Shown one piece after another: positions 1-64,000 of a stretch of DNA of 64,000 nt; positions within the stretch are counted from its first letter, which is position 1, and each line of letters opens with the position of its first letter. The stretch is from Muricea muricata (lineage: Eukaryota > Cnidaria > Anthozoa > Malacalcyonacea > Plexauridae): the NCBI GenBank assembly GCA_963855995.1, contig OY979717.1, positions 61,968,243 to 62,032,242 of the forward strand, written 5' to 3'. The notes under the pieces were generated by a model. The model was not told the DNA's origin, made no database searches, and saw nothing but the letters and a program-made list of their open reading frames with translations. The position numbers and the translations under genes are program-made.

Positions 1-473
1 AATTCAAGTATTTTGACAAGTTGCAACTTGACTTTGACTTGTTGCGACTTGACAACATTGACAATGTTGAAAATTGTTGACAAGTTGCAGCAAGCTGGTA
101 TATAATTGACAACTTGTAACACGTATGTCAGTGCGTTTTTGGCTATGTTGTTGAGAGTTGAAACAACTAACAACAAATCTATTTACCACTTGCAACAGAC
201 TCGTCGTCCTCCAGCTGTCACAAGCCATGTGAACGCATTCTGAAATTGGACATAATAGACGTCGCAATCTATGAGAACCGGGCATGCAAATAAGCAGTGG
301 AGATGCTATTGAGAAGCAGTCATGCAAGGCAGGAAGAAGTGTTTGTAATTGCAATTTTATGATTTATTAAACCACCTCATACACTGAGTTTTGATCTGTT
401 CCCTATTTGGATCAAACACAAATTATGATGGTATTTTCACCAGTATATATGTATATGTATGACCACCACTGAA
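1..473 (-). repeat. Unit-flank repeat, inverted copy (unit A)
   Basis: This stretch is the reverse complement of a segment lying in the opposite orientation upstream of units B (27781-28503) and C (41625-42337). It is rich in GTTGCAAC/CAAGTTGC-type words. The orientation switch falls at CACTG (about 468-472); in B and C the segment is bounded by CAGTG on one side and CACTG on the other, so it may be a short TIR element or an inverted block. The window edge cuts its other end. No protein is supported: the open frame across it is only the reading of a repeat. Confidence 0.7.
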
Positions 474-2924
474 TAACGAAACTTTGCTAAGATTTGCGAA
501 TACTGTCCTTTGGCGGCGAGTGTATCTGGAAAGCATTCACTTAAATTTATTCGATACGGCTTGGATTGACACAAAATTTAGCTCCTATTTTCTTATCTTA
601 CCAAATGGTTAGTGAGATTATCTATGCATTTGTGTTTCATATGGTAATATTTGTATGTGTGTCGTAATATATACTGAATAATTGGCATTCTACATTCTCG
701 TCAAATCTGTATTGATTCTGTATTTGATTTACTACGTAACTTCTATTACGTCCAGTGTGGCTGCTCGAGTGTTTAACAGATCTTTATATATGTTGTTGCT
801 TTACATTGTGATTTATATGCACTAAATAAGATTTCTGCCGTAGAGCGCTGCACAAGATTTCGGTATTAATTTAGCACCTAATGCAAACCGACTTTCTGAC
901 TTAATTCTCATTAACCAGTTGTTCTATTTTAAAAATGTATGGTCTTCAGCGCCGTGGTTTATCAATGTTGTAGTAAGTGTTTTCAAATAAAGACCTGCAA
1001 TCTTATCAACGTTGAGAAGGCTTAAGTTTTAATCGGAGCATAGTCAGGTGGGATATGGTTCAAATATGAGAGTTAAATTTGTAATAAATTATCAAGAAAT
1101 AAGAAATGTATAATATGGAATTCCTAAGTTTTTTGTATCAAGTTTTTTGTATTAAATATATTGACTATCTCTTGTAGATTTCAATTTCAACCAATTTTCA
1201 TGAATCCATCATTTCGAAAATTCGAGTAGCTGCGTTTCTGTAGGAAGAATACCTATGATAGACATAGGTGAGATTTTCCTAAAGGTTGTGTATATTATGT
1301 ATATGTGACGTCTGTGTATGGTAGGCTGAGGTGGAATGCCAACTAAATGCGAATCTTCAATTAATGGATGAAGCCAAGTTAGTTTTTCTGAGTTTTTGAG
1401 CTGAAATACTTAACGCCAAAGATTGAATCATATAAGGTCAATACTTAAATAAAAATTACTTAATATAAAAATTTAAGGCTTTAGACAAAAAAGAAATTCT
1501 TAAAACAACTGCAATTTTGAAAAATATGGAAATTTCCCTGCAAAGCTTCAAATTTTTTGCATTAAATACAACATTTTAATGGCTTTATTTGAAATACGTC
1601 CCACCTCAAAACTCAAAAAAACTGAATGAAATTGGCTTCAACCCCCCCCCCCCCCCCCGAGTTATCGTTCCAGTTTATTTATAGTTCAATGGCTGAGGGC
1701 AGCCTGGCCTAAAAGAGCTCACTGGTAACTACTGTAACTATATAATGAAAGTCCTAAAGTAAGGCGCAAATTTTAAAATAGCCCTGCATACAAGCTCTAT
1801 TCTGAGTTTGCCAAAACATGCATTTGTGCAACATTGGTAAAGTTACATTACCCAACATAAGACCACCAAGTGCAGTAAATTACATCAGCACACGCATCTT
1901 CTACAGCAAAAAGTTCATATCACCCTAATTTGGCAATCTACAAAAAATGATACTTTACAATAGACAGCCAATTAAGAATGCGGGCTGTTCGGTTATGTCA
2001 CAACTTGGTGCAAAATACTACACTGAACAACCTGCATATACTAGGATGTTTTGCAACAGTGGCCTAACGTTACATCTGAGAGCCCATGGACAAAATGATA
2101 GGGCTCCTCTTTACAAAAACTACACTATAAAAGAGCCGATCGGTCATGCCTTCAAAACGTCTTATTAAATCACTGTTTAGCTGCGGTTTTAAGTCTTGGA
2201 ATTCTGAATTATGGGTGAGATTTAAGCAAATGTTTTCCTGCACGTAGGAACTGAGCAAGATGTATAAAGGGACTACATGTAGCTACTCAGTCAAAACTGA
2301 CTGGTTTAAATCTATCTTTCTATCAATCTAAAAGTTATGAAAACTCAACAATTTTCGAATAGTCTAAGCTTAAGTACATGAAGTTTTAAGTGTTTTCGTG
2401 TATCAAATTTTCCTTATGTGCCAAGCTACGAGATGCAAAATGTAAATTTTGTTGTTTTAGAGTTGTTAAAAAGTTGTTTTATTATTTTCTGTTAAATTTT
2501 CTTCTTAATTTTTACTTATTTTACACTTCTACATTGTGGCTGGGTCCCCCAGGCTTGGCGGTCCCATGATTTCCCGGCTTGAGCCCATTGTAATTACGTC
2601 ATGCACTGTTTCACAATTGAACGAAATTTACCATCCATTGAGATTTTACTCAAAATTAAGATGAAATTAATCAGATATATGATGGATCAAGGTGTTTTCA
2701 ACGTTTTTCAAATACCTAACATTCAGCCTTACTACAGAGTTTGGTGAAATTCTGGTCACATTTTTACCCTTATGAACGTTTTTCAAAGGTGATTTATATA
2801 ACTAAAAAATTATTATAGTATTTAGTCCAAATATATTTAACTGAATGATTCACAATGTTTCACAATCACCAGGTTTTGCAATTTAAAAAATAGACCAACG
2901 CATGTTGTCATTCGGCAACATTGC
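474..2924. other. Intergenic flank of unit A, no gene seen
   Basis: From about 474 the sequence is collinear with the flank of unit C (from about 42338), including the stretch near 1115-2640 that unit B lacks. It holds a poly-C run at about 1642-1658, short AT-rich tracts and small spurious open frames. I see no splice-supported coding signal. Confidence 0.6.
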
Positions 2925-3274
2925 GTTTTATATTTCAAACTTCCGAATTAGGAGGCGTGAGCATTTGCGACCGTTTTTTGCAACATATTAAATCGTTTAA
3001 AACAGTTATGCTGCTAGGTAATTTCATTTTCTATTTAATTATGTTTCACTAGCATAATACAAAGATTAAAAGCCCAAGCTTTCGTACAACGCGTCCATCT
3101 TCAGGGGGCAAATGTTAAATTCAACTCCGTCCTGCCTTAAATATAACACAGCCTACTACACACATATAATTAAAACCTAATTAAAACATATACAACATCT
3201 AAAACCTAATTATTCTTAAACCGTCAGTTCCTAACAATTGGTTTTATACTTCCGGAAGAGTCATGCCATAGTCT

Positions 3275-3469
3275 CTAGCTATTTGCAATACCATTCTTGG
3301 CTTGTTCAATGAAACAAGCTTCTTTCCATTTTCGCTGCGCCCATCTATTCTCTTTACATAAAATCCTTGATTTCTTCCATACTACCGAGTGATCCTCATC
3401 ATGAACATGCTTGGCCAACGCTGAGTTCCCATTCTTTTTCAATGAATTTAAAGGTTGCAATGAAGGCAA
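3275..3469 (-). pseudogene. GIY-YIG endonuclease C-terminal part, inverted arm
   Basis: Reading on the minus strand gives SALAKHVHDEDHSV followed by SRILCKENRWAQRKWKEA and AKNGIANS. This is the C-terminal half of a Penelope-type GIY-YIG nuclease. It duplicates, in inverted orientation, the plus-strand copy at 3650-3820 with a few substitutions (for example VVWKK here against VALKK there). It is a remnant without the catalytic N-terminal half. Confidence 0.65.
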
Positions 3470-3820
3470 TGTTTACATTAAGAAGTCAGTTGATGAGACC
3501 GAAAGATATGCTTGGGGAGTTGAAACATAGTGGTACTGGTGTTGTCTATAGTTTTCTATGCGAAGATTGCGATGTTGAATATATTGGTGAAACGGGACGA
3601 GCTTTTGGGACACGGCAAGATAAGATGAACATGAGCGAGCGGTTTGATTGAAAAAGAATGGGAACTCAGCGTTGGCAAAGCATGTTCATGATGAGGATCA
3701 CTCGGTAGCATTGAAGAAATCAAGGATTTTATGTAAAGAGAATAGATGGGCGCAGCGAAAATGGAAAGAATTAGCTTGTTTCATTGAACAAGCCAAGAAT
3801 GGTATTGCAAATAGCTAGAG
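3430..3820 (+). pseudogene. GIY-YIG endonuclease fragment of Penelope-like element
   Basis: The first frame (to 3651) reads GVVYSFLCEDCDVEYIGETG then RAFGTR. It shows the VVY (GIY) and YIG strands, the C-x2-C pair that Penelope endonucleases carry between them, and the conserved TGR-x3-TR arginines. A stop follows at 3649-3651, and the rest of the domain (SALAKHVH to AKNGIANS) continues in another frame to about 3820, so the gene is broken. No reverse-transcriptase sequence lies upstream because the element is 5' truncated. Confidence 0.7.
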
Positions 3821-3921
3821 ACTATGGCATGACTCTTCCAGAATTATACAACCAATTGTTAGGAACTGACGGTTTAAGAATAATTAGGTTTTAGATGTTG
3901 TATATGTTTTAATTAGGTTTT

Positions 3922-3979
3922 AATTCTACCGGAACATCGCAGCAGAGGTTCCATGAGAGAGCGCATGCGTGACGCTGGT
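3922..3979 (+). repeat. DIRS left inverted terminal repeat
   Basis: Begins AATTCTACCGGAACATC and runs through GAGAGCGCATGCGTGACGC. It is the imperfect reverse complement of 6932-6989. Its first 36 bases are exactly complementary to 6745-6780 in the internal complementary region. Confidence 0.8.
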
Positions 3980-4191
3980 CATATACGCGCTTAATCCTTC
4001 GGGTAGCTGGTCGAAAACTTTGCTGGAGAAAATATACTTGTTATCCTTAATTTTGTTCATCAATCCTTACCGTAACGAGACAAAGTTTGCAAGAAAAGAA
4101 GACTACAAATTATCAGCAACATCTGGACAGGGTTATTGCGCAGCAAAACCGTGTACTGTCTTTTTTGCCAGGGATTGAAAATCCCCTCATT

Positions 4192-5461
4192 ATGGCAACA
4201 CACGAAACATCGGGTTCCGGTGTTCTGGACAATATTTTATTGTCAACCAAGCGTGACCACGCACAAATAACCCCCGAACCAGGGGAATTATCAATGGATG
4301 AAGATTTCCTGGTCAACGACGAGCCGGAAACTTCAACGGCAAGAGCGATACACGGGGAGAAGCGACGACGCGAGTCGCCTCATAGTCATGGCGTCAGGAG
4401 TAGCGAAGCTACTGCCGATTTCGCGCCAAAAGCTGTCAGTTCAACTGACTTAAATTCTGTCAACCAGAAAATCGATTTATTAATGACTATGATGAATGAC
4501 ATAGCACCAGTGGTAAAGACCTTGAATAAGGCCTACGAAGACTCGCTGCTCGCCGAGTCTGATGAGGACATCGACGACAGTGGCTCCTGTCCTCCCAGTA
4601 AACAAACAAAATTGGCAACGGATACAACTGGGCCTGAAATATCTATGGGAGTCGTGGACTCCCTTGTGTCTGAGATAAATACCGATGAAAAGACAGGTCC
4701 TGCAATTTCTGAGAAAATTGCCAAAGCTTTAGACGGTATTCTGTCTGTGGGGCTTAATGAATCGGTTGCCGCCAAACGAAAGGAGGTTATTGACCGACCT
4801 AAAAATGGTAAATTGTTGGCAACCACCAGGGTAAATCCTGAGATCTGGGATATCGCCAAAAAAAAAACAAACTCGAAGCATGGATGCAAGGTTCCAACAG
4901 TTACAAGGAACCTTGATGAAGGGCCTGATCCCACTAGCATCCATTGCAGGAAAGGTTGGAGAAGCAATTGACACAGGATCACCTCTTCCATCCAAAGAAC
5001 AGATGTGGGAAGCTCTATCACACTCGTCTGTACTAGTTGCACTAGCCAACCACGACCTTAACATTTGCCGTCGAGACATGTTTAAGGCCGACTTGAATGA
5101 GGATTACAAAGCCCTGTGCAATAATAAACATCCAGTGGGTGAACTCTTATTTGGAGATGACCTGGGTGAGCGACTGAAGACAGTCACTGAAACTAATAAA
5201 GCTGCAAAGCAGCTAACTGGAAATAATTTGGGGCAAAACTCAAGAAGTAATCCGAAACCTTTTTTCTCCCACGGGGGGCAGGATGTCCGCCCCCGAAAAA
5301 AAAAAACTCACGAAAGTTCTTCCCGAGAGACCGTCGACAGAACAAAGGACCGTACCTCAAAGCAAAGAGAGATGCCAAAGCCACCAAACAGCGAAACACT
5401 TAGAGCATCATCCCAAGAATCCTCCAAAAGATCGAGGAAGACCAAGCTCGGGCACTCATGA
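4192..5461 (+). pseudogene. DIRS gag-like protein, one frameshift
   Basis: The first ATG of the frame gives MATHETSGSG. The N-terminal part is acidic and low in complexity; from about 4820 it reads VNPEIWDIAKKK, the conserved entry to the DIRS gag core. At a run of ten A (4859-4868) one extra A shifts the frame. The core continues in the other frame from 4880 with MDARFQQLQGTLMKGLIPL, then ALANHDLNICRRDMFKADLN and GELLFGDDL, which I recognise from gag-like proteins of cnidarian DIRS elements. The tail is basic and Ser/Lys-rich. It probably packages element RNA, by analogy. The single homopolymer lesion could be real decay, an assembly error or programmed slippage; the sequence alone cannot decide. 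Confidence 0.75.
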
Positions 5462-6593
5462 TTGTTCCAATGTGGGCAACACAGCCATGGTTTCCAAAAT
5501 TAACCAGAATGCTGATCCAGGAACCACTTCTTCTTCCCCAGAATCCTCAGGTTGTAACCCTTCCTTTTCAGAGAGAGACGGTACATCCGCTCCAGAGGAA
5601 ATTACAGTTGATGGCCTGTCTCTTATCAGGACAGGACTCGCAGGGGGTAACATTTCGACTAGGGCTCAAGAGATCATGCTCAAATCGTGGCGAGAAGGAA
5701 CCCAAAAACAATACAGAGTGTACCTACAAAAATGGATTTCCTTTTGTCGTGGACGATATACAGATCCCGTACAACCAACTGTAGCAGCTGCTGTTGATTT
5801 CCTAACAGAACTGTTAGATTCGGGTCTTGGATATAGTGGACTCAACACGGCTCGGTGTGCATTGTCTACCTTTACTGTTCTGGAGGGAAATATATCCATA
5901 GGATCACATCCTTTAGTTAAACGTTTTTTAAAAGCAGCTTATCAGATACGACCATCGTCTCCAAGATATCAGTTTATGTGGGACACATCAATTGTGCTCA
6001 CATATCTTCGTGATTTGCCATCAGTTCAAGAAATAAGTTTAAAAACATTGACGTTAAAATTGACCATGTTATGTGCATTGGTCACGGGTCAGAGATGTCA
6101 GTCTCTCCACCTGATGAACTTGGAACAGCTGTTTATGGGGCCTGAATTCTGCAAGTTTGTCATCAATGATATTGTCAAGCAATCAGCCCCAGGAAGAACA
6201 CAGCCGGAATTGGTTATACCGATTTTCCAAGCCGAGCCAAAGCTCTGTGTATACACCTGTTTATGCGAATACATCAAACGAACTAAACCTCTTCGAGGTG
6301 AGGAGACACGTCTGTTCATAAGTTATATAAAACCACATAAGTGGGTATCTAAAGATACTATTGCTCGATGGGTCAAAATCGTGATGCAACAAGCAGGAGT
6401 AGACGAACGCTTATTCAAACCACACAGTACAAGGGCTGCTTCCGCAAGCAAAGCATTTTGTGCTAATGTGCTGCTTGCATCTATTATCAAGGCGGGCAGT
6501 TGGAAGAGTGAGTGTGTCTTCCAAAAATTCTACAACAAACCTATTGAATCGCCTCAGGACTTTGCACAATCCATCCTAACCAGTAATGACTAA
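5283..6593 (+). CDS. DIRS tyrosine recombinase (integrase)
   Basis: An open frame of 436 codons. Counting from 5283, the catalytic residues are visible: Arg271 in LVTGQRCQSLHL, His381 and Arg384 in KPHSTRAAS, Trp407 in AGSWKS, and Tyr417 in FQKFYNKP. The N-terminal SAM-like DNA-binding part lies around SWREGTQKQYRVYLQKWISF. The enzyme should cut and rejoin strands of a circular DNA intermediate at the target. The first 60 or so residues are an out-of-frame reading of the gag tail up to the deletion junction, so the native start is probably further in (Met69 at 5487 is one candidate). All catalytic residues are intact although the element has lost its RT, so it could act only in trans on DNA made elsewhere. 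Confidence 0.85.
   Translation: MSAPEKKKLTKVLPERPSTEQRTVPQSKERCQSHQTAKHLEHHPKNPPKDRGRPSSGTHDCSNVGNTAMVSKINQNADPGTTSSSPESSGCNPSFSERDGTSAPEEITVDGLSLIRTGLAGGNISTRAQEIMLKSWREGTQKQYRVYLQKWISFCRGRYTDPVQPTVAAAVDFLTELLDSGLGYSGLNTARCALSTFTVLEGNISIGSHPLVKRFLKAAYQIRPSSPRYQFMWDTSIVLTYLRDLPSVQEISLKTLTLKLTMLCALVTGQRCQSLHLMNLEQLFMGPEFCKFVINDIVKQSAPGRTQPELVIPIFQAEPKLCVYTCLCEYIKRTKPLRGEETRLFISYIKPHKWVSKDTIARWVKIVMQQAGVDERLFKPHSTRAASASKAFCANVLLASIIKAGSWKSECVFQKFYNKPIESPQDFAQSILTSND
5458..5650 (+). pseudogene. C-terminal remnant of DIRS RT/RNase H frame
   Basis: In a third frame, overlapping the recombinase, the sequence reads VPMWATQPWFPKLTRMLIQ then PLLLPQNPQVVTLP and KLQLMACLLSGQ. This matches the end of the reverse transcriptase-RNase H ORF of DIRS elements, where the phrase P-x-W-x-TQPWFP followed by a LACxLSG-like block overlaps the start of the recombinase. 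No palm motifs (the xADD block) or RNase H acidic residues occur upstream; gag is joined almost directly to this tail, so a large internal deletion removed the RT core. Confidence 0.75.
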
Positions 6594-6744
6594 GGAACGT
6601 TTTACAGTTACTGTTGTGTTTTTGTTCACAAGCTAACATGTTTTATATGAATATTGTTTAATACATGTTTGGCTGGGTTATTACTGTCTCGTGTCTCGAC
6701 CTTGTTGTTGGCTTTTTGACTATCAGTCAACATTACTTTAAAGT

Positions 6745-6859
6745 CTCATGGAACCTCTGCTGCGATGTTCCGGTAGAATTGAAAATTAAACGAGACTTAC
6801 CTGGAAGTTGAAGTTTGATTGTGATTCTACCGGGACATCTTAGCAGCAGAGGTTACATG
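6745..6859. repeat. DIRS internal complementary region
   Basis: 6745-6780 is the exact reverse complement of the left terminus (3922-3957). 6781-6859 is the reverse complement of the right terminus (about 6957-7035). The two complements abut at AATT|GAAAATTAAACG, the order expected if the region bridges the two ends of a linear copy to form a circle. The junction allows the outer boundaries of the element to be placed to the base. Confidence 0.8.
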
Positions 6860-6931
6860 CCCGTCCCTTCGTTCCCCACCCTTTGTGGATTATGTTGGTG
6901 GATGTTGACTGATCGTTATACTTTAAAGATT

Positions 6932-7035
6932 GACCAGCGTCACGCATGCGCTCTCTCATGTAACCTCTGCTGCTAAGATGTCCCGGTAGAATCACAATCA
7001 AACTTCAACTTCCAGGTAAGTCTCGTTTAATTTTC
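6932..7035 (-). repeat. DIRS right terminus
   Basis: 6932-6989 is the imperfect reverse complement of the left inverted terminal repeat. The remaining bases to 7035 (through CAACTTCCAGGTAAGTC) are matched only by the internal complementary region. AATT follows at 7036-7039, then the Penelope arm resumes with ATATGTGTGTAGTAGGC. Confidence 0.75.
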
Positions 7036-7416
7036 AATTATATGTGTGTAGTAGGCTGTGTTATATTTAAGGCAGGACGGAGTTGAATTTAACATTTGCT
7101 CCCTGAAGATGGACGCGTTGTCCGAAAGCTTGGGCTTTTAATCTTTGTATTATGCTAGTGAAACATAATTAAATAGAAAATATTAAATCGTCTTTTGCAA
7201 TAATTATCACCAAATTTTCTGAAGAACTATTCAAACATTTCTTTGTTAAGCATGCAAAGCATATTTAGCTTAATCGTGGTCGTGTAATATAAAACTGACG
7301 TGTCAGTCGAGCTATTTTCGGCTAGCGCGTAGTTTTGAAAATGGTTGTAATTTTGGCACGACGGTTGTAAACGTTTACCCCCCCCCCCCGTAATTAGAAG
7401 TTTGAAATATAAAAGG

Positions 7417-8143
7417 TAATGATTGAATGCAAATGGTAGTGTGTCATTACCTTGTGGTCGACCCGCATCACCATCACATCTCACCGTCGACACGTGTTGT
7501 ATTTTAAAATCTTTTTTGAAATTCAGCAGATAATTCCCAGCGCTTGTTTAGGGACCGGTCATTATTACGGCGGGGGAAGGGGTTGGCACCGAAGAGAAAT
7601 GTTTTTATTGGGAAAAAGTTTGCTTACCCAACGACAAAGACAGATAAAAGTTTAGTACCCACCCCTGACCGAAAATCTCACAATTGTCACATTTAAAAGA
7701 GAAAAAGAACAGCGTAGTAAAGTTGCAAAGATGAGAGCAGGTGGACATGACAAACCAGACAATGTTAGCAACTATAGTTAATTTGTCGTTTGAATCGTCC
7801 ATTTTGTGATGAATATATATTTCTTACCCAAAGTCTTCAGGTGTGTTATTTTTCATTTACCTAACCATTTACTCACCCAAAATTTTGTTTACCCAACTAT
7901 TTTCTCTTTGGTGCCACCCTCTGCCATAAATAATGACCAGCCCCCTATAAGCTTTGAAATATTTCTTGCTTGGGTTAATAGTGGTTTTGACTTATTAGTA
8001 TTAAATGTTAATTTGTAAAATTAGCCTTTAAAATAGGGCATTTTTACAGTAGCTAAAATAACGGGACCTAAAAATTTTCTCCAGTAGTTCCTACCTAATT
8101 AACGACTGAATTTTCCTGATTACTTTAGACTTAATTGAACAAA
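7417..8143. other. Upstream region of the unit A HEPN exon
   Basis: Collinear with 46312-46898 of unit C and largely with unit B. No protein is supported. A TTTAG|AC step about 20 bp before the ATG, preceded by a T-rich stretch, could be a 3' splice site of a 5'-UTR intron, since it is conserved in the other units. Promoter elements cannot be assigned. Confidence 0.4.
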
Positions 8144-9076
8144 ATGAGTTCTGATGTCAATGATTTGTTGCGAAGAAGAAATGATCCTGATCATCTTAAC
8201 TGGCTTGCTGTGGCTGATGCTCTTATGTTCCTCAGTGATGGTCTCCGACCGTATGCAGAGAATAAAATGAAGGAACTCCATGCTTTAATTACAACAAATG
8301 TTGGCGGACCTGGGGTTAAATGCCCTTGCAGTTGGAAAGAAAATGGAAAAAAATCGAAATCAAACCCTCATGGAGGAAGAGCGCCTTGCGCTTGGGCACA
8401 ACAATTGAAGAATTTTCACAATTTCTACAACAAGAATGCTATTCCTTGGCATCAAAGTCTTAGTAGCCAATGGCATGATCCAGTCAACGGATACTGGGAG
8501 ATCGCAAAGTTATTTATGTGCGATTTGGGAAAAAATTGGGCAACAGTTAAAGATGCCAAATGTACTGATGTTGAACCCCTTCTTAACTTGCTAAGATTTT
8601 GCAAGTATTTTAAAATCCAGCATTCTTCATTGGATGCTGTTAAAGATTGGCGTAATAAATGTGCTCATGCACCAGAGCGAACACTTAGCGACATTGATAA
8701 ACAAAATGCCTTTAAAGACATTGAAAGTTTATTGAATGATCCGGAGCTGGCTGGGATCAAAGAAGTTCAAGACGTCCGCCCCATTATCAAGAAGACAGAA
8801 ACGGCAGATGTCTCCATATTACAAAATGATGAGCTAAAGATTATTCAAGAATTTTCGCACGAATGTCAGATTGAAACACGAGCAGAAATTAGGGAGGTTT
8901 CAAAAAAGATCGACAAATTGGAAGGCGCTGTGAACGAATTGACAAAAGGTGTTTATAAATTATTAGGAGGTACAGAGAAAGTGGTTAGATGTTTGGTTTC
9001 TGCTTTTCTATTGGCACTTTTTTTCGCAGTGTCTTTGACCACAGTCGCAAGATTCCAGGAATGTTGTGGTCTTTAA
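8144..9076 (+). pseudogene. HEPN membrane exon, copy 1 (frameshifted near its end)
   Basis: Starts at the ATG giving MSSDVNDLLRRRNDPDHLNW, the same start as the other units. It is a DZIP3-like HEPN domain: the LNWLAVADALMFLSDGLRPY helix is followed by a Cys-rich loop, and DWRNKCAHAPERTL holds the R-N-x-x-x-H motif of HEPN ribonucleases. A Lys/Glu-rich coiled coil (EIREVSKKIDKLEGAVNEL) precedes the first membrane helix. Within that helix region a 2-nt insertion relative to copy 3 (around 9033-9055) shifts the frame to a stop at 9074-9076. Further on, a Gln codon of copy 3 is TAA here (9098-9100). The frame can no longer run into the NACHT exon. A 311-residue HEPN-single-TM protein could still be made. 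Confidence 0.75.
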
Positions 9077-9202
9077 TGGTATTTTACATGTTTTCTTAAG
9101 TTGGGGAGAGAAATGTGATGATAGATTATGGTAAGATAATCAAAGGATTTTGCATTGTTTTAATCGTAACTTTAGGAACGATTCTGCTTGAAACAATCTT
9201 GG

Positions 9203-9492
9203 GTGGGTTGTGGTCGTGCAGAAAGTGGGTAATTTTCTTTTTTAATTCTTACAACTACTGCAATTTTGTGGCTCATTTTTGAACAGACGGTGTTTAAAAT
9301 TGATCAAAAAAATTACAGTAGGCGTAAGAATTAAAAAAAAATTATCAAAACGATAATCGGATTATTTCCGGAAAAATTTAAGAAATCTTAGTACAGTCGT
9401 AGCAGAAAGAATCGCAACACTATACTCTTGTAGACAGGTTAAAAACATTCCAAATGCGATAATTGTAAAAATTGATTTTTATTCTACTGTAG
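9203..9492 (+). other. Predicted phase-1 intron between HEPN and NACHT exons, unit A
   Basis: Donor TTGG|GTGGGT and acceptor TATTCTACTGTAG|GTTGTCC are aligned with those of unit C. Because the upstream exon has gained 2 nt, splicing here would leave the NACHT exon out of frame with HEPN. Confidence 0.55.
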
Positions 9493-12400
9493 GTTGTCCA
9501 ATTGCGATAATGAAGTCACCTATAAGCTATTTCCATTTCCAAGAATTTGATTTCTCTTCTTACCTTGCATACAAAAGCGAGGGATTCATTGGTCGGAAGT
9601 GGTTTTTCTTGGAATTAGAAAATATCTTTGAAGAAAGTCCAAGTACCGCGGGTGTTCTGATTACTGGTGAACCTGGGTCTGGAAAATCAGCGCTAATGTC
9701 GCAACTGATATGCTCACCATTTTCCAGTTTGCTTATACATGAAAATACAATTGGTTATCATCTGTGTGAATATTCTGAGAAAGGAAAACGAGACGGAGCA
9801 AGGTTTGTACGTAATTTAGTTGATCAAATTGCGGTTAAATTGCCTAAATATTCCGAACATGTCAAGAATAATGAACGATTACGGATGGAACTGGATACAC
9901 GTTGTCACAAAGATCCTACGAGCTGTTTCTTCACCACAATTGTGGGTCCTTTACGAAATCTAGAACAACCTAATACACTACGATTTATTATAATTGATGC
10001 TTTGGATGAATGCTTTGAAAGTGATTCCATGACATCCGAAATTTTGAATATTTTGAAAGGCAAAATACTAGCTTTCCCAAAGTGGTTAAAGATCATATTG
10101 ACGTCTCGAAACTTGACGTCAGTCACATCTAGAATTCCTCAGGTTGTCAAAAGGATGCCATTGTACGCAGCTGACGAACGGAATGTAAATGATGTCCGTT
10201 TTTATGTATCGCGTTTCATGTCCCAAAATTCGAATTTCATGGATAAATTGTTAATTGCAATGGATTATAGTTCACGCACCAAAGGTATAAAGATCCTCAC
10301 GGACGAAATAATTATCCGAGCAGAAGGAAACTTTTTGTTTGTGAAAACAACATTGCAATACATGAACGACACAGGCGGGAAAGTCGATTTTCATTCCTTA
10401 CCCACAAGTCTGTATGATCTGTATAACATATTCTTCGACAGACAATTTAGTACAGCTGGGTTCGCTCCATTCAAGTTTCTATTTGAAGTGTTGTTGGCGG
10501 CTTATTCGCCTCTACAAGCTCAACACGTTGAAGAGATCCTTAAAAGCGAGTATAAAGCGGACGATTATATCAAACTTACAGGGCAGGTGTCTTGTTTCTT
10601 GCGATTTGGACAAGATGGAACAATAAGAATTTACCATCAGTCGTTCGCAGAGTGGTTAACAAATCAATCTCCTGTTCTTTCCATTAACAAAACACGAGGC
10701 CATCTACATATTGCCAGGTTTTTAATGCGTCATATGCAAGGAAGGCACGCGAATGTCACGTTTGGTGAACTAACTGAACTTTTCATTCACATATTGTCAG
10801 GAGGAGAATTGAATACACAAGAAACCGCTATTAATCGTTTTAATATTACAGAGATGCGTGAGGCCAAAACGAATCAATCCATACTACATTATCTGGCGAC
10901 AAAACCAATAATCTATCTGCCTGTATTTGATTTCTTTTTAGAAAAGTTTAAAATGGTTGACATACTTGATGCAAATAACAAGACACCCGCGTTTTATGCC
11001 GCATCTGAAGGAAATGTCAGACATTTGCAAAGTTGCATTAAAAATGGAGCTAAAATTAGCTCGTTTTTGGAGGGATACTCAGAGTTAGATCCAGTTTCTG
11101 TTATTGTTACAAATACAGGTGTTGAAAAATTTAGCGTGATGCACGTAGCAGCTGCTAAAGGACATAAGGAAATCGTTCAACTTCTATTACAAAGCAACAT
11201 ACGCTTCCTCGATTTTGAGAGACGTTATCCAACACCTCTTCATTTAGCAGCGTCAAATGGTCATTTGGAAGTGGTTAGGCTGTTTTATGATTATAATGAA
11301 ACGTTTCATTTAATCACACTTCATCATGCAGCAGCGAGAAATCATATTTCAGTTGTTAGCTTTTTATTATCCACAGTTGGACTACGAGACAGTTGTGTAC
11401 CATGTCAACCTGAAGACTTCTCAGAAACTGGTAAAAATATGTCCCCAGAAAAAACGCACGCGTTTTTTTGTGAAACAGCTCTACATGCTGCAGCATCTCG
11501 AGGGCTGATTGATATTGTAAAGGTGCTGCTAAATTTTGGAAAGGAATCTCTTGAATGCAAGCATCATTCTGGGAAGACAGTTTTGATGGACGCCGTGGAA
11601 AGCAATAATACCAAAATGGTGGATTTACTATTGACGTCTGGAGCAAATATCACGGCGGCCTGTGGACGTAAAATGTCAAAGGATAGTGTAAATCAAATCT
11701 GTTCTGCTTATGCTACCCGCAAGAAAGATTTTTTGTATACAGTTTATTGCGTGAATGACATGAGTTGTAGATGTGGTTACACAGCTATTCATATCAGTGC
11801 CAAATATGGGTTGTGGAACATTGCAGAAAAATTGCTTAGTGGAAGAACTGAAGACATATTAGACATTAAAGATTGTGCCAATGGTAGTGCTACACTAGTT
11901 GCTATTATACATGATCACATAGACTTTGTTAACAATATTGACATGTCTCTGAACAAAATAGGACGCTATTTAGTTGGATCAAAAGTGGTCAAACTAGCAA
12001 CAGCATACTGTTCGGCTGATGTAGCAAATGGTTTCTTAGATCATATAATTCATAACGATGAGAACATATGGAATATTCTAATGGAGCTTGTTAAATGGTC
12101 GCCGTGTGACCAATCAACGATAATACATAATTCCTACTGCTTAAATGCTTTTAAAGATAGTGATCTTTGTGAAGCAGAAACGAAAGAGAAGGAATCGAAA
12201 AGGCGCTTGAATGTAATTAAGTTGTTAATGGAAACAGATCAGAAATCATTAATCTTGGACAGGAAAGATCACAAAAATAGGACACTTTTGCATTACGCTG
12301 CTTTAAATGGATTTGTTAGGGCTGTAAAATACCTGGTTGAACTTGGTGCTGACGTACGTTTAAACGACGAAAATCGTGATACACCATTAATGATTGCGTT

Positions 12401-15400
12401 AAAGTACTCGCCAGTTAATGACCAAAATCCCAGTACTTCGTATACCTGCTACACTACAAACGATGGTCAATTTAGTTCCTGTAAGACTACCTGCTACGAT
12501 GAAACTGTAAGGCATCTTATTCAGTCACAAAAAGCAAATATTTCAAAATGTGATAGTGAAAGTGCAATTATGCTGACGAGAATAATTAATAAACGAATGC
12601 CCTTGAGTTTGTACGCCCTGTTGAAAATTGGTGTTGACTGGAATTGCCGCTTGAATGCTTCCACCTCAGCAATGTTGTTTCATTTACACGTGGGAGGTAG
12701 AGAAATAACGGATGTGATAAAAATCTTTGCAGTTGATGTTTCTGTCAAATGTGGAATTTCTTTTTCAGACTCAGAACTGCATCAGCTGTCCTACGTTTCA
12801 ACACCTGAAGTCGGTAATTTCTTTGAACCTTCCCTAAACAAGAAACGTTCTCCTATACAAAGGTTAATTGACCGTAATCCTAGAGATGTTCGCATATTGG
12901 ACGAATGTTATGATGCTGAAGGATTTTTGCCAATACATAGAGCTGCTCAAGGTGGAAATCTTGCTGCTTTAAGATGGTTAAAAAATGTCGGAGTTAACAT
13001 ACAGCTCAAAACACGAACTGGCTTCACTGCTCTTGATCTTTCTGTGTGGTATTTAACAGATCATAGTATGAATACATACAGGTATCGTAATAAATTCTTT
13101 GAAGAAGTGTTGCGAGCATTTTTTGACATTTCGCATACAAACTACAGTTCAGATTATTGCACTATTTCATTCGCCAGACACCCTATTTTACATAGGGCAG
13201 CTAGCATTGGACTACATGCGGTGGCAAGTGTATACAACAAGGCTTTAAACATTATACCAGATTTAAGAAAGAGGAAGTATATGCTTCTTGACGAGCAAGA
13301 TGCGGACGGAAATACACCTCTTCATGTCGCAGCTGTCAAAGGTCATGAACATGTTGTTAAATATCTTGTGGGGCTTGGTGCCGATATTAATATCAAGAAC
13401 AAGGACTACCGCACTTCAATATGGTTTGCATTGTTGTCGGCTCCCGTTCATTCCGTTAAAACTGATGTAGTTCACCGCTGTTACGCTACAGATGACGGTT
13501 TATTTAAGACTTGTGATACTACACCCCATGATGAAATCGTAAGGTACTTGATGTCAATGCAGAAGCCAGAAAGTATCTCGAAATGTGATGATGAAAGTGC
13601 ATTTTTTTTAAATACTGTAGTTGAAAAACGGATGCCTCTTAGTTTGTATGTCTTGTTGAAAATTGGTGTGGATGTTAATTGCCAATCGGATATATGGAGT
13701 TCTCCATTTTTAGAGCATCTGAGAAGAGGAGGACAGGAAATAAGTGAAGTGTTCAAAATATTTAAAGTAAATGTTTCTGTCCATTGTGGGATATTTTTTA
13801 CTGTTTCGGAGCTGCACCTTATTTCGTACAAATCTGTAACTGATGATTTTGGCAATTTCTTTAAACCTTCTTTAAATAAGAAACGTTCTCCTATGCAAAG
13901 ATTGATTGACAGTCATCCTAGAGGTGTTCGCATATTGGACGAATGTTATGATTCTGAAGGATATTTACCAATACACAGAGCTGCTCAAGGTGGAAATCTT
14001 GTTGCTATAAAATGGTTTAAAAGCGTCGGAGTTAACACCCAGCTGAAAACACGAAGTGGTCTCACTACTCTTGATGTTTGCATAAAATATTTGAAGGATG
14101 GTGATATTTACGATAAATACTCCAAAAATTTGAACGCTATTGTTAAGAGAAATACGAAATATCGACGTGAATGTTTTAAAAAACTGCTGCGAGCATATTT
14201 CCTCAAATCAGATAAAAATTGCTGTTCAGATTTTTCTGGTATTTCCTCTTGTAATCTGCACATTTTGCACACTGCCGCTGGCATTGGATTAGAAGTAGTC
14301 ACTGACGTGTATAATATGGCTTTACAGGTCATACCATGTTTGAAGAAGAAAGATGATAAATATTTACTTCTTAATGAACAAGATGTGAACGGAAATACGC
14401 CACTTCATGTTGCAGCATTCAGTGGTCGTGAACGTGTGGTTAAATATCTTGTTGGACTTGGTGCGAATATTACTATTAAGAACAAATACGGCCAGACTCC
14501 ATTGTTGTCAGCACTGTTAACAGTTCCTATTTATCTTATCTGGAAACGAGACGTGGGTCAGCTCTGTCACACTACAGTAGACGGTTTGTTCACGTTTTGT
14601 GAAACCACTGTCCGTGATAAAATCACAAGTTACCTTATCTGGTTACAGAAATCAAACATATCAAAATGTGATAATGACAGTGCATTTTTGTTAAATGCTG
14701 CGATTGAGTTGCGTAAGCCACTCAGTTTGTACGCCTTGTTAAAAACTGGTGTTGATTTAAAATGCCAAAAGAATGAGTCCAGTTCCCCATTTTTACAACA
14801 TATCAGACAAGGAGGTACGGAAATAAGCGAAGTGTTGAAAATATTTGAAGTGAATGTTTCTGCTCATTGTGGAGATTTATTTGCTCTTTCGGCGCTGCAT
14901 CTTGTCTCATACGTTTCGGTATCTCATGATTTTGGTAACTTTTTTGAACCCTCTCGCAATAAAAAACATTCCCTCTTCCAAAGATTGATTGACAGTCATC
15001 CTAGCGGTGTTCGCATATTGGACGAATGTTATGATGCTGAAGGATATTTACCAATACACAGAGCTACTCAAGGTGGAAATCTTGTAGCCATAAAATGGTT
15101 TAAAACTGTTGGAGTTAATATGCATCTGAAAACAAGAACTGGACTTACTGCTCTTGATATTTCGATATTGTACTTAGATGTAAATAATGGGGAACTTGAT
15201 GCACCGTCCAAAATTTTTCTATATTTAAAACAAATCAATTTGCCCGTGTCTTTGCATACGACGTTGAAATATCGAAAAGATATACTTAATGAATTACTGC
15301 AAACAGTTTTTCGCACAATCCCCAATTCAAAGTTTCAATGTGGACCAACATTAGAAGAGCTCTCTCTACTTCATATTGCAGCAGTAAAGGGGATGGCTGT

Positions 15401-16190
15401 GTTGAAGTATGTCCACAAAAAAACCTCAGCGTTCTTTCCGGGCTTGCCAATAAACTGCGTTAATAAGCATCAGTTGGATCCAGTGTATTTAGCACAATTT
15501 TATGACAGTGTCAGAAATGAAGGATTCACTGAGGATGAACACGACATTTTGCGCAATTTAAAAGACAAAGTTATTAACTATGGAAAGAAAAAAGACAAAG
15601 TGAATAACATCAATTTAAAATTTGGTCATGATCGTGTTCCACCATCTCAATATCCACATAGAGAGAGCGAGTATTTTATGGTATTTCATTATTTGTATCT
15701 TCCACGACTTTCTCAGTTACCAGATCTCAAAGATGTTTTTGACTCTAGTATTGTTCCCGTAAGCGATTGCCCAGATTATTATGATAATGATGCCTTTCGG
15801 AAATTTGATAGTGAAAATTTCTCACCTGCGACTAGATGTTCAAAAATGTTACTATACTTACTGGAACTCAGTTGTGAGCAGGTCATATACAATTGTCAAC
15901 TTGTGTTGGAATCACTTCAGTTGCAATATACACTGCGACGAAGACCAAATCATCAGCTCAGCCAATTTATTTTAAAACGACTGGGTTGGAACGATGGTTC
16001 ACCAGTGAAAGACATCAATAAGAGATGGCCGTTTTACTTTTTGCACAAAAAGTATCTGAAAGAATACAAAGCATATGAATATTTGGAGGTTTTAAATGAA
16101 GCACTTGAAGTTGCTGATGTTCGTTTCTACAGTCGACTATCAGATGACATGAAACGTATAATGGTAACATCACCAATACCGAATGACTGA
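9493..16190 (+). CDS. NACHT-ankyrin STAND protein, copy 1
   Basis: A single open exon of about 2230 codons (2226 from the ATG at 9510). From that Met: a short lead with GFIGRKWFF; NACHT NTPase with Walker A TGEPGSGKS (52-60), Walker B FIIIDALDE (159-167) and sensor LTSR (197-200); a winged-helix end at IYHQSFAEWL (374-383); then about 16 recognisable ankyrin repeats from about residue 490 (TPAFYAASEG) to 1952 (LLHIAAVKG). Between them lie three repeats of a Cys-containing supermodule of about 345-360 residues. The last 250 residues form a non-ankyrin tail with RWPFYFLHKKYLKEY. Family knowledge: NACHT-ankyrin (TANC-like STAND) proteins are ATP-driven signalling switches or scaffolds. Units B and C lack the ATG at 9510 (ACA instead), so ancestrally this was a downstream exon; here it may start on its own. 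Immune-sensor function is inferred. Confidence 0.85.
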
Positions 16191-16495
16191 TAACTAAGAA
16201 ATATAAAACATTATTAAAACATATGTGTCTATAAAAAACAATCACATGAGGGGCGACTTAATTAATTGATCATAACTAAAAAGATGGCAGCTTGTATATT
16301 TCACCAGAATGCATTGCGGGCATCATACAAAAACGACTGAAAAAAGACGCCAAGAAAAACACCCAAGTACAAAAAACTTCAACAAAGATATAAGAAAATA
16401 GCCTCCTCTCTTATGCTTGTCTTTTAACAGACATCAATTTGCTTTTTGAAACTATTTCCTATCACAATCCATTCTGATAAAATGCACACCCGCTA
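16191..16495. other. 3' flank of unit A gene, nothing recognised
   Basis: AT-rich sequence between the stop codon and the LINE tail. It presumably holds the 3' UTR. It has no clear similarity to the 3' flank of unit C, so the duplicated block seems to end at or near the coding end. Confidence 0.4.
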
Positions 16496-16524
16496 TCTTA
16501 TTATTATTATTATTATTATTATTA
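16496..16524. repeat. (ATT)n microsatellite, LINE 3' tail
   Basis: About nine perfect ATT units on the plus strand. Read on the minus strand it is a (TAA)n tail at the end of the LINE. Confidence 0.8.
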
Positions 16525-17764
16525 AAAATACACACATTAAGTAGCTTAGACAGCTAAATTGTTATGTGATTTACATGAAAAAGAGAAACGAAATCAATTA
16601 TATGTGTATAAATACACTTACAGAGTTTTTGTAAGACTACAATCTATATTAAAAATCAATGATTACATAACAACTAACTAAATTTACTAGATTAAAAGTG
16701 CCCCAGGTTACCAAAGCTATAGTGGTTCAATAGTTAAAATATTTGAAAGCCAAGAAAAGAACATTAATTATTGTCCAAAGCCATATTGTATTTGCGGATC
16801 GCATATACTAAGGGACTATTGTTAAAACGTTCTGTATTGCATTTAAAATTATAGAATTTATTTTTATTAAGTCTCGTGCGTTTCTCCCGTACTTGACCGA
16901 CAATAGGTGGCAGAAGATCGTTGAGTTTGTGGGTTGGTTGTTTCATATCTTTTATTAAATTTACACACATTATATCTCTTCTGTATTCTAGAGTGTGCAA
17001 ACCACATTCAGTTAATGCCTGTTTATAAGTCTTTCTTGGACATATTATTTTCATAGCGCGCCTTTGAATTCTCTCTATATCTTTAGACTGTTCCTGTGTC
17101 AGGCCACCATGCCAAATTTGAGCTCCAAATTCCACAATTGATCTGATAGCCGAGATATAAAATATCTTTAAGTCTTCTCGTGGAGCATTGTACCCTTTAA
17201 GAGTTTTTAAAAAATATAACCGCTTAGCTGCCTTCTTTACAACGTATTCCGTGTTTGATTTCCACTTGAGGTCATCATCTATCCATAAACCGAGTAATTT
17301 ATAAGAGCTAACTCTTTCAAGGACACAGTCATTTATTTTCATTGCAGGAATAACTGTTCTATCTTTTCGAAAGTCGATGATCATTTCTTTACATTTTTTT
17401 GCGTTTAATACCATTTTCTCGTTTTCCGCAAAGGTATTTACTGACTCAATTTTCTTGAGCATGTTCCCAATTTCCATTCCAGAAACGTGATAATGAACAT
17501 CTAACGCCTTCCAACTCGTGGTGTCGTCCATGAAGAGAATCGTATCACCATCTACAATAACATCCTCGTTTCCAACAACTTGTTCTATAACACTAGGTAG
17601 CATATTAATTTTAATCACGAAGGCAATTGGTCCCAATTTACTGCCCTGTGGGACGCCCCCAGTAACATTTTTAAAATCAGATGTTTCTTTCCCAAACTGT
17701 GTGAAATGAGATCGCTCATTCAAGTACGAAGCAAACCATTTTATCAAGGCAGGTCTTACACCCA

Positions 17765-18265
17765 CAATCTCGTTCCCCGAGCCTGCGATTCCTTGGGAAG
17801 GAAACGGAGGCTCTGGGATAATCCGTGATCGACCTACAAAAAACTGTATGTCACCCGTACTGCGCATGCGTAGGAAATAAGCCACAAAAGCATTTTTCTA
17901 AAGTTTTTTGGAACAGTATTTGTACTATTTTGTTTGTAATGTTAGTGGAAAATATTATTTTATTTCATTCTGTGTTGGACGAAGCGTTAGAGCGACTGGG
18001 TAAGAAGAATCTCAAATTGAAGGAGTGTCAATACGAAGCGGTAAAGGCTGTTGTTGTCGACCGGAAAGATACGATTTGTATATTGCCTATTGATCATGGA
18101 AAGTCACATATATACCAGCTTCTTCCCTATTGCGTCTTATTGAATCTATTTATTTGATACGCATGCGCAGTACGGGCGACATACAGTTTTTTGTATGTCG
18201 ATCACGGATTATCCCAGAGCCTCCGTTTCCTTCCCAAGGGATCGCAGGCTCGGGGAACGAGATTG
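17765..18265 (+). mobile_element. MULE-like TIR element carrying a helicase fragment
   Basis: A 501-bp element with terminal inverted repeats of about 106 bp (17765-17870 and 18160-18265) differing at about three positions, starting CAATCTCGTTCCCCGAGCC. It is flanked by a perfect 9-bp direct repeat TTACACCCA (17756-17764, 18266-18274), and removal of one copy restores the LINE frame. Long TIRs plus a 9-bp target duplication point to the Mutator-like superfamily, though no transposase is present to confirm it. The interior carries a piece of a RecQ-type helicase gene. Confidence 0.75.
17940..18154 (+). pseudogene. RecQ-family helicase N-terminal fragment inside the TIR element
   Basis: Translation gives LKLKECQYEAVKAVVVDRKD followed by CILPIDHGKSHIYQLLPY. 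The first part corresponds to the RecQ motif 0 (Q motif). The second corresponds to motif I, which normally reads LPTGxGKSxxYQ; here PTG has become PID, so the nucleotide-binding loop is damaged. The fragment ends in the inverted repeat without the remaining helicase motifs. It looks like a captured host or transposon gene piece; a remnant of the element's own helicase is the alternative. Confidence 0.65.
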
Positions 18266-20360
18266 TTACACCCATTGATCTCATGTTTTCTAGCAATTTA
18301 TTGTGATCGATGAGGTCGAAAGCTTTGCGAAAGTCGAGGAAAACTATCCTAATCACTCTATGCCGTTCGTCCATTAATTTGTGCCAATTATGTAGTAAAT
18401 TAACTAAGGCATTAACTGTCGATGATCGCGGTAAACCACCATATTGAGAATCCGAAATTTTCCCAGTGGTATCATCATACATCCACTTAACTGCAAAGGT
18501 TTCTTGGATTTTTGCCAGGACACTTGTTAAAGCAATTGGTCTTAAATCATCAGCAAGCGTACAAGGTATTGATTTTGGAATACCTGACACTTTATAATCC
18601 TTCCAAACTTTAGGAAAAGTTTTAGACTGAAAGGATTCATTGAAGATTTCGGTCAAGGGTACAGCAAAGTACTTTGCAAATATCTTCAAGATTTTCAGTA
18701 ATGGATCGTTAGGGCCAGGTGCTTTATTAACATTAATTTTCTGCAGTTCTTGTTGCACTTCATCGACGGTAATTAGTGGCAAATTTTCCGTGCAATGAAG
18801 TTCTAGCCATTCTTTTCCCACTTTTGGGTAATCCTTAGTTAAGTTTGCAAAGAAATGGTTTATGAAGCAAGCAGACTGTTTATCATCCATCAACAGCCCA
18901 GTAGAGGGATCCACCATCGTTGCTTTAGCCGACTTTTTGCCAATCAAACGCTTAATGACTTTCCACCAAGATTTTGGGCGATTTTTTAGATTTGGACCTA
19001 CTTTATTCTCGTAGAAAAAGATTTTTGCCTTCCTAATCTCTGCCGAAATCTGACTTCTGAGCTTCTTTACACGCTCGGTATTGTTTCTTTTAAAAGCCAT
19101 GTTCCTTTTAGAAATCAGGCGTTTTATTTTTGGTGTCATAAAGGGTTTGTCCTTACTGTGCATTCTGACTGTCCTTTCCGGAAAATATTCAGCGATCATA
19201 TTATTGGTAATATGCAGAAACGTATTAACTTTTTCATCGGTACCAGAGATGTTGAGCACAGAAGACCAATCGTAATTTGCTAATAAGGCATCAAAACGTT
19301 CTAACTGCTGTTGTCGAAACTTTCTTACTTTAATTTTAACCGTATTTCCTTTTTCTGAAATGTTACACTTAGATTTCCAGTTAATGATGTTGTGGTCCGA
19401 AGTTGAAAGTGGAGCCAGAATTGCTGGAGTCTGGTAGCAATCAGCCATATTAGTAAAAATTAAATCCAATGTACTAGTGTCTCTAGTAGGGTGCATTACA
19501 ATTTGTTTCAAGTTACAGTGTCTCTCTAAACGTTTCTGTTGGAAGCCATTACTAGCCGGATTGAAGTCACCTCCGAGAATAATGGCAGTATTTGGGCTTT
19601 CGACGCAGAGCTTGTCATAACAAGTGATAAAATAGTCATAAAAATTTTCAATCTCAGATGTAAGAAGACTTGGAGGAAGGTATACACATCCCAATGCAAT
19701 CCTTGAAATTGATCTTGGTAGCCACTTCGGCCGGATAGTAACCCATAAACATTCAAAGAATTGACCGTTTAATTCATCACGTATTTTTAATGGTATATCA
19801 TGATTAACATAAATTGCTACTCCCCCGCCTCTTCCACACAATCGGTCTCTTCTGACAATGTTTAGGCCAGAAACATTAACAATCTCATCAGGGACAGTGT
19901 CTGCTAGCCATGTTTCTGTTACGAAAATTAGGTCTGCTCTGTAGCTTTCCTTGAGCACTTCAAGTTCATTTACTTTATTAGTTAATGATCTTGCATTCGA
20001 CAACATTAGGTTAGGAACAGCTCTTTCATTTCCTTTCACAGATTTTCCGTCTGAGACTCTATCAGAATTGGTAGAGACCTCACTTAGATTGTTATAATCA
20101 GATCTAAAAATACGGACTTTAACAAGATTGCCAAAGTTTCGTGTGCGCATCGATTTTGTTCGGCTGAAATGCTGACCTCTGAGCCTACCCATACCAAGTA
20201 CTGTAGAAATGCTTTGCATATGTTTCTCTGCCATTATGCGTACGTCGTCGTATCGTCGTCATCTTCGTCGGAATTTAAGTTACTGGTGACTTTCGGACGC
20301 ACAGCCATCGCTCCAAACGTGTATATTCAGTTTAAGGTAGTGAAGAACCTTATACCTTCT

Positions 20361-21251
20361 CTGTAGCTACCATCAACTAGCAGCGTTAGTCCGAAATATT
20401 ATCACTTTTTCACGTGAGCTGAGAACATTTTGCAATTTGTAATTTTTAATTTAATGAACATAAATATGTGGAATGGCATCATAGTCATAGAATGAATTTA
20501 CGAGAATTAAAAATAGAATATGGACACGGTTATTTACAATGTTGAAGCATGCAATATTACAATAACTGGTGAATTTAGTACCTTTACAATTTTATTATTA
20601 AAATTCTACAGTAAGAGATTTCTTAGTCATTGATTTTTTAATTTTGCTTTTCATGGCTGGAAAAGGCTATTCTTAAAACGTTCAGCATGGCATTTAAACA
20701 AAGACTGTAGTTAAGTCGTCCTTATGATGAAGATGAAAACTTTTATCATTTAAACGAGTTCGTGCTACCAAGTGCGCTGATCCAAAACAATCATCAAACG
20801 GACCAAAAGTTAAAATTTCTAATAAAATCAATCAATCAATTTAATTTAATTTTAAAATTTCTTTCTGTAGCATTGTTAATAGATTTCCGCGTCTACACGC
20901 TCGCTTCAAATTTCAGTCTCTTTTTTTCGTTACCTTCAGAACGTGATTGTTTCAATGGACATTAAACTCGAAAAATAAGAAGTTGCTTGGAAAAAATGCC
21001 ATGCATGATCAGTTATAGATGTGCAACCCAAAGTATGCATGGATTGGTTCTGGTGCCAGCTGTGATCATGATGCTTTCCGGAGTTTTAATTACAACTATT
21101 ATTCTACCCAAAATCAATCTCGTATCCAGAGCAATGTCTGCCCGGAACAGGCATTTTACTGGGTCACAGATTGACCGAAAACATGTATGTCGCCTCGCAG
21201 CATAGTCAAAATTGTCAAAAAGCCTCTCAAATTAAGGCATAGTCTTAATTT
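20361..21251. other. Intergenic, no gene recognised
   Basis: AT-rich sequence between the LINE and the dispersed repeat. The open frames at 20762-20965 and 20987-21205 show no domain or composition that I can support. Confidence 0.4.
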
Positions 21252-21262
21252 AAAGGTGCCCC

Positions 21263-21298
21263 AACCCTAATCCTAACACCAATCCTAACCCTAACCTT
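21263..21298. repeat. Telomere-like CCCTAA-rich stretch
   Basis: Degenerate CCCTAA/TCCTAA units (AACCCTAATCCTAACACC, then ATCCTAACCCTAACC). It is inside a dispersed repeat and recurs at 38163-38198, so it travels with the repeat rather than marking a chromosome end. Confidence 0.6.
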
Positions 21299-21737
21299 AT
21301 AATCTTAATTGAAGAGTTCGCATGTATTTCTGGTTCATTATATCTTGATACTGCCTGCTACTAGCCCAAGCTTTCTCCAGCTTTTAAATCGATTGAAAAA
21401 TTAAATATATAAGAAATTGTAAATCACACGTTCATATATGGTCTTCAATAAATGGTCCTCATATATATTGGCATAATAAATGACGTGGCTTATTAATCCA
21501 TAGTTAGTAGAGCTAGATGGTTAGGAAACTTATGAGGACTACAATATATTTGGCAAAAACACAGTACACACGTGACGATGAAGAACCATAGTTTTCCATA
21601 AAGGTTGACCAACATATAGATAATGAGTTATATAGTTATTCTAATGGTTTACAAACCAATTTTGGGTCATTATCGAGAATATTCTCGATAATTAAGTGAA
21701 ACTCACTCGCACATGATAGCCTGTGCACAGACGCAAC

Positions 21738-21839
21738 CATAGGCGGCCCAATTCAGTGTGTAGTTTCATATAGAAATCAGTGCGCACATGTGCGCACTGA
21801 TCTCTATATGAAACTACACACTGAATTGAGCCGCCTATG
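21738..21839. mobile_element. 102-bp near-perfect palindromic insertion
   Basis: CATAGGCGGCCCAATTCAG runs into a hairpin centred on GTGCGCACATGTGCGCAC and returns as CTGAATTGAGCCGCCTATG. It is flanked by ACGCAAC at 21731-21737 and 21840-21846. The sister copy at 38625-38631 has a single ACGCAAC and no insertion. This is a minimal, fully palindromic MITE, or a foldback fragment of a larger TIR element. Confidence 0.75.
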
Positions 21840-22416
21840 ACGCAACTCTATGCGTAAGCAAGTTAGAACATAGCAAAGTTATCTCTGTTATGTCTTTGAA
21901 ACCCCTAAATAGTGGTGCGGGTATTTGTTCAAGCTTTATTTTCGTGCATATGCTTTTGACAACCAGGCTCAACTTTGAAATGTTCAGCTCACTGTAGAAG
22001 CTCACTGCAGAACAACGAATAGTTGTTGTTCAGTTTACTTAATAAAATACATTATCTTAATATGATAATTTATGCATCAGAACACGTGACATAATTAGAG
22101 CGGGAAAACAGCAGTGAGATAAAAGCACGCTGAATTTAGTCGGACAGTTTATCAGGAAAATTTAAGTTAAAGTTATGTTTGTAAAGTGATATGGAGGCCA
22201 AAGAAGTAAGTCTAGATACACTGCACATTTCTGTAAATTAACAGTTGTAACACAACTGATAAAGTAATATTATTATTATTTGTAGATCGAATACGATTAT
22301 ATTTTAAATACACTTATACGATATTTGGAAATCTGTCGCTTTACGAACATGTTTCTGATTCTGGCGAGCCAAAAATTCGATTTCTTGCTGACCTGGGGTT
22401 AAAGGATAATCAGAAA

Positions 22417-23567
22417 ATGGCAGAAGCAACGGCAGAAGCGTTAAAAGAAGCAAAAAAGAAGCGAAGATGTGCAAAATCGAGCGTAACAAGAGCAGGTAAT
22501 GGCTTGGATTATTTATTACAGAACAATAGACCGAAACCGGAAGTCGAGGAATCATTGGCTAATTTGGAAGCTTTATACAAGAAATTAATTGAAAAACATG
22601 AAGAATATATAGAGTTGGTTGATACTAATGAAGAATTTACTGCAGAAGAAGTTTGGATTGCCGATTGTAAGCAGAGATTTATACAGTTGCGAATAAAAAC
22701 CAAGGATTATTTAATGGTCAAGTCACAAGGTCAGTCAGTAGAAAATGCTATTGAGAATGAAGCAACCCCTGAACTGACAATGGAACATAGTGGAATAGAA
22801 GTAACTGTTAATGACGGTGGGGAACAAGGTGATGAAGCTAACCCGGGGTCTGGCCAGAACCCATCTCAGCAAGGTCAAGGTCAAGAGACTGTCAGTTTGA
22901 ATGAAAACAATGATAGTGATTTGCATGTGCAACCTATTTGTAGTTTCAAAATGGAAAAACCAAAACTGCCCAGATTTAGTGGTGATGTTAGAGAGTACAG
23001 TATTTTCGAGATGACTTTAAGCATGCTATAGAAGCTAGATATAGCAAACGAGATGCCATGACATACCTTCGTGCTTGCCTGAAAGGCAAACCCCTTGAGC
23101 TTATGAAGGGAATCGGTAATGATTATGATGGAGCATGGAAATATTTGGAATCAATCTATGGGGACCCCAGATATGTGTCAGACCAGGTAACCCAAGACCT
23201 ATCAAAATTCCGACCCCTGAAAGAAGGTGAGGACTCAAGATTCTGTGATTTGGCCCACTTAGTTAAACGTAGCTTCAATACCCTAAAGGGGGTAGGGAGA
23301 CCCCACGATATGGATAACAACCACATATTGTCTTTGATTGAGCAGAAAATGTGTATTGATGATAGAAAGATTTGGGCTCGTGAAGTGGAAAAGGAGAAAA
23401 GTCTGGCCAGTTTACAGGGTCTTATGTCGTGGATGGAGACCGAAATGAAGTCGAGAATGCGAGCCACTGCTCCACTGAGAAGCACTGGGTCAGATACAAG
23501 ACATATCAATCAGTTACTTGCAGGAAAATCAAGTGTTGGGTTTGTGACACATCAACGCATTGGGTAG
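22417..23567 (+). pseudogene. BEL/Pao gag, N-terminal part
   Basis: Begins MAEATAEALKEAKKKRR, a charged coiled-coil lead. It then has an acidic stretch and the family hallmark KPKLPRFSGDVREYSIF, followed by a frameshift near 23020. The core continues from 23058 with TYLRACLKGKPLELMKGIG, GAWKYLESIYGDP and KFRPLKEGEDSRFCDLAH (DUF1759-type). The product would form the retroelement capsid. It is not expected to be functional because of the frameshift. Confidence 0.75.
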
Positions 23568-24540
23568 ATCAGTGTGAAAGATTTAAGTCCATGAGTCCAG
23601 AAGAGCGTCTGAAGACAGTGAGAGAGAACCATGCGTGCTTCAGTTGTCTTAGGAAGGCTGGTCGTGACCACAGAGCATCAAATTGTAGCAGACGAAAGCA
23701 GTGTACACAAAGAACCAACGGTGACCAGTGCAAGTATCATCATCACGTTCTCTTACATCCAGCAAATCCAGCAGCATCTGTGGGTGTCGCGTCAGTAGGA
23801 AACGATACAGAAGCAATGCTACCAGTTATAACGGTTGAGATGTCAGGAAAGGACAATCGGCACAAAAAGGGAAACGTATTACTGGACTCTGGGGCACAAA
23901 TAAGTCTGATTTGTGCAAGCACAGCAAAAACCTTAGGGTTAAAGGGAAAAGACGTATCGATAACCATTAAGAAGGTAGGCGGTGAAGAAGAAGTGTTGGC
24001 GACAAAAGTGTATCAAGTTTCTATCACGTTGTTAGAGTCAGTTTACTGTCAAGGCAGTTGGTATACCACAGATCAGTGATGATATTTCAAAGATCGATGT
24101 TGATAACGAGGCGAAAGTGATTGGCAACACTGAAACAAAGATTTATCGAGAATGCGGCCCAGTTGAAATTCTAATCGGTATTGATCATGCCTACATGCAC
24201 ACGGGAGAGTCGAAGAAGTTTGGCAATGTTGTAGCACGACATTCACCTCTTGGATGGCTTTTGTTTGGAGCGATGCCAGGTACGCAACAGTCGAGTAGAG
24301 TATTCCATGTTCAGTACATCAAACCGGTAGATATTACAGATTTCTGGACAAGTGAAACAATGGGCGTCAGTCAACTAATGAATGAAATGCCAAAGTTGAG
24401 CAAGATCGAGCGAGAGAATCGAAGTTAATCGAACAAGGATGTAAGCTGATTGGGAAGCGATGGGAGATTGCATATCCATGGAGAGTTGATCCCCATACCC
24501 TCCCTGACGACCGAGAGCAAGTTGTGAAAAGTAACTGAAA
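23520..24540 (+). pseudogene. BEL/Pao zinc knuckle, aspartic protease and RT start
   Basis: After a frame change the sequence reads CWVCDTSTHWVDQC (zinc knuckle), then HACFSCLRKAGRDH and a further Cys/His group. A retropepsin-like site follows: NVLLDSGAQISLICAS, with the DSGA active-site triad. From 24117 another frame gives EILIGIDHAYMHTGE and VARHSPLGWLLFGAM, typical of the BEL linker. From 24426 the RT lead (LIEQGCKLIGKRWE, YPWRVDPHTLPDD) is recognisable before the sequence breaks. Multiple frameshifts make it inactive. Confidence 0.7.
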
Positions 24541-24599
24541 GGCGATTGTAGGAGAATCCATACCATGCGAAAACATATCAAGAGCAAATGAAGCATCCA

Positions 24600-25963
24600 C
24601 AGTCAGATGTGGATCCACAGTCAGTCAAGAGGTTTCAAACCATTTGTATCAAGTAGAGTCGCAGAGATCCAGACAAATGGCGATCCGTCGACATGGCGAC
24701 ATATACCAAGTGAGCATAATGTGGCTGACGACTTATCAAGAGGAGTCTTGTCTGTAGTTACTGTTCCAACCGTAATTGATGCAACAAAGTTTTCAAAGTG
24801 GAAACGATTCGTGAGAATAACGGCGTGGATTTTACGTTATGTACAGAACTTGCGATGCAAAAAAAAACCGAAGAAAGAGATTGACCCGTTGATACCTGAT
24901 GAGTTGGAACGAGGTGAAAAGTTTTGGATCAAGACAGCACAAAGAGAATTACACGAACGTGTTGAGAAGAAAGAATTCAACATGCTTAGTCCATTTACGG
25001 ATGAAAAAGAAATTATACGAGTAGGCGAACGAGCAGATAAAGCTATAGTCACTTATGATTCGAAGCATCCAGTTCTACTACCAAAGAATCATCACATTTC
25101 TTACCTAATTACCTAAGAAACGCATGAAACAAATCATTCTGGAGTAGCAACGACTACTGCACTAACAAGAAGAAAATTTTGGATTATCGGAGTACAAAAG
25201 TTGGCGAAGTCTATCAAGAAGAAGTGCGTTTATTGTAAGAAATCACATCCGAAGATTGAGTCGCAAGTTATGGCTGAGCTTCCAAAGATTAGGTTGATGC
25301 CTCATACACCAGCGTTTTACCATACAGCTTGTGACTATTTTGGCCCGTACAAAGTCAAAGTCGGAAGAAATAAAACTGCCAAACACTATGGCGTATTGTT
25401 TACTTGTTTGAACACGCGTGCGGTTCATTTCAAACTGGCAACTGAGTCTGATTGTACAACAATGGAGTTTATTCAAGTACTCCGTAGATTCTTTGCAATA
25501 ATACCCTTCATTGATGTTGAGTGATAACGGAACACAACTAGTCGGTGCAGAGAGTGAATTGGCAAGAATGATCGAAGGTTGGGATGAAAGGAAGCTCAAG
25601 GAGTACGCAGCAGATAAAAGAATCAAGTGGATATTTATTACACCCAATGCCCCACATCAGAATGGATGTGCCGAGTCGCTAGTTAAAAGTTGTAAAATAG
25701 CCCTCAAACAAGCTATGGGAGAGAACTTGTTAACAGCTTTCGAACTGTACACCGTTCTTTTAGAAGTAGCAAACATCGTTAACCAACGTCCAATAGGAAG
25801 ACCAATTAATGATCCAGATGACGGGACATACCTGTGTCCAAATGATCTATTGCTAGGAAGAGCGTCTTCCCACGTACCTCAAGGACCGTTCCTAAAGACG
25901 AACAATCCCAGACATAGAGTTGAATTTTTGCAAAGAATCCTTCCTAGATTCGTTGCACAAAAG
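24600..25963 (+). pseudogene. BEL/Pao RNase H end and integrase
   Basis: Starts with FVSSRVAEIQTNGDPSTW and HNVADDLSRG, the C-terminal end of RNase H. Integrase follows: the HHCC-type zinc region (HETNHSG around 25124, CVYCKKSH) and the catalytic core with ACDYFGPYKVKVGR, TCLNTRAVHFKL, LSDNGTQLVGAESEL and ITPNAPHQNGCAESLVK. D, D and E of the DDE triad are visible. A frame change occurs near 25515 and a stop interrupts near 25113. The tail ends early at PRFVAQ. Confidence 0.75.
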
Positions 25964-26347
25964 TGTAAAATATAATTAACTTTTAACCAAGCTTTTTCAT
26001 TCATCCCGTATTCTTCCAATCGCTATCGCCAGATTTTTCTGTTTTAGCAATTTGTTTTACGCGGAAACGCGTCTCAAAATTGGATGCGGTTTTTACACAC
26101 TCTGTAGAAGTTGCTGGAACGTCATCCGGAATCGAGGGGCGTTTGCATAAATAACGAACGCCTCCTGAGGGACAAGATTATAGGGATGGGTCAACAATAT
26201 TTTTAATTTAAAATTAAAAATTTTTTGTTGAGATCCCCCATATTCTTGTCAGCCCCTATAATAGATAGTGCCTAAATTATGGTGGAACCATATATTGGAC
26301 ATGATTACAAGTTACAGTCTACACGCAATTCTAAATTGAGTTCCCAG
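25964..26347 (+). repeat. Repeat flank shared by units B and C
   Basis: GCACAAAAGTGTAAAATATA and the following 380 bp recur at 38939-39333, and the beginning again at about 63850-64000. Non-coding. It lies just before the Kolobok-like element in both complete cases. Confidence 0.6.
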
Positions 26348-27722
26348 TTAAGGTGGCTCCCTACAGTAACATAAAATCTTAGGCTTTTCAAGACACATCA
26401 GCTTGCAACGAAATTTGTACTGACTACACTTGAAACAGGGCAATGCGAATGCTTTTCAGGAAAGATATGAAGGTGTTTGGTGAGCATATATAGAAAAATA
26501 GAAACAAAATAAGCGTTGCTATGGTAACTATATCGTTCTATTTTTTGCAATTTTAATGCTTAATTTCACAATGAATGAACAATAACTTTCTTCCTCTTCG
26601 GTCAAATTTTCTGAAATTTTTTTAGTTGTTTATTGATGTATAAAGGAAAAAGATATCAAAATTTGAAGGCAGGTTTATAATTCAGATTTGGATTTATTCG
26701 TGGATTTCGATTGCGGAGAAACGTATTTGTAGATTTTTTTTAAAATTCGAATATGTCTTACCTTAGATATGGTACAACAACTGGACGTAGTTTTAAAAAA
26801 ATCCACCGAAGGAAACAGCGGATAATCAAGGCTAAAATCCATAAAATCATTGCTGACGAGATAAAATTTCGACTCGACATACGAAAAACATTTCAGAAAG
26901 AGCTAAACGTAAAAGCTTACGAAAACACGGTCGGAAAACAGAAAAGACCAGTTGAAAACATACATACTGTTTAGGTTTCACAAATTTTTTATCATGTACA
27001 GAACAATTGGTGATTTCGCCGTAGAAAAACCTCAAAACACAACTTTTAATGTGTTGTCATTTCAAAACATTTCCCGGTCGGCGAAGCAGTGTTGCCAGAT
27101 GAAATCTCAAAATATTCATGTATCCTTATATTACGCCAAAAGTTCACAAAAAGTTCATGTCCCTAAATTTTAAGATCGGAACTCGTCGGAATTTATCGGA
27201 GATCGTCTGAAAATGTCGGAACTTATAAACATGTCCGAAAATCCTTCACAGACTATATGTTTAAATGCGAAATAAATTGCTGAAAGAATTTTTTTTAAAA
27301 TTGTATTTAAAAAACAGGAGTGTCACTAGACTATATTTTTATGCGAGCAAATCCATTATCATCGCGCTACTATTGCTTTCCGACCAATTCAGCATTTTGA
27401 TTTTTTAAAAACACAGCGAACGGCACAAAAAAGGCGGGAAATTTAATTTAACATAAATTATACAAATTATGTTCTATACTTCTATTATGGCACCTATTGT
27501 TTCTTACAGCCACTGCAAGTCTGCAAAACATATTTCTAAACTTATTACTGGTTTTTTAGTTGAATCATTGAACATTTTCATCTTGAAAAAATGAAAATAT
27601 CAAAGTTCATGGAATTGTTCATGATATTTTAAAAAGTTTACAAATTTTCAATGTTCAAAAAAAGTTCGTGTAGAGGGTAAAAAGTTCACAAATCTGTGAA
27701 CTTTGTTCACGATCTGGCAACA
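26348..27722 (+). mobile_element. Kolobok-like TTAA element, copy B (right end lost)
   Basis: Left end TTAAGGTGGCTCCCTACAGT is identical to the copy at 39334, which keeps both ends. Here the right end is missing: the sequence breaks off at GATCTGGCAA and continues into CAACTTGATTGGC. It carries the same 73-codon frame as the other copy. Confidence 0.65.
26753..26974 (+). CDS. Small basic protein in Kolobok-like element (copy B)
   Basis: Seventy-three codons, MSYLRYGTTTGRSFKKIHRR at the start and VGKQKRPVENIHTV at the end, rich in Lys and Arg. I do not recognise a domain. The second copy at 39737-39958 keeps the frame with one amino-acid change (ENTVG to ENAVG) and a few silent changes. It could be a remnant of a transposon protein, an exon of a longer gene, or chance; a DNA- or RNA-binding role is only suggested by composition. 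Confidence 0.35.
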   Translation: MSYLRYGTTTGRSFKKIHRRKQRIIKAKIHKIIADEIKFRLDIRKTFQKELNVKAYENTVGKQKRPVENIHTV

Positions 27723-28503
27723 ACTTGATTGGCATGCCGATATCAGGATGTGTTCGCATGGCTTGCGACAGCTTGATCAATCAGTGATAATCATAGATAT
27801 ACATATATATACTGATAAAAATACTATCACAATTTGTGTTTGATCCAAATAGGGAACAGATCAATATTCAGTGTATGAGGTGATTTAATAAATCATAAAA
27901 TTACAATTACAAACACTCCTGGCTTGCACGGCTGCTTCTCAATTGCATCTCAAATTCACAACTGCTTAATTCAGGTTGGTAGATTGCTTGCATAAGTAAG
28001 CCAAATTTTTAACAATGCTCATTGTTTTCCTTTGTACTTGCCTTTTGTTCTTTATGGTACTAATGACCGTTTGGCTTATTTATTCATAAAATCTACCAAT
28101 CCAGAAGTGCTTAATTGCATTTATCTGTTTCTTAAGTCTGGTTCTCATATATTGCGACGCCCATTATGTCCAATTTTAGGATGCGTTCGCATGCAAGTGG
28201 TCAACAGATTTATTGTTAGTTGTCTCAACTCTCAACAACACAGCATAAAACGCTACCGACATACGTGTTGCATGTTGCAATTATACCAGCTTGCTGCAAC
28301 TTGTTAACAATTGCAATTTGCAACATTGGCAATTTTATCAAGTCGCAACAAGTAAAAATCAAGTTGAAACTTGTCAAAATACTTCAATTGTTACAGCTTG
28401 CTGAGACAAATTGCAGCAGGCCTTTGGAAGACTGCTTTTTACAATTAGCTTAGAACAAGTCTGTTGACAACTTGCAACAGATCTGTCTTCATCAAGGCAC
28501 TGA
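27723..28503 (+). repeat. Unit-flank repeat (unit B)
   Basis: Rich in CAACTTG/GTTGCAA words. The 27781-28503 part is bounded by CAGTG and CACTG, matching 41625-42337 in the same orientation and 1-473 in reverse. Small open frames across it are repeats of each other and not genes. Confidence 0.65.
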
Positions 28504-30612
28504 ATAACGAAACTTGCAATAATTAATTTGTGAATACTGTCACTTCACTTCTCTGTTCTGTTATTTGATCAAGGAAGTCTCAAATTCAGTACGTTAATCG
28601 TTATTGTGTAACATGAAACATGAGCTCTCAGTCTCAGGTATGGTCAAACTGTGATACGGAATGGCGACGTTTTAGCGGTGAGCGAATCTGGAAGCATTCA
28701 CTCAAATTTATTCCACACGATTTGGATTGACACAAAATTTAGCTCCCATTTTCTTATCTTACCAAATGGTTAGTGAGATTACCTATGCATTTGTGTTTTA
28801 TATGGTAATATTATATATGTGTGTCGTAATATATACTAAATAATTGGCATTCTCGTCAAATCTGTATTGATTCTGTATTTGATTTACTACTCTATTACTT
28901 TCTATCTTCTAACTTCCATTACATTCAGTGTGGCTGCTCGCGTTTTTAATGGATCTCAATATAGTGTTGCTTTACATTGTGATTTATATGCACTGAATAA
29001 GATCTCTGCCGCAGAGCGCAGTACAAGATTTCGGTGTTAATTTAGCACCTAATGCAACCGACTTTCCAACTTTGAATTAATCTCATTCACCAGTTGCATT
29101 GTTCAATTTTAAAATGGTCTTCAGCGCCGTGCTTTATCAACGTTGTCGTTTGGGTTTTCAAATAAAGTCTGCTATCGCTCCGCGTTTGACTCTTATCAAC
29201 GTTGAGAAGGCTCAAATTTTAATCGGAGCATAAGTCAGGTTGGATATGGCTCAACTATAATAAATTACCAACTTGAAAAATAAAAAATATGTTTAGACCA
29301 CGATGCAGAGTCAATTATTAATGGCATATATTATATTATACACAATCTTCAAAATTTCTTTGTTTCTCTTTTTGTCGGATTCTCTCCCGCTATCGGAACA
29401 GTGCTGTGCAAATAAGTTGTGAAAGCGCTGCAGTGAGTGAGATTTTACCCAAAATTAAGATGAAATTAATCAGATATATGATGGATCAAGTTTTTTTCCA
29501 CGTTTTTTCACGTTTTTTTCCAAGTTACCTAACATTCAGCCTTACTACAGTATTTGGTGAAACTCTGGTCGCATTTTTACCGTTATCAACGTTTTTCAAT
29601 GGTGGTTTAACCACAAAATTATAGTAATATTTAGTCCAAAGTTTGGTTATGTAAGTGCAAGATTAGTTCATGTTTCACAATCACCAGGTTTTGCAATAAT
29701 TTACACTAGCTACATTGCTTTAAGCAAGTAATATTTAGTGTCTTTAAGAAACTAGAATAAATAATAATCGTATAATTTGAAAATAGACCAAATTTTGTAG
29801 TATCTGTAAACTGAAGTATTGAAATCACTGCCGGTAGAAACTGATCTACTCCTTCCGAGAGACTACCATTTGGCCGTCGCCGCGCCTCGAAATGAAAGTG
29901 GTTTCCATTTTACCAAAGCTTGTTGCCATTGGACAACTTTACGTTTTATATTTCAAACTTCTAATTAGGGGCGTGGACGTTTACAACCGTTTTTTTGCAA
30001 CATATTAAATCGTCTTTTGCAATAATTATCATTAAATTTTCATTAAAAACCATTCAAACATTTCTTTGTTAAGCTTGCAAAGCATATACATTGATATTGA
30101 AAGACAAAATTCGAAACTGAACAATTTGAGCTTCGTGATCGTGTGATGTAAAACTGCGCGTCAGTTGAGCTATTTTCGGTTAGCGGGTAATTTTGAAAAT
30201 GGTTGTAATTTTGGCATGGCGGTTGTAAACGTTTACCCCCCCCCCCCCCCCGTAATTAGAAGTTTGAAGTTAGGGACCCGTCATTATTATGGCGGGGGGA
30301 AAGATTGGCACAGAAGAGAAATGTTTTTATTGGTAAAAAATTTGCTTACCCAACCTCAAATACCGATAAAAATTTAGTACCTACGCCTGACCGAAAATCC
30401 GACCGAAAATCAGACCGAAATATTTCTTGTTTGACCTAGTTTTGATATGTTTTGATTTGTTTTGATTTGTTTTGTTAATTTGTAAAATTAGACATTAAGA
30501 TAGGGCATTTTTATAGTATAGCTAAAATAACTGGACCTAAAAATTTCCTCCATTAGTTCTTATCTAATTAACGACTAAATTTTCCTAATTGATTTAGACC
30601 TAATTGAACAAA
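28504..30612. other. Upstream flank of unit B
   Basis: Closely similar to the flank of unit C but lacking a 2.2-kb stretch: similarity jumps from about 43115 to 45356 of unit C at position 29290. It contains the small MITE at 29943-30269. No coding sequence is recognised. Confidence 0.55.
29943..30269. mobile_element. Small TIR element (MITE), unit B copy
   Basis: About 320 bp with inverted ends (TTTCAAACTTCTAATTAGG and its complement) and a 16-base C run in the right arm (30236-30251). This is the uninterrupted form of the element that a Penelope-like insertion split in unit A. Confidence 0.6.
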
Positions 30613-31692
30613 ATGAGTTCTGAGGTCAATGATTTGTTGCGAAGAAGAAATGATCCTGGTTATCTTAACTGGCTAGCTGTGACTGATGCTCTTATGCTCC
30701 TCAGTGATGGTCTCCGACCGTATGCAGAAAGTAAAATGAAGGAACTCCATGCTTTAATTACAACAAATGTTGGCGGACCTGGAGTTAGATGCCTTTGCAG
30801 TTGTGTCCCTGGGAAGAAATCGAAATCAAACCCTCATGGAGGAAGAGCGCCTTGCACCTGGGCACAACAATTGAAGAATTTTCACAATTTCTACAACAAG
30901 AATGCTATTCCTTGGCATCAAAGTCTTAGTAGCCAATGGCATGATCCAGTCAACGGATACTGGGAGATCGCAAAGTTATTCATGTGTGATTTAGAAAAAA
31001 ATTGAGCAACAGTTAAAGACGCCAAATGTACTGATGTTGGACCCTTGCTAACTTGCTAAAGATAATTTTGTAAGTATTTTAAAATCCAGCATTCTTCATT
31101 GGAGGCCGTTAAAGACTGGCGTAATAAATGTACTCATATCCAGAGCGAACACTTAGCGACATTGATAAGCAAAATGCCTTTAAAGACATTGAAATTTTAG
31201 TGAATGATCCTGAGCTGGCTGGGATCAAAGAAGTTCAAGACGTCCGCTCCATTATCAAGAAGACAGAAACGGCAGATATCTCAATATTACAAAATGACGA
31301 GCTAAAGATTATTCAAGAATTTTCGCGCGAATGTCAAATTGAAACACAAGCAGAAATTAGGGAGGTTTCAAAAAAGATCGACAAATTGGAAAGCGTTGTG
31401 AACGAATTGACAAAAGGTGTTTATAAATTATTAGAAGGTGCAGAGAAAGTGGTTAGATGTTCGGTTTCTGCTTTTCCATTGGCACTTTTATTCGCAGTGT
31501 ATTTGACTGTACATGTGCGCAAGATCCCAGGAATGTTGTGGTCTTTAATGGTATTTTACATGTTTTCTCAAGTTGGGGAGAGAAGTTTGATTATAGATTA
31601 TGGTAAGAAAGCCTTTTGAGTTGATCCTTAAGGTTGCAAGGATCAAAGGATTTTGCATTGATTTTGCATTTAACTTTAGAAACGATTTTTGG
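30613..31692 (+). pseudogene. HEPN membrane exon, copy 2 (inactivated)
   Basis: Aligned to copy 3 throughout and starting at the same ATG (MSSEVNDLLRRRNDPGYLNW). A Trp codon has become TGA in DLEKN (31003-31005). Small indels follow at about 31040-31075, and a 1-nt deletion just after the R-N-x-x-x-H motif region destroys the frame there (copy 3 KCAHAPERTL). The coiled-coil and first membrane segment remain readable from 31128. The last membrane segment is rearranged before the expected donor at 31693. No complete HEPN-membrane protein can be made. Confidence 0.8.
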
Positions 31693-32016
31693 GTGGGTTG
31701 TGCGAAGTTGGGTTGTGGTGGTGTAAGTGGGTAATTTTCTTTTTTAATTCTTACAACTACTGTTATTTTGAGGCTCATTTTTTGAACAAACGGTGTTTAA
31801 AATTAAGCGAAAAATTACAGTGGTCGTAAGAATTAAAAGGATATTTTTTCAGTTCATTTAATCTGAATTAAACAGATAATGGGATATTTCAGGCAAATTT
31901 AAAAAAAAATCTTAGTACAGTCGTAACAGAAAGAATCGCAACACTATACACTTGTAGACAGGTTAAAAACATTCCAAATGCGATATTTGTAATAATTCAT
32001 TTTTATTCTACTGTAG

Positions 32017-35000
32017 GTTGTCCAATTGCAACAACAAAGTCACCAATAAGCCATTTCCATTTCCAAGAATTTGATTTCTCTTCTTACCTTGCATACAAAA
32101 GCGAGGGATTCGTTGGTCGTAAGTGGTTTTTCTTGGAATTAGAAAATATCTTTGAAGAAAGTCCAAGTACCGCGGGTGTTCTGATTATTGGTGAACCTGG
32201 GTCTGGAAAATCAGCACTAATGTCGCAACTGATATGTTCACCATTTTCCAGTTTGTTTATACATGAAAATACAATTGGTTATCATCTGTGTGAATATTCT
32301 GAAAAAGGAAAACGTGACGGAGCAAGATTTGTACGTAATTTAGTTGATCAAATTGCGGTTAAATTGCCTAAATATTCCGAACATGTCAAGAATAATGAAC
32401 GACTACGGATGGAACTGGATACACGTTGTCATAAAGATCCTACGAGCTGTTTCTTCACGGCAATTGTGGGTCCTCTACGAAAGCTAGAACAACCTAATAC
32501 CCTACGATTTATCATAATTGATGCTTTGGATGAATGTTTTGAAAGTGATTCCATGACATCCGAAATTTTGAATATTTTGAAAGGCAAAATACTAGCTTTC
32601 CCAAAGCGGTTAAAGATCATATTTAGGTCTCGAAACTTGACCTCAGTCACATCTAGAATTCCTCAGGTTGTCAAAAGGATGCCATTGTACGCAGCTGACG
32701 AACGGAATGTAAATGATGTCCGTTTTTATGTATCGCGTTTCATGTCCCAAAATTCGAATTTCATGGATAAATTGTTAATTGCAATGGATTATAGCTCACG
32801 CATCAAAGGTATAAAACTCTTCATGGACGAAATAATTATCCGAGCAGAAGGAAACTTTTTGTTTGTAAAAACAACATTGCAATACATGAATGACACAGGT
32901 GGGAAAGTCGATTTTCATTCCTTACCCACAAGTCTGTTTGATTTGTATAACATATTCTTTGACAAACAGTTTAGTACAGCTGGGTTCGCTCCATTCAGGT
33001 TTCTATTTGAAGTGTTGTTGGCGGCTTATTCGCCTCTACAAGCTCAACACGTTGAAGAGATCCTTAAAAGCGAGTATGAAGCGGACGATTATATCAAACT
33101 TACAGAGCAGGTGTCTTGTTTCTTGCGATTTGGACAAGATGGAACAATAAGAATTTACCATCAGTCGTTCGCAGAGTGGTTAACAAATCAATCTCCTTTT
33201 CTTTCCATTAACAAAACACGAGGCCATCTACATATTGCCAGGTTTTTAATGCGTCATATGCGAGGAAGGCACGCGAATGTCGCGTTTGGTGAACTAACTG
33301 AACTTTTTATCCACATTTTGTCAGGAGGAGAATTGAATACACAAGAAACTGCTGTTAATCTTTTTAACGTTACAAAAATGCGCAAGGCCAAAACTAATCA
33401 ATCCATACTACATTATCTGGCGACAAAACCAATAATCTATCTGCCTGTATTTGATTTCTTCTTACAAAAGTTTAAAACGGTTGACATACTTAATGCAAAT
33501 AACAAGACACCCGCGTTTTATGCCGCATCTGAAGGAAATGTCAGACATTTGCAAAGTTGCATTAAAAATGGAGCTAACATTAGTTCGTTTTTGGAGGGAT
33601 ACTCAGAGTTAGATCCTGTTTCTGTTATTGTTACAAATACAGGTATTGAAAAATTTAGCCTGATGCACGTAGCAGCTGCTAAAGGACATAAGGAGATCGT
33701 TCAACTTCTATTACAAAGCAACATACGCTTTCTCAATTTTGGGAGACGTTATCCAACACCTCTTCATTTAGCAGCGTCAAGTGGTCATTTGGAAGTAGTT
33801 ATAGGCTGTTTTATGATTATGATGAAACGTTTGATTTAATCACACTTCATCATGCAGCAGCGAGAAATCATATTTCAGTTGTTATTTTTTTACTATCGAC
33901 AGTTGGTCTACGAGACATTTGTGTACCATGTCAACCTGAAGGCTTCTCAGAAATTGGTGAAAATATGTCTCCAGAAAAAACGCACGCATCTTTTTTGTGA
34001 AACAGCTCTACATGCTGCAGCATCTCGAGGGCTGATTGATATTGTAGAGCTGCTGTTAAATTTTGGAAAGGAATCTCTTGAATGCAAGCATCATTCTGGG
34101 AAGACAGTTTTGATGGACGCCGTGGAAAGCAATGATACCAAAATGGTGGATTTACTATTGACGTCTGGAGCAAATATCACGGCGGCCTGTGGACGTAAAA
34201 TGTCAAAGGATAGTGTAAATCAAATCTGTTCTGCTTATGCTACCCACAAGAAAGATTTTTGTATACAGTTTACTGCGTGAATGACATGAGTTGTAGATGT
34301 GGTTACACAGCTATTCATATCAGTGCCAAATATGGGTTGTGGAACATTGCAGAAAAATTGCTTCATGGAAGAACTGAAGACATATTAGACATTAAAGATT
34401 GTGCCAATGATAGTGCTACACTAGTTGCCATTATATATGATCACATCGACTTTGTTAACAATATTGACATGTCTCTGAACAAAATAAAACAATATTTAGT
34501 TGGATCAAAAGTGGTCAAACTAGCAACAGCATACTGTTCGGCTGATGTAGCAAATGGTTTCTTAGATCATATAATTCATAACGATGAGAACATATGGAAT
34601 ATTCTAATGGAGCTTGTTAAATGGTCACCGTGTGACCAATCAACGATAATACATAATTCCTACTGCTTAAATGCTTTTAAAAATAGTGAACTTTGTGAAG
34701 CAGAAACGAAAGAGAAGGAATCGAAAAGGCGCTTGAATGTAATTAAGTTGTTAATGGAAACAGATCAGAAATCATTAATCTTGGACAGGAAAGATCACAA
34801 AAATAGGACACTTTTGCATTACGCTGCTTTAAATGGATTTGTTAGGGCTGTAAAATACCTGGTTGAACTTGGTGCTGACGTACGTTTAAACGACAAAAAT
34901 CGTGACACACCATTAATGATTGCATTAAAGTACTCGCCAGTTAATGACCAAAATCCCAGTGCTTCATATACCTGCTACACTACAAACGACGGTCAGTTTA

Positions 35001-37816
35001 GTTCCTGTAAGACTAGTACCTGCTACGATGAAACTGTTAGGTACCTTATTCAGGAACAGAAAGCAAATATTTCAAAATGTGACAATGAAAGTGAACTTAT
35101 GTTGATGAAAATAACTGGAAAACAAATGCCCTTGAGTTTGTACGCCTTGTTGAAAATTGGTGTTGACTGGAATTGCCGCTTGAATGCTTCCACCTCAGCA
35201 ATGTTGTTTCATTTACACGTGGGAGGTAGAGAAATAACGGATGTGATAAAAATCTTTGCAGTTGATGTTTCTGTCAAATGTGGAATTTCTTTTTCAGACT
35301 CAGAACTGCATCAGCTGTCCTACGTTTCAACACCTGAAGTCGGTAATTTCTTTGAACCTTTCCTAAACAAGAAACGTTCTCCTCTACAAAGGTTAATTGA
35401 TCGTCATCCTAGAGGTGTTCGCATATTGGACGAATGTTATGATGCAGATGGATATTTACCAATACACAGAGCTGCTCAAGGTGGAAATCTTGTTTCTTTA
35501 AAATGGTTAAAAAATGTCGGAGTTAACATACAGCTCAAAACACGAACTGGTTTCACTGCTCTTGGTCTTTCTGTGTGGTATGTAACACATCATAGTATGG
35601 ATACTTACGGGCATGGTAATAAATTCTTTGAAGAAGTGTTGCGAGCATTTTTTGACATTTCGCATACAAACTACAGTTCAGATTATTGCACTACTTCATT
35701 CGCCAGACACCCTATTTTACATAGGGCAGCTAGCATTGGACTACATGTGGTGGCAAGTGTATACAACAAGGCTTTAAACATTATGCCAGGTTTGAGGAAG
35801 AGGAAGTATATGCTTCTTGATGAGCAAGATGCGGACGGAAATACAGCTCTTCATTTCGCAGCTACCAAAGGTCATGAACATGTTTTTAAATACCTTGTGG
35901 GACTTGGTGCAGATATTAATATCAAGAACAAGAACTACCGCACTCCAATATGGTTTGCATTGTTGTCGGCTCCCGTTCATTCAGTTAAAACTGATATAGT
36001 TCACCGCTGTTACACTACAGATGACGGTTTATTTAAGACTTGTGATACTACACCCCATGATGAAATCGTAAGGTACTTGATGTCAATGCAGAAGCCAGAA
36101 AGTATCTCAACTTGTGATGATGAGAGTGCATTTTTTTTACATAATGTCGTTGAAAAACGGATGCCTCTTAGTTTGTATGTCTTGTTGAAAATTGGTGTGG
36201 ATGTTAATTGCCAATCGGATATATGGAGTTCTCCATTTTTAGAGAATCTGAGAAGAGGAGGACAGGAAATAAGTGAAGTGTTCAAAATATTTGAAGTGAA
36301 TATTTCTGTCCATTGTGGGATATTTTTTACTGTTTCGGAGCTGCACCTTATTTCGTACAAATCTGTAACTGATGATTTTGGCAATTTCTTTAAACCTTCT
36401 TTAAATAAGAAACGTTCTCCTATGCAAAGATTGATTGACTGTCATGCTAGAGGTGTTCGCATATTGGACGAATGTTATGATTCTGAAGGATATTTACCAA
36501 TACACAAAGCTGCTCAAGGTGGAAATCTTGTTGCCATAAAATGGTTTAAAAGTGTTGGAGTTAACACACAGCTGAAAACACGAAGTGGTCTCACTATTCT
36601 TGATATTTGCATAAAATATTTGAAGGATGGTGATATCTACGATAAATACTCTAAAAATTTGAACGCTATTGTTAAGAGAAATACGAAATATCGACGTGAA
36701 TGCTTTAAAAAACTGCTGCGAGCGTATTTCCTCAAATCAGATAAAAATTGCTCTTCAGAATTTTCTAGTATTTCCTCTTGTAATCTGCACATTTTGCACA
36801 CTGCTTCTGGCATTGGACTAGAAGTAGTCACTGACGTGTATAATATGGCTTTACAGGTCATACCATGTTTGAAGAAGAAAGATGATAAATATTTACTTCT
36901 TAATGAACAAGATGTGAACGGAAATACGCCACTTCATGTTGCAGCATTCAGTGGTCGTGAACGTGTGGTTAAATATCTTATTGGACTTTGTGCGAATATT
37001 ACTATTAAGAACAAAGACGGTCAGACTCCATTATTGTCAGCTCTGTTAACAGTTCCTATTTATTTTATCGGGAAACCAGACGTGGGTCAGCACTGTTACA
37101 CTACAGTAGACGGTTTGTTCACGTTTTGTGAAACCACTGTCCATGATAAAATCACAAGTTACCTTATCTGGTTACAGAAATGAAACATATCAAAATGTGA
37201 TAATCACAGTGCATGTTTGTTAAGTGCTGCGATTGAGCTGCGTAAGCCACTCAGTTTGTACGCCTTGTTAAAAACTGGTGTTGATTTAAAATGCCAAAAG
37301 AATGAGTCCAGTTTCCCATTTTTACAACATATCAGACAAGGAGGTACGGAAATAAGCGAAGTGTATGTTTGAAGTGAATGTTTCTGCTCATTGAGGCGAT
37401 TTATTTGCTCTTTCGGCACTGCATCTTGTCTCATACGTTTCGGTATCTCATGATTTTGGTAACTTTTTTGAGCCCTCTCGCAATAAAAAACATTCCCTCT
37501 TCCAAAGATTGATTGACAGTCATCCTAGCGGTGTTCGCATATTGGACGAATGTTATGATGCTGAAGGATATTTACCAATACACAGAGCTACTCAAGGTGG
37601 AAATCTTGTTGCCATAAAATGGTTTAAAACTGTCGGAGTTAATATGCATCTGAAAACAAGAACTGGACTTACTGCTCTTGATATTTCGATATTGTACTTA
37701 GATGTAAATAATGGGGAACTTGATGCACCGTCCAAAATTTTTCTATATTTAAAACAAATCAATTTGCCCGTGTCTTTGCATACGACGTTGAAATATCGAA
37801 AAGATATACTTAATGA
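32017..37816 (+). pseudogene. NACHT-ankyrin exon, copy 2 (frameshifted, truncated)
   Basis: The exon begins after TATTCTACTGTAG, as in the other units, with no ATG in the lead (TTKSPISHF). NACHT is intact in sequence: GEPGSGKSALM, FIIIDALDECFE and YHQSFAEWL, although sensor LTSR reads FRSR. Lesions against copy 1: a 2-nt insertion near 33799 (GTTATAGG for GTTAGG), 1 nt gained near 33990, 1 nt lost near 34254, a TCA to TGA stop at 37181-37183, and further indels and a stop at about 37365-37420. Similarity ends at 37816, so about 900 bp of C-terminal coding sequence is absent. The long open stretches show that decay is recent. Confidence 0.85.
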
Positions 37817-38151
37817 AAAGCTGACTTTTTTGAAAAGCTGAATTAATTTAAAAAGTACTCAAGATATAACACCTAAATACCCAGGTCTGGATGTTAAACA
37901 TAGCCTACACACATGTAAGTGTAGTTTTAGTTATTTTCCACTATTACATGCTACAAAATAAGCAATCTAACAGTCGCTCATTATGCAGTATGACGTCACT
38001 GGTTAGGTAATTTTCAAATCAAATAAAATTGAATATCTCGAAAAGTAAGACAGTTACAAAAATTCTATCAAAGAAGTTATACAGTGATTTTAACTGATCT
38101 TTCCAATGCAATAAGAAAATTGTTGGAGAAAATTTCGTTTCATAAGCACTT
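37817..38151. other. Junction sequence after unit B, nothing recognised
   Basis: Sequence between the broken end of the unit B gene and the dispersed repeat; no match elsewhere in the window. Contains one TGACGTCA at 37991-37998, which may be chance. Confidence 0.35.
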
Positions 38152-38938
38152 TAAAGGTGCCCCAACCCTAATCCTAACACCAATCCTAACCCTAACCTTA
38201 TAATCTTAATTGAAGAGTTCGCATGTATGTATTTTTATTTCATTATATCTTGATACTGCCTGCTACTAGCCCAAGCTTTCTCCAGCTTTTAAATCGATTG
38301 AAAAATATATAAGAAATTGTAAATCACACGTTCATATATGGTCTTCAATAAATGGTCCTCATATATATTGGCATAATAAATGACGTGGCTTATTAATCCA
38401 TAGTTAGTAGAGCTAGATGGTTTGGAAACTTATGAAGACTACAATATATTTGACAAAAACATAATAAACACGTGACGATGAAGAACCATAGTTTTCCATA
38501 AAGGTTGACCAACATATAGATAATGAGTTATATTGGGTTTACAAACCAATTCATTTTGGGTCATTATCGAGAACATTCTCGATAATTAAATGAAACTCAC
38601 TCGCACATGATAACCTGTGCACAGACGCAACTCTAAGCGTAAGTTAGAACATAGGAAAGTTATCTCTGTTATGTTTTTGAAACCCTCAAATAGTGGTGCG
38701 GGTATTTGTTCATGCTTTGTTTTCGTACATATGCTTGTGACAACCAGGCCTAACTTTGAAATGTTAAGCTCACTGTAGAACAACGAATAGTTGTTGAAAC
38801 TGGATCTTTCTTTCAGAACTTTTTTGAGACTGGAATTAATCTTCATAAATGTTTATATACGTTTTAAATGCTGGTCATATTATCAACAAATACAGTTTTG
38901 TCACGTTCGTGGTTAAGTGCTTCCTTCTTAAATTGCTT
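38152..38938 (+). repeat. Dispersed repeat, possible LTR part (copy 2)
   Basis: Collinear with 21252-22024 but without the 102-bp palindromic insertion. It also continues past GAATAGTTGTTG into a segment (to GCTTTG) absent beside the BEL element. The telomere-like stretch is at 38163-38198. It may be a solo LTR. Confidence 0.55.
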
Positions 38939-39333
38939 TGCACAAAAGTGTAAAATATGATTAACTTTTAACCAAGCTTTTTCATTCATCCCGTTTTCGC
39001 CCAATGGCTATCGCCAGATTTTTCTTGTTTTAGCAATTTGTTTTACGCGTAAACGCGTCTCAAAATTGTATGCGGTTTTTACACACCCTGTAGAAGTTGC
39101 TGGAACGTCATCCGGAATCGAGGGGTGTTCGCATAAATAACGAACGCCTCCTGAGGGACAAGATTATAGGGATGGGGTGAACAATATTTGTTAATTTAAA
39201 GTTAAAAATTTTTTGTTGAGATCCCCCATATTCTTGTCAGCCCCTATAATAAATAGTGCCTAAATTATGGTGGAACCGTATATTGGACATGATTACGAGT
39301 TACAGTCTACGTAATTCTAAACTGAATTCCCAG
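38939..39333 (+). repeat. Repeat flank shared by units B and C (unit C copy)
   Basis: Matches 25964-26347 nearly base for base and leads into the Kolobok-like element. Non-coding. Confidence 0.55.
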
Positions 39334-39736
39334 TTAAGGTGGCTCCCTACAGTAGCATAAAATGTTAGGCTTTTCAAGACACATCAGCTTGCAACGAAAT
39401 TTGTACTGACTACCCTTGAAACAGGGCAATGCGAATGCTTTCAGGAAAGATATGAAGGTGTTTGATGTGCATACATAGAAAAATAGAAACAAAATAAGCG
39501 TTGCTATGGTAACTATATCGTTCTATTTTTTGCAATTTTAATGCTTAATTTCACAATGAATGAACAATAACTTTCTTCCTTTTCGGTCAAATTTTCTGAA
39601 ATTGTTTTAGTTGTTTATTGATGTATAAAGGAAAAAGATATCAAAATTTGAAGGCAGGTTTATAATTCAGATTTGGATTTATTCGTGGATTTCGATTGCG
39701 GAGAAACGTATATGTAGATTTTTTTAAAATTCGAAT

Positions 39737-39958
39737 ATGTCTTACCTTAGATATGGTACAACAACTGGACGTAGTTTTAAAAAAATCCACCGAAGGAAAC
39801 AGCGGATAATCAAGGCTAAAATCCATAAAATCATTGCTGACGAGATAAAATTTCGACTCGACATACGAAAAACATTTCAGAAAGAGCTAAACGTAAAAGC
39901 TTACGAAAACGCAGTCGGAAAACAGAAAAGACCAGTTGAGAACATACATACTGTTTAG
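39737..39958 (+). CDS. Small basic protein in Kolobok-like element (copy C)
   Basis: Seventy-three codons, matching 26753-26974 at all but one residue. Starts MSYLRYGTTTGRSF and is rich in Lys/Arg (RRKQRIIKAKIHKI). No recognised domain. An X-box-like sequence lies about 230 bp upstream. Coding status rests only on frame preservation between two recent copies, which is weak evidence. Confidence 0.35.
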   Translation: MSYLRYGTTTGRSFKKIHRRKQRIIKAKIHKIIADEIKFRLDIRKTFQKELNVKAYENAVGKQKRPVENIHTV

Positions 39959-40070
39959 GTTTCACAAATTTTTTATCATGTACAGAACAATTGGTGATTT
40001 CGCTGAGGAAAAACCTCAAAACACAACTTTTAATGTGTTGTCATTTCAAAACATTTCCCGGTCGGCGAAG

Positions 40071-40728
40071 CAGTGTTGCCAGATGAAATCTCAAAATATT
40101 CATGTATCCTTATATTACGCCAAAAGTTCACAAAAAGTTCACAAAAAGTTCATGTCCCTAAATTTTAAGATCGGAACTCGTCGGAATTTATCGGAGATCG
40201 TCTGAAAATGTCGGAACTTATCAACATGTCCGAAAATCCTTCACAGACTATGTTTAAATGCGATATAAATTGCTGAAAGAATTCTTTTTTTAAATTGTAT
40301 TTAAAAAACAGGAGTGTCATTAGACTATATTTTTATGCGAGCAATTCCTTTATCATTGCTACTATTGCTTTCCGACCAATCCGACATTTTGATTTTTTAA
40401 AAACACAGCGAACGGCCCAAAAAAGGCGGGAAATTTAATTTAACATAAATTTAACATATTGTTCTATACTTCTATTATGGCACCTATTGTTTCTTACAGC
40501 CACTGCAAGTCTGCAAGACATATTTTTAAACATATTACGGGTTTTTTAGTTGAATCATTGAACATTTTCATCTTCGGAAAAAATGAAAATATCAAAGTTC
40601 ATGAAATTGTTCATGATATTTTAAAAAGTTTACAAAAAGTTGACAAATTTTCAACGTTCAAAAAAAGTTTATGTAGAGGGTAAAAGGTTCACAAATCTGT
40701 GAACTTTGTTCACGATCTGGCAACACTG
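40071..40728. mobile_element. hAT-like TIR element nested in Kolobok-like element
   Basis: Ends CAGTGTTGCCAGAT and ATCTGGCAACACTG form a 14-bp inverted repeat beginning CAGTG, as in many hAT elements. GGCGAAG lies near both ends, but spacing to the right end is off by two bases, so an 8-bp target duplication is not clean. The interior is AT-rich and non-coding. Confidence 0.5.
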
Positions 40729-40790
40729 CCGGGCGAAGCTCCACGCTGATGTATATAGATTTGTCCTACAACTGTAGGGAGCCACCTTAA

Positions 40791-41624
40791 GCAAAGGTTA
40801 TACCTTTACATGGACTAATGCAAATAATAAGAAGTGAGATGCAAATATTAAAAAATCAATAAGAACCTAATGATATCCGTTGTTAAATATTTTGTAATGT
40901 GGGTTTTTTTCCGGAAATGTTGAAGGACACATGACACTAGCCGTCCACCATCATGACTTTTTTTGCTGCGAGCGAAGCGAGCGGCATTATATTCTTGACG
41001 GCACTCGATTTGAAAATATTTATCATTCGAGATATTCTTCTGAATCCGCAATGTATTGGTCAGTAGTGGTGTAGTAATCTTTCTAATACTCGATTTAAGA
41101 GGATTTAAGGATTTTTTCATTGTTCAGCAGTAGGCGTTATAAAACTATAGATATGCGCACGCACGAGTTTAAGGTAATGCAACTACTGTACTTTGTACCT
41201 CGCAGCATTTCCTTTCTATTAGAAATTTCTAGTAAATAGGTCTTTTTTTACGTAAAAAGTATATACAAATCCAGTGCGATTTCATGAAGAAAATGATTTT
41301 TCCCTTCTTGTGACGTCATAGATTTTTTGAATACCCAACTGAATGGCGGATGACTACACAACCAAAAACGCCACAGCCTAGTTGCCAGTTATTAATTTTA
41401 TCGGCTTGTTGCAACATGTCAACAAGTTGCAAAAAATTTGTCGATTTCGTCAAGTTGTAAAAAGTCCCTTAAAGTCAGACTTGTTGTAACATGTCATTTG
41501 AGACTTGTTATAAATTTACAGCCACAACCACGCAAGTTGCACCAAGTTTGTTGACATCTTGCAACAACTTGATTGACATGCCGATATCAGGATGTGTTCG
41601 TATGGCTTGCGACAGCTTGATCAA
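40791..41624. other. Intergenic of unit C flank, GTTGCAA-rich end
   Basis: Absent from unit B. From about 41400 it is crowded with GTTGCAAC/CAAGTTG words in both orientations, which may fold. No gene seen. Confidence 0.4.
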
Positions 41625-42337
41625 TCAGTGGTAATCATGGATATACATATATACTGATAAAAATACTATCACAATTTGTGTTTGATCCAAATAGGGAACA
41701 GATCAATATTCAGTGTATGAGGTGATTTAACAAATCATAAAATTACAATTACAAACACTTCTGGCTTGCACGGCTGCTTGACAATTGCATCTCAAATTCT
41801 CAACTGCTTAATTCAGGTTGGCAGATTGCCTGCATAAGTAAGCCAAATTTTTAACAATGCTCATTGTTTTCCTTTGTATTTGCCTTTTGTTCTTTATGGT
41901 ACTAATGACCGTTTGGCTTATTCATTCATAAAATCTACCAATCCAGAAGTGCTTATTTGCATTTATCTGTTTCTTGAGCCTGGTTCTCATATATTGCGAC
42001 GCTCATTATGTCCAATTTTAGGATGCGTTCACATGCAAGTGGTCAACAGATTTGTTGTTAGTTGTCTCAACTCTCAACAACACAGCCAAAAACGGTGCTG
42101 ACATACGTGTTGCAAGTTGCAATTATACCAGCTTGCTGCAACTTGTTAACAATTTGCAACATTGACAATTTTATCAAGTCGCAACAAGTCAAAATCAAGT
42201 TGAAACTTGTCAAAACACTTGAATTGTTACAGCTTGCTGAGACAAATTGCAGCAGGCCTTTGGAAGACTGCTTTTTACAATTAACTTAGAACAAGTCTGT
42301 TGACAACTTGCAACAGATCTGTCCTCATCAAGGCACT
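41625..42337 (+). repeat. Unit-flank repeat (unit C)
   Basis: From CAGTGGTAATCATGG to CATCAAGGCACTG. Same orientation as 27781-28503 and opposite to 1-473. Confidence 0.65.
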
Positions 42338-44149
42338 GAATAAGCGAAACTTGCAATAATTAATTTGTGAATACTGTCTCTTCTCTTTGTTCTGTTACTT
42401 GATCAAGGAAGTCTCAAATTCAGTACGTTAATCGTTATTGTGTAACATGAAACATGAGCTCTCAGTCTCAGGTATGGTCAAACTGTGATACGGAATGGCG
42501 ACGTTTTAGCGGTGAGCGAATCTGGACAGCATTCACTCAAATTTATTCGACACGATTTGGATTGACACAAAATTTAAATCCCATTTTCTTATCTTACCAA
42601 ATGGTTAGTGAGATTATCTATGCATTTGTGTTTTATATGGTAATATTACATATGTGTGTCGTAATATATACTAAATAATTGGCATTCTCGTCGAATCTGT
42701 ATTGATTTTGTATTTGATTTACCACTCAACTTCTTTTACATTCAATGTGGCTGCTCGCGTTTTTAATAGATCTTTATATATAGTGTTGCTTTACATTGTG
42801 ATTTATATGTACTCATGAATAAGATCTCTGCCGCAGAGCGCAGTACAAGATTTCGGTATTAATTTAGCACGTAATGCAACCGACTTTCCAACTTTGAATT
42901 AATCTCATTCACCAGTTGCATTGTCCAATTTTAAAATGGTCTTCAGCGCCGTGCTTTATCAACGTTGTCGTTAGTGTTTTCAAATAAAGTCTGCTATCGC
43001 TCCGCGTTTGACTCTTATCAACGTTGAGAAGGCTCAAATTTTAATCGGAGCATAGTTCAGGTTGGATATGGCTCAAATATAATAAATTACCAACTTGAAA
43101 AATAAAAAATATGTTTAGAATTCCTAAGTTCTTTATGCAAAGGTAAAAGTATTAAATATGTTGAATATTTCTTGTAGATTTTAATTCCAACCAATTTTCA
43201 TCCATCAATTCGGAAATTTGAGTAGCTGCGTTTCTGTAGGAAGAATGCATATGATAGACATTGTGCAACATAGGTGAGATTTTCCTAAATATTGTGTTTA
43301 TTATGTATGTGACGTCAGTGTATGGTCGGCTTAGGTGGAATGCCGACTAAATGCGAATGTTCAATTAATGGATGAAGCCAAGTTAGTTTTTTTGAGTTTT
43401 TGAGCTGAAATACTTAACGCCAAAGATCGAATGGTACAATTACTACAATATCAAATTGAAGCTTTTAAAAAGTTATATTTAATATAAAAATTCAAGACTT
43501 TAGACAAAAAGAAATTCCTAAAAAATACGAAATAAACTACAATTTTGAAAAATACGGTAAATTTCCCTTCAAAGTTTTTGTCTTTACCTAAAGCCTCAAA
43601 ATTTTTGCATTAAATAGCTACAACATTTTAATAGCTTTCATTTGACATACGAAACAATTTTTGACGTTAAGTATTTCAACTCAAAACTCAGAAAAACAAT
43701 AAAATTGGCTTCAATTCCTCCCCCCGACTTATCGTTCCAGTTTGCTTATAGTTCAATGGCTGAGGGTATCCAGACCTAAAAGAGCTCCCAGGTAACTTAA
43801 CTACTGTAACTATCTAATGAAAGCCCAAAAGTAAAATCCAAAAATAACCCTGCATACAAGCTCTATTCTGAGTTGAGCAAAACATTAATTTGTGTAAAAT
43901 GGGTTAAGTTACATTACCCAACATAAGACAATCAAGTAAATTACATCAACACACACATGTTTTACAGCAATGGGCAAAGGATTTAGGTCATCCTAATTTG
44001 GCAATCTACATTGGCAGGTTGTTCGGTTATGTCACAACTTGTTCCAGCTTTAGACAAATCTAATATTCTCAAAATGCTACAATGAATAACCTGCATCTAA
44101 TAATCTCAAAATGCTACAATGAATAACCTGCATACTGTATGGGGCGCCA

Positions 44150-44560
44150 TTTGTAAAAAAATTATTTATGTGGAAAATGTGTAGATTTTTTCATTATTTA
44201 CCCAAATAATTCATTATTTACAAAAAAATGCGTTACTTTTTGTTAAATAATCCATAGATTATTTGATAATAATCCACACATTATTTACAAAAAATCTTGG
44301 AAGCGTTTCATTATGTAAATAAGACAAGGATTGTTCGCAAATAATGCCTGGTTCGCTGTTTTATATAATAAATGGATTATTTAATAAATAATCCATTATT
44401 TATTTAAATAATAAATTGTTTATTTAGACCAAATAAATTATATAACAAATAATCCATTTCACTTATTTATAATAAATGGATTGGATTATTTAGCAAATAA
44501 TCGATTATTTATTTAAATAATAAATGGCTTATTTAGAGCGAAACGAATTATATAATATAT
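44150..44560. repeat. AT-rich palindromic tract with tandem duplication
   Basis: Dense ATTATTTATTTAAATAATAA-type palindromes. Two blocks of about 95 bp (about 44386-44480 and 44481-44562) repeat the pattern in tandem. Low complexity, non-coding. Confidence 0.65.
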
Positions 44561-45993
44561 AATTTTTTTCACCCTGAACCGCACGCCGCCCGCCAAATGT
44601 AAAAAAAATATGTCGACCAACCAAGTCAGCTGGCCGGTAGTTGTGCAGCCGAAACAAATACCGGGGGGAGTAAACCAAAGCAAAAATAGCGGAAGTTTCT
44701 TTCCCGCATCGATCTTCTTTGTTTGTCGAACACATTATTGTCGTCAGTCGTCGAACGCCGAACCTCAGATATGAATAATTCATTAACATCGCCAACAAAT
44801 GTCAATCAGGTCTTGAGCCAGATTGCAAGGCTCATTGAAAGTGTAAGCTCTGATACTCGGAACAATCCTTCAACGGTTTCAAGCAATCCTGAACCGAGAT
44901 AGACGGAAGCATCTCGGCCACACTAAGCTCTTAAAAAAACTTGACAAGTCGAGTAACCAAATCGAGTTACCAAAGCAAATGCCGCTGTCTAGCTATCACT
45001 TTAAAATATATTTAAATATATAACCAAATTTACACATATGAATTTTAAATTTATATTTGTTTCCAAATGCTTCAATCACGACTTTCACAGAATATTCTCT
45101 AAAATTGTTGCATGAATATTTTTTTGGGGGGGGCGAAAGGTATTCCGCCCCCCTCAAATAATATTGGGGGGAACGCGTGCCCCCCCCTGCCAAATGTAAA
45201 TTTCAATCAGTTTTATTATTTTCTATGAAATGTTTTACTTAATTTTTACTTATTTTACACTTCTACATTGTGGCTTCCCCCCAAGCTTGCGCCCCGCGGG
45301 ATTTCCCGGCCTAGGCCCATAGTAGTTACGCCAGTGTTTCACAAACTTTAAATTGATGACCACGATGCAGGGTCAATTATTAATGGCATATATTATATTA
45401 TACACAATCTTCAAAATTTCTTTGTTTCTCTTTTTGTCGGATTCCCTCCCGCTATCGGAACAAGTCTGTGCAAATAAGTTGTGAAAGCGCTGCAGTGAGT
45501 GAGATTTTACCCAAAATTAAGATGAAATTAATCAAATATATGATGGATCAAGTTTTTTTCCACTTTTTTAAGTTACCTAAGTCAGCCTTACTACAGTATT
45601 TGGTGAAATTCTGGTCGCATTTTTACCGTTATCAACGTTTTTTAAAGGTGGTTTAACTACAAAATTATAGTAGTATTTAGTCCGAAGTTTGGTTATGCAA
45701 GTGAAAGATTAGTTCATGTTTCACAATCGTATCACCAGGTTTTGCAATAATTTACACTTGCCACGTTGCTTTAAGCAAGAAATATTTAGTGTCTTTAAGA
45801 AAGTAGAATAAATATTAATCGTATAATTTGAAAATAGACCAAATTTTGTAGTATCTGTAAACTGAAGTATTGAAATCACTGCCGGTAGAAACTGATCTAC
45901 TCCTCCAGAGATATTACCATTTGGCGGCTGCCGCGCCGCGAAATGAAAGTGGTTTCCATTTTACCAATGCTTGTTGCCATTGGACAACTTTAC

Positions 45994-46311
45994 GTTTTAT
46001 ATTTCAAACTTCTAATTAGGGGGCGTGGACGTTTACAACCGGTTTTTTTGCAACATATTAAATCGTCTTTTGCAATAATTATCATTAAATTTTCATTAAA
46101 AACCATTCAAACATTTCTTTGTTAATCTTGCAAAGCATATACATTGACATTGAACGACAAAATTCGAAACTGAACAATTTGAGCTTCGTGATCGTGTGAT
46201 GTAAAACTGATGCATCAGTCGAGCTATTTTCGGTTAGCGGGTAATTTTGAAAATGGTTGTAATTTTGGCACGACGGTTGTAAACGTTTACCCCCGTAATT
46301 AGAAGTTTGAA
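45994..46311. mobile_element. Small TIR element (MITE), unit C copy
   Basis: Uninterrupted copy of about 318 bp with inverted ends (TTTCAAACTTCTAATTAGG and complement). Its C run is only 5 bases, against 12 and 16 in units A and B. Confidence 0.6.
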
Positions 46312-46898
46312 GCTAGGGACCGGTCATTATTATGGTGGGGGAAGAGATTGGCACAGAAGAGAAATGTTTTTATTGGTAAAAAATTTGCTTGATACCCAAC
46401 CTCAAATACCGATAAAAATTTAGTACCTACGCCTGACCGAAAATCTCACAATTGTCACATTTAAAAGAGAAAAAGAACAGCGTGGTAAAGTTGCAAAGAG
46501 AAAAACATATTGCAGATGAGCGCAGCTGGACATGACAAATCAGAAAATGATAGCAACTATGGTTAATTTGTTTGTTCTTTGAATCGTCCATTTTGTGATG
46601 ACAAAATTTTTCCAAATGACAATTTACTCAAAAAATTATGTTTACCCAACCATTTTCTCTTTGTGCCACCCCTGCCATAAATAATAACCAGCCCCTTATA
46701 AGCTTTGAAATATTTCTTGTTTGCCCTATTTTTAATATGTTTTGATTTGTTGGTATTAAATGTTAATTTGTAAAATTAGACATTAAGATAGGGCATTTTT
46801 ATAGTAGCTAAAATAACTGGACCTAAAAATTTCCTCCATTACTTCTTATCTAATTAACGACTAAATTTTCCTAATTGATTTAGACCTAATTGAACAAA

Positions 46899-47952
46899 AT
46901 GAGTTCTGATGTCAATGATTTGTTGCGAAGAAGAAATGATCCTGGTTATCTTAACTGGCTAGCTGTGGCTGATGCTCTTATGCTCCTCAGTGATGGTCTC
47001 CGACCGTATGCAGAGAATAAAATGAAGGAACTCCATGCTTTAATTACAACAAACGTTGGCGGACCTGGAGTTACATGCCCTTGCAGTTGTGTCCCTGGAA
47101 AGAAATCGAAATCAAACCCTCATGGAGGAAGAGCGCCTTGCGCTTGGGCACAACAACTGAAGAATTTTCACAATTTCTACAGCAAGAATGCTATTCCTTG
47201 GCATCAAAGTCTTAGTAGCCAATGGCATGATCCAGCCAACGGATACTGGGAGATCGCAAAGTTATTCATGTGTGATTTAGGAAAAAATTGGGCAACAGTT
47301 AAAGATGCCAAATGTACTGATGTTGGACCCCTTCTTAACTTGCTAAGATTTTGTAAGTATTTTAAAATCCAGCATTCTTCATTGGATGCCGTTAAAGACT
47401 GGCGTAATAAATGTGCTCATGCACCAGAGCGAACACTTAGCGACATCGATAAGCAAAATGCCTTTAAAGACATTGAAATTTTAGTGAATGATCCTGAGCT
47501 GGCTGGGATCAAAGAAGTTCAAGACGTCCGCCCCATTATCAAGAAGACAGAAACGGCAGATATCTCAATATTACAAAATGACGAGCTAAAGATTATTCAA
47601 GAATTTTCGCGCGAATGTCAAATTGAAACACAAGCAGAAATTAGGGAGGTTTCAAAAAAGATCGACAAATTAGAAAGCGTTGTGAACGAATTGACAAAAG
47701 GTGTTTATAAATTATTAGGAGGTGCAGAGAAAGCGGTCAGATATTTGGTTTCTGCTGTTTCATTGGCACTTTTATTCGCAGTGTCTTTTACTGTGCGTAA
47801 GATCCCAGGAATGTTGTGGTCTTTAATGGTATTTTACATGTTTTCTCAAGTTGGGGAGAGAAATGTGATGATAGATTATGGTAAGATAATCAAAGGATTT
47901 TGCATTGTTTTAATCGTAACTTTAGGAACGATTCTGCTTGAAACAATCTTGG
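46899..47952 (+). CDS. HEPN-coiled coil-membrane exon, copy 3 (intact)
   Basis: Starts at the ATG of CAAAATGAG, shared by all units. Residues 17-175: DZIP3-like HEPN domain, with LNWLAVADALMLLSDGLRPY, a Cys loop (CPCSC), and Arg169-Asn170...His174 in DWRNKCAHAP, the R-N-x-x-x-H motif of HEPN ribonucleases. About 225-275: charged helix/coiled coil. Membrane segments at about 281-299 (LVSAVSLALLFAVSF), 304-317 and 333-351 (FCIVLIVTLGTILLE). The exon most likely ends with G at 47952 and splices in phase 1 to 48264, making the N-terminus of a 2580-residue HEPN-TM-NACHT-ANK protein. If unspliced, translation runs three more codons and stops at 47966, giving a separate 355-residue membrane protein. 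Confidence 0.8.
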
Positions 47953-48263
47953 GTGGGTTGTGCTAAGGTGGGTAGTGGTGGTAGGTAATTGTGGGTAATT
48001 GTCTTTTTTAATCCTTACAACTACTGCAATTTTGTAGCTCATTTTTGAACAGACGGTGTTTAAAATTGAGCGACAAAATTACAGTAGGCGTAAGAATTAA
48101 AAAGAAAATTTTATCAAAACGATATGATGGATTATTTCTGGAAAATTTTGAGAAATCTTAGTACAGTCGTAGCAAGAAGGAATCGCAACACTATACACTT
48201 GTAGACAAGCTAAAAACATTCCAAATGCAATATTTGTAAGAATTCACTTTTATTCTACTGTAG
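47953..48263 (+). other. Predicted 311-bp phase-1 intron, unit C
   Basis: Donor CTTGG|GTGGGT, acceptor TTTTATTCTACTGTAG|GTTG. It joins G|GT as a glycine codon, so that TILG continues as CPIAITKSPIS. The acceptor is conserved in all three units and the reading phase fits exactly. The in-frame TAA at 47964-47966 is removed. Confidence 0.7.
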
Positions 48264-51200
48264 GTTGTCCAATTGCAATAACAAAGTCACCAATAAGCCA
48301 TTTCGATTTCCAAGAATTTGATTTCTCTTCTTACCTTGCATACAAAAGCGAGGGATTCGTTGGTCGGAAGTGGTTTTTCTTGGAATTAGAAAATATCTTT
48401 GAAGAAAGTCCAAGTACCGCGGGTGTTCTGATTACTGGTGAACCTGGGTCTGGAAAATCTGCACTAATGTCGCAACTGATATGTTCACCGTTTTCCAGTT
48501 TGCTTATACATGAAAATACAATTGGTTATCATCTGTGTGAATATTCTGAGAAAGGAAAACGTGACGGAGCAAGGTTTGTACGTAATTTAGTTGATCAAAT
48601 TGCGGTTAAATTGCCTAAATATTCCGAACATGTCAAAAATAACGAACGACTACGGCTGGAACTGAATACACGTTGTCACAAAGATCCTACGAGCTGTTTC
48701 TTTACCACAATTGTGGGACCTTTACGAAAGCTACAACAACCTAATACCCTACGATTTATCATAATTGATGCTTTGGATGAATGTTTTGAAAGTGACGCAA
48801 TTTCATCATCCGAAATTTTGGACATTTTGAAAAGTAAAATAATGGCTTTCCCAAGGTGGTTAAAGGTCATATTGACTTCTCGAAATTTGACCTCAGTTAC
48901 ATCTAAAATTCCTCAAGTTGTCAATAGAATGTCACTATACGCCACGGACAAACGGAATGTAAAGGATATCCGTTTTTATGTGTCTCGTTTTATGTCTCAA
49001 AATTCGCATTTTTTTGACAGAATGTTTGCCGCAGTTGATCCGATTAATTCACGGACTAAAGGCATTAAAATATTCCTTGACGAAGTAATTACCCGAGCAG
49101 AAGGCAACTTTTTGTTTGTGGCGACAACATTACAATACATAAGCGATACGAGGGGGAAAGTTGATTTACAGTCCTTACCGACAAGTTTGTTTGCTTTGTA
49201 TAAGGAATACTTTGAAAGACAATTTAGTGTCGATAGATTTGGTCCGTTCAGGTTTGTTTTAGAAGTATTGCTGGCGGCTTATTCTCCTCTTCAAGCTCCA
49301 AACTTTGAAGAGATTCTTAAAAGTGAATACGAAGTGAACAATTTTGCAAAACCTATTGAAAAAGTGTCTTGTTTCTTGCGATTTGGACCAGATGGAACAG
49401 TGGCAATATATCATCAGTCGTTCGCTGAGTGGTTAACAAATCAATCTCATTTTCTTTCCATTAACAAAACACGAGGTCATCAAAGTATTGCTAAATTTTT
49501 AATACGTCACATGCGAGAAAGACACGGGAATGTCACGTTTGGTGAACTAACTGAACTTTTCATGCATATTTTGTCAGGGGGAGAATTGAATATACAAGAA
49601 ACTGCGATGAATCTCTTTGATATTACAGAGATGCGTGAGGCAAAAATGAACCAATCTATACTACATTATCTGGCGACAAAACCACCAAACTATCTTCCTG
49701 TACTTGATTTTTTCTTGCAGAAGTTTAAAATGATTGACGTCCTTGATGCAAATAACAAAACACCTGCGTTTTATGCCGCATCTGAAAGAAATGTGAGAAG
49801 TTTGAAAAGTTGCATTGATAATGGCGCTAATGTTGCTTCGTTTTTGGAAGGATTCTCCGAGTTAGATTCAGTCTCTATTGTTGTTACAAATACAGGTATC
49901 GAAGAGTTTAGCCTGATGCACTTAGCAGCTGCTAAAGGATACGAGGAAATCGTTGAACTTTTATTACAAAACAAGATGAGCTTTCTCGATTTTGGGAAAC
50001 GTTATCCAACACCTCTTCATTTAGCAGCGTCAAATGGTCATTTGGAAGTGGTTAGGCTGTTCTATGATTACAATGAAACGTTTGATTTAATCACACTTCA
50101 TCATGCAGCAGCAAGAAATCACTTTTCAGTTGTTAATTATCTACTATCGACAGTTGGACTACGAGATCGTTGTGTACCATGTCAACCTGGACACTTCTCA
50201 GAAATTAGTCATAAGAAACTGACTACACAGGAAAGTCACGGATTTTTTTGTGAAACAGCTCTTCATGCTGCAGTATCTCGAGGCCTGATTGATATTGTAA
50301 AGCTGCTGCTAAATTTTGGAAAAGAATCTCTTGAATGCAAGCATCATTCTGGGAAGACAGTTTTGATGGACGCCGTGGAAAGGAATAATACCAAAATGGT
50401 GGATTTACTATTGACGTCTGGAGCAAATATCACGGCGGCCTGTGGACGTAAAATGTCAAAGGATAGTGTAAATCAAATCTGTTCTGCTTATGCTACCCGC
50501 AAGAAAGATTTTTTGTACACAGTTTACTGCGTGAATGAAAGTTGCAGATGTGGTTACACAGCTGTTCATATCAGTGCCAAATATGGGTTGTGGAACATTG
50601 CAGAAAAACTGCTTAGTGGAAGAACTGAAGACATATTAGACATTAAAGATTGTGCTAATGATAGTGCTACACTAGTTGCTATTATATATGATCACAAAGA
50701 CTTTGTCAACAATATCAACATGTCTCTGAACAAAATAGGACACTATTTAGTTGGATCAAAAGTGGTCAAACTAGCAACAGCATACTGTTCGGTTGATGTA
50801 GCAAATGGTTTCTTAGATCACATAATTCATAATGATGAGGACATATGGAATGTTCTAATGAAGCTTGTTAAATGGTCGCCGTGTGACGAATTAACGATAA
50901 TACATAATTCCCATTGCTTAGATGCTTTTAAAGATAGTGATCTTTGTGAAGCAGAAACGAAAGAGAAGGAATCGAAAAGGCGCTTGAATGTAATTAAGTT
51001 GTTAATGAAAACAGAGCAGAAGTCATCAAACTTGGACAGGAAAGATCACAAAAATAGGACACTTTTGCATTACGCTGCTGCTAATGGATTTGTTGGGGCG
51101 GTAAAATACCTGGTTGAACTTGGTGCTGACGTACGTTTAAACGACGAAAATCGTGACACACCATTAATGATTGCATTAAAGTACTCGCCAGTTAATGACC

Positions 51201-54200
51201 AAAATCCCAGTGCTTCGTATACCTGCTACACTACAAACGATGGTCAATTTAGTTCCTGCAAGACTACCTGCTACGATGAAACTGTAAGCTACCTTATTCA
51301 GGCACAGAAAGCAAATATTTCAAAATGTGACAATGAAAGTGAACTTATATTGATGAAAATAACTAGAAAACAAATGCCCTTGAGTTTGTACGCCTTGTTG
51401 AAAATTGGTGTTGACTGGAATTGTCGCTTGAATTTTCTCACCTCAGCAATGCTGCGTCATTTAGATTTCGGTGGTGAGGAGGTCACTGAAGTGATAAAAA
51501 TATTTGAAGTCGATGTTTCTGTAAAGTGTGGAATTTCATTTTCAGAGTCCGAGTTGCATAGATTGGTCTACTTTTCAGCACCCGGTGAATTTGGAAATTT
51601 CTTTGCACCTTCTTTAAATAATAAACGCTTACTATTACAGATATTAATTGATCGTCATCCTAGAGGCGTTCGTGTATTGGACGAATGTTTTGATGCTGAA
51701 GGATATTTACCAATACACAGAGCTGCTCAAGGTGGAAATCTTGTTGCTTTAAGATGGTTGAAAAATGTCGGAGTTAACATACTGCTCAAAACACGAACTG
51801 GTCTCACTGCTCTTGATCTTTCTTTGCTTTACTTAAGAGATCATAGTGAGAATACACATGTTAGGTATCGAAATAAATGTTTCGAAGAAGTTTTTCATGC
51901 ATTTTTGGTCTCATCACATAAAAACTACAGCTCAGATTTTTCCACCTCCCGTTTTTCTAAACACCCTATTTTACACGCAGCAGCTGAAATCGGACTAGAT
52001 GTGTTGATAGATGTATACAGCAAGGCTTTGGAAATGATTCCAGGTTTAAAGAAGAGAAAGTTTGTACTTCTTAATGAACAAGATGAGAAGGGATTTTCAC
52101 CTCTTCACATTGCAGTATATCATAGTCGTGAACGAGTTGTTAAGTATCTTGTGGACCTTGGCGCTGATATTAATATAAAGGACAACAACAACCTTACTCC
52201 ATTATTGTTTGCACTGTTGGCAGTTCCTGTTCATTCCAATAAATCTTATCTAGATAATCGTTGTTACACTACGGATGACGGTTTGTTTACGTCTTGCGGA
52301 ACTACCGCGCCCCGTGACGAACTCGTAAGATATTTGATCTCACAGCAGAAATCAACTATCTCGAAATGTGATGGTGAAAGTGCCTTTTTATTAAATATTG
52401 TGATTGAAAAACGAATGCCCCTGAGTTTGTACGCTTTGTTGAAAATTGGTGTTGATATTTATTGCCAACGGAACGAATGGAGTTCGCCATTTTTACAGCA
52501 TATGAGAAGGGGAGGGCGGAAAATAAGCGACGTGTTCAAAATATTTGAAGTGAATATTTCTGTTCAATGTGAGATGTTTTTTATTTTTTCAGAGCTTCAC
52601 CTTCTTTCATACATACCTGTATCAGATGATTTTGGTAATTTCTTTAATTTTTCTCTAAGCAAGAAAAAGTCTCCTTTTCAAAGATTAATTGACAGTCATC
52701 CTAGAGGTGCTCACATACTGAACGAATGTTACGATGATGACGGATATTTACCAATACACAGAGCTGCTCAAGGTGGAAATCTTGCTGCTATAAAATGGTT
52801 TAAAAGCGTCGGAGTTAACACACAGCTGAAAACACGAGATGGTCTCACCGCTCTTGATATTTCTGCAAATTATTTGACAGGTGATAGCTATGTGATCTAC
52901 TTGAATAATTTTGTTCAGGAAAATACGAAATATGGACGTGAATGTTTTAAAGAACTGCTGCTAGCACATTTTGACAAGTTGCAGAAAAATTACAGTACAG
53001 GGTTTTCTAGTATTTTACACACTGCGGTGAAAATTGGTCTGGAGTTTGTGAAAGATGTATACGAAATTGCTTTAAGTATCATACCAGGCTTGAGAAAGAG
53101 CAAATATCTGCTTCTTGATGAGCAAGATGCTGATGGAAATACACCTCTTCATGTCGCAGCCATCAATGGTCGTGAACGTGTTGTTAAATATCTAGTGGGT
53201 CTTGGTGCAGATATCAATATCAAGAACAAAGGGAACAATACTCCAATGTTAACTGCACTTTTTGCCATTAAGACCTACATGGAAAACCGCTGCAACACCA
53301 CTGTAGACGGTTTGTTCACCTTATGTGGAATCACTGTCCATGATGAAATTACAAGTTACCTTATCTGGTTGCAGAAATCAAGTATATCGAAGTGTGATGA
53401 TGACACTGCTCTTTTGTTAAATATTGTGATTGTAGACCGAATGCCCCTAAGTTTATACAGTTTGTTAAAAATTGGTGTTGACATTCATTGCGAAGCGGGT
53501 ATTTGGAGTTCCCCATTTTTAAAACATGTCACACGCGGAGGTCGGGAAGTTAGTGAAGTGTTAAAAATGTTTGAAGTGACTGTTCCTGCTAAATGTGGAA
53601 TTTCGTTTAGGCTTTCTGAGCTGCACCTTATCTCCTACACTTCAGTATCTCACGATTTTGGTAATTTTTTTAAGCCTTCGCAAAATAACAAAACTTCTCC
53701 TTTTCAAAGGTTAATTGACAGTCATCCTAGAGGTGTTCGTCTATTGGACGAATGTTATGATGCTCAAGGATATTTACCAATACACAGAGCTGCTGAAGGT
53801 GGAAATCTTGTTGCTATAAAATGGTTTAAAGGCGTCGGAGTTAACACCCAGTTAAAAACACGGAATGGTCTTACTGCTCTTGATATCTCTATATTATACA
53901 TAGGAAATGCCAATCATAGAGAACCTAAGGTTCGTTTCATAAATGGTTTTCCTGTTTTTTTTCATTGGAGGCATCCTCCTTTGATGCTGTCAAAATATCG
54001 AACGAAGGTGTTTAAGGAATTACTGGCGCTTGCCACCACAATGACTATGCCAGCGTTTCAATGTGGTCCAGCCTTAGAAGGGCTCTCTCCGCTTCACATA
54101 GCAGCTGTAAAAGGGATGTCCGTGTTACAGTACGTCCACGAAGAAGCATCTAAGATATTTCCTAGTTTTCCAATAAACTGTGTTAATAAACACCAGTTAG

Positions 54201-54952
54201 ATCCGTTGTATCTGGTTCAATTTTATGAGAGTCTTAAGAATGAAGGGTTAATCTATAAATATTCGGCAGAAAGTTCTGACGACGTAGATGAAAAGACCGA
54301 ACGTGGAAAGACAGGAAATGAAAACAACCTTGATTCAAAATTTAGTCATAGTGGTAACACTAGTGTGCCTGCTCCTCAATATCCAGATCGTGAAGTCGAC
54401 TACATAATGGCGTTCAATTATTTATATCGTGATTTGTCTTCTGGGCATGAACCATATCGACTATATCGAAATTTATTTGAATTAACATTTAAGGATGTAC
54501 GTATAGAGGACTGTCCAAGTTATTATAGCAACTTTCCGAAATACGAAGATGCTGAATCCATACAAGGAAAGGCTGATCAGTCTCAATGCGGTTCAAAAAT
54601 ACCTTATAATTACTACAGGACAATATGTATGCGCGAAATCAATGAATACAGAATTTTTGCGTGGAAATGTAATGAAATGCTAAAAATACTTCAAATGCAA
54701 ATGAAATTCAAAAGAAGAAACCGTCGATTTAGTCAGCTAATTTTGAGAAGATTGGGCTGGAGCAATGATGATTTACAGGGAAAAAATATCGATAATGGAT
54801 GGCCATTTTATTTTTTACATAAAAAGCGCATGAAGAAATACGAGGCCTTTAAGTATATTGAAACTTTAAATGCAGCTCTCGAAGTTGCATATATCTACTT
54901 TCATGACAATCATATATATAACTTATTCACGGATGTGTTTGAAGATGATTAA
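48264..54952 (+). CDS. NACHT-ankyrin STAND exon, copy 3 (intact)
   Basis: Open for 2229 codons after the acceptor. There is no ATG before the Walker A motif: the first Met is the one in GKSALMSQL, so initiation inside this exon would lose the P-loop, which argues for splicing to the HEPN exon. NACHT: TGEPGSGKS, FIIIDALDECFE, LTSR, winged-helix end YHQSFAEWL. Then ankyrin repeats in the same order as copy 1, the three Cys supermodules (CYTTNDGQF, CYTTDDGLF, CNTTVDGLF), and a C-terminal tail with GWPFYFLHKKRMKKY. It is clearly diverged from copy 1 in the NACHT C-terminal half and in the later ankyrin units, but nearly identical around 50270-51420. Likely an ATP-dependent sensor or scaffold tethered to a membrane by the HEPN exon; ligand unknown. 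Confidence 0.85.
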
Positions 54953-57900
54953 CGCAATTAGTAATTGTCATAGATATAGGTAATTGTTTCATTATTTTAC
55001 GTCATGATCAAGTTTGACGTTTAGGATAAGACGTGGTATACACTGTATAAATTCTGTACTTGTCCCCCAACAAGGCCACACTCAGCAAAAACAGTACCAA
55101 AGAATGAAAACTCAGGAGTCTAAAACATACGAGACGCTTTCCTAATTAGCAAGTTGAAAATGGCTTCCGTCCTTCCCAACAGACAAGATGAATTTGCGCC
55201 TGTCAGTTTCATCCATCCAATGTTGATCAGGTTATGTTAATTTCTTGAATTCAGCATTACCAAAATGGTAAACCCTTTCGCCCGAACGAACATGTAATGA
55301 TTACGTCAAAGCATTTACAAATGCGATCACATTCCTAATCCTAGGCTGATACACTGTGGAAACAGGGAGGTCTATGCTAATCTTAGGTCACTGGGAATAA
55401 GTAATCCAAGAGCTGTGGAGTTGCGAGTTGCCAGTTATGAGATGAAATTTAGGCAGGTTATTAGATTGTTAGGAAGAGAAATAAAATCGATGCGATTGAG
55501 AATGAGCAGCAAGTCCGTAAGTTAACGTGAAAATCGAGCATTATTATGACCGTTAACAAATTGCAGCTCGCATATAGCTACAGCTTGGCTCGGCTTCACG
55601 CCGTGTAAGTTTCGCTAATCGTTTGGCGAGAACCTTACGGTTGGAACCCAAGCCTAATATGCAACCCGCAACTCCAAAAGTTCGGTAATAATGAGCAGAT
55701 TGTGACATCTTATCAGTGACGAAATAATAGGTGTGCTTTGGCAGGAAAACAGTTTTACAATGTTACTATATCTGAAAATCTATTTACATCTGAAATTGAT
55801 GATATTTAAATTCAAACGTTTATGTTGATAAAATGTGGCAATACCTTAATTACGAAGCGAATTATGTCTACGAAAAGAATATTGGATTGGTCTTAAACCT
55901 TAACCCCGTTTTCCATTTGCGTATTTCGCCGCCGCTGGCGGAAAATTTAATAAGTTGTTCTTTCGCGCCCTCAGTGATCTCAAGCCGAAGCCTACAACCT
56001 CGTGCAAAAATGTTTGAGACTTGGTATTCCCTCCCCCTTCCTCCTAAAACAATGTTTTTGCTGCGTTACTAGACCACATGATTTGCTGAAAAAGATGTCC
56101 TCACCTCAACACTGTGAATAGGGGGGGGGGTTAAGTAATAATAAATCGAGACGTATACGGGTATAGCCTTGTCAAAATAAAAAAGACATTTAAAACAAGT
56201 TATGTCTCATAATTTTTGCTTGTGATTATCTACGCCCTCTGGGATATAATAAGGCGACATATAGGCCATTACCTGTATGCTAAAAATATGCCTAGAAAGT
56301 TATTTCGTTGCACATTTCGAGAGGCTAATGATTTCTTTCATAACGAAGTGGAGGAGACTGCTAAATCAAATAATAAAAGAAGCCCTCTGCCAGTGTGCAC
56401 AACAACAGGAAATCGACTATATTTTGCTGATGATACCATCTACAGTCCCAAAAAATTTTCGGATTGTGCACATAATTGGACAAAAAACTCTATTACGCTG
56501 ATAACTCTCATTAGTTCATTGCTGAGATATGCCTTTCCAAAGTTTTTTAAAAATGCCGAGTCAGCATTTTCGTATCTTCACCAAAGCTTGTGTTGACAGG
56601 TTATATGCAGATTGCAGAGGAAAGACTTATTTTGTACTAGTACTTTAAATTGTGTGCCACAGTGTGTAAATTAAAAGTAGTTATGCAATTTGTCAGAAAA
56701 CTAAAATGGGACTAAAAATTTTCATCAGTTACCTAATACCTCTGAAAGAAACCTACAATGTGAAATCTGTTGCACATTTTGAGAGAATGACTGGCACATA
56801 ATATCAATGAACATTGAAAATGTAACATTGTAATGTCTAATCCACAAAACTATTTATACATTTATCTGATAGGGGCTGAATTCGGATATGCGGAAAAACC
56901 CAATCAAGTATCATTCCATGTTGAACTGGAAATAATGACATTTACCACCAAAACGCATTATTAATCACTTTGTTTACAGTGACAAAGCAAACATGCGAGG
57001 ACAGAATTTTAGGTTTTTTGTGTTATCTTATTAAATTTTGCTCCAAATATGGTATATCGAGTGTGTTTCTGTCATGGGTTCGGTATAATGTCACATTCTC
57101 TATCCCTTTGTTTCACAGCCACTGCTTTCATTTTTCAGAATTCTTTTTGTTGTTGCAACTCACACATTTGGAGAGCCCAGTACATGTTAAGTTTAGAACA
57201 CTAGATCACCTTTGTTCTACTGTCAACCAACCATCTATGGTTTCTAGGCCTTCACCCATTAAATGAACTTTTGTATTGAGCAGTCAAGGACTCAAGATGG
57301 ATTAGTTGGGTACTTGCGGGCCAGACCCGTACACGGTATTTACTACTATCTAATACAGTATTTATGTTATACCTAGTATAAACTGTGTTACTTTAATATT
57401 GACCAGATATAACTTCAGTTAGCGCAGGACATACTTCACTTGTAACTGACATATTTCTAGTTAATGGGGAAGGCAACAAAAATTTAATGCGTCACATTTG
57501 AAAAAGACTCGAAAAACAAAGTCCCTCATCTTGCATTAATTTTTACTATGTTTTAGTGACGTCACAAAAGGGATAAGCTATTCAAAGCTACTCCTAAATA
57601 CTTACTAACAATCAAATATTGATTAAAACCTTTCCAGTCCGTGTTGAAATTCAGCGAACTTACCGCACGTGCGTTTATGGGCGCATTTCGTTTTCTTCAA
57701 ATATTCTTACATTACAAAGCATTATTTACAAAAGAAGTCACAAATTTTTTGTACGTCCATATAGTAGTCCAGTATGGAAAGTATGGTAGTTGCACACCCG
57801 ATAATTTTAATTACGTTCAGGTTTGCAGTAGCAGGGAGACTGGGGGAGACCTGAGGAGGTCAGGAGGATACACCAAGACAAGACTGGAAAGTTCGGAAAG

Positions 57901-58001
57901 TGCGCGCCGGAGATTTACGAAAGTTAATAAAAAATTTTTGTTACTGAGATTTGATTACTCGACGATAATAAGTCCTCAACCAATATATTAATTGATGGAA
58001 C
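54953..58001. other. Intergenic, no gene recognised
   Basis: Three kilobases downstream of unit C. Open frames at 55833-56072, 56216-56596, 56970-57266 and 57641-57991 show no recognisable domain and no second copy in this window. A G run lies at 56130-56139. Exons of an unknown gene cannot be excluded. Confidence 0.4.
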
Positions 58002-58233
58002 TTAAGGCTGTTTTCCAATTACGTGTTTTTCACACGTATGTACACGCATGTAAATTTCTGAATCAATTTCAATATTACATTTGGAATGAACAAATGTTTT
58101 GATGGAGAGGATTCAGCATACTTTGGTGATTCTAAACTTTTTAGTGATTCTGTACATACTTTAGTTAGTGATCATTAAACTTTTATGTGCGTTGACGCAC
58201 GTGTAAAAACGGATCACTGGAAAGCAGCCTTAT
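58002..58233. mobile_element. Short TIR element (MITE), 232 bp
   Basis: TTAAGGCTGTTTTCCAATTA at the left is matched by the inverse complement ending in GGAAAGCAGCCTTA at the right. About 37 bp of imperfect inverted repeat, including the GTTTTT/AAAAAC and CACACG/CGTGT blocks. Borders TTAA and TTAT. Non-coding. Confidence 0.65.
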
Positions 58234-58481
58234 GTGCGCTGGTTCCAGTGATGCTATTTCTTTAGGATTTAATTTAATTTTAATTTTAATCAATTTTTCA
58301 CAATTAATATCCAAACAAACAAACATTACAATCACTAACACATTATATAATCATACAAATAACATGTGACTGGAGAAAGGAACAGAACTTACTAATTGAC
58401 ACCTGATCCCTAAACTATAATCAATAACCACATTCATAAATTAATTAACTTAAGTACACTAACAAAAATATATTGTCCTTA

Positions 58482-59560
58482 AACCGAGCCAGATGGGCAG
58501 TAAAGTGGTAATTTTGCCTTGTAATATCTTTGGAGACCGCTCGTAAATGTCGATATTGAGACATGAGATTTTAGTTCTATTTGGAGATTGTTCCATAGAT
58601 TCGCCGACCAATAATAAAACAAATTTTTAAAGTAATTTTGCTTGTGCTTCGAAACGAAATGAAAGTTGTTTACGTTGTAATTACGTCCCGATTTATAGCC
58701 TGGTTTGTAGGTACATAAGTACTTATTGACGTCCATAGGCATAGATATAAGTCCCATTTTGGATTTGTGTAATAGTTGCTGGTCTGACATCTCTCGGCGG
58801 AACACTAGTGGAAGTAGATTCGTTTCAACCAGTCTTTCTGGATAAGACAGAGGTAGTTGGGGTAGCTTAGGATAAGCTTTGTCGCTCGCCGTTGAACATT
58901 TTCAATTATTGAGCGGTACTTTATGGTGTTAGGAGACCAAGCATTACTCGTATATTCCAATTTCGGCCTAACCAGGGTGCAGTATACGAATCGCCTAGTG
59001 GCGGGGTCGTGTATGACCCTACATAATCTCTTAATGAGACCAAGAGTTTTGCTGGCTTTCGCAGCAGGTACCTCGATGTGCTTAGGCTATGCATATGATA
59101 GGTCGCTGGATACAGTGATTCCAAGGTTTGAGATGTGAGCAACATGTTTGAGTGGCTGACCATCTAGGGTATACTGCGTATGACTCAACACTTTCTTCCT
59201 TGAGATGTGCATTATCATGCATTTGTTACGGTTGAATCCATTTTAATATCTGTACTCCAGTTATGAATGTTGTTGAGGTCTTCCTGAAGTTAGGTGCTTG
59301 AGTTGGGATAGTCAGGGGATCGATAGAGTTTTCAATCATAAGCAAAAAACGCGAGTTTTGATTTGGATTGAATATAATCTTGGGCGTCAATGCAATACAC
59401 CAGAAAGAGTAGTGGGCCTAGTATAGAACCTTGCGATACGCCAGAGGTAACAAGAAGCCAGTCGGAACAGACGCCTTGAAGAACGACTCGTTGATCCCTG
59501 TCAGGAAACAACGTTCGTGGTTTTGTTGTTTCCTGTTTCCGTTGTTTATGATACACAAGC
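58482..59560 (-). pseudogene. LINE reverse transcriptase fragment
   Basis: Minus-strand reading begins in the RT palm with SGVSQGSILGPLLFLVYCID and KLAFFAYD (the F-A-D-D site now reads FAYD). It goes on through frame changes to DLSYAKHI, KTLGLIKRLC, LVRPKLEYTSNAWSP and IENVQRRATKLIL. It ends with NYFKNLFYYWSANLWNNL and a stop at 58479-58481. It is 5' truncated and frameshifted, CR1/Jockey-like. It is unrelated in detail to the LINE at 16.5-20.4 kb. Confidence 0.75.
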
Positions 59561-60714
59561 CACCTTTAATTGTTGTATTTGTTTATCAGCTAAATTGCTG
59601 AAAGCGAAATATATTGAATACGATCATTGCTTCTTGTCTAACGTGCACACTCATCAGAATAGTTTTCATTAAGAAAATGTAACAGTTTGAGTGGCTAACT
59701 AGTTACTGTAACATAATGCAGTAAACCACTCAATCTTAAACCAGTAACATACCAAAACTATAATTATTTTAAGAAAAAGGTAGTATTATTTGATGGAAGA
59801 GTGTTAACAAGAATTACACAATGCCTCATTTTCAAATTTGTCACTATGATTATTGACATCTGTTAACAAATTAGGCTGTGGAAGATCTTTAATACCCAAG
59901 AAACAGCCCAAGTTCATTCACGACTGCAGACAACAGTCTTTACAATGAATTTGGGCATTTTGTGTTGGACAATGTAAAGGAAATGGAAAGCTAATGTCCA
60001 TCTAAATTTATTTAGTACATCCGGCAAAAAGATGTTCTCAAATTGTTAAATTGCCCGGCTATCAGGGCTAGTGGGATGCTACAAATAATCTATCAAATTT
60101 CTTAAAATAGCAATCTGCAACTGCATGTTGTAATCATAGTAAGTTAATAGTGATGCAATTATTTTCGCATTTGTTGAAAACATAGGTATGCAATTGATTC
60201 AGTCAATTAGATACTGTTCTATTAGTACTGAAACCACGTACGTACTAAGGTTTCAATGCAATGCCCCAGTGTGATTCAAAAATTATAATCATACAATGTA
60301 TACCGTTCCATATAATAGATTAACATATGATCTTCGTTCACTGTACAGAATCCACGCACGCGATCGGTCAAAATCAATCACGTGTGTTTTTGTTACCTTA
60401 ACAACAAGTCTTTAAATTTGAGGGCAATATTGACAATAACGTACGAAAAACCTGCATTATTAATTTAAAATGGCTATAAAGTTGATAAAAATCAATGAAA
60501 TGAAGGAAAATTTAACCAGTACCAAGAAGTAACTTAATTAGTTAGTTAGACAATTTATTTCACGTGGGTAGCACTAAATAGCCAAGGTTAACAAACTCGT
60601 GGCCCTCAAAATTAATTATATAAATTAAGAAGACATGTATAATTAGAAACTCTACTGCTATGTAATCCAGAACTTGCTTAAGAAACATGTAGAATACTAC
60701 AAACTATTTATGCA
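59561..60714. other. Intergenic, no gene recognised
   Basis: AT-rich sequence between two decayed LINEs. No open frame or repeat that I can support. Confidence 0.4.
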
Positions 60715-62180
60715 CTAAAATGTTGTAAAAATTTCTGTTCCTTAAATATCTTGCTCCACAAACTTTTCATAAAACTTTTCAGTGAATGTGCCTTCCTAGG
60801 CCTATCCTCAAGTGTTAAACTATTCCAAAGTTTTGTACTGCTCACTGAGAAAGTGCGTCCACCATCTGTTTCTCTTTTATACTTTGGACAAATTACACTT
60901 AAAATTTGAATAACTAGTGTTCCGAGAGTGAATGTTATTATTAATTGAATATGCTCGTTAAGATAAATGGGGAGAATACCGTTTATGCGTACGTTTACAC
61001 AAAATTAAGCATTCGTCTATTTTACACTGTTCATAAAAGGGAATCCATAATAGTTTATTAAAAAGTGAAACTGAAGATACAAAGCGATCCGCAAATAAGA
61101 TAACTCTTGCGGCTCGCTTTTACAATCTTAGTATTCTGTTCAACAAGTCCTTATCACATTCCGACCAGATCACATCGATCGCCGAAACTCATCACAGGTC
61201 GAATAACAGCTTCGTAGTACTGCAAGCGCTCACTTAGGGAGAGAAATCCTCTATTTTTACTTAATATTGTTATTTGAGAAGCTAGTTTTTTACAAACTTT
61301 CTCTACATGTTCAGTGAAGGATTGTTTGCTGTCAATTTCTAAACCCAACAGGGTTGCACTTTCAACAGCTTTAAGTATCCTTTTTCTTCCTATGTTAATC
61401 ATAGGCTTTTCAGTCAACTTTGACGCAAGGCTTTTGCCAGCTATCATTAATAACTTTTCTTTATTTAAGGGAAGTTTATCTTACTTAGCCCAAAGCTTTT
61501 TTTCACTCATAGATTTATTAAGTGAAGAATTTAGTACAAAAATGTTTCTGTAATCTGCAGATTCCATGATTGATATGTCATCTGCAAACAAATCAGTTTG
61601 AGATGGAACATGTAACGCTAAATCGTTAATGAATATTAAGAAGAACAAAAGACCTAAGATTAAACCCTGATGCACGATATTCATGATAAACATTTCGCTT
61701 GACGTTGTATTTCCTAATTGAACAACCTGCTTTCTCTGAGATAAGCATACTGACACCATTGCAACTCTCGATTTTCAAAACCATACGCCACCAAATTTTC
61801 TAACAAAATGTTATGATCGATCATGTCGAATGCCTTTTGATAATCAACAAGTATCATACCAGAGACCTTATATATCTTTATCTGGATTGAATAAAAGATC
61901 GTCATTTACCTTAATAAGGGCAGTTTCCGTACTATGCTCCTTTCCAAATCCAGATTGTCGAGAGTATACAAGATTATTACTATCCAAGAAAGTATAAAGA
62001 CAGTCATGCATATGTCGTTCAATCATCTTCGAAAGTACCGACAAAACCGATATAGGCCGATAATTGCAGGGATTATTGTCTGCACCACTCTTAAGTAAAG
62101 GCGCGACTTTCACGCTTTGCAGAATGCAAAAAGAAAACAGCTTTGTTTCGTGCAGCACGATAATTAGCCCACTCATGAGT
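60715..62180 (-). pseudogene. Decayed LINE reverse transcriptase
   Basis: Minus-strand fragments in order: VAPLLKSGADNNPCNYRPIS with VLSVLSKMIERHM; QSGFGKEHSTETALI; ILVDYQKAFDMIDHNILLE; GLILGLLFFLIFINDLALHV; LFADDISI (active-site F-A-D-D); ATLLGLEIDSKQSFTEHV; then ILRLQKRAARVIL-type tail and KLWNSLTLE near 60820. Frame changes occur at least near 61900, 61740 and 61460. It lacks the endonuclease, so it is 5' truncated at about 62180. CR1/Jockey-type. Confidence 0.75.
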
Positions 62181-63484
62181 CATCTGTATCATTTGAACGA
62201 CTTGCCACTTTCAATAAAACATCACTACTTCGAAGTTGATTAATGACCTAGCTTTTGTCATCCATGGTGGTTGTGTGGCTTGTTTGACGCGTTTTTTCAC
62301 GGCATGGTCAATGTAAGTTTACAATTGTATTAAAAATACATACATTTATGTCAAGATGTGCTATTAAAAATAGTACATTCTTTTGAATAGTTTAATTGAA
62401 TCTCCGCCATCATTTAAACCAGCCAAGAAATATTCTGATTTGACAGGATTGCCAGTGAGTTTCTAGTTAAGTTCTTTATAAGTTAATTTAGTAAATTACG
62501 TTCAAGTAACAACAGGGACTGCAGAACGTAAATTGAAGCAGAGGGACTAAGATTGAGGGCCAAAGGTGCGAGCCATCTAGGGAGGGTGATCACAGGGAAA
62601 TTTTGAAAACTTGACCCTCAGAAAATTTCCTGTGATTTTGATGTCGTTTTAACAGCAGTTTTAGTAACGTTGCATAATTTGGCAACCGTGCGGTCCAGTA
62701 GTGGCGCAGGAATCTTCATCTGCAGCAGTTTATACGTTGTAGTAAGTTTTATAGTTCTTGTTAAGCTGTTTTGGTTATTTTGAGGCAATCGTTTGATCTG
62801 TTCAATTAATGACAGTATTTGTTCAAGGCGTAACATTATTAAAGAGGATCGGATTAATTAACCTAATTGATATTAAACTTATAAACAGTTACACACTTTA
62901 ATGTACTGTAATGTATTGTCAGTATAAAATATTTTAAAATAAAACCTGTCGCATCCGTTTATTCATAGCAAACGCAAGCGTTTTCGTCTTAGACGATTTC
63001 ACTAGTTACTACTCTATCATTTATTTCCTGCAGGCAAAATATAAAGATCCTCAAACGAGAATGCTGTATAGTACGAGTGAAGAATTCTCAACAATACGCT
63101 ACCTCCCAATGGACATTATTGAAGGATATCTTACTTTAAGAAAAGCCGCGCCAACGTGAATATTTTTTAAATCTCCAGCCAGTAAGCTTTCGAGGCCTGA
63201 CCCGCACGTCCAGCTGGATCATAAACGGACAAACTTTTCTTTTCTTCTACACTGCCCCTGGTTATCGTCGGGAGCTCCGAGAGAGTGTGCACTTTCTATT
63301 CAGAAAGATCAGGGTTTAGCTATTGATTGACACAATCTTTAGACAATATTAAGGATGAAAAATAAGCGAATACGAGCTGAATAAAAAATCGTGGTGAAAA
63401 TGGCATTTTTCTGCCTCTGGGAAGCGAGTGTATGCTAAGTAATTAAGTCTCTTTGATGTTAGGCAAACTGCAAACACTCCTCAT
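62181..63484. other. Intergenic, no gene recognised
   Basis: The frame on the minus strand at 62618-62836 has no recognisable domain. No repeats shared with the rest of the window. Confidence 0.4.
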
Positions 63485-64000
63485 TTAAACTCTAAGCATA
63501 AGCAAGTTAAAACATAGGAAAGTTATCACTGTTATCTCTTTGAAAACCTCAATAGTGGTGCGGGTTTTTGTTCATGCTTTGTTTTCGTGCATATGCTTGC
63601 GACAACCAGACTTAACTTTGCATTGAAATGTTCAGCTCACTGTAGAAGCTCACTGCAGAACAACGAATAGTTGTTGAAACTGGATCTTCTTTTAGAACTT
63701 TGTTGAAACTGGATCTTCTTTCAGAACTTTTTTGAAACTGCAATAAATCTTCATTAATGTTTATATACGTTTTAAATGCTGGTCATATTGTCAACAAATA
63801 CAGTTCGTGGTTAAGTATTCCCTTCTTAAATTGCTTTGCATTAATAAGTCACAAAGTGTAAAATATAATTGATTTTTCACCAAGGTTTTTCCTTCACTCC
63901 ATATTCGCCCAATGGCTATCGCCAGATCTTTCTTGTGTTAGCAATTTATTTTACGCATAAACAATAACGCTTCTCAAAATTGGAAGCGGTTTTTAGGGGT
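63485..64000 (+). repeat. Dispersed repeat, possible LTR part (copy 3, partial)
   Basis: Matches the second half of 38152-38938 from CTAAGCATAAGCAAG, then the flank that follows it (GTGTAAAATATAATTGATTTT, GCTATCGCCAGA). It contains a local duplication of GAAACTGGATCTTCTTT and an AATAAA at about 63732. Cut by the window edge. Confidence 0.6.

Follow-up and report, generated by a model that had tools for sequence, protein, structure and literature searches.

A CXorf38-type HEPN domain, a hydrophobic segment and a TANC-like NACHT-ankyrin region most likely form one two-exon gene in Muricea muricata

HEPN domains of the CXorf38 family have been described together with dsRBD, NACHT, ankyrin, CARD and DEATH domains in organisms that include Nematostella and Branchiostoma, and NACHT and DEATH fusions are named for cephalochordates and cnidarians (Anantharaman et al. 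2013, PMC3710099). That survey also reports a Zn ribbon within the CXorf38 HEPN and notes bacterial proteins with an N-terminal HEPN on a STAND NTPase, which the locus described here resembles in domain order. The initial annotation of this locus knew of no described animal protein with its order of domains, a statement to be tempered in view of these partners and cnidarian NACHT fusions. The shared features are DUF4559, a Zn-ribbon insert, Rx4H and the NACHT/ankyrin partners, whereas the membrane segment, the splice structure, the TANC-type NACHT and the exchange for a DZIP3-type HEPN are not named in the sections of PMC3710099 drawn on here. HEPN-NACHT proteins have expanded in corals, other cnidarians and bivalves, and the corresponding sections of these reports give no trigger, place or activity for them (PMC8260672, PMC10236652, PMC9646362). 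In cnidarians and bivalves, the DZIP3/hRUL138-like proteins of this kind (17 to 83 per expanded anthozoan in PMC8260672) likewise combine an N-terminal HEPN effector, a NACHT switch and a repeat sensor, but their HEPN belongs to another family and the repeats named in the same sections are LRR, WD40 or TPR. The locus also shares an ankyrin sensor and a HEPN-superfamily RNase domain with RNase L, and a putative membrane-bound RNase of that superfamily with IRE1. It differs from both KEN/HEPN RNases in having a NACHT domain, in lacking a kinase-like domain and in carrying its HEPN, from another family, at the N terminus. To our knowledge, the human TANC proteins lack HEPN; like exon 2, TANC1 and TANC2 have ankyrins after a P-loop with an adjoining winged helix and lid (the TANC1-like lid of exon 2 is under its cut-off).

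The window analyzed was a stretch of 64,000 nucleotides of the Muricea muricata genome (assembly GCA_963855995.1, contig OY979717.1), and all comparisons were made inside this genome, the sole eukaryote genome searched. A search for GFP-like sequence gave one match, interrupted by stops that may be introns and closest to DsRed-type proteins, which agrees with a cnidarian source without proving it. ORF analysis gave two open frames, 46899-47966 and 48173-54952. Do they belong to one gene? The features that bear on this question are as follows.

46899..47880, + strand: exon 1, 982 nt, phase 1; CXorf38-type HEPN, linker and hydrophobic segment (open frame; DUF4559 E 6.6e-26; donor G/GTAAGA)
47881..48263, + strand: intron, 383 nt, phase 1; contains the donor first proposed (47952/47953) and a third hydrophobic stretch
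48264..54952, + strand: exon 2; NACHT, TANC1-like lid and winged helix, ankyrin array, C-terminal region and stop
8144..16190, + strand: unit A, exons 8144-9130 and 9493-16190; exon 1 frameshifted ahead of the donor, exon 2 open
30613..37829, + strand: unit B, the same two exons, each broken by frame changes or stops (limits taken from the tblastn matches)

GTAAG was found at the homologous donor place in all seven copies in the genome, and the acceptor TTCTACTGTAG/GTTG at 48264, the top-scoring of those scored in 47980-48430, is conserved together with it. Two of the seven are diverged (exon 1 identity of 54% and 35%), and the joined alignment runs across the junction in the diverged copies. 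The junction stays open in four copies, which encode 2556, 2554, 1829 and 1454 aa. These comparisons uphold the original proposal that the HEPN-membrane and NACHT-ankyrin frames are spliced together, as well as its acceptor, and suggest that 46899-47880 and 48264-54952 are most likely one two-exon gene. The conserved intron at the HEPN/NACHT junction is new here. Gene models built from single open frames would split such a gene into two.

It seems to us highly improbable that the frames belong to separate genes, one for a short HEPN-membrane protein (46899-47966) and one for a NACHT-ankyrin protein whose first exon lies elsewhere. Either frame is open by itself, an unspliced transcript would stop at 47966, and in units A and Z an ATG precedes the P-loop within the exon 2 frame, all of which such an arrangement would accommodate. 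It would leave unexplained the donor-acceptor pair kept in every copy and the alignment that continues over the junction. Moreover, no ATG precedes the P-loop in that frame in units B and C (C being the copy at 46899-54952), as noted at the outset, none does so in three open copies, and HEPN and NACHT share a single open frame in the two C7 paralogues and in 9 of 10 HEPN-NB-ARC loci.

The donor itself had been placed at 47952/GTGGGT, which would yield 2580 aa and an additional hydrophobic stretch. This join does keep the frame, and the same 24 residues recur in the matching stretch of unit A; keeping the frame is by itself weak evidence, because 126 of the 432 GT-AG pairs around the gap do so. 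The site scores 1.9, compared to 5.03 for the phase 1 donor 47880/GTAAGA (donor scores are based on donor frequencies; the acceptor score is home-made). The 72 nt that it would add to the coding sequence (47881-47952) correspond in units B and D to stretches with inserts of 31 nt and 30 nt that contain stops, and in unit Z a stop follows shortly past the GTAAG (GKVAF, then stop). By eye, the tails past GTAAGG in C5 and C2far are unlike this extension; the splice sites of these two copies were likewise chosen by eye, with phase checked afterwards. With 47880 the only one of the two sites common to all seven copies, use of 47952 is barely credible. The donor most likely lies at 47880, and therefore the 47880/48264 join gives a protein of 2556 aa rather than 2580, and the last hydrophobic stretch is intronic. 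Three other candidate donors were set aside: 47967/GTGGGTAG has the highest score, 5.68, but lies beyond the stop at 47964-47966; 47352/GTAAGTAT falls within the conserved HEPN and scores 1.56; and GTGCGTAAG near 47793 reads GCAAG in units A and B.

The HEPN, NACHT and ankyrin domains named in the initial annotation were all recovered by a Pfam-type profile search and motif alignment. Those of exon 1 are as follows.

46929..47513, + strand: HEPN core, roughly residues 11-205 with approximate outer limits, from the DUF4559 match (11-237), the HEPN_Swt1 match (116-196) and the AF2 model
47076..47141, + strand: Cys-rich, Zn-ribbon-like insert in HEPN, C60, C62 ... C81
47403..47420, + strand: predicted HEPN RNase motif R169-N170-x3-H174

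The DUF4559 profile scored 91.9 bits against a curated cut-off of 27 (E 6.6e-26) and matched all 11 aligned sequences at E ≤ 0.05; the HEPN_Swt1 score of the copy at 46899-54952 was under its curated cut-off. By this profile evidence, the exon 1 HEPN is of the CXorf38 type. C60, C62 and C81 are invariant in the 11 sequences, and by this pattern the insert is Zn-ribbon-like. The AF2 model is helical throughout except for single bridge residues, with a mean pLDDT of 73.9; 17 of 20 ten-residue blocks over residues 11-210 exceeded 80, and the others reached 61, 63 and 73. A Foldseek search of the PDB with this model returned no matches at E ≤ 0.001, and a PDB sequence search returned no HEPN relative, its two matches having E values of 0.32 and 0.72.

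R169, N170 and H174 fit the Rx4-6H pattern with a polar residue following R, and RNase activity is predicted from this motif. Some HEPN families are inactive, according to the sections of PMC3710099 consulted, and catalysis here is a prediction; the domain could instead be an RNA-binding or dimerization module in a protein that signals by other means. We consider this unlikely, since R-N-x3-H is invariant in all 11 aligned sequences, at identities as low as 22%, and the DZIP3-type paralogues also carry R-N-x3/4-H.

Exon 2 contains the following features.

48407..48883, + strand: NACHT/NPHP3_N P-loop NTPase (NPHP3_N E 3.1e-22; NACHT E 7.4e-5, under its cut-off)
48437-48460, + strand: Walker A, GEPGSGKS; Walker B is IIIDALDE
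48866-48886, + strand: sensor, VILTSRN
49226..49579, + strand: TANC1-like winged helix (HTH_TANC1 E 2.7e-11)
49916..54160, + strand: ankyrin array, end approximate (Ank_2 E 1.5e-80, 10 stretches)

NPHP3_N scored 80 bits (cut-off 24.8) and HTH_TANC1 43.9 (cut-off 27), whereas NACHT, at 23.1 bits, did not pass its cut-off of 26.7, and the TANC1-lid Pfam score was likewise under cut-off. Walker A, Walker B (DALDE), sensor and winged helix, the motifs of STAND/NACHT NTPases, are all present. As judged from profiles and motifs, exon 2 encodes a TANC-like NACHT, a winged helix and ankyrins. The 19 families listed in the profile search include no leucine-rich repeats, which places the protein outside the narrow definition of NLRs, and no kinase or KEN domain was matched at E ≤ 1, which sets it apart from RNase L. 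The NACHT-ankyrin structure model was poor (pLDDT 63.7); the 50 listed of its 500 Foldseek matches were all ankyrin proteins, and the RNase L chains among them reflect repeat class, not kinship. Searching PDB sequences with the NACHT part retrieved ankyrin proteins only.

Three of the five tandem units (A, B and D) are broken; the two-exon gene shows intact motifs and purifying selection. The nearest other paralogues, the C7 pair, have a DZIP3-type HEPN (E 2.7e-37), and their HEPN, helix and NACHT lie in a single uninterrupted frame. The best locus with a TANC1 wing, C3:1188886, matches much more distantly, at 25% identity. These alignments most likely delineate a small family, new here, in which the HEPN end was swapped between the CXorf38 and DZIP3 types. 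Such a natural exchange marks HEPN as a replaceable effector.

A hydrophobic part between HEPN and NACHT, as originally described, is present in the coding sequence, although its last stretch falls in the intron.

47733..47852, + strand: hydrophobic segment, residues 279-299 (best 19-residue Kyte-Doolittle value 1.93), and a weaker stretch, 305-318 (by eye)

Comparable segments occur in Z, C5, C2far and both C7 paralogues. Hydropathy was 1.66 to 2.63 in all six open copies examined, which span two HEPN families, compared to 0.26 to 0.56 in the linkers of nine HEPN-NB-ARC loci of the same genome. Its character is conserved more than its sequence (C versus C5 dN/dS of 0.77 over 37 codons). On this measure, a hydrophobic helix common to the HEPN-NACHT-ankyrin copies and missing from the nine HEPN-NB-ARC loci is new here. 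By hydropathy the segment is a putative membrane anchor, and the C7 paralogues suggest a single pass. In PMC8260672, the sections consulted describe TMHMM applied to TLRs and CTLs. A single pass would place HEPN and NACHT on opposite sides of the membrane. NACHT and ankyrin domains generally need the cytosol. The same gene could thus encode HEPN and NACHT as soluble domains joined by a buried or oligomerization helix, as in ordinary cytosolic HEPN-NLRs, and AF2 confidence is below 50 at residues 295-327. We regard this as a doubtful but serious alternative, given that high hydropathy is retained in diverged sequences of both HEPN families and not in the control linkers.

We therefore lean, with some reserve, toward a 2556-aa STAND receptor with a CXorf38-type HEPN, a hydrophobic anchor, a TANC-like NACHT with winged helix and an ankyrin sensor, which would cluster HEPN RNases at a membrane. 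The hydrophobic segment would seat the protein on an intracellular membrane, and the ankyrin array would keep the NACHT switch off until ligand is bound. ATP-driven oligomerization could then gather the HEPN domains as dimers. Metal-independent HEPN RNases generally require dimers. The dimerized HEPN would cut RNA locally, in the manner of RNase L and membrane-bound IRE1, and the likely outcome would be defense against viruses or other invaders, or stress-driven cell shut-off; the company of domains suggests the defense role. A single pass does not fit this clustering model, which requires a hairpin or a helix that does not span the membrane.

More tentatively, the copies may form one family of innate sensors bound to membranes. 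Their ankyrin-NACHT switch, seated on a hydrophobic anchor, would carry either a CXorf38-type or a DZIP3-type HEPN RNase, the two being interchangeable, and would couple STAND sensing to RNA cleavage at the membrane. If so, a logic like that of IRE1 and RNase L would have been reached via other domains. The family is a defined test case: its exon borders are exact, four of its genes are open, a catalytic residue is predicted and the hydrophobic segment can be removed. Its sensor may have grown as an ankyrin module of 345 residues was duplicated: the array contains three such modules in tandem, each about 345 aa long, with signatures at residues 1466, 1813 and 2155 and a spacing of 1026 to 1041 nt at the DNA level.

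The locus at 46899-54952 (unit C) comprises two frames in the same orientation, one of 355 residues and, beyond a gap, one that runs for 2259 residues without a stop. Against Pfam, exon 1 (46899-47880) matched DUF4559 (E 6.6e-26), which we take to be the CXorf38 family, and HEPN_Swt1 at E 2.6e-4, under its cut-off. Exon 2 (48264-54952) matched NPHP3_N (E 3.1e-22), a TANC1-like winged helix (E 2.7e-11) and ankyrins (E 1.5e-80), as well as NACHT (E 7.4e-5) and a TANC1-like lid (E 0.0039), both under cut-off. The CXorf38 identity fits with the Zn insert, the Rx4H motif and the dsRBD, NACHT and ankyrin partners given in PMC3710099.

Are the two frames parts of one gene? The initial annotation had argued so from a reading frame kept across the gap, an argument that is weak alone: of the 432 GT-AG combinations near the gap, 126 preserve it. 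Comparison inside the genome (453 Mb, 74 contigs), which to judge from its genes is probably that of an animal, speaks strongly, short of cDNA, for a single spliced gene. The exon 1 search returned at least 23 matches and the DUF4559 profile at least 20, corresponding to at least 19 loci because one broken unit was split in two. The two-exon layout is common to 7 of the 19 loci:

Two-exon copies
Upstream of the window: unit Z, tandem copy
8144-16190, 30613-37829 and 46899-54952 of the window: units A, B and C, tandem copies
Downstream of the window: unit D, tandem copy
Contig C5: dispersed, diverged copy
2.0 Mb of contig C2 (C2far): dispersed, diverged copy

All seven carry a GTAAG donor at the homologous position, and the acceptor also lies at a homologous position, with G-C or A-C at the junction. 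Phase 1 was verified in C, C5 and C2far (in the latter two, splice sites were picked by eye and phase verified afterwards) and follows for Z from its open joined frame. The joined C5 and C2far proteins align across the exon junction. Upstream of the P-loop, the exon 2 frame has no ATG in C, C5 or C2far; one is present in Z and A. Both exons of Z are open despite a 13.3-kb intron holding minus-strand retroelement frames (L032 4059-8206: RVT_1, Pao peptidase A17, DUF5641). Mobile-element frames also lie between the tandem units:

Mobile-element frames in the window
4051-6593 (+)
16764-20258 (-)
22237-25975 (+)

These contain endonuclease-reverse transcriptase, aspartyl-protease and integrase pieces. 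The frame at 5217-6593 had no Pfam match and, by a motif, looks recombinase-like.

The donor itself had been placed at 47952|GTGGGT, giving 2580 residues. With a donor matrix built from metazoan frequencies, that site scores 1.9 versus 5.03 for 47880|GTAAGA. As coding sequence, the 72 nt between the donors fare poorly: B and D carry inserts of 31 and 30 nt, both with stops, and Z reads GKVAF followed by a stop. The sole point favoring the downstream donor is that unit A, frameshifted further upstream, retains the identical 24 residues. C and A differ at 30/362 intron sites (indels 16, 3, 1, 1) and 53/982 exon 1 sites (indels 3 and 2); the intron and exon 1 values are 57/363 and 40/980 for C versus B, and 53/354 and 47/979 for C versus D. 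Since 47880 outscores 47952 and the copies do not preserve the 72 nt as coding sequence, KIIKGFCIVLIVTLGTILLETIL belongs to the intron and the protein is 2556 residues long.

In an alignment of 11 HEPN sequences (10 of them relatives), all 11 matched both DUF4559 and HEPN_Swt1 at E ≤ 0.05, and R169, N170, H174, C60, C62 and C81 are invariant. The exon 1 AF2 model has a mean pLDDT of 73.9, with residues 295-327 below 50. No PDB fold matched the HEPN model at E ≤ 0.001. RNase activity is thus predicted on the strength of the motif (PMC3710099).

A hydrophobic segment separates HEPN from NACHT in 6/6 open copies examined, spanning two HEPN families (best 19-residue Kyte-Doolittle score, 1.66 to 2.63), while the linkers of nine control HEPN-NB-ARC loci peak at just 0.26 to 0.56. 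We infer that the protein is membrane anchored. A second peak (1.23) follows the first in C5, and a weaker second stretch was seen by eye in unit C; with two such stretches the chain could fold into a hairpin whose ends both face the cytosol. One stretch is prominent in C2far and in two paralogues on contig C7; a chain that crosses just once would have HEPN on one side of the membrane and NACHT on the other, and topology is the chief doubt about the mechanism proposed below.

Alongside a gene structure demonstrated by comparison, and demonstrated domains, motifs and selection, the most likely scenario is that the ankyrins would act as sensor, the NACHT switch would oligomerize, and HEPN domains would pair and cut RNA close to a membrane; the RNase, its trigger and a defense role are putative. 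The sensor was probably enlarged by internal duplication: a module of ∼345 residues occurs three times each in C, Z and A and once in C5, its signature was not found in C2far, and one was seen by eye in a C7 copy.

Searched with the NACHT portion of exon 2, the genome yielded 53 matches. Seven loci at 46 to 100% identity are each preceded by a CXorf38-HEPN exon; two matches on C7 follow (38% and 36%), and 44 more lie at 21 to 30%. The TANC1 wing occurs in every one of the seven as well as in the C7 pair:

C7 paralogues (DZIP3-type HEPN, hydrophobic helix, TANC-like NACHT)
C7:12456400-12463600 (L053, L055)
C7:12444600-12448200 (L054)

Their open frames (1687 and 1707 residues) start with a DZIP3-type HEPN (E 2.7e-37 and 1.9e-32), and a single hydrophobic segment (2.28 and 2.63) runs unbroken into NACHT; the copy read further continues into TANC1 wing and ankyrins. 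The order HEPN, hydrophobic helix, NACHT, ankyrin thus occurs in one uninterrupted frame. This pair is the nearest relative outside the CXorf38-type set, and the HEPN end has been exchanged between two families, an exchange that may have gone either way, with helix, switch and sensor retained.

Another architecture, HEPN-NB-ARC, accounts for 10 of the 19 DUF4559 loci:

HEPN-NB-ARC loci (n = 10)
C11:2.23-2.34 Mb
C1:98.78 Mb
C1:113.16 Mb
C5:5.0 Mb

Nine have HEPN and a GGPGFGK P-loop in a single frame, the tenth being interrupted by a stop; three scanned with Pfam (L036, L038, L041) read DUF4559, NB-ARC/NACHT, TPR. Two adjoining CXorf38-type HEPN frames lie at C3:36821300-36843299 (L039, L040), one with two dsRNA-binding stretches, a partner reported for vertebrates.

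PMC3710099, rows of its Table 1 included, pairs CXorf38 HEPN with dsRBD, NACHT, ankyrin, CARD and DEATH in organisms including Nematostella. For cephalochordates and cnidarians it mentions fusions to NACHT and to DEATH, and it suggests a role akin to that of RNase L. DZIP3-HEPN-NACHT and related expansions appear in PMC8260672, PMC10236652, PMC9646362 and PMC8195603. In literature coverage that leaves most subscription journals outside, we found nothing beyond PMC3710099 on CXorf38 with NACHT or Nematostella and, in the passages covered on HEPN, NACHT, ankyrin and transmembrane, no HEPN-transmembrane-NACHT-ankyrin protein.

Elsewhere in the genome, a single GFP-family match (C1:100068659-100069087, L052), nearest to DsRed-type proteins in PDB, is interrupted by stops, which may mark introns. 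NACHT matches number at least 96 genome-wide, with frame clusters at C9:8.39-9.31 Mb, C11:13.53-13.69 Mb and C14:10.29-10.44 Mb and on C15 and C4.
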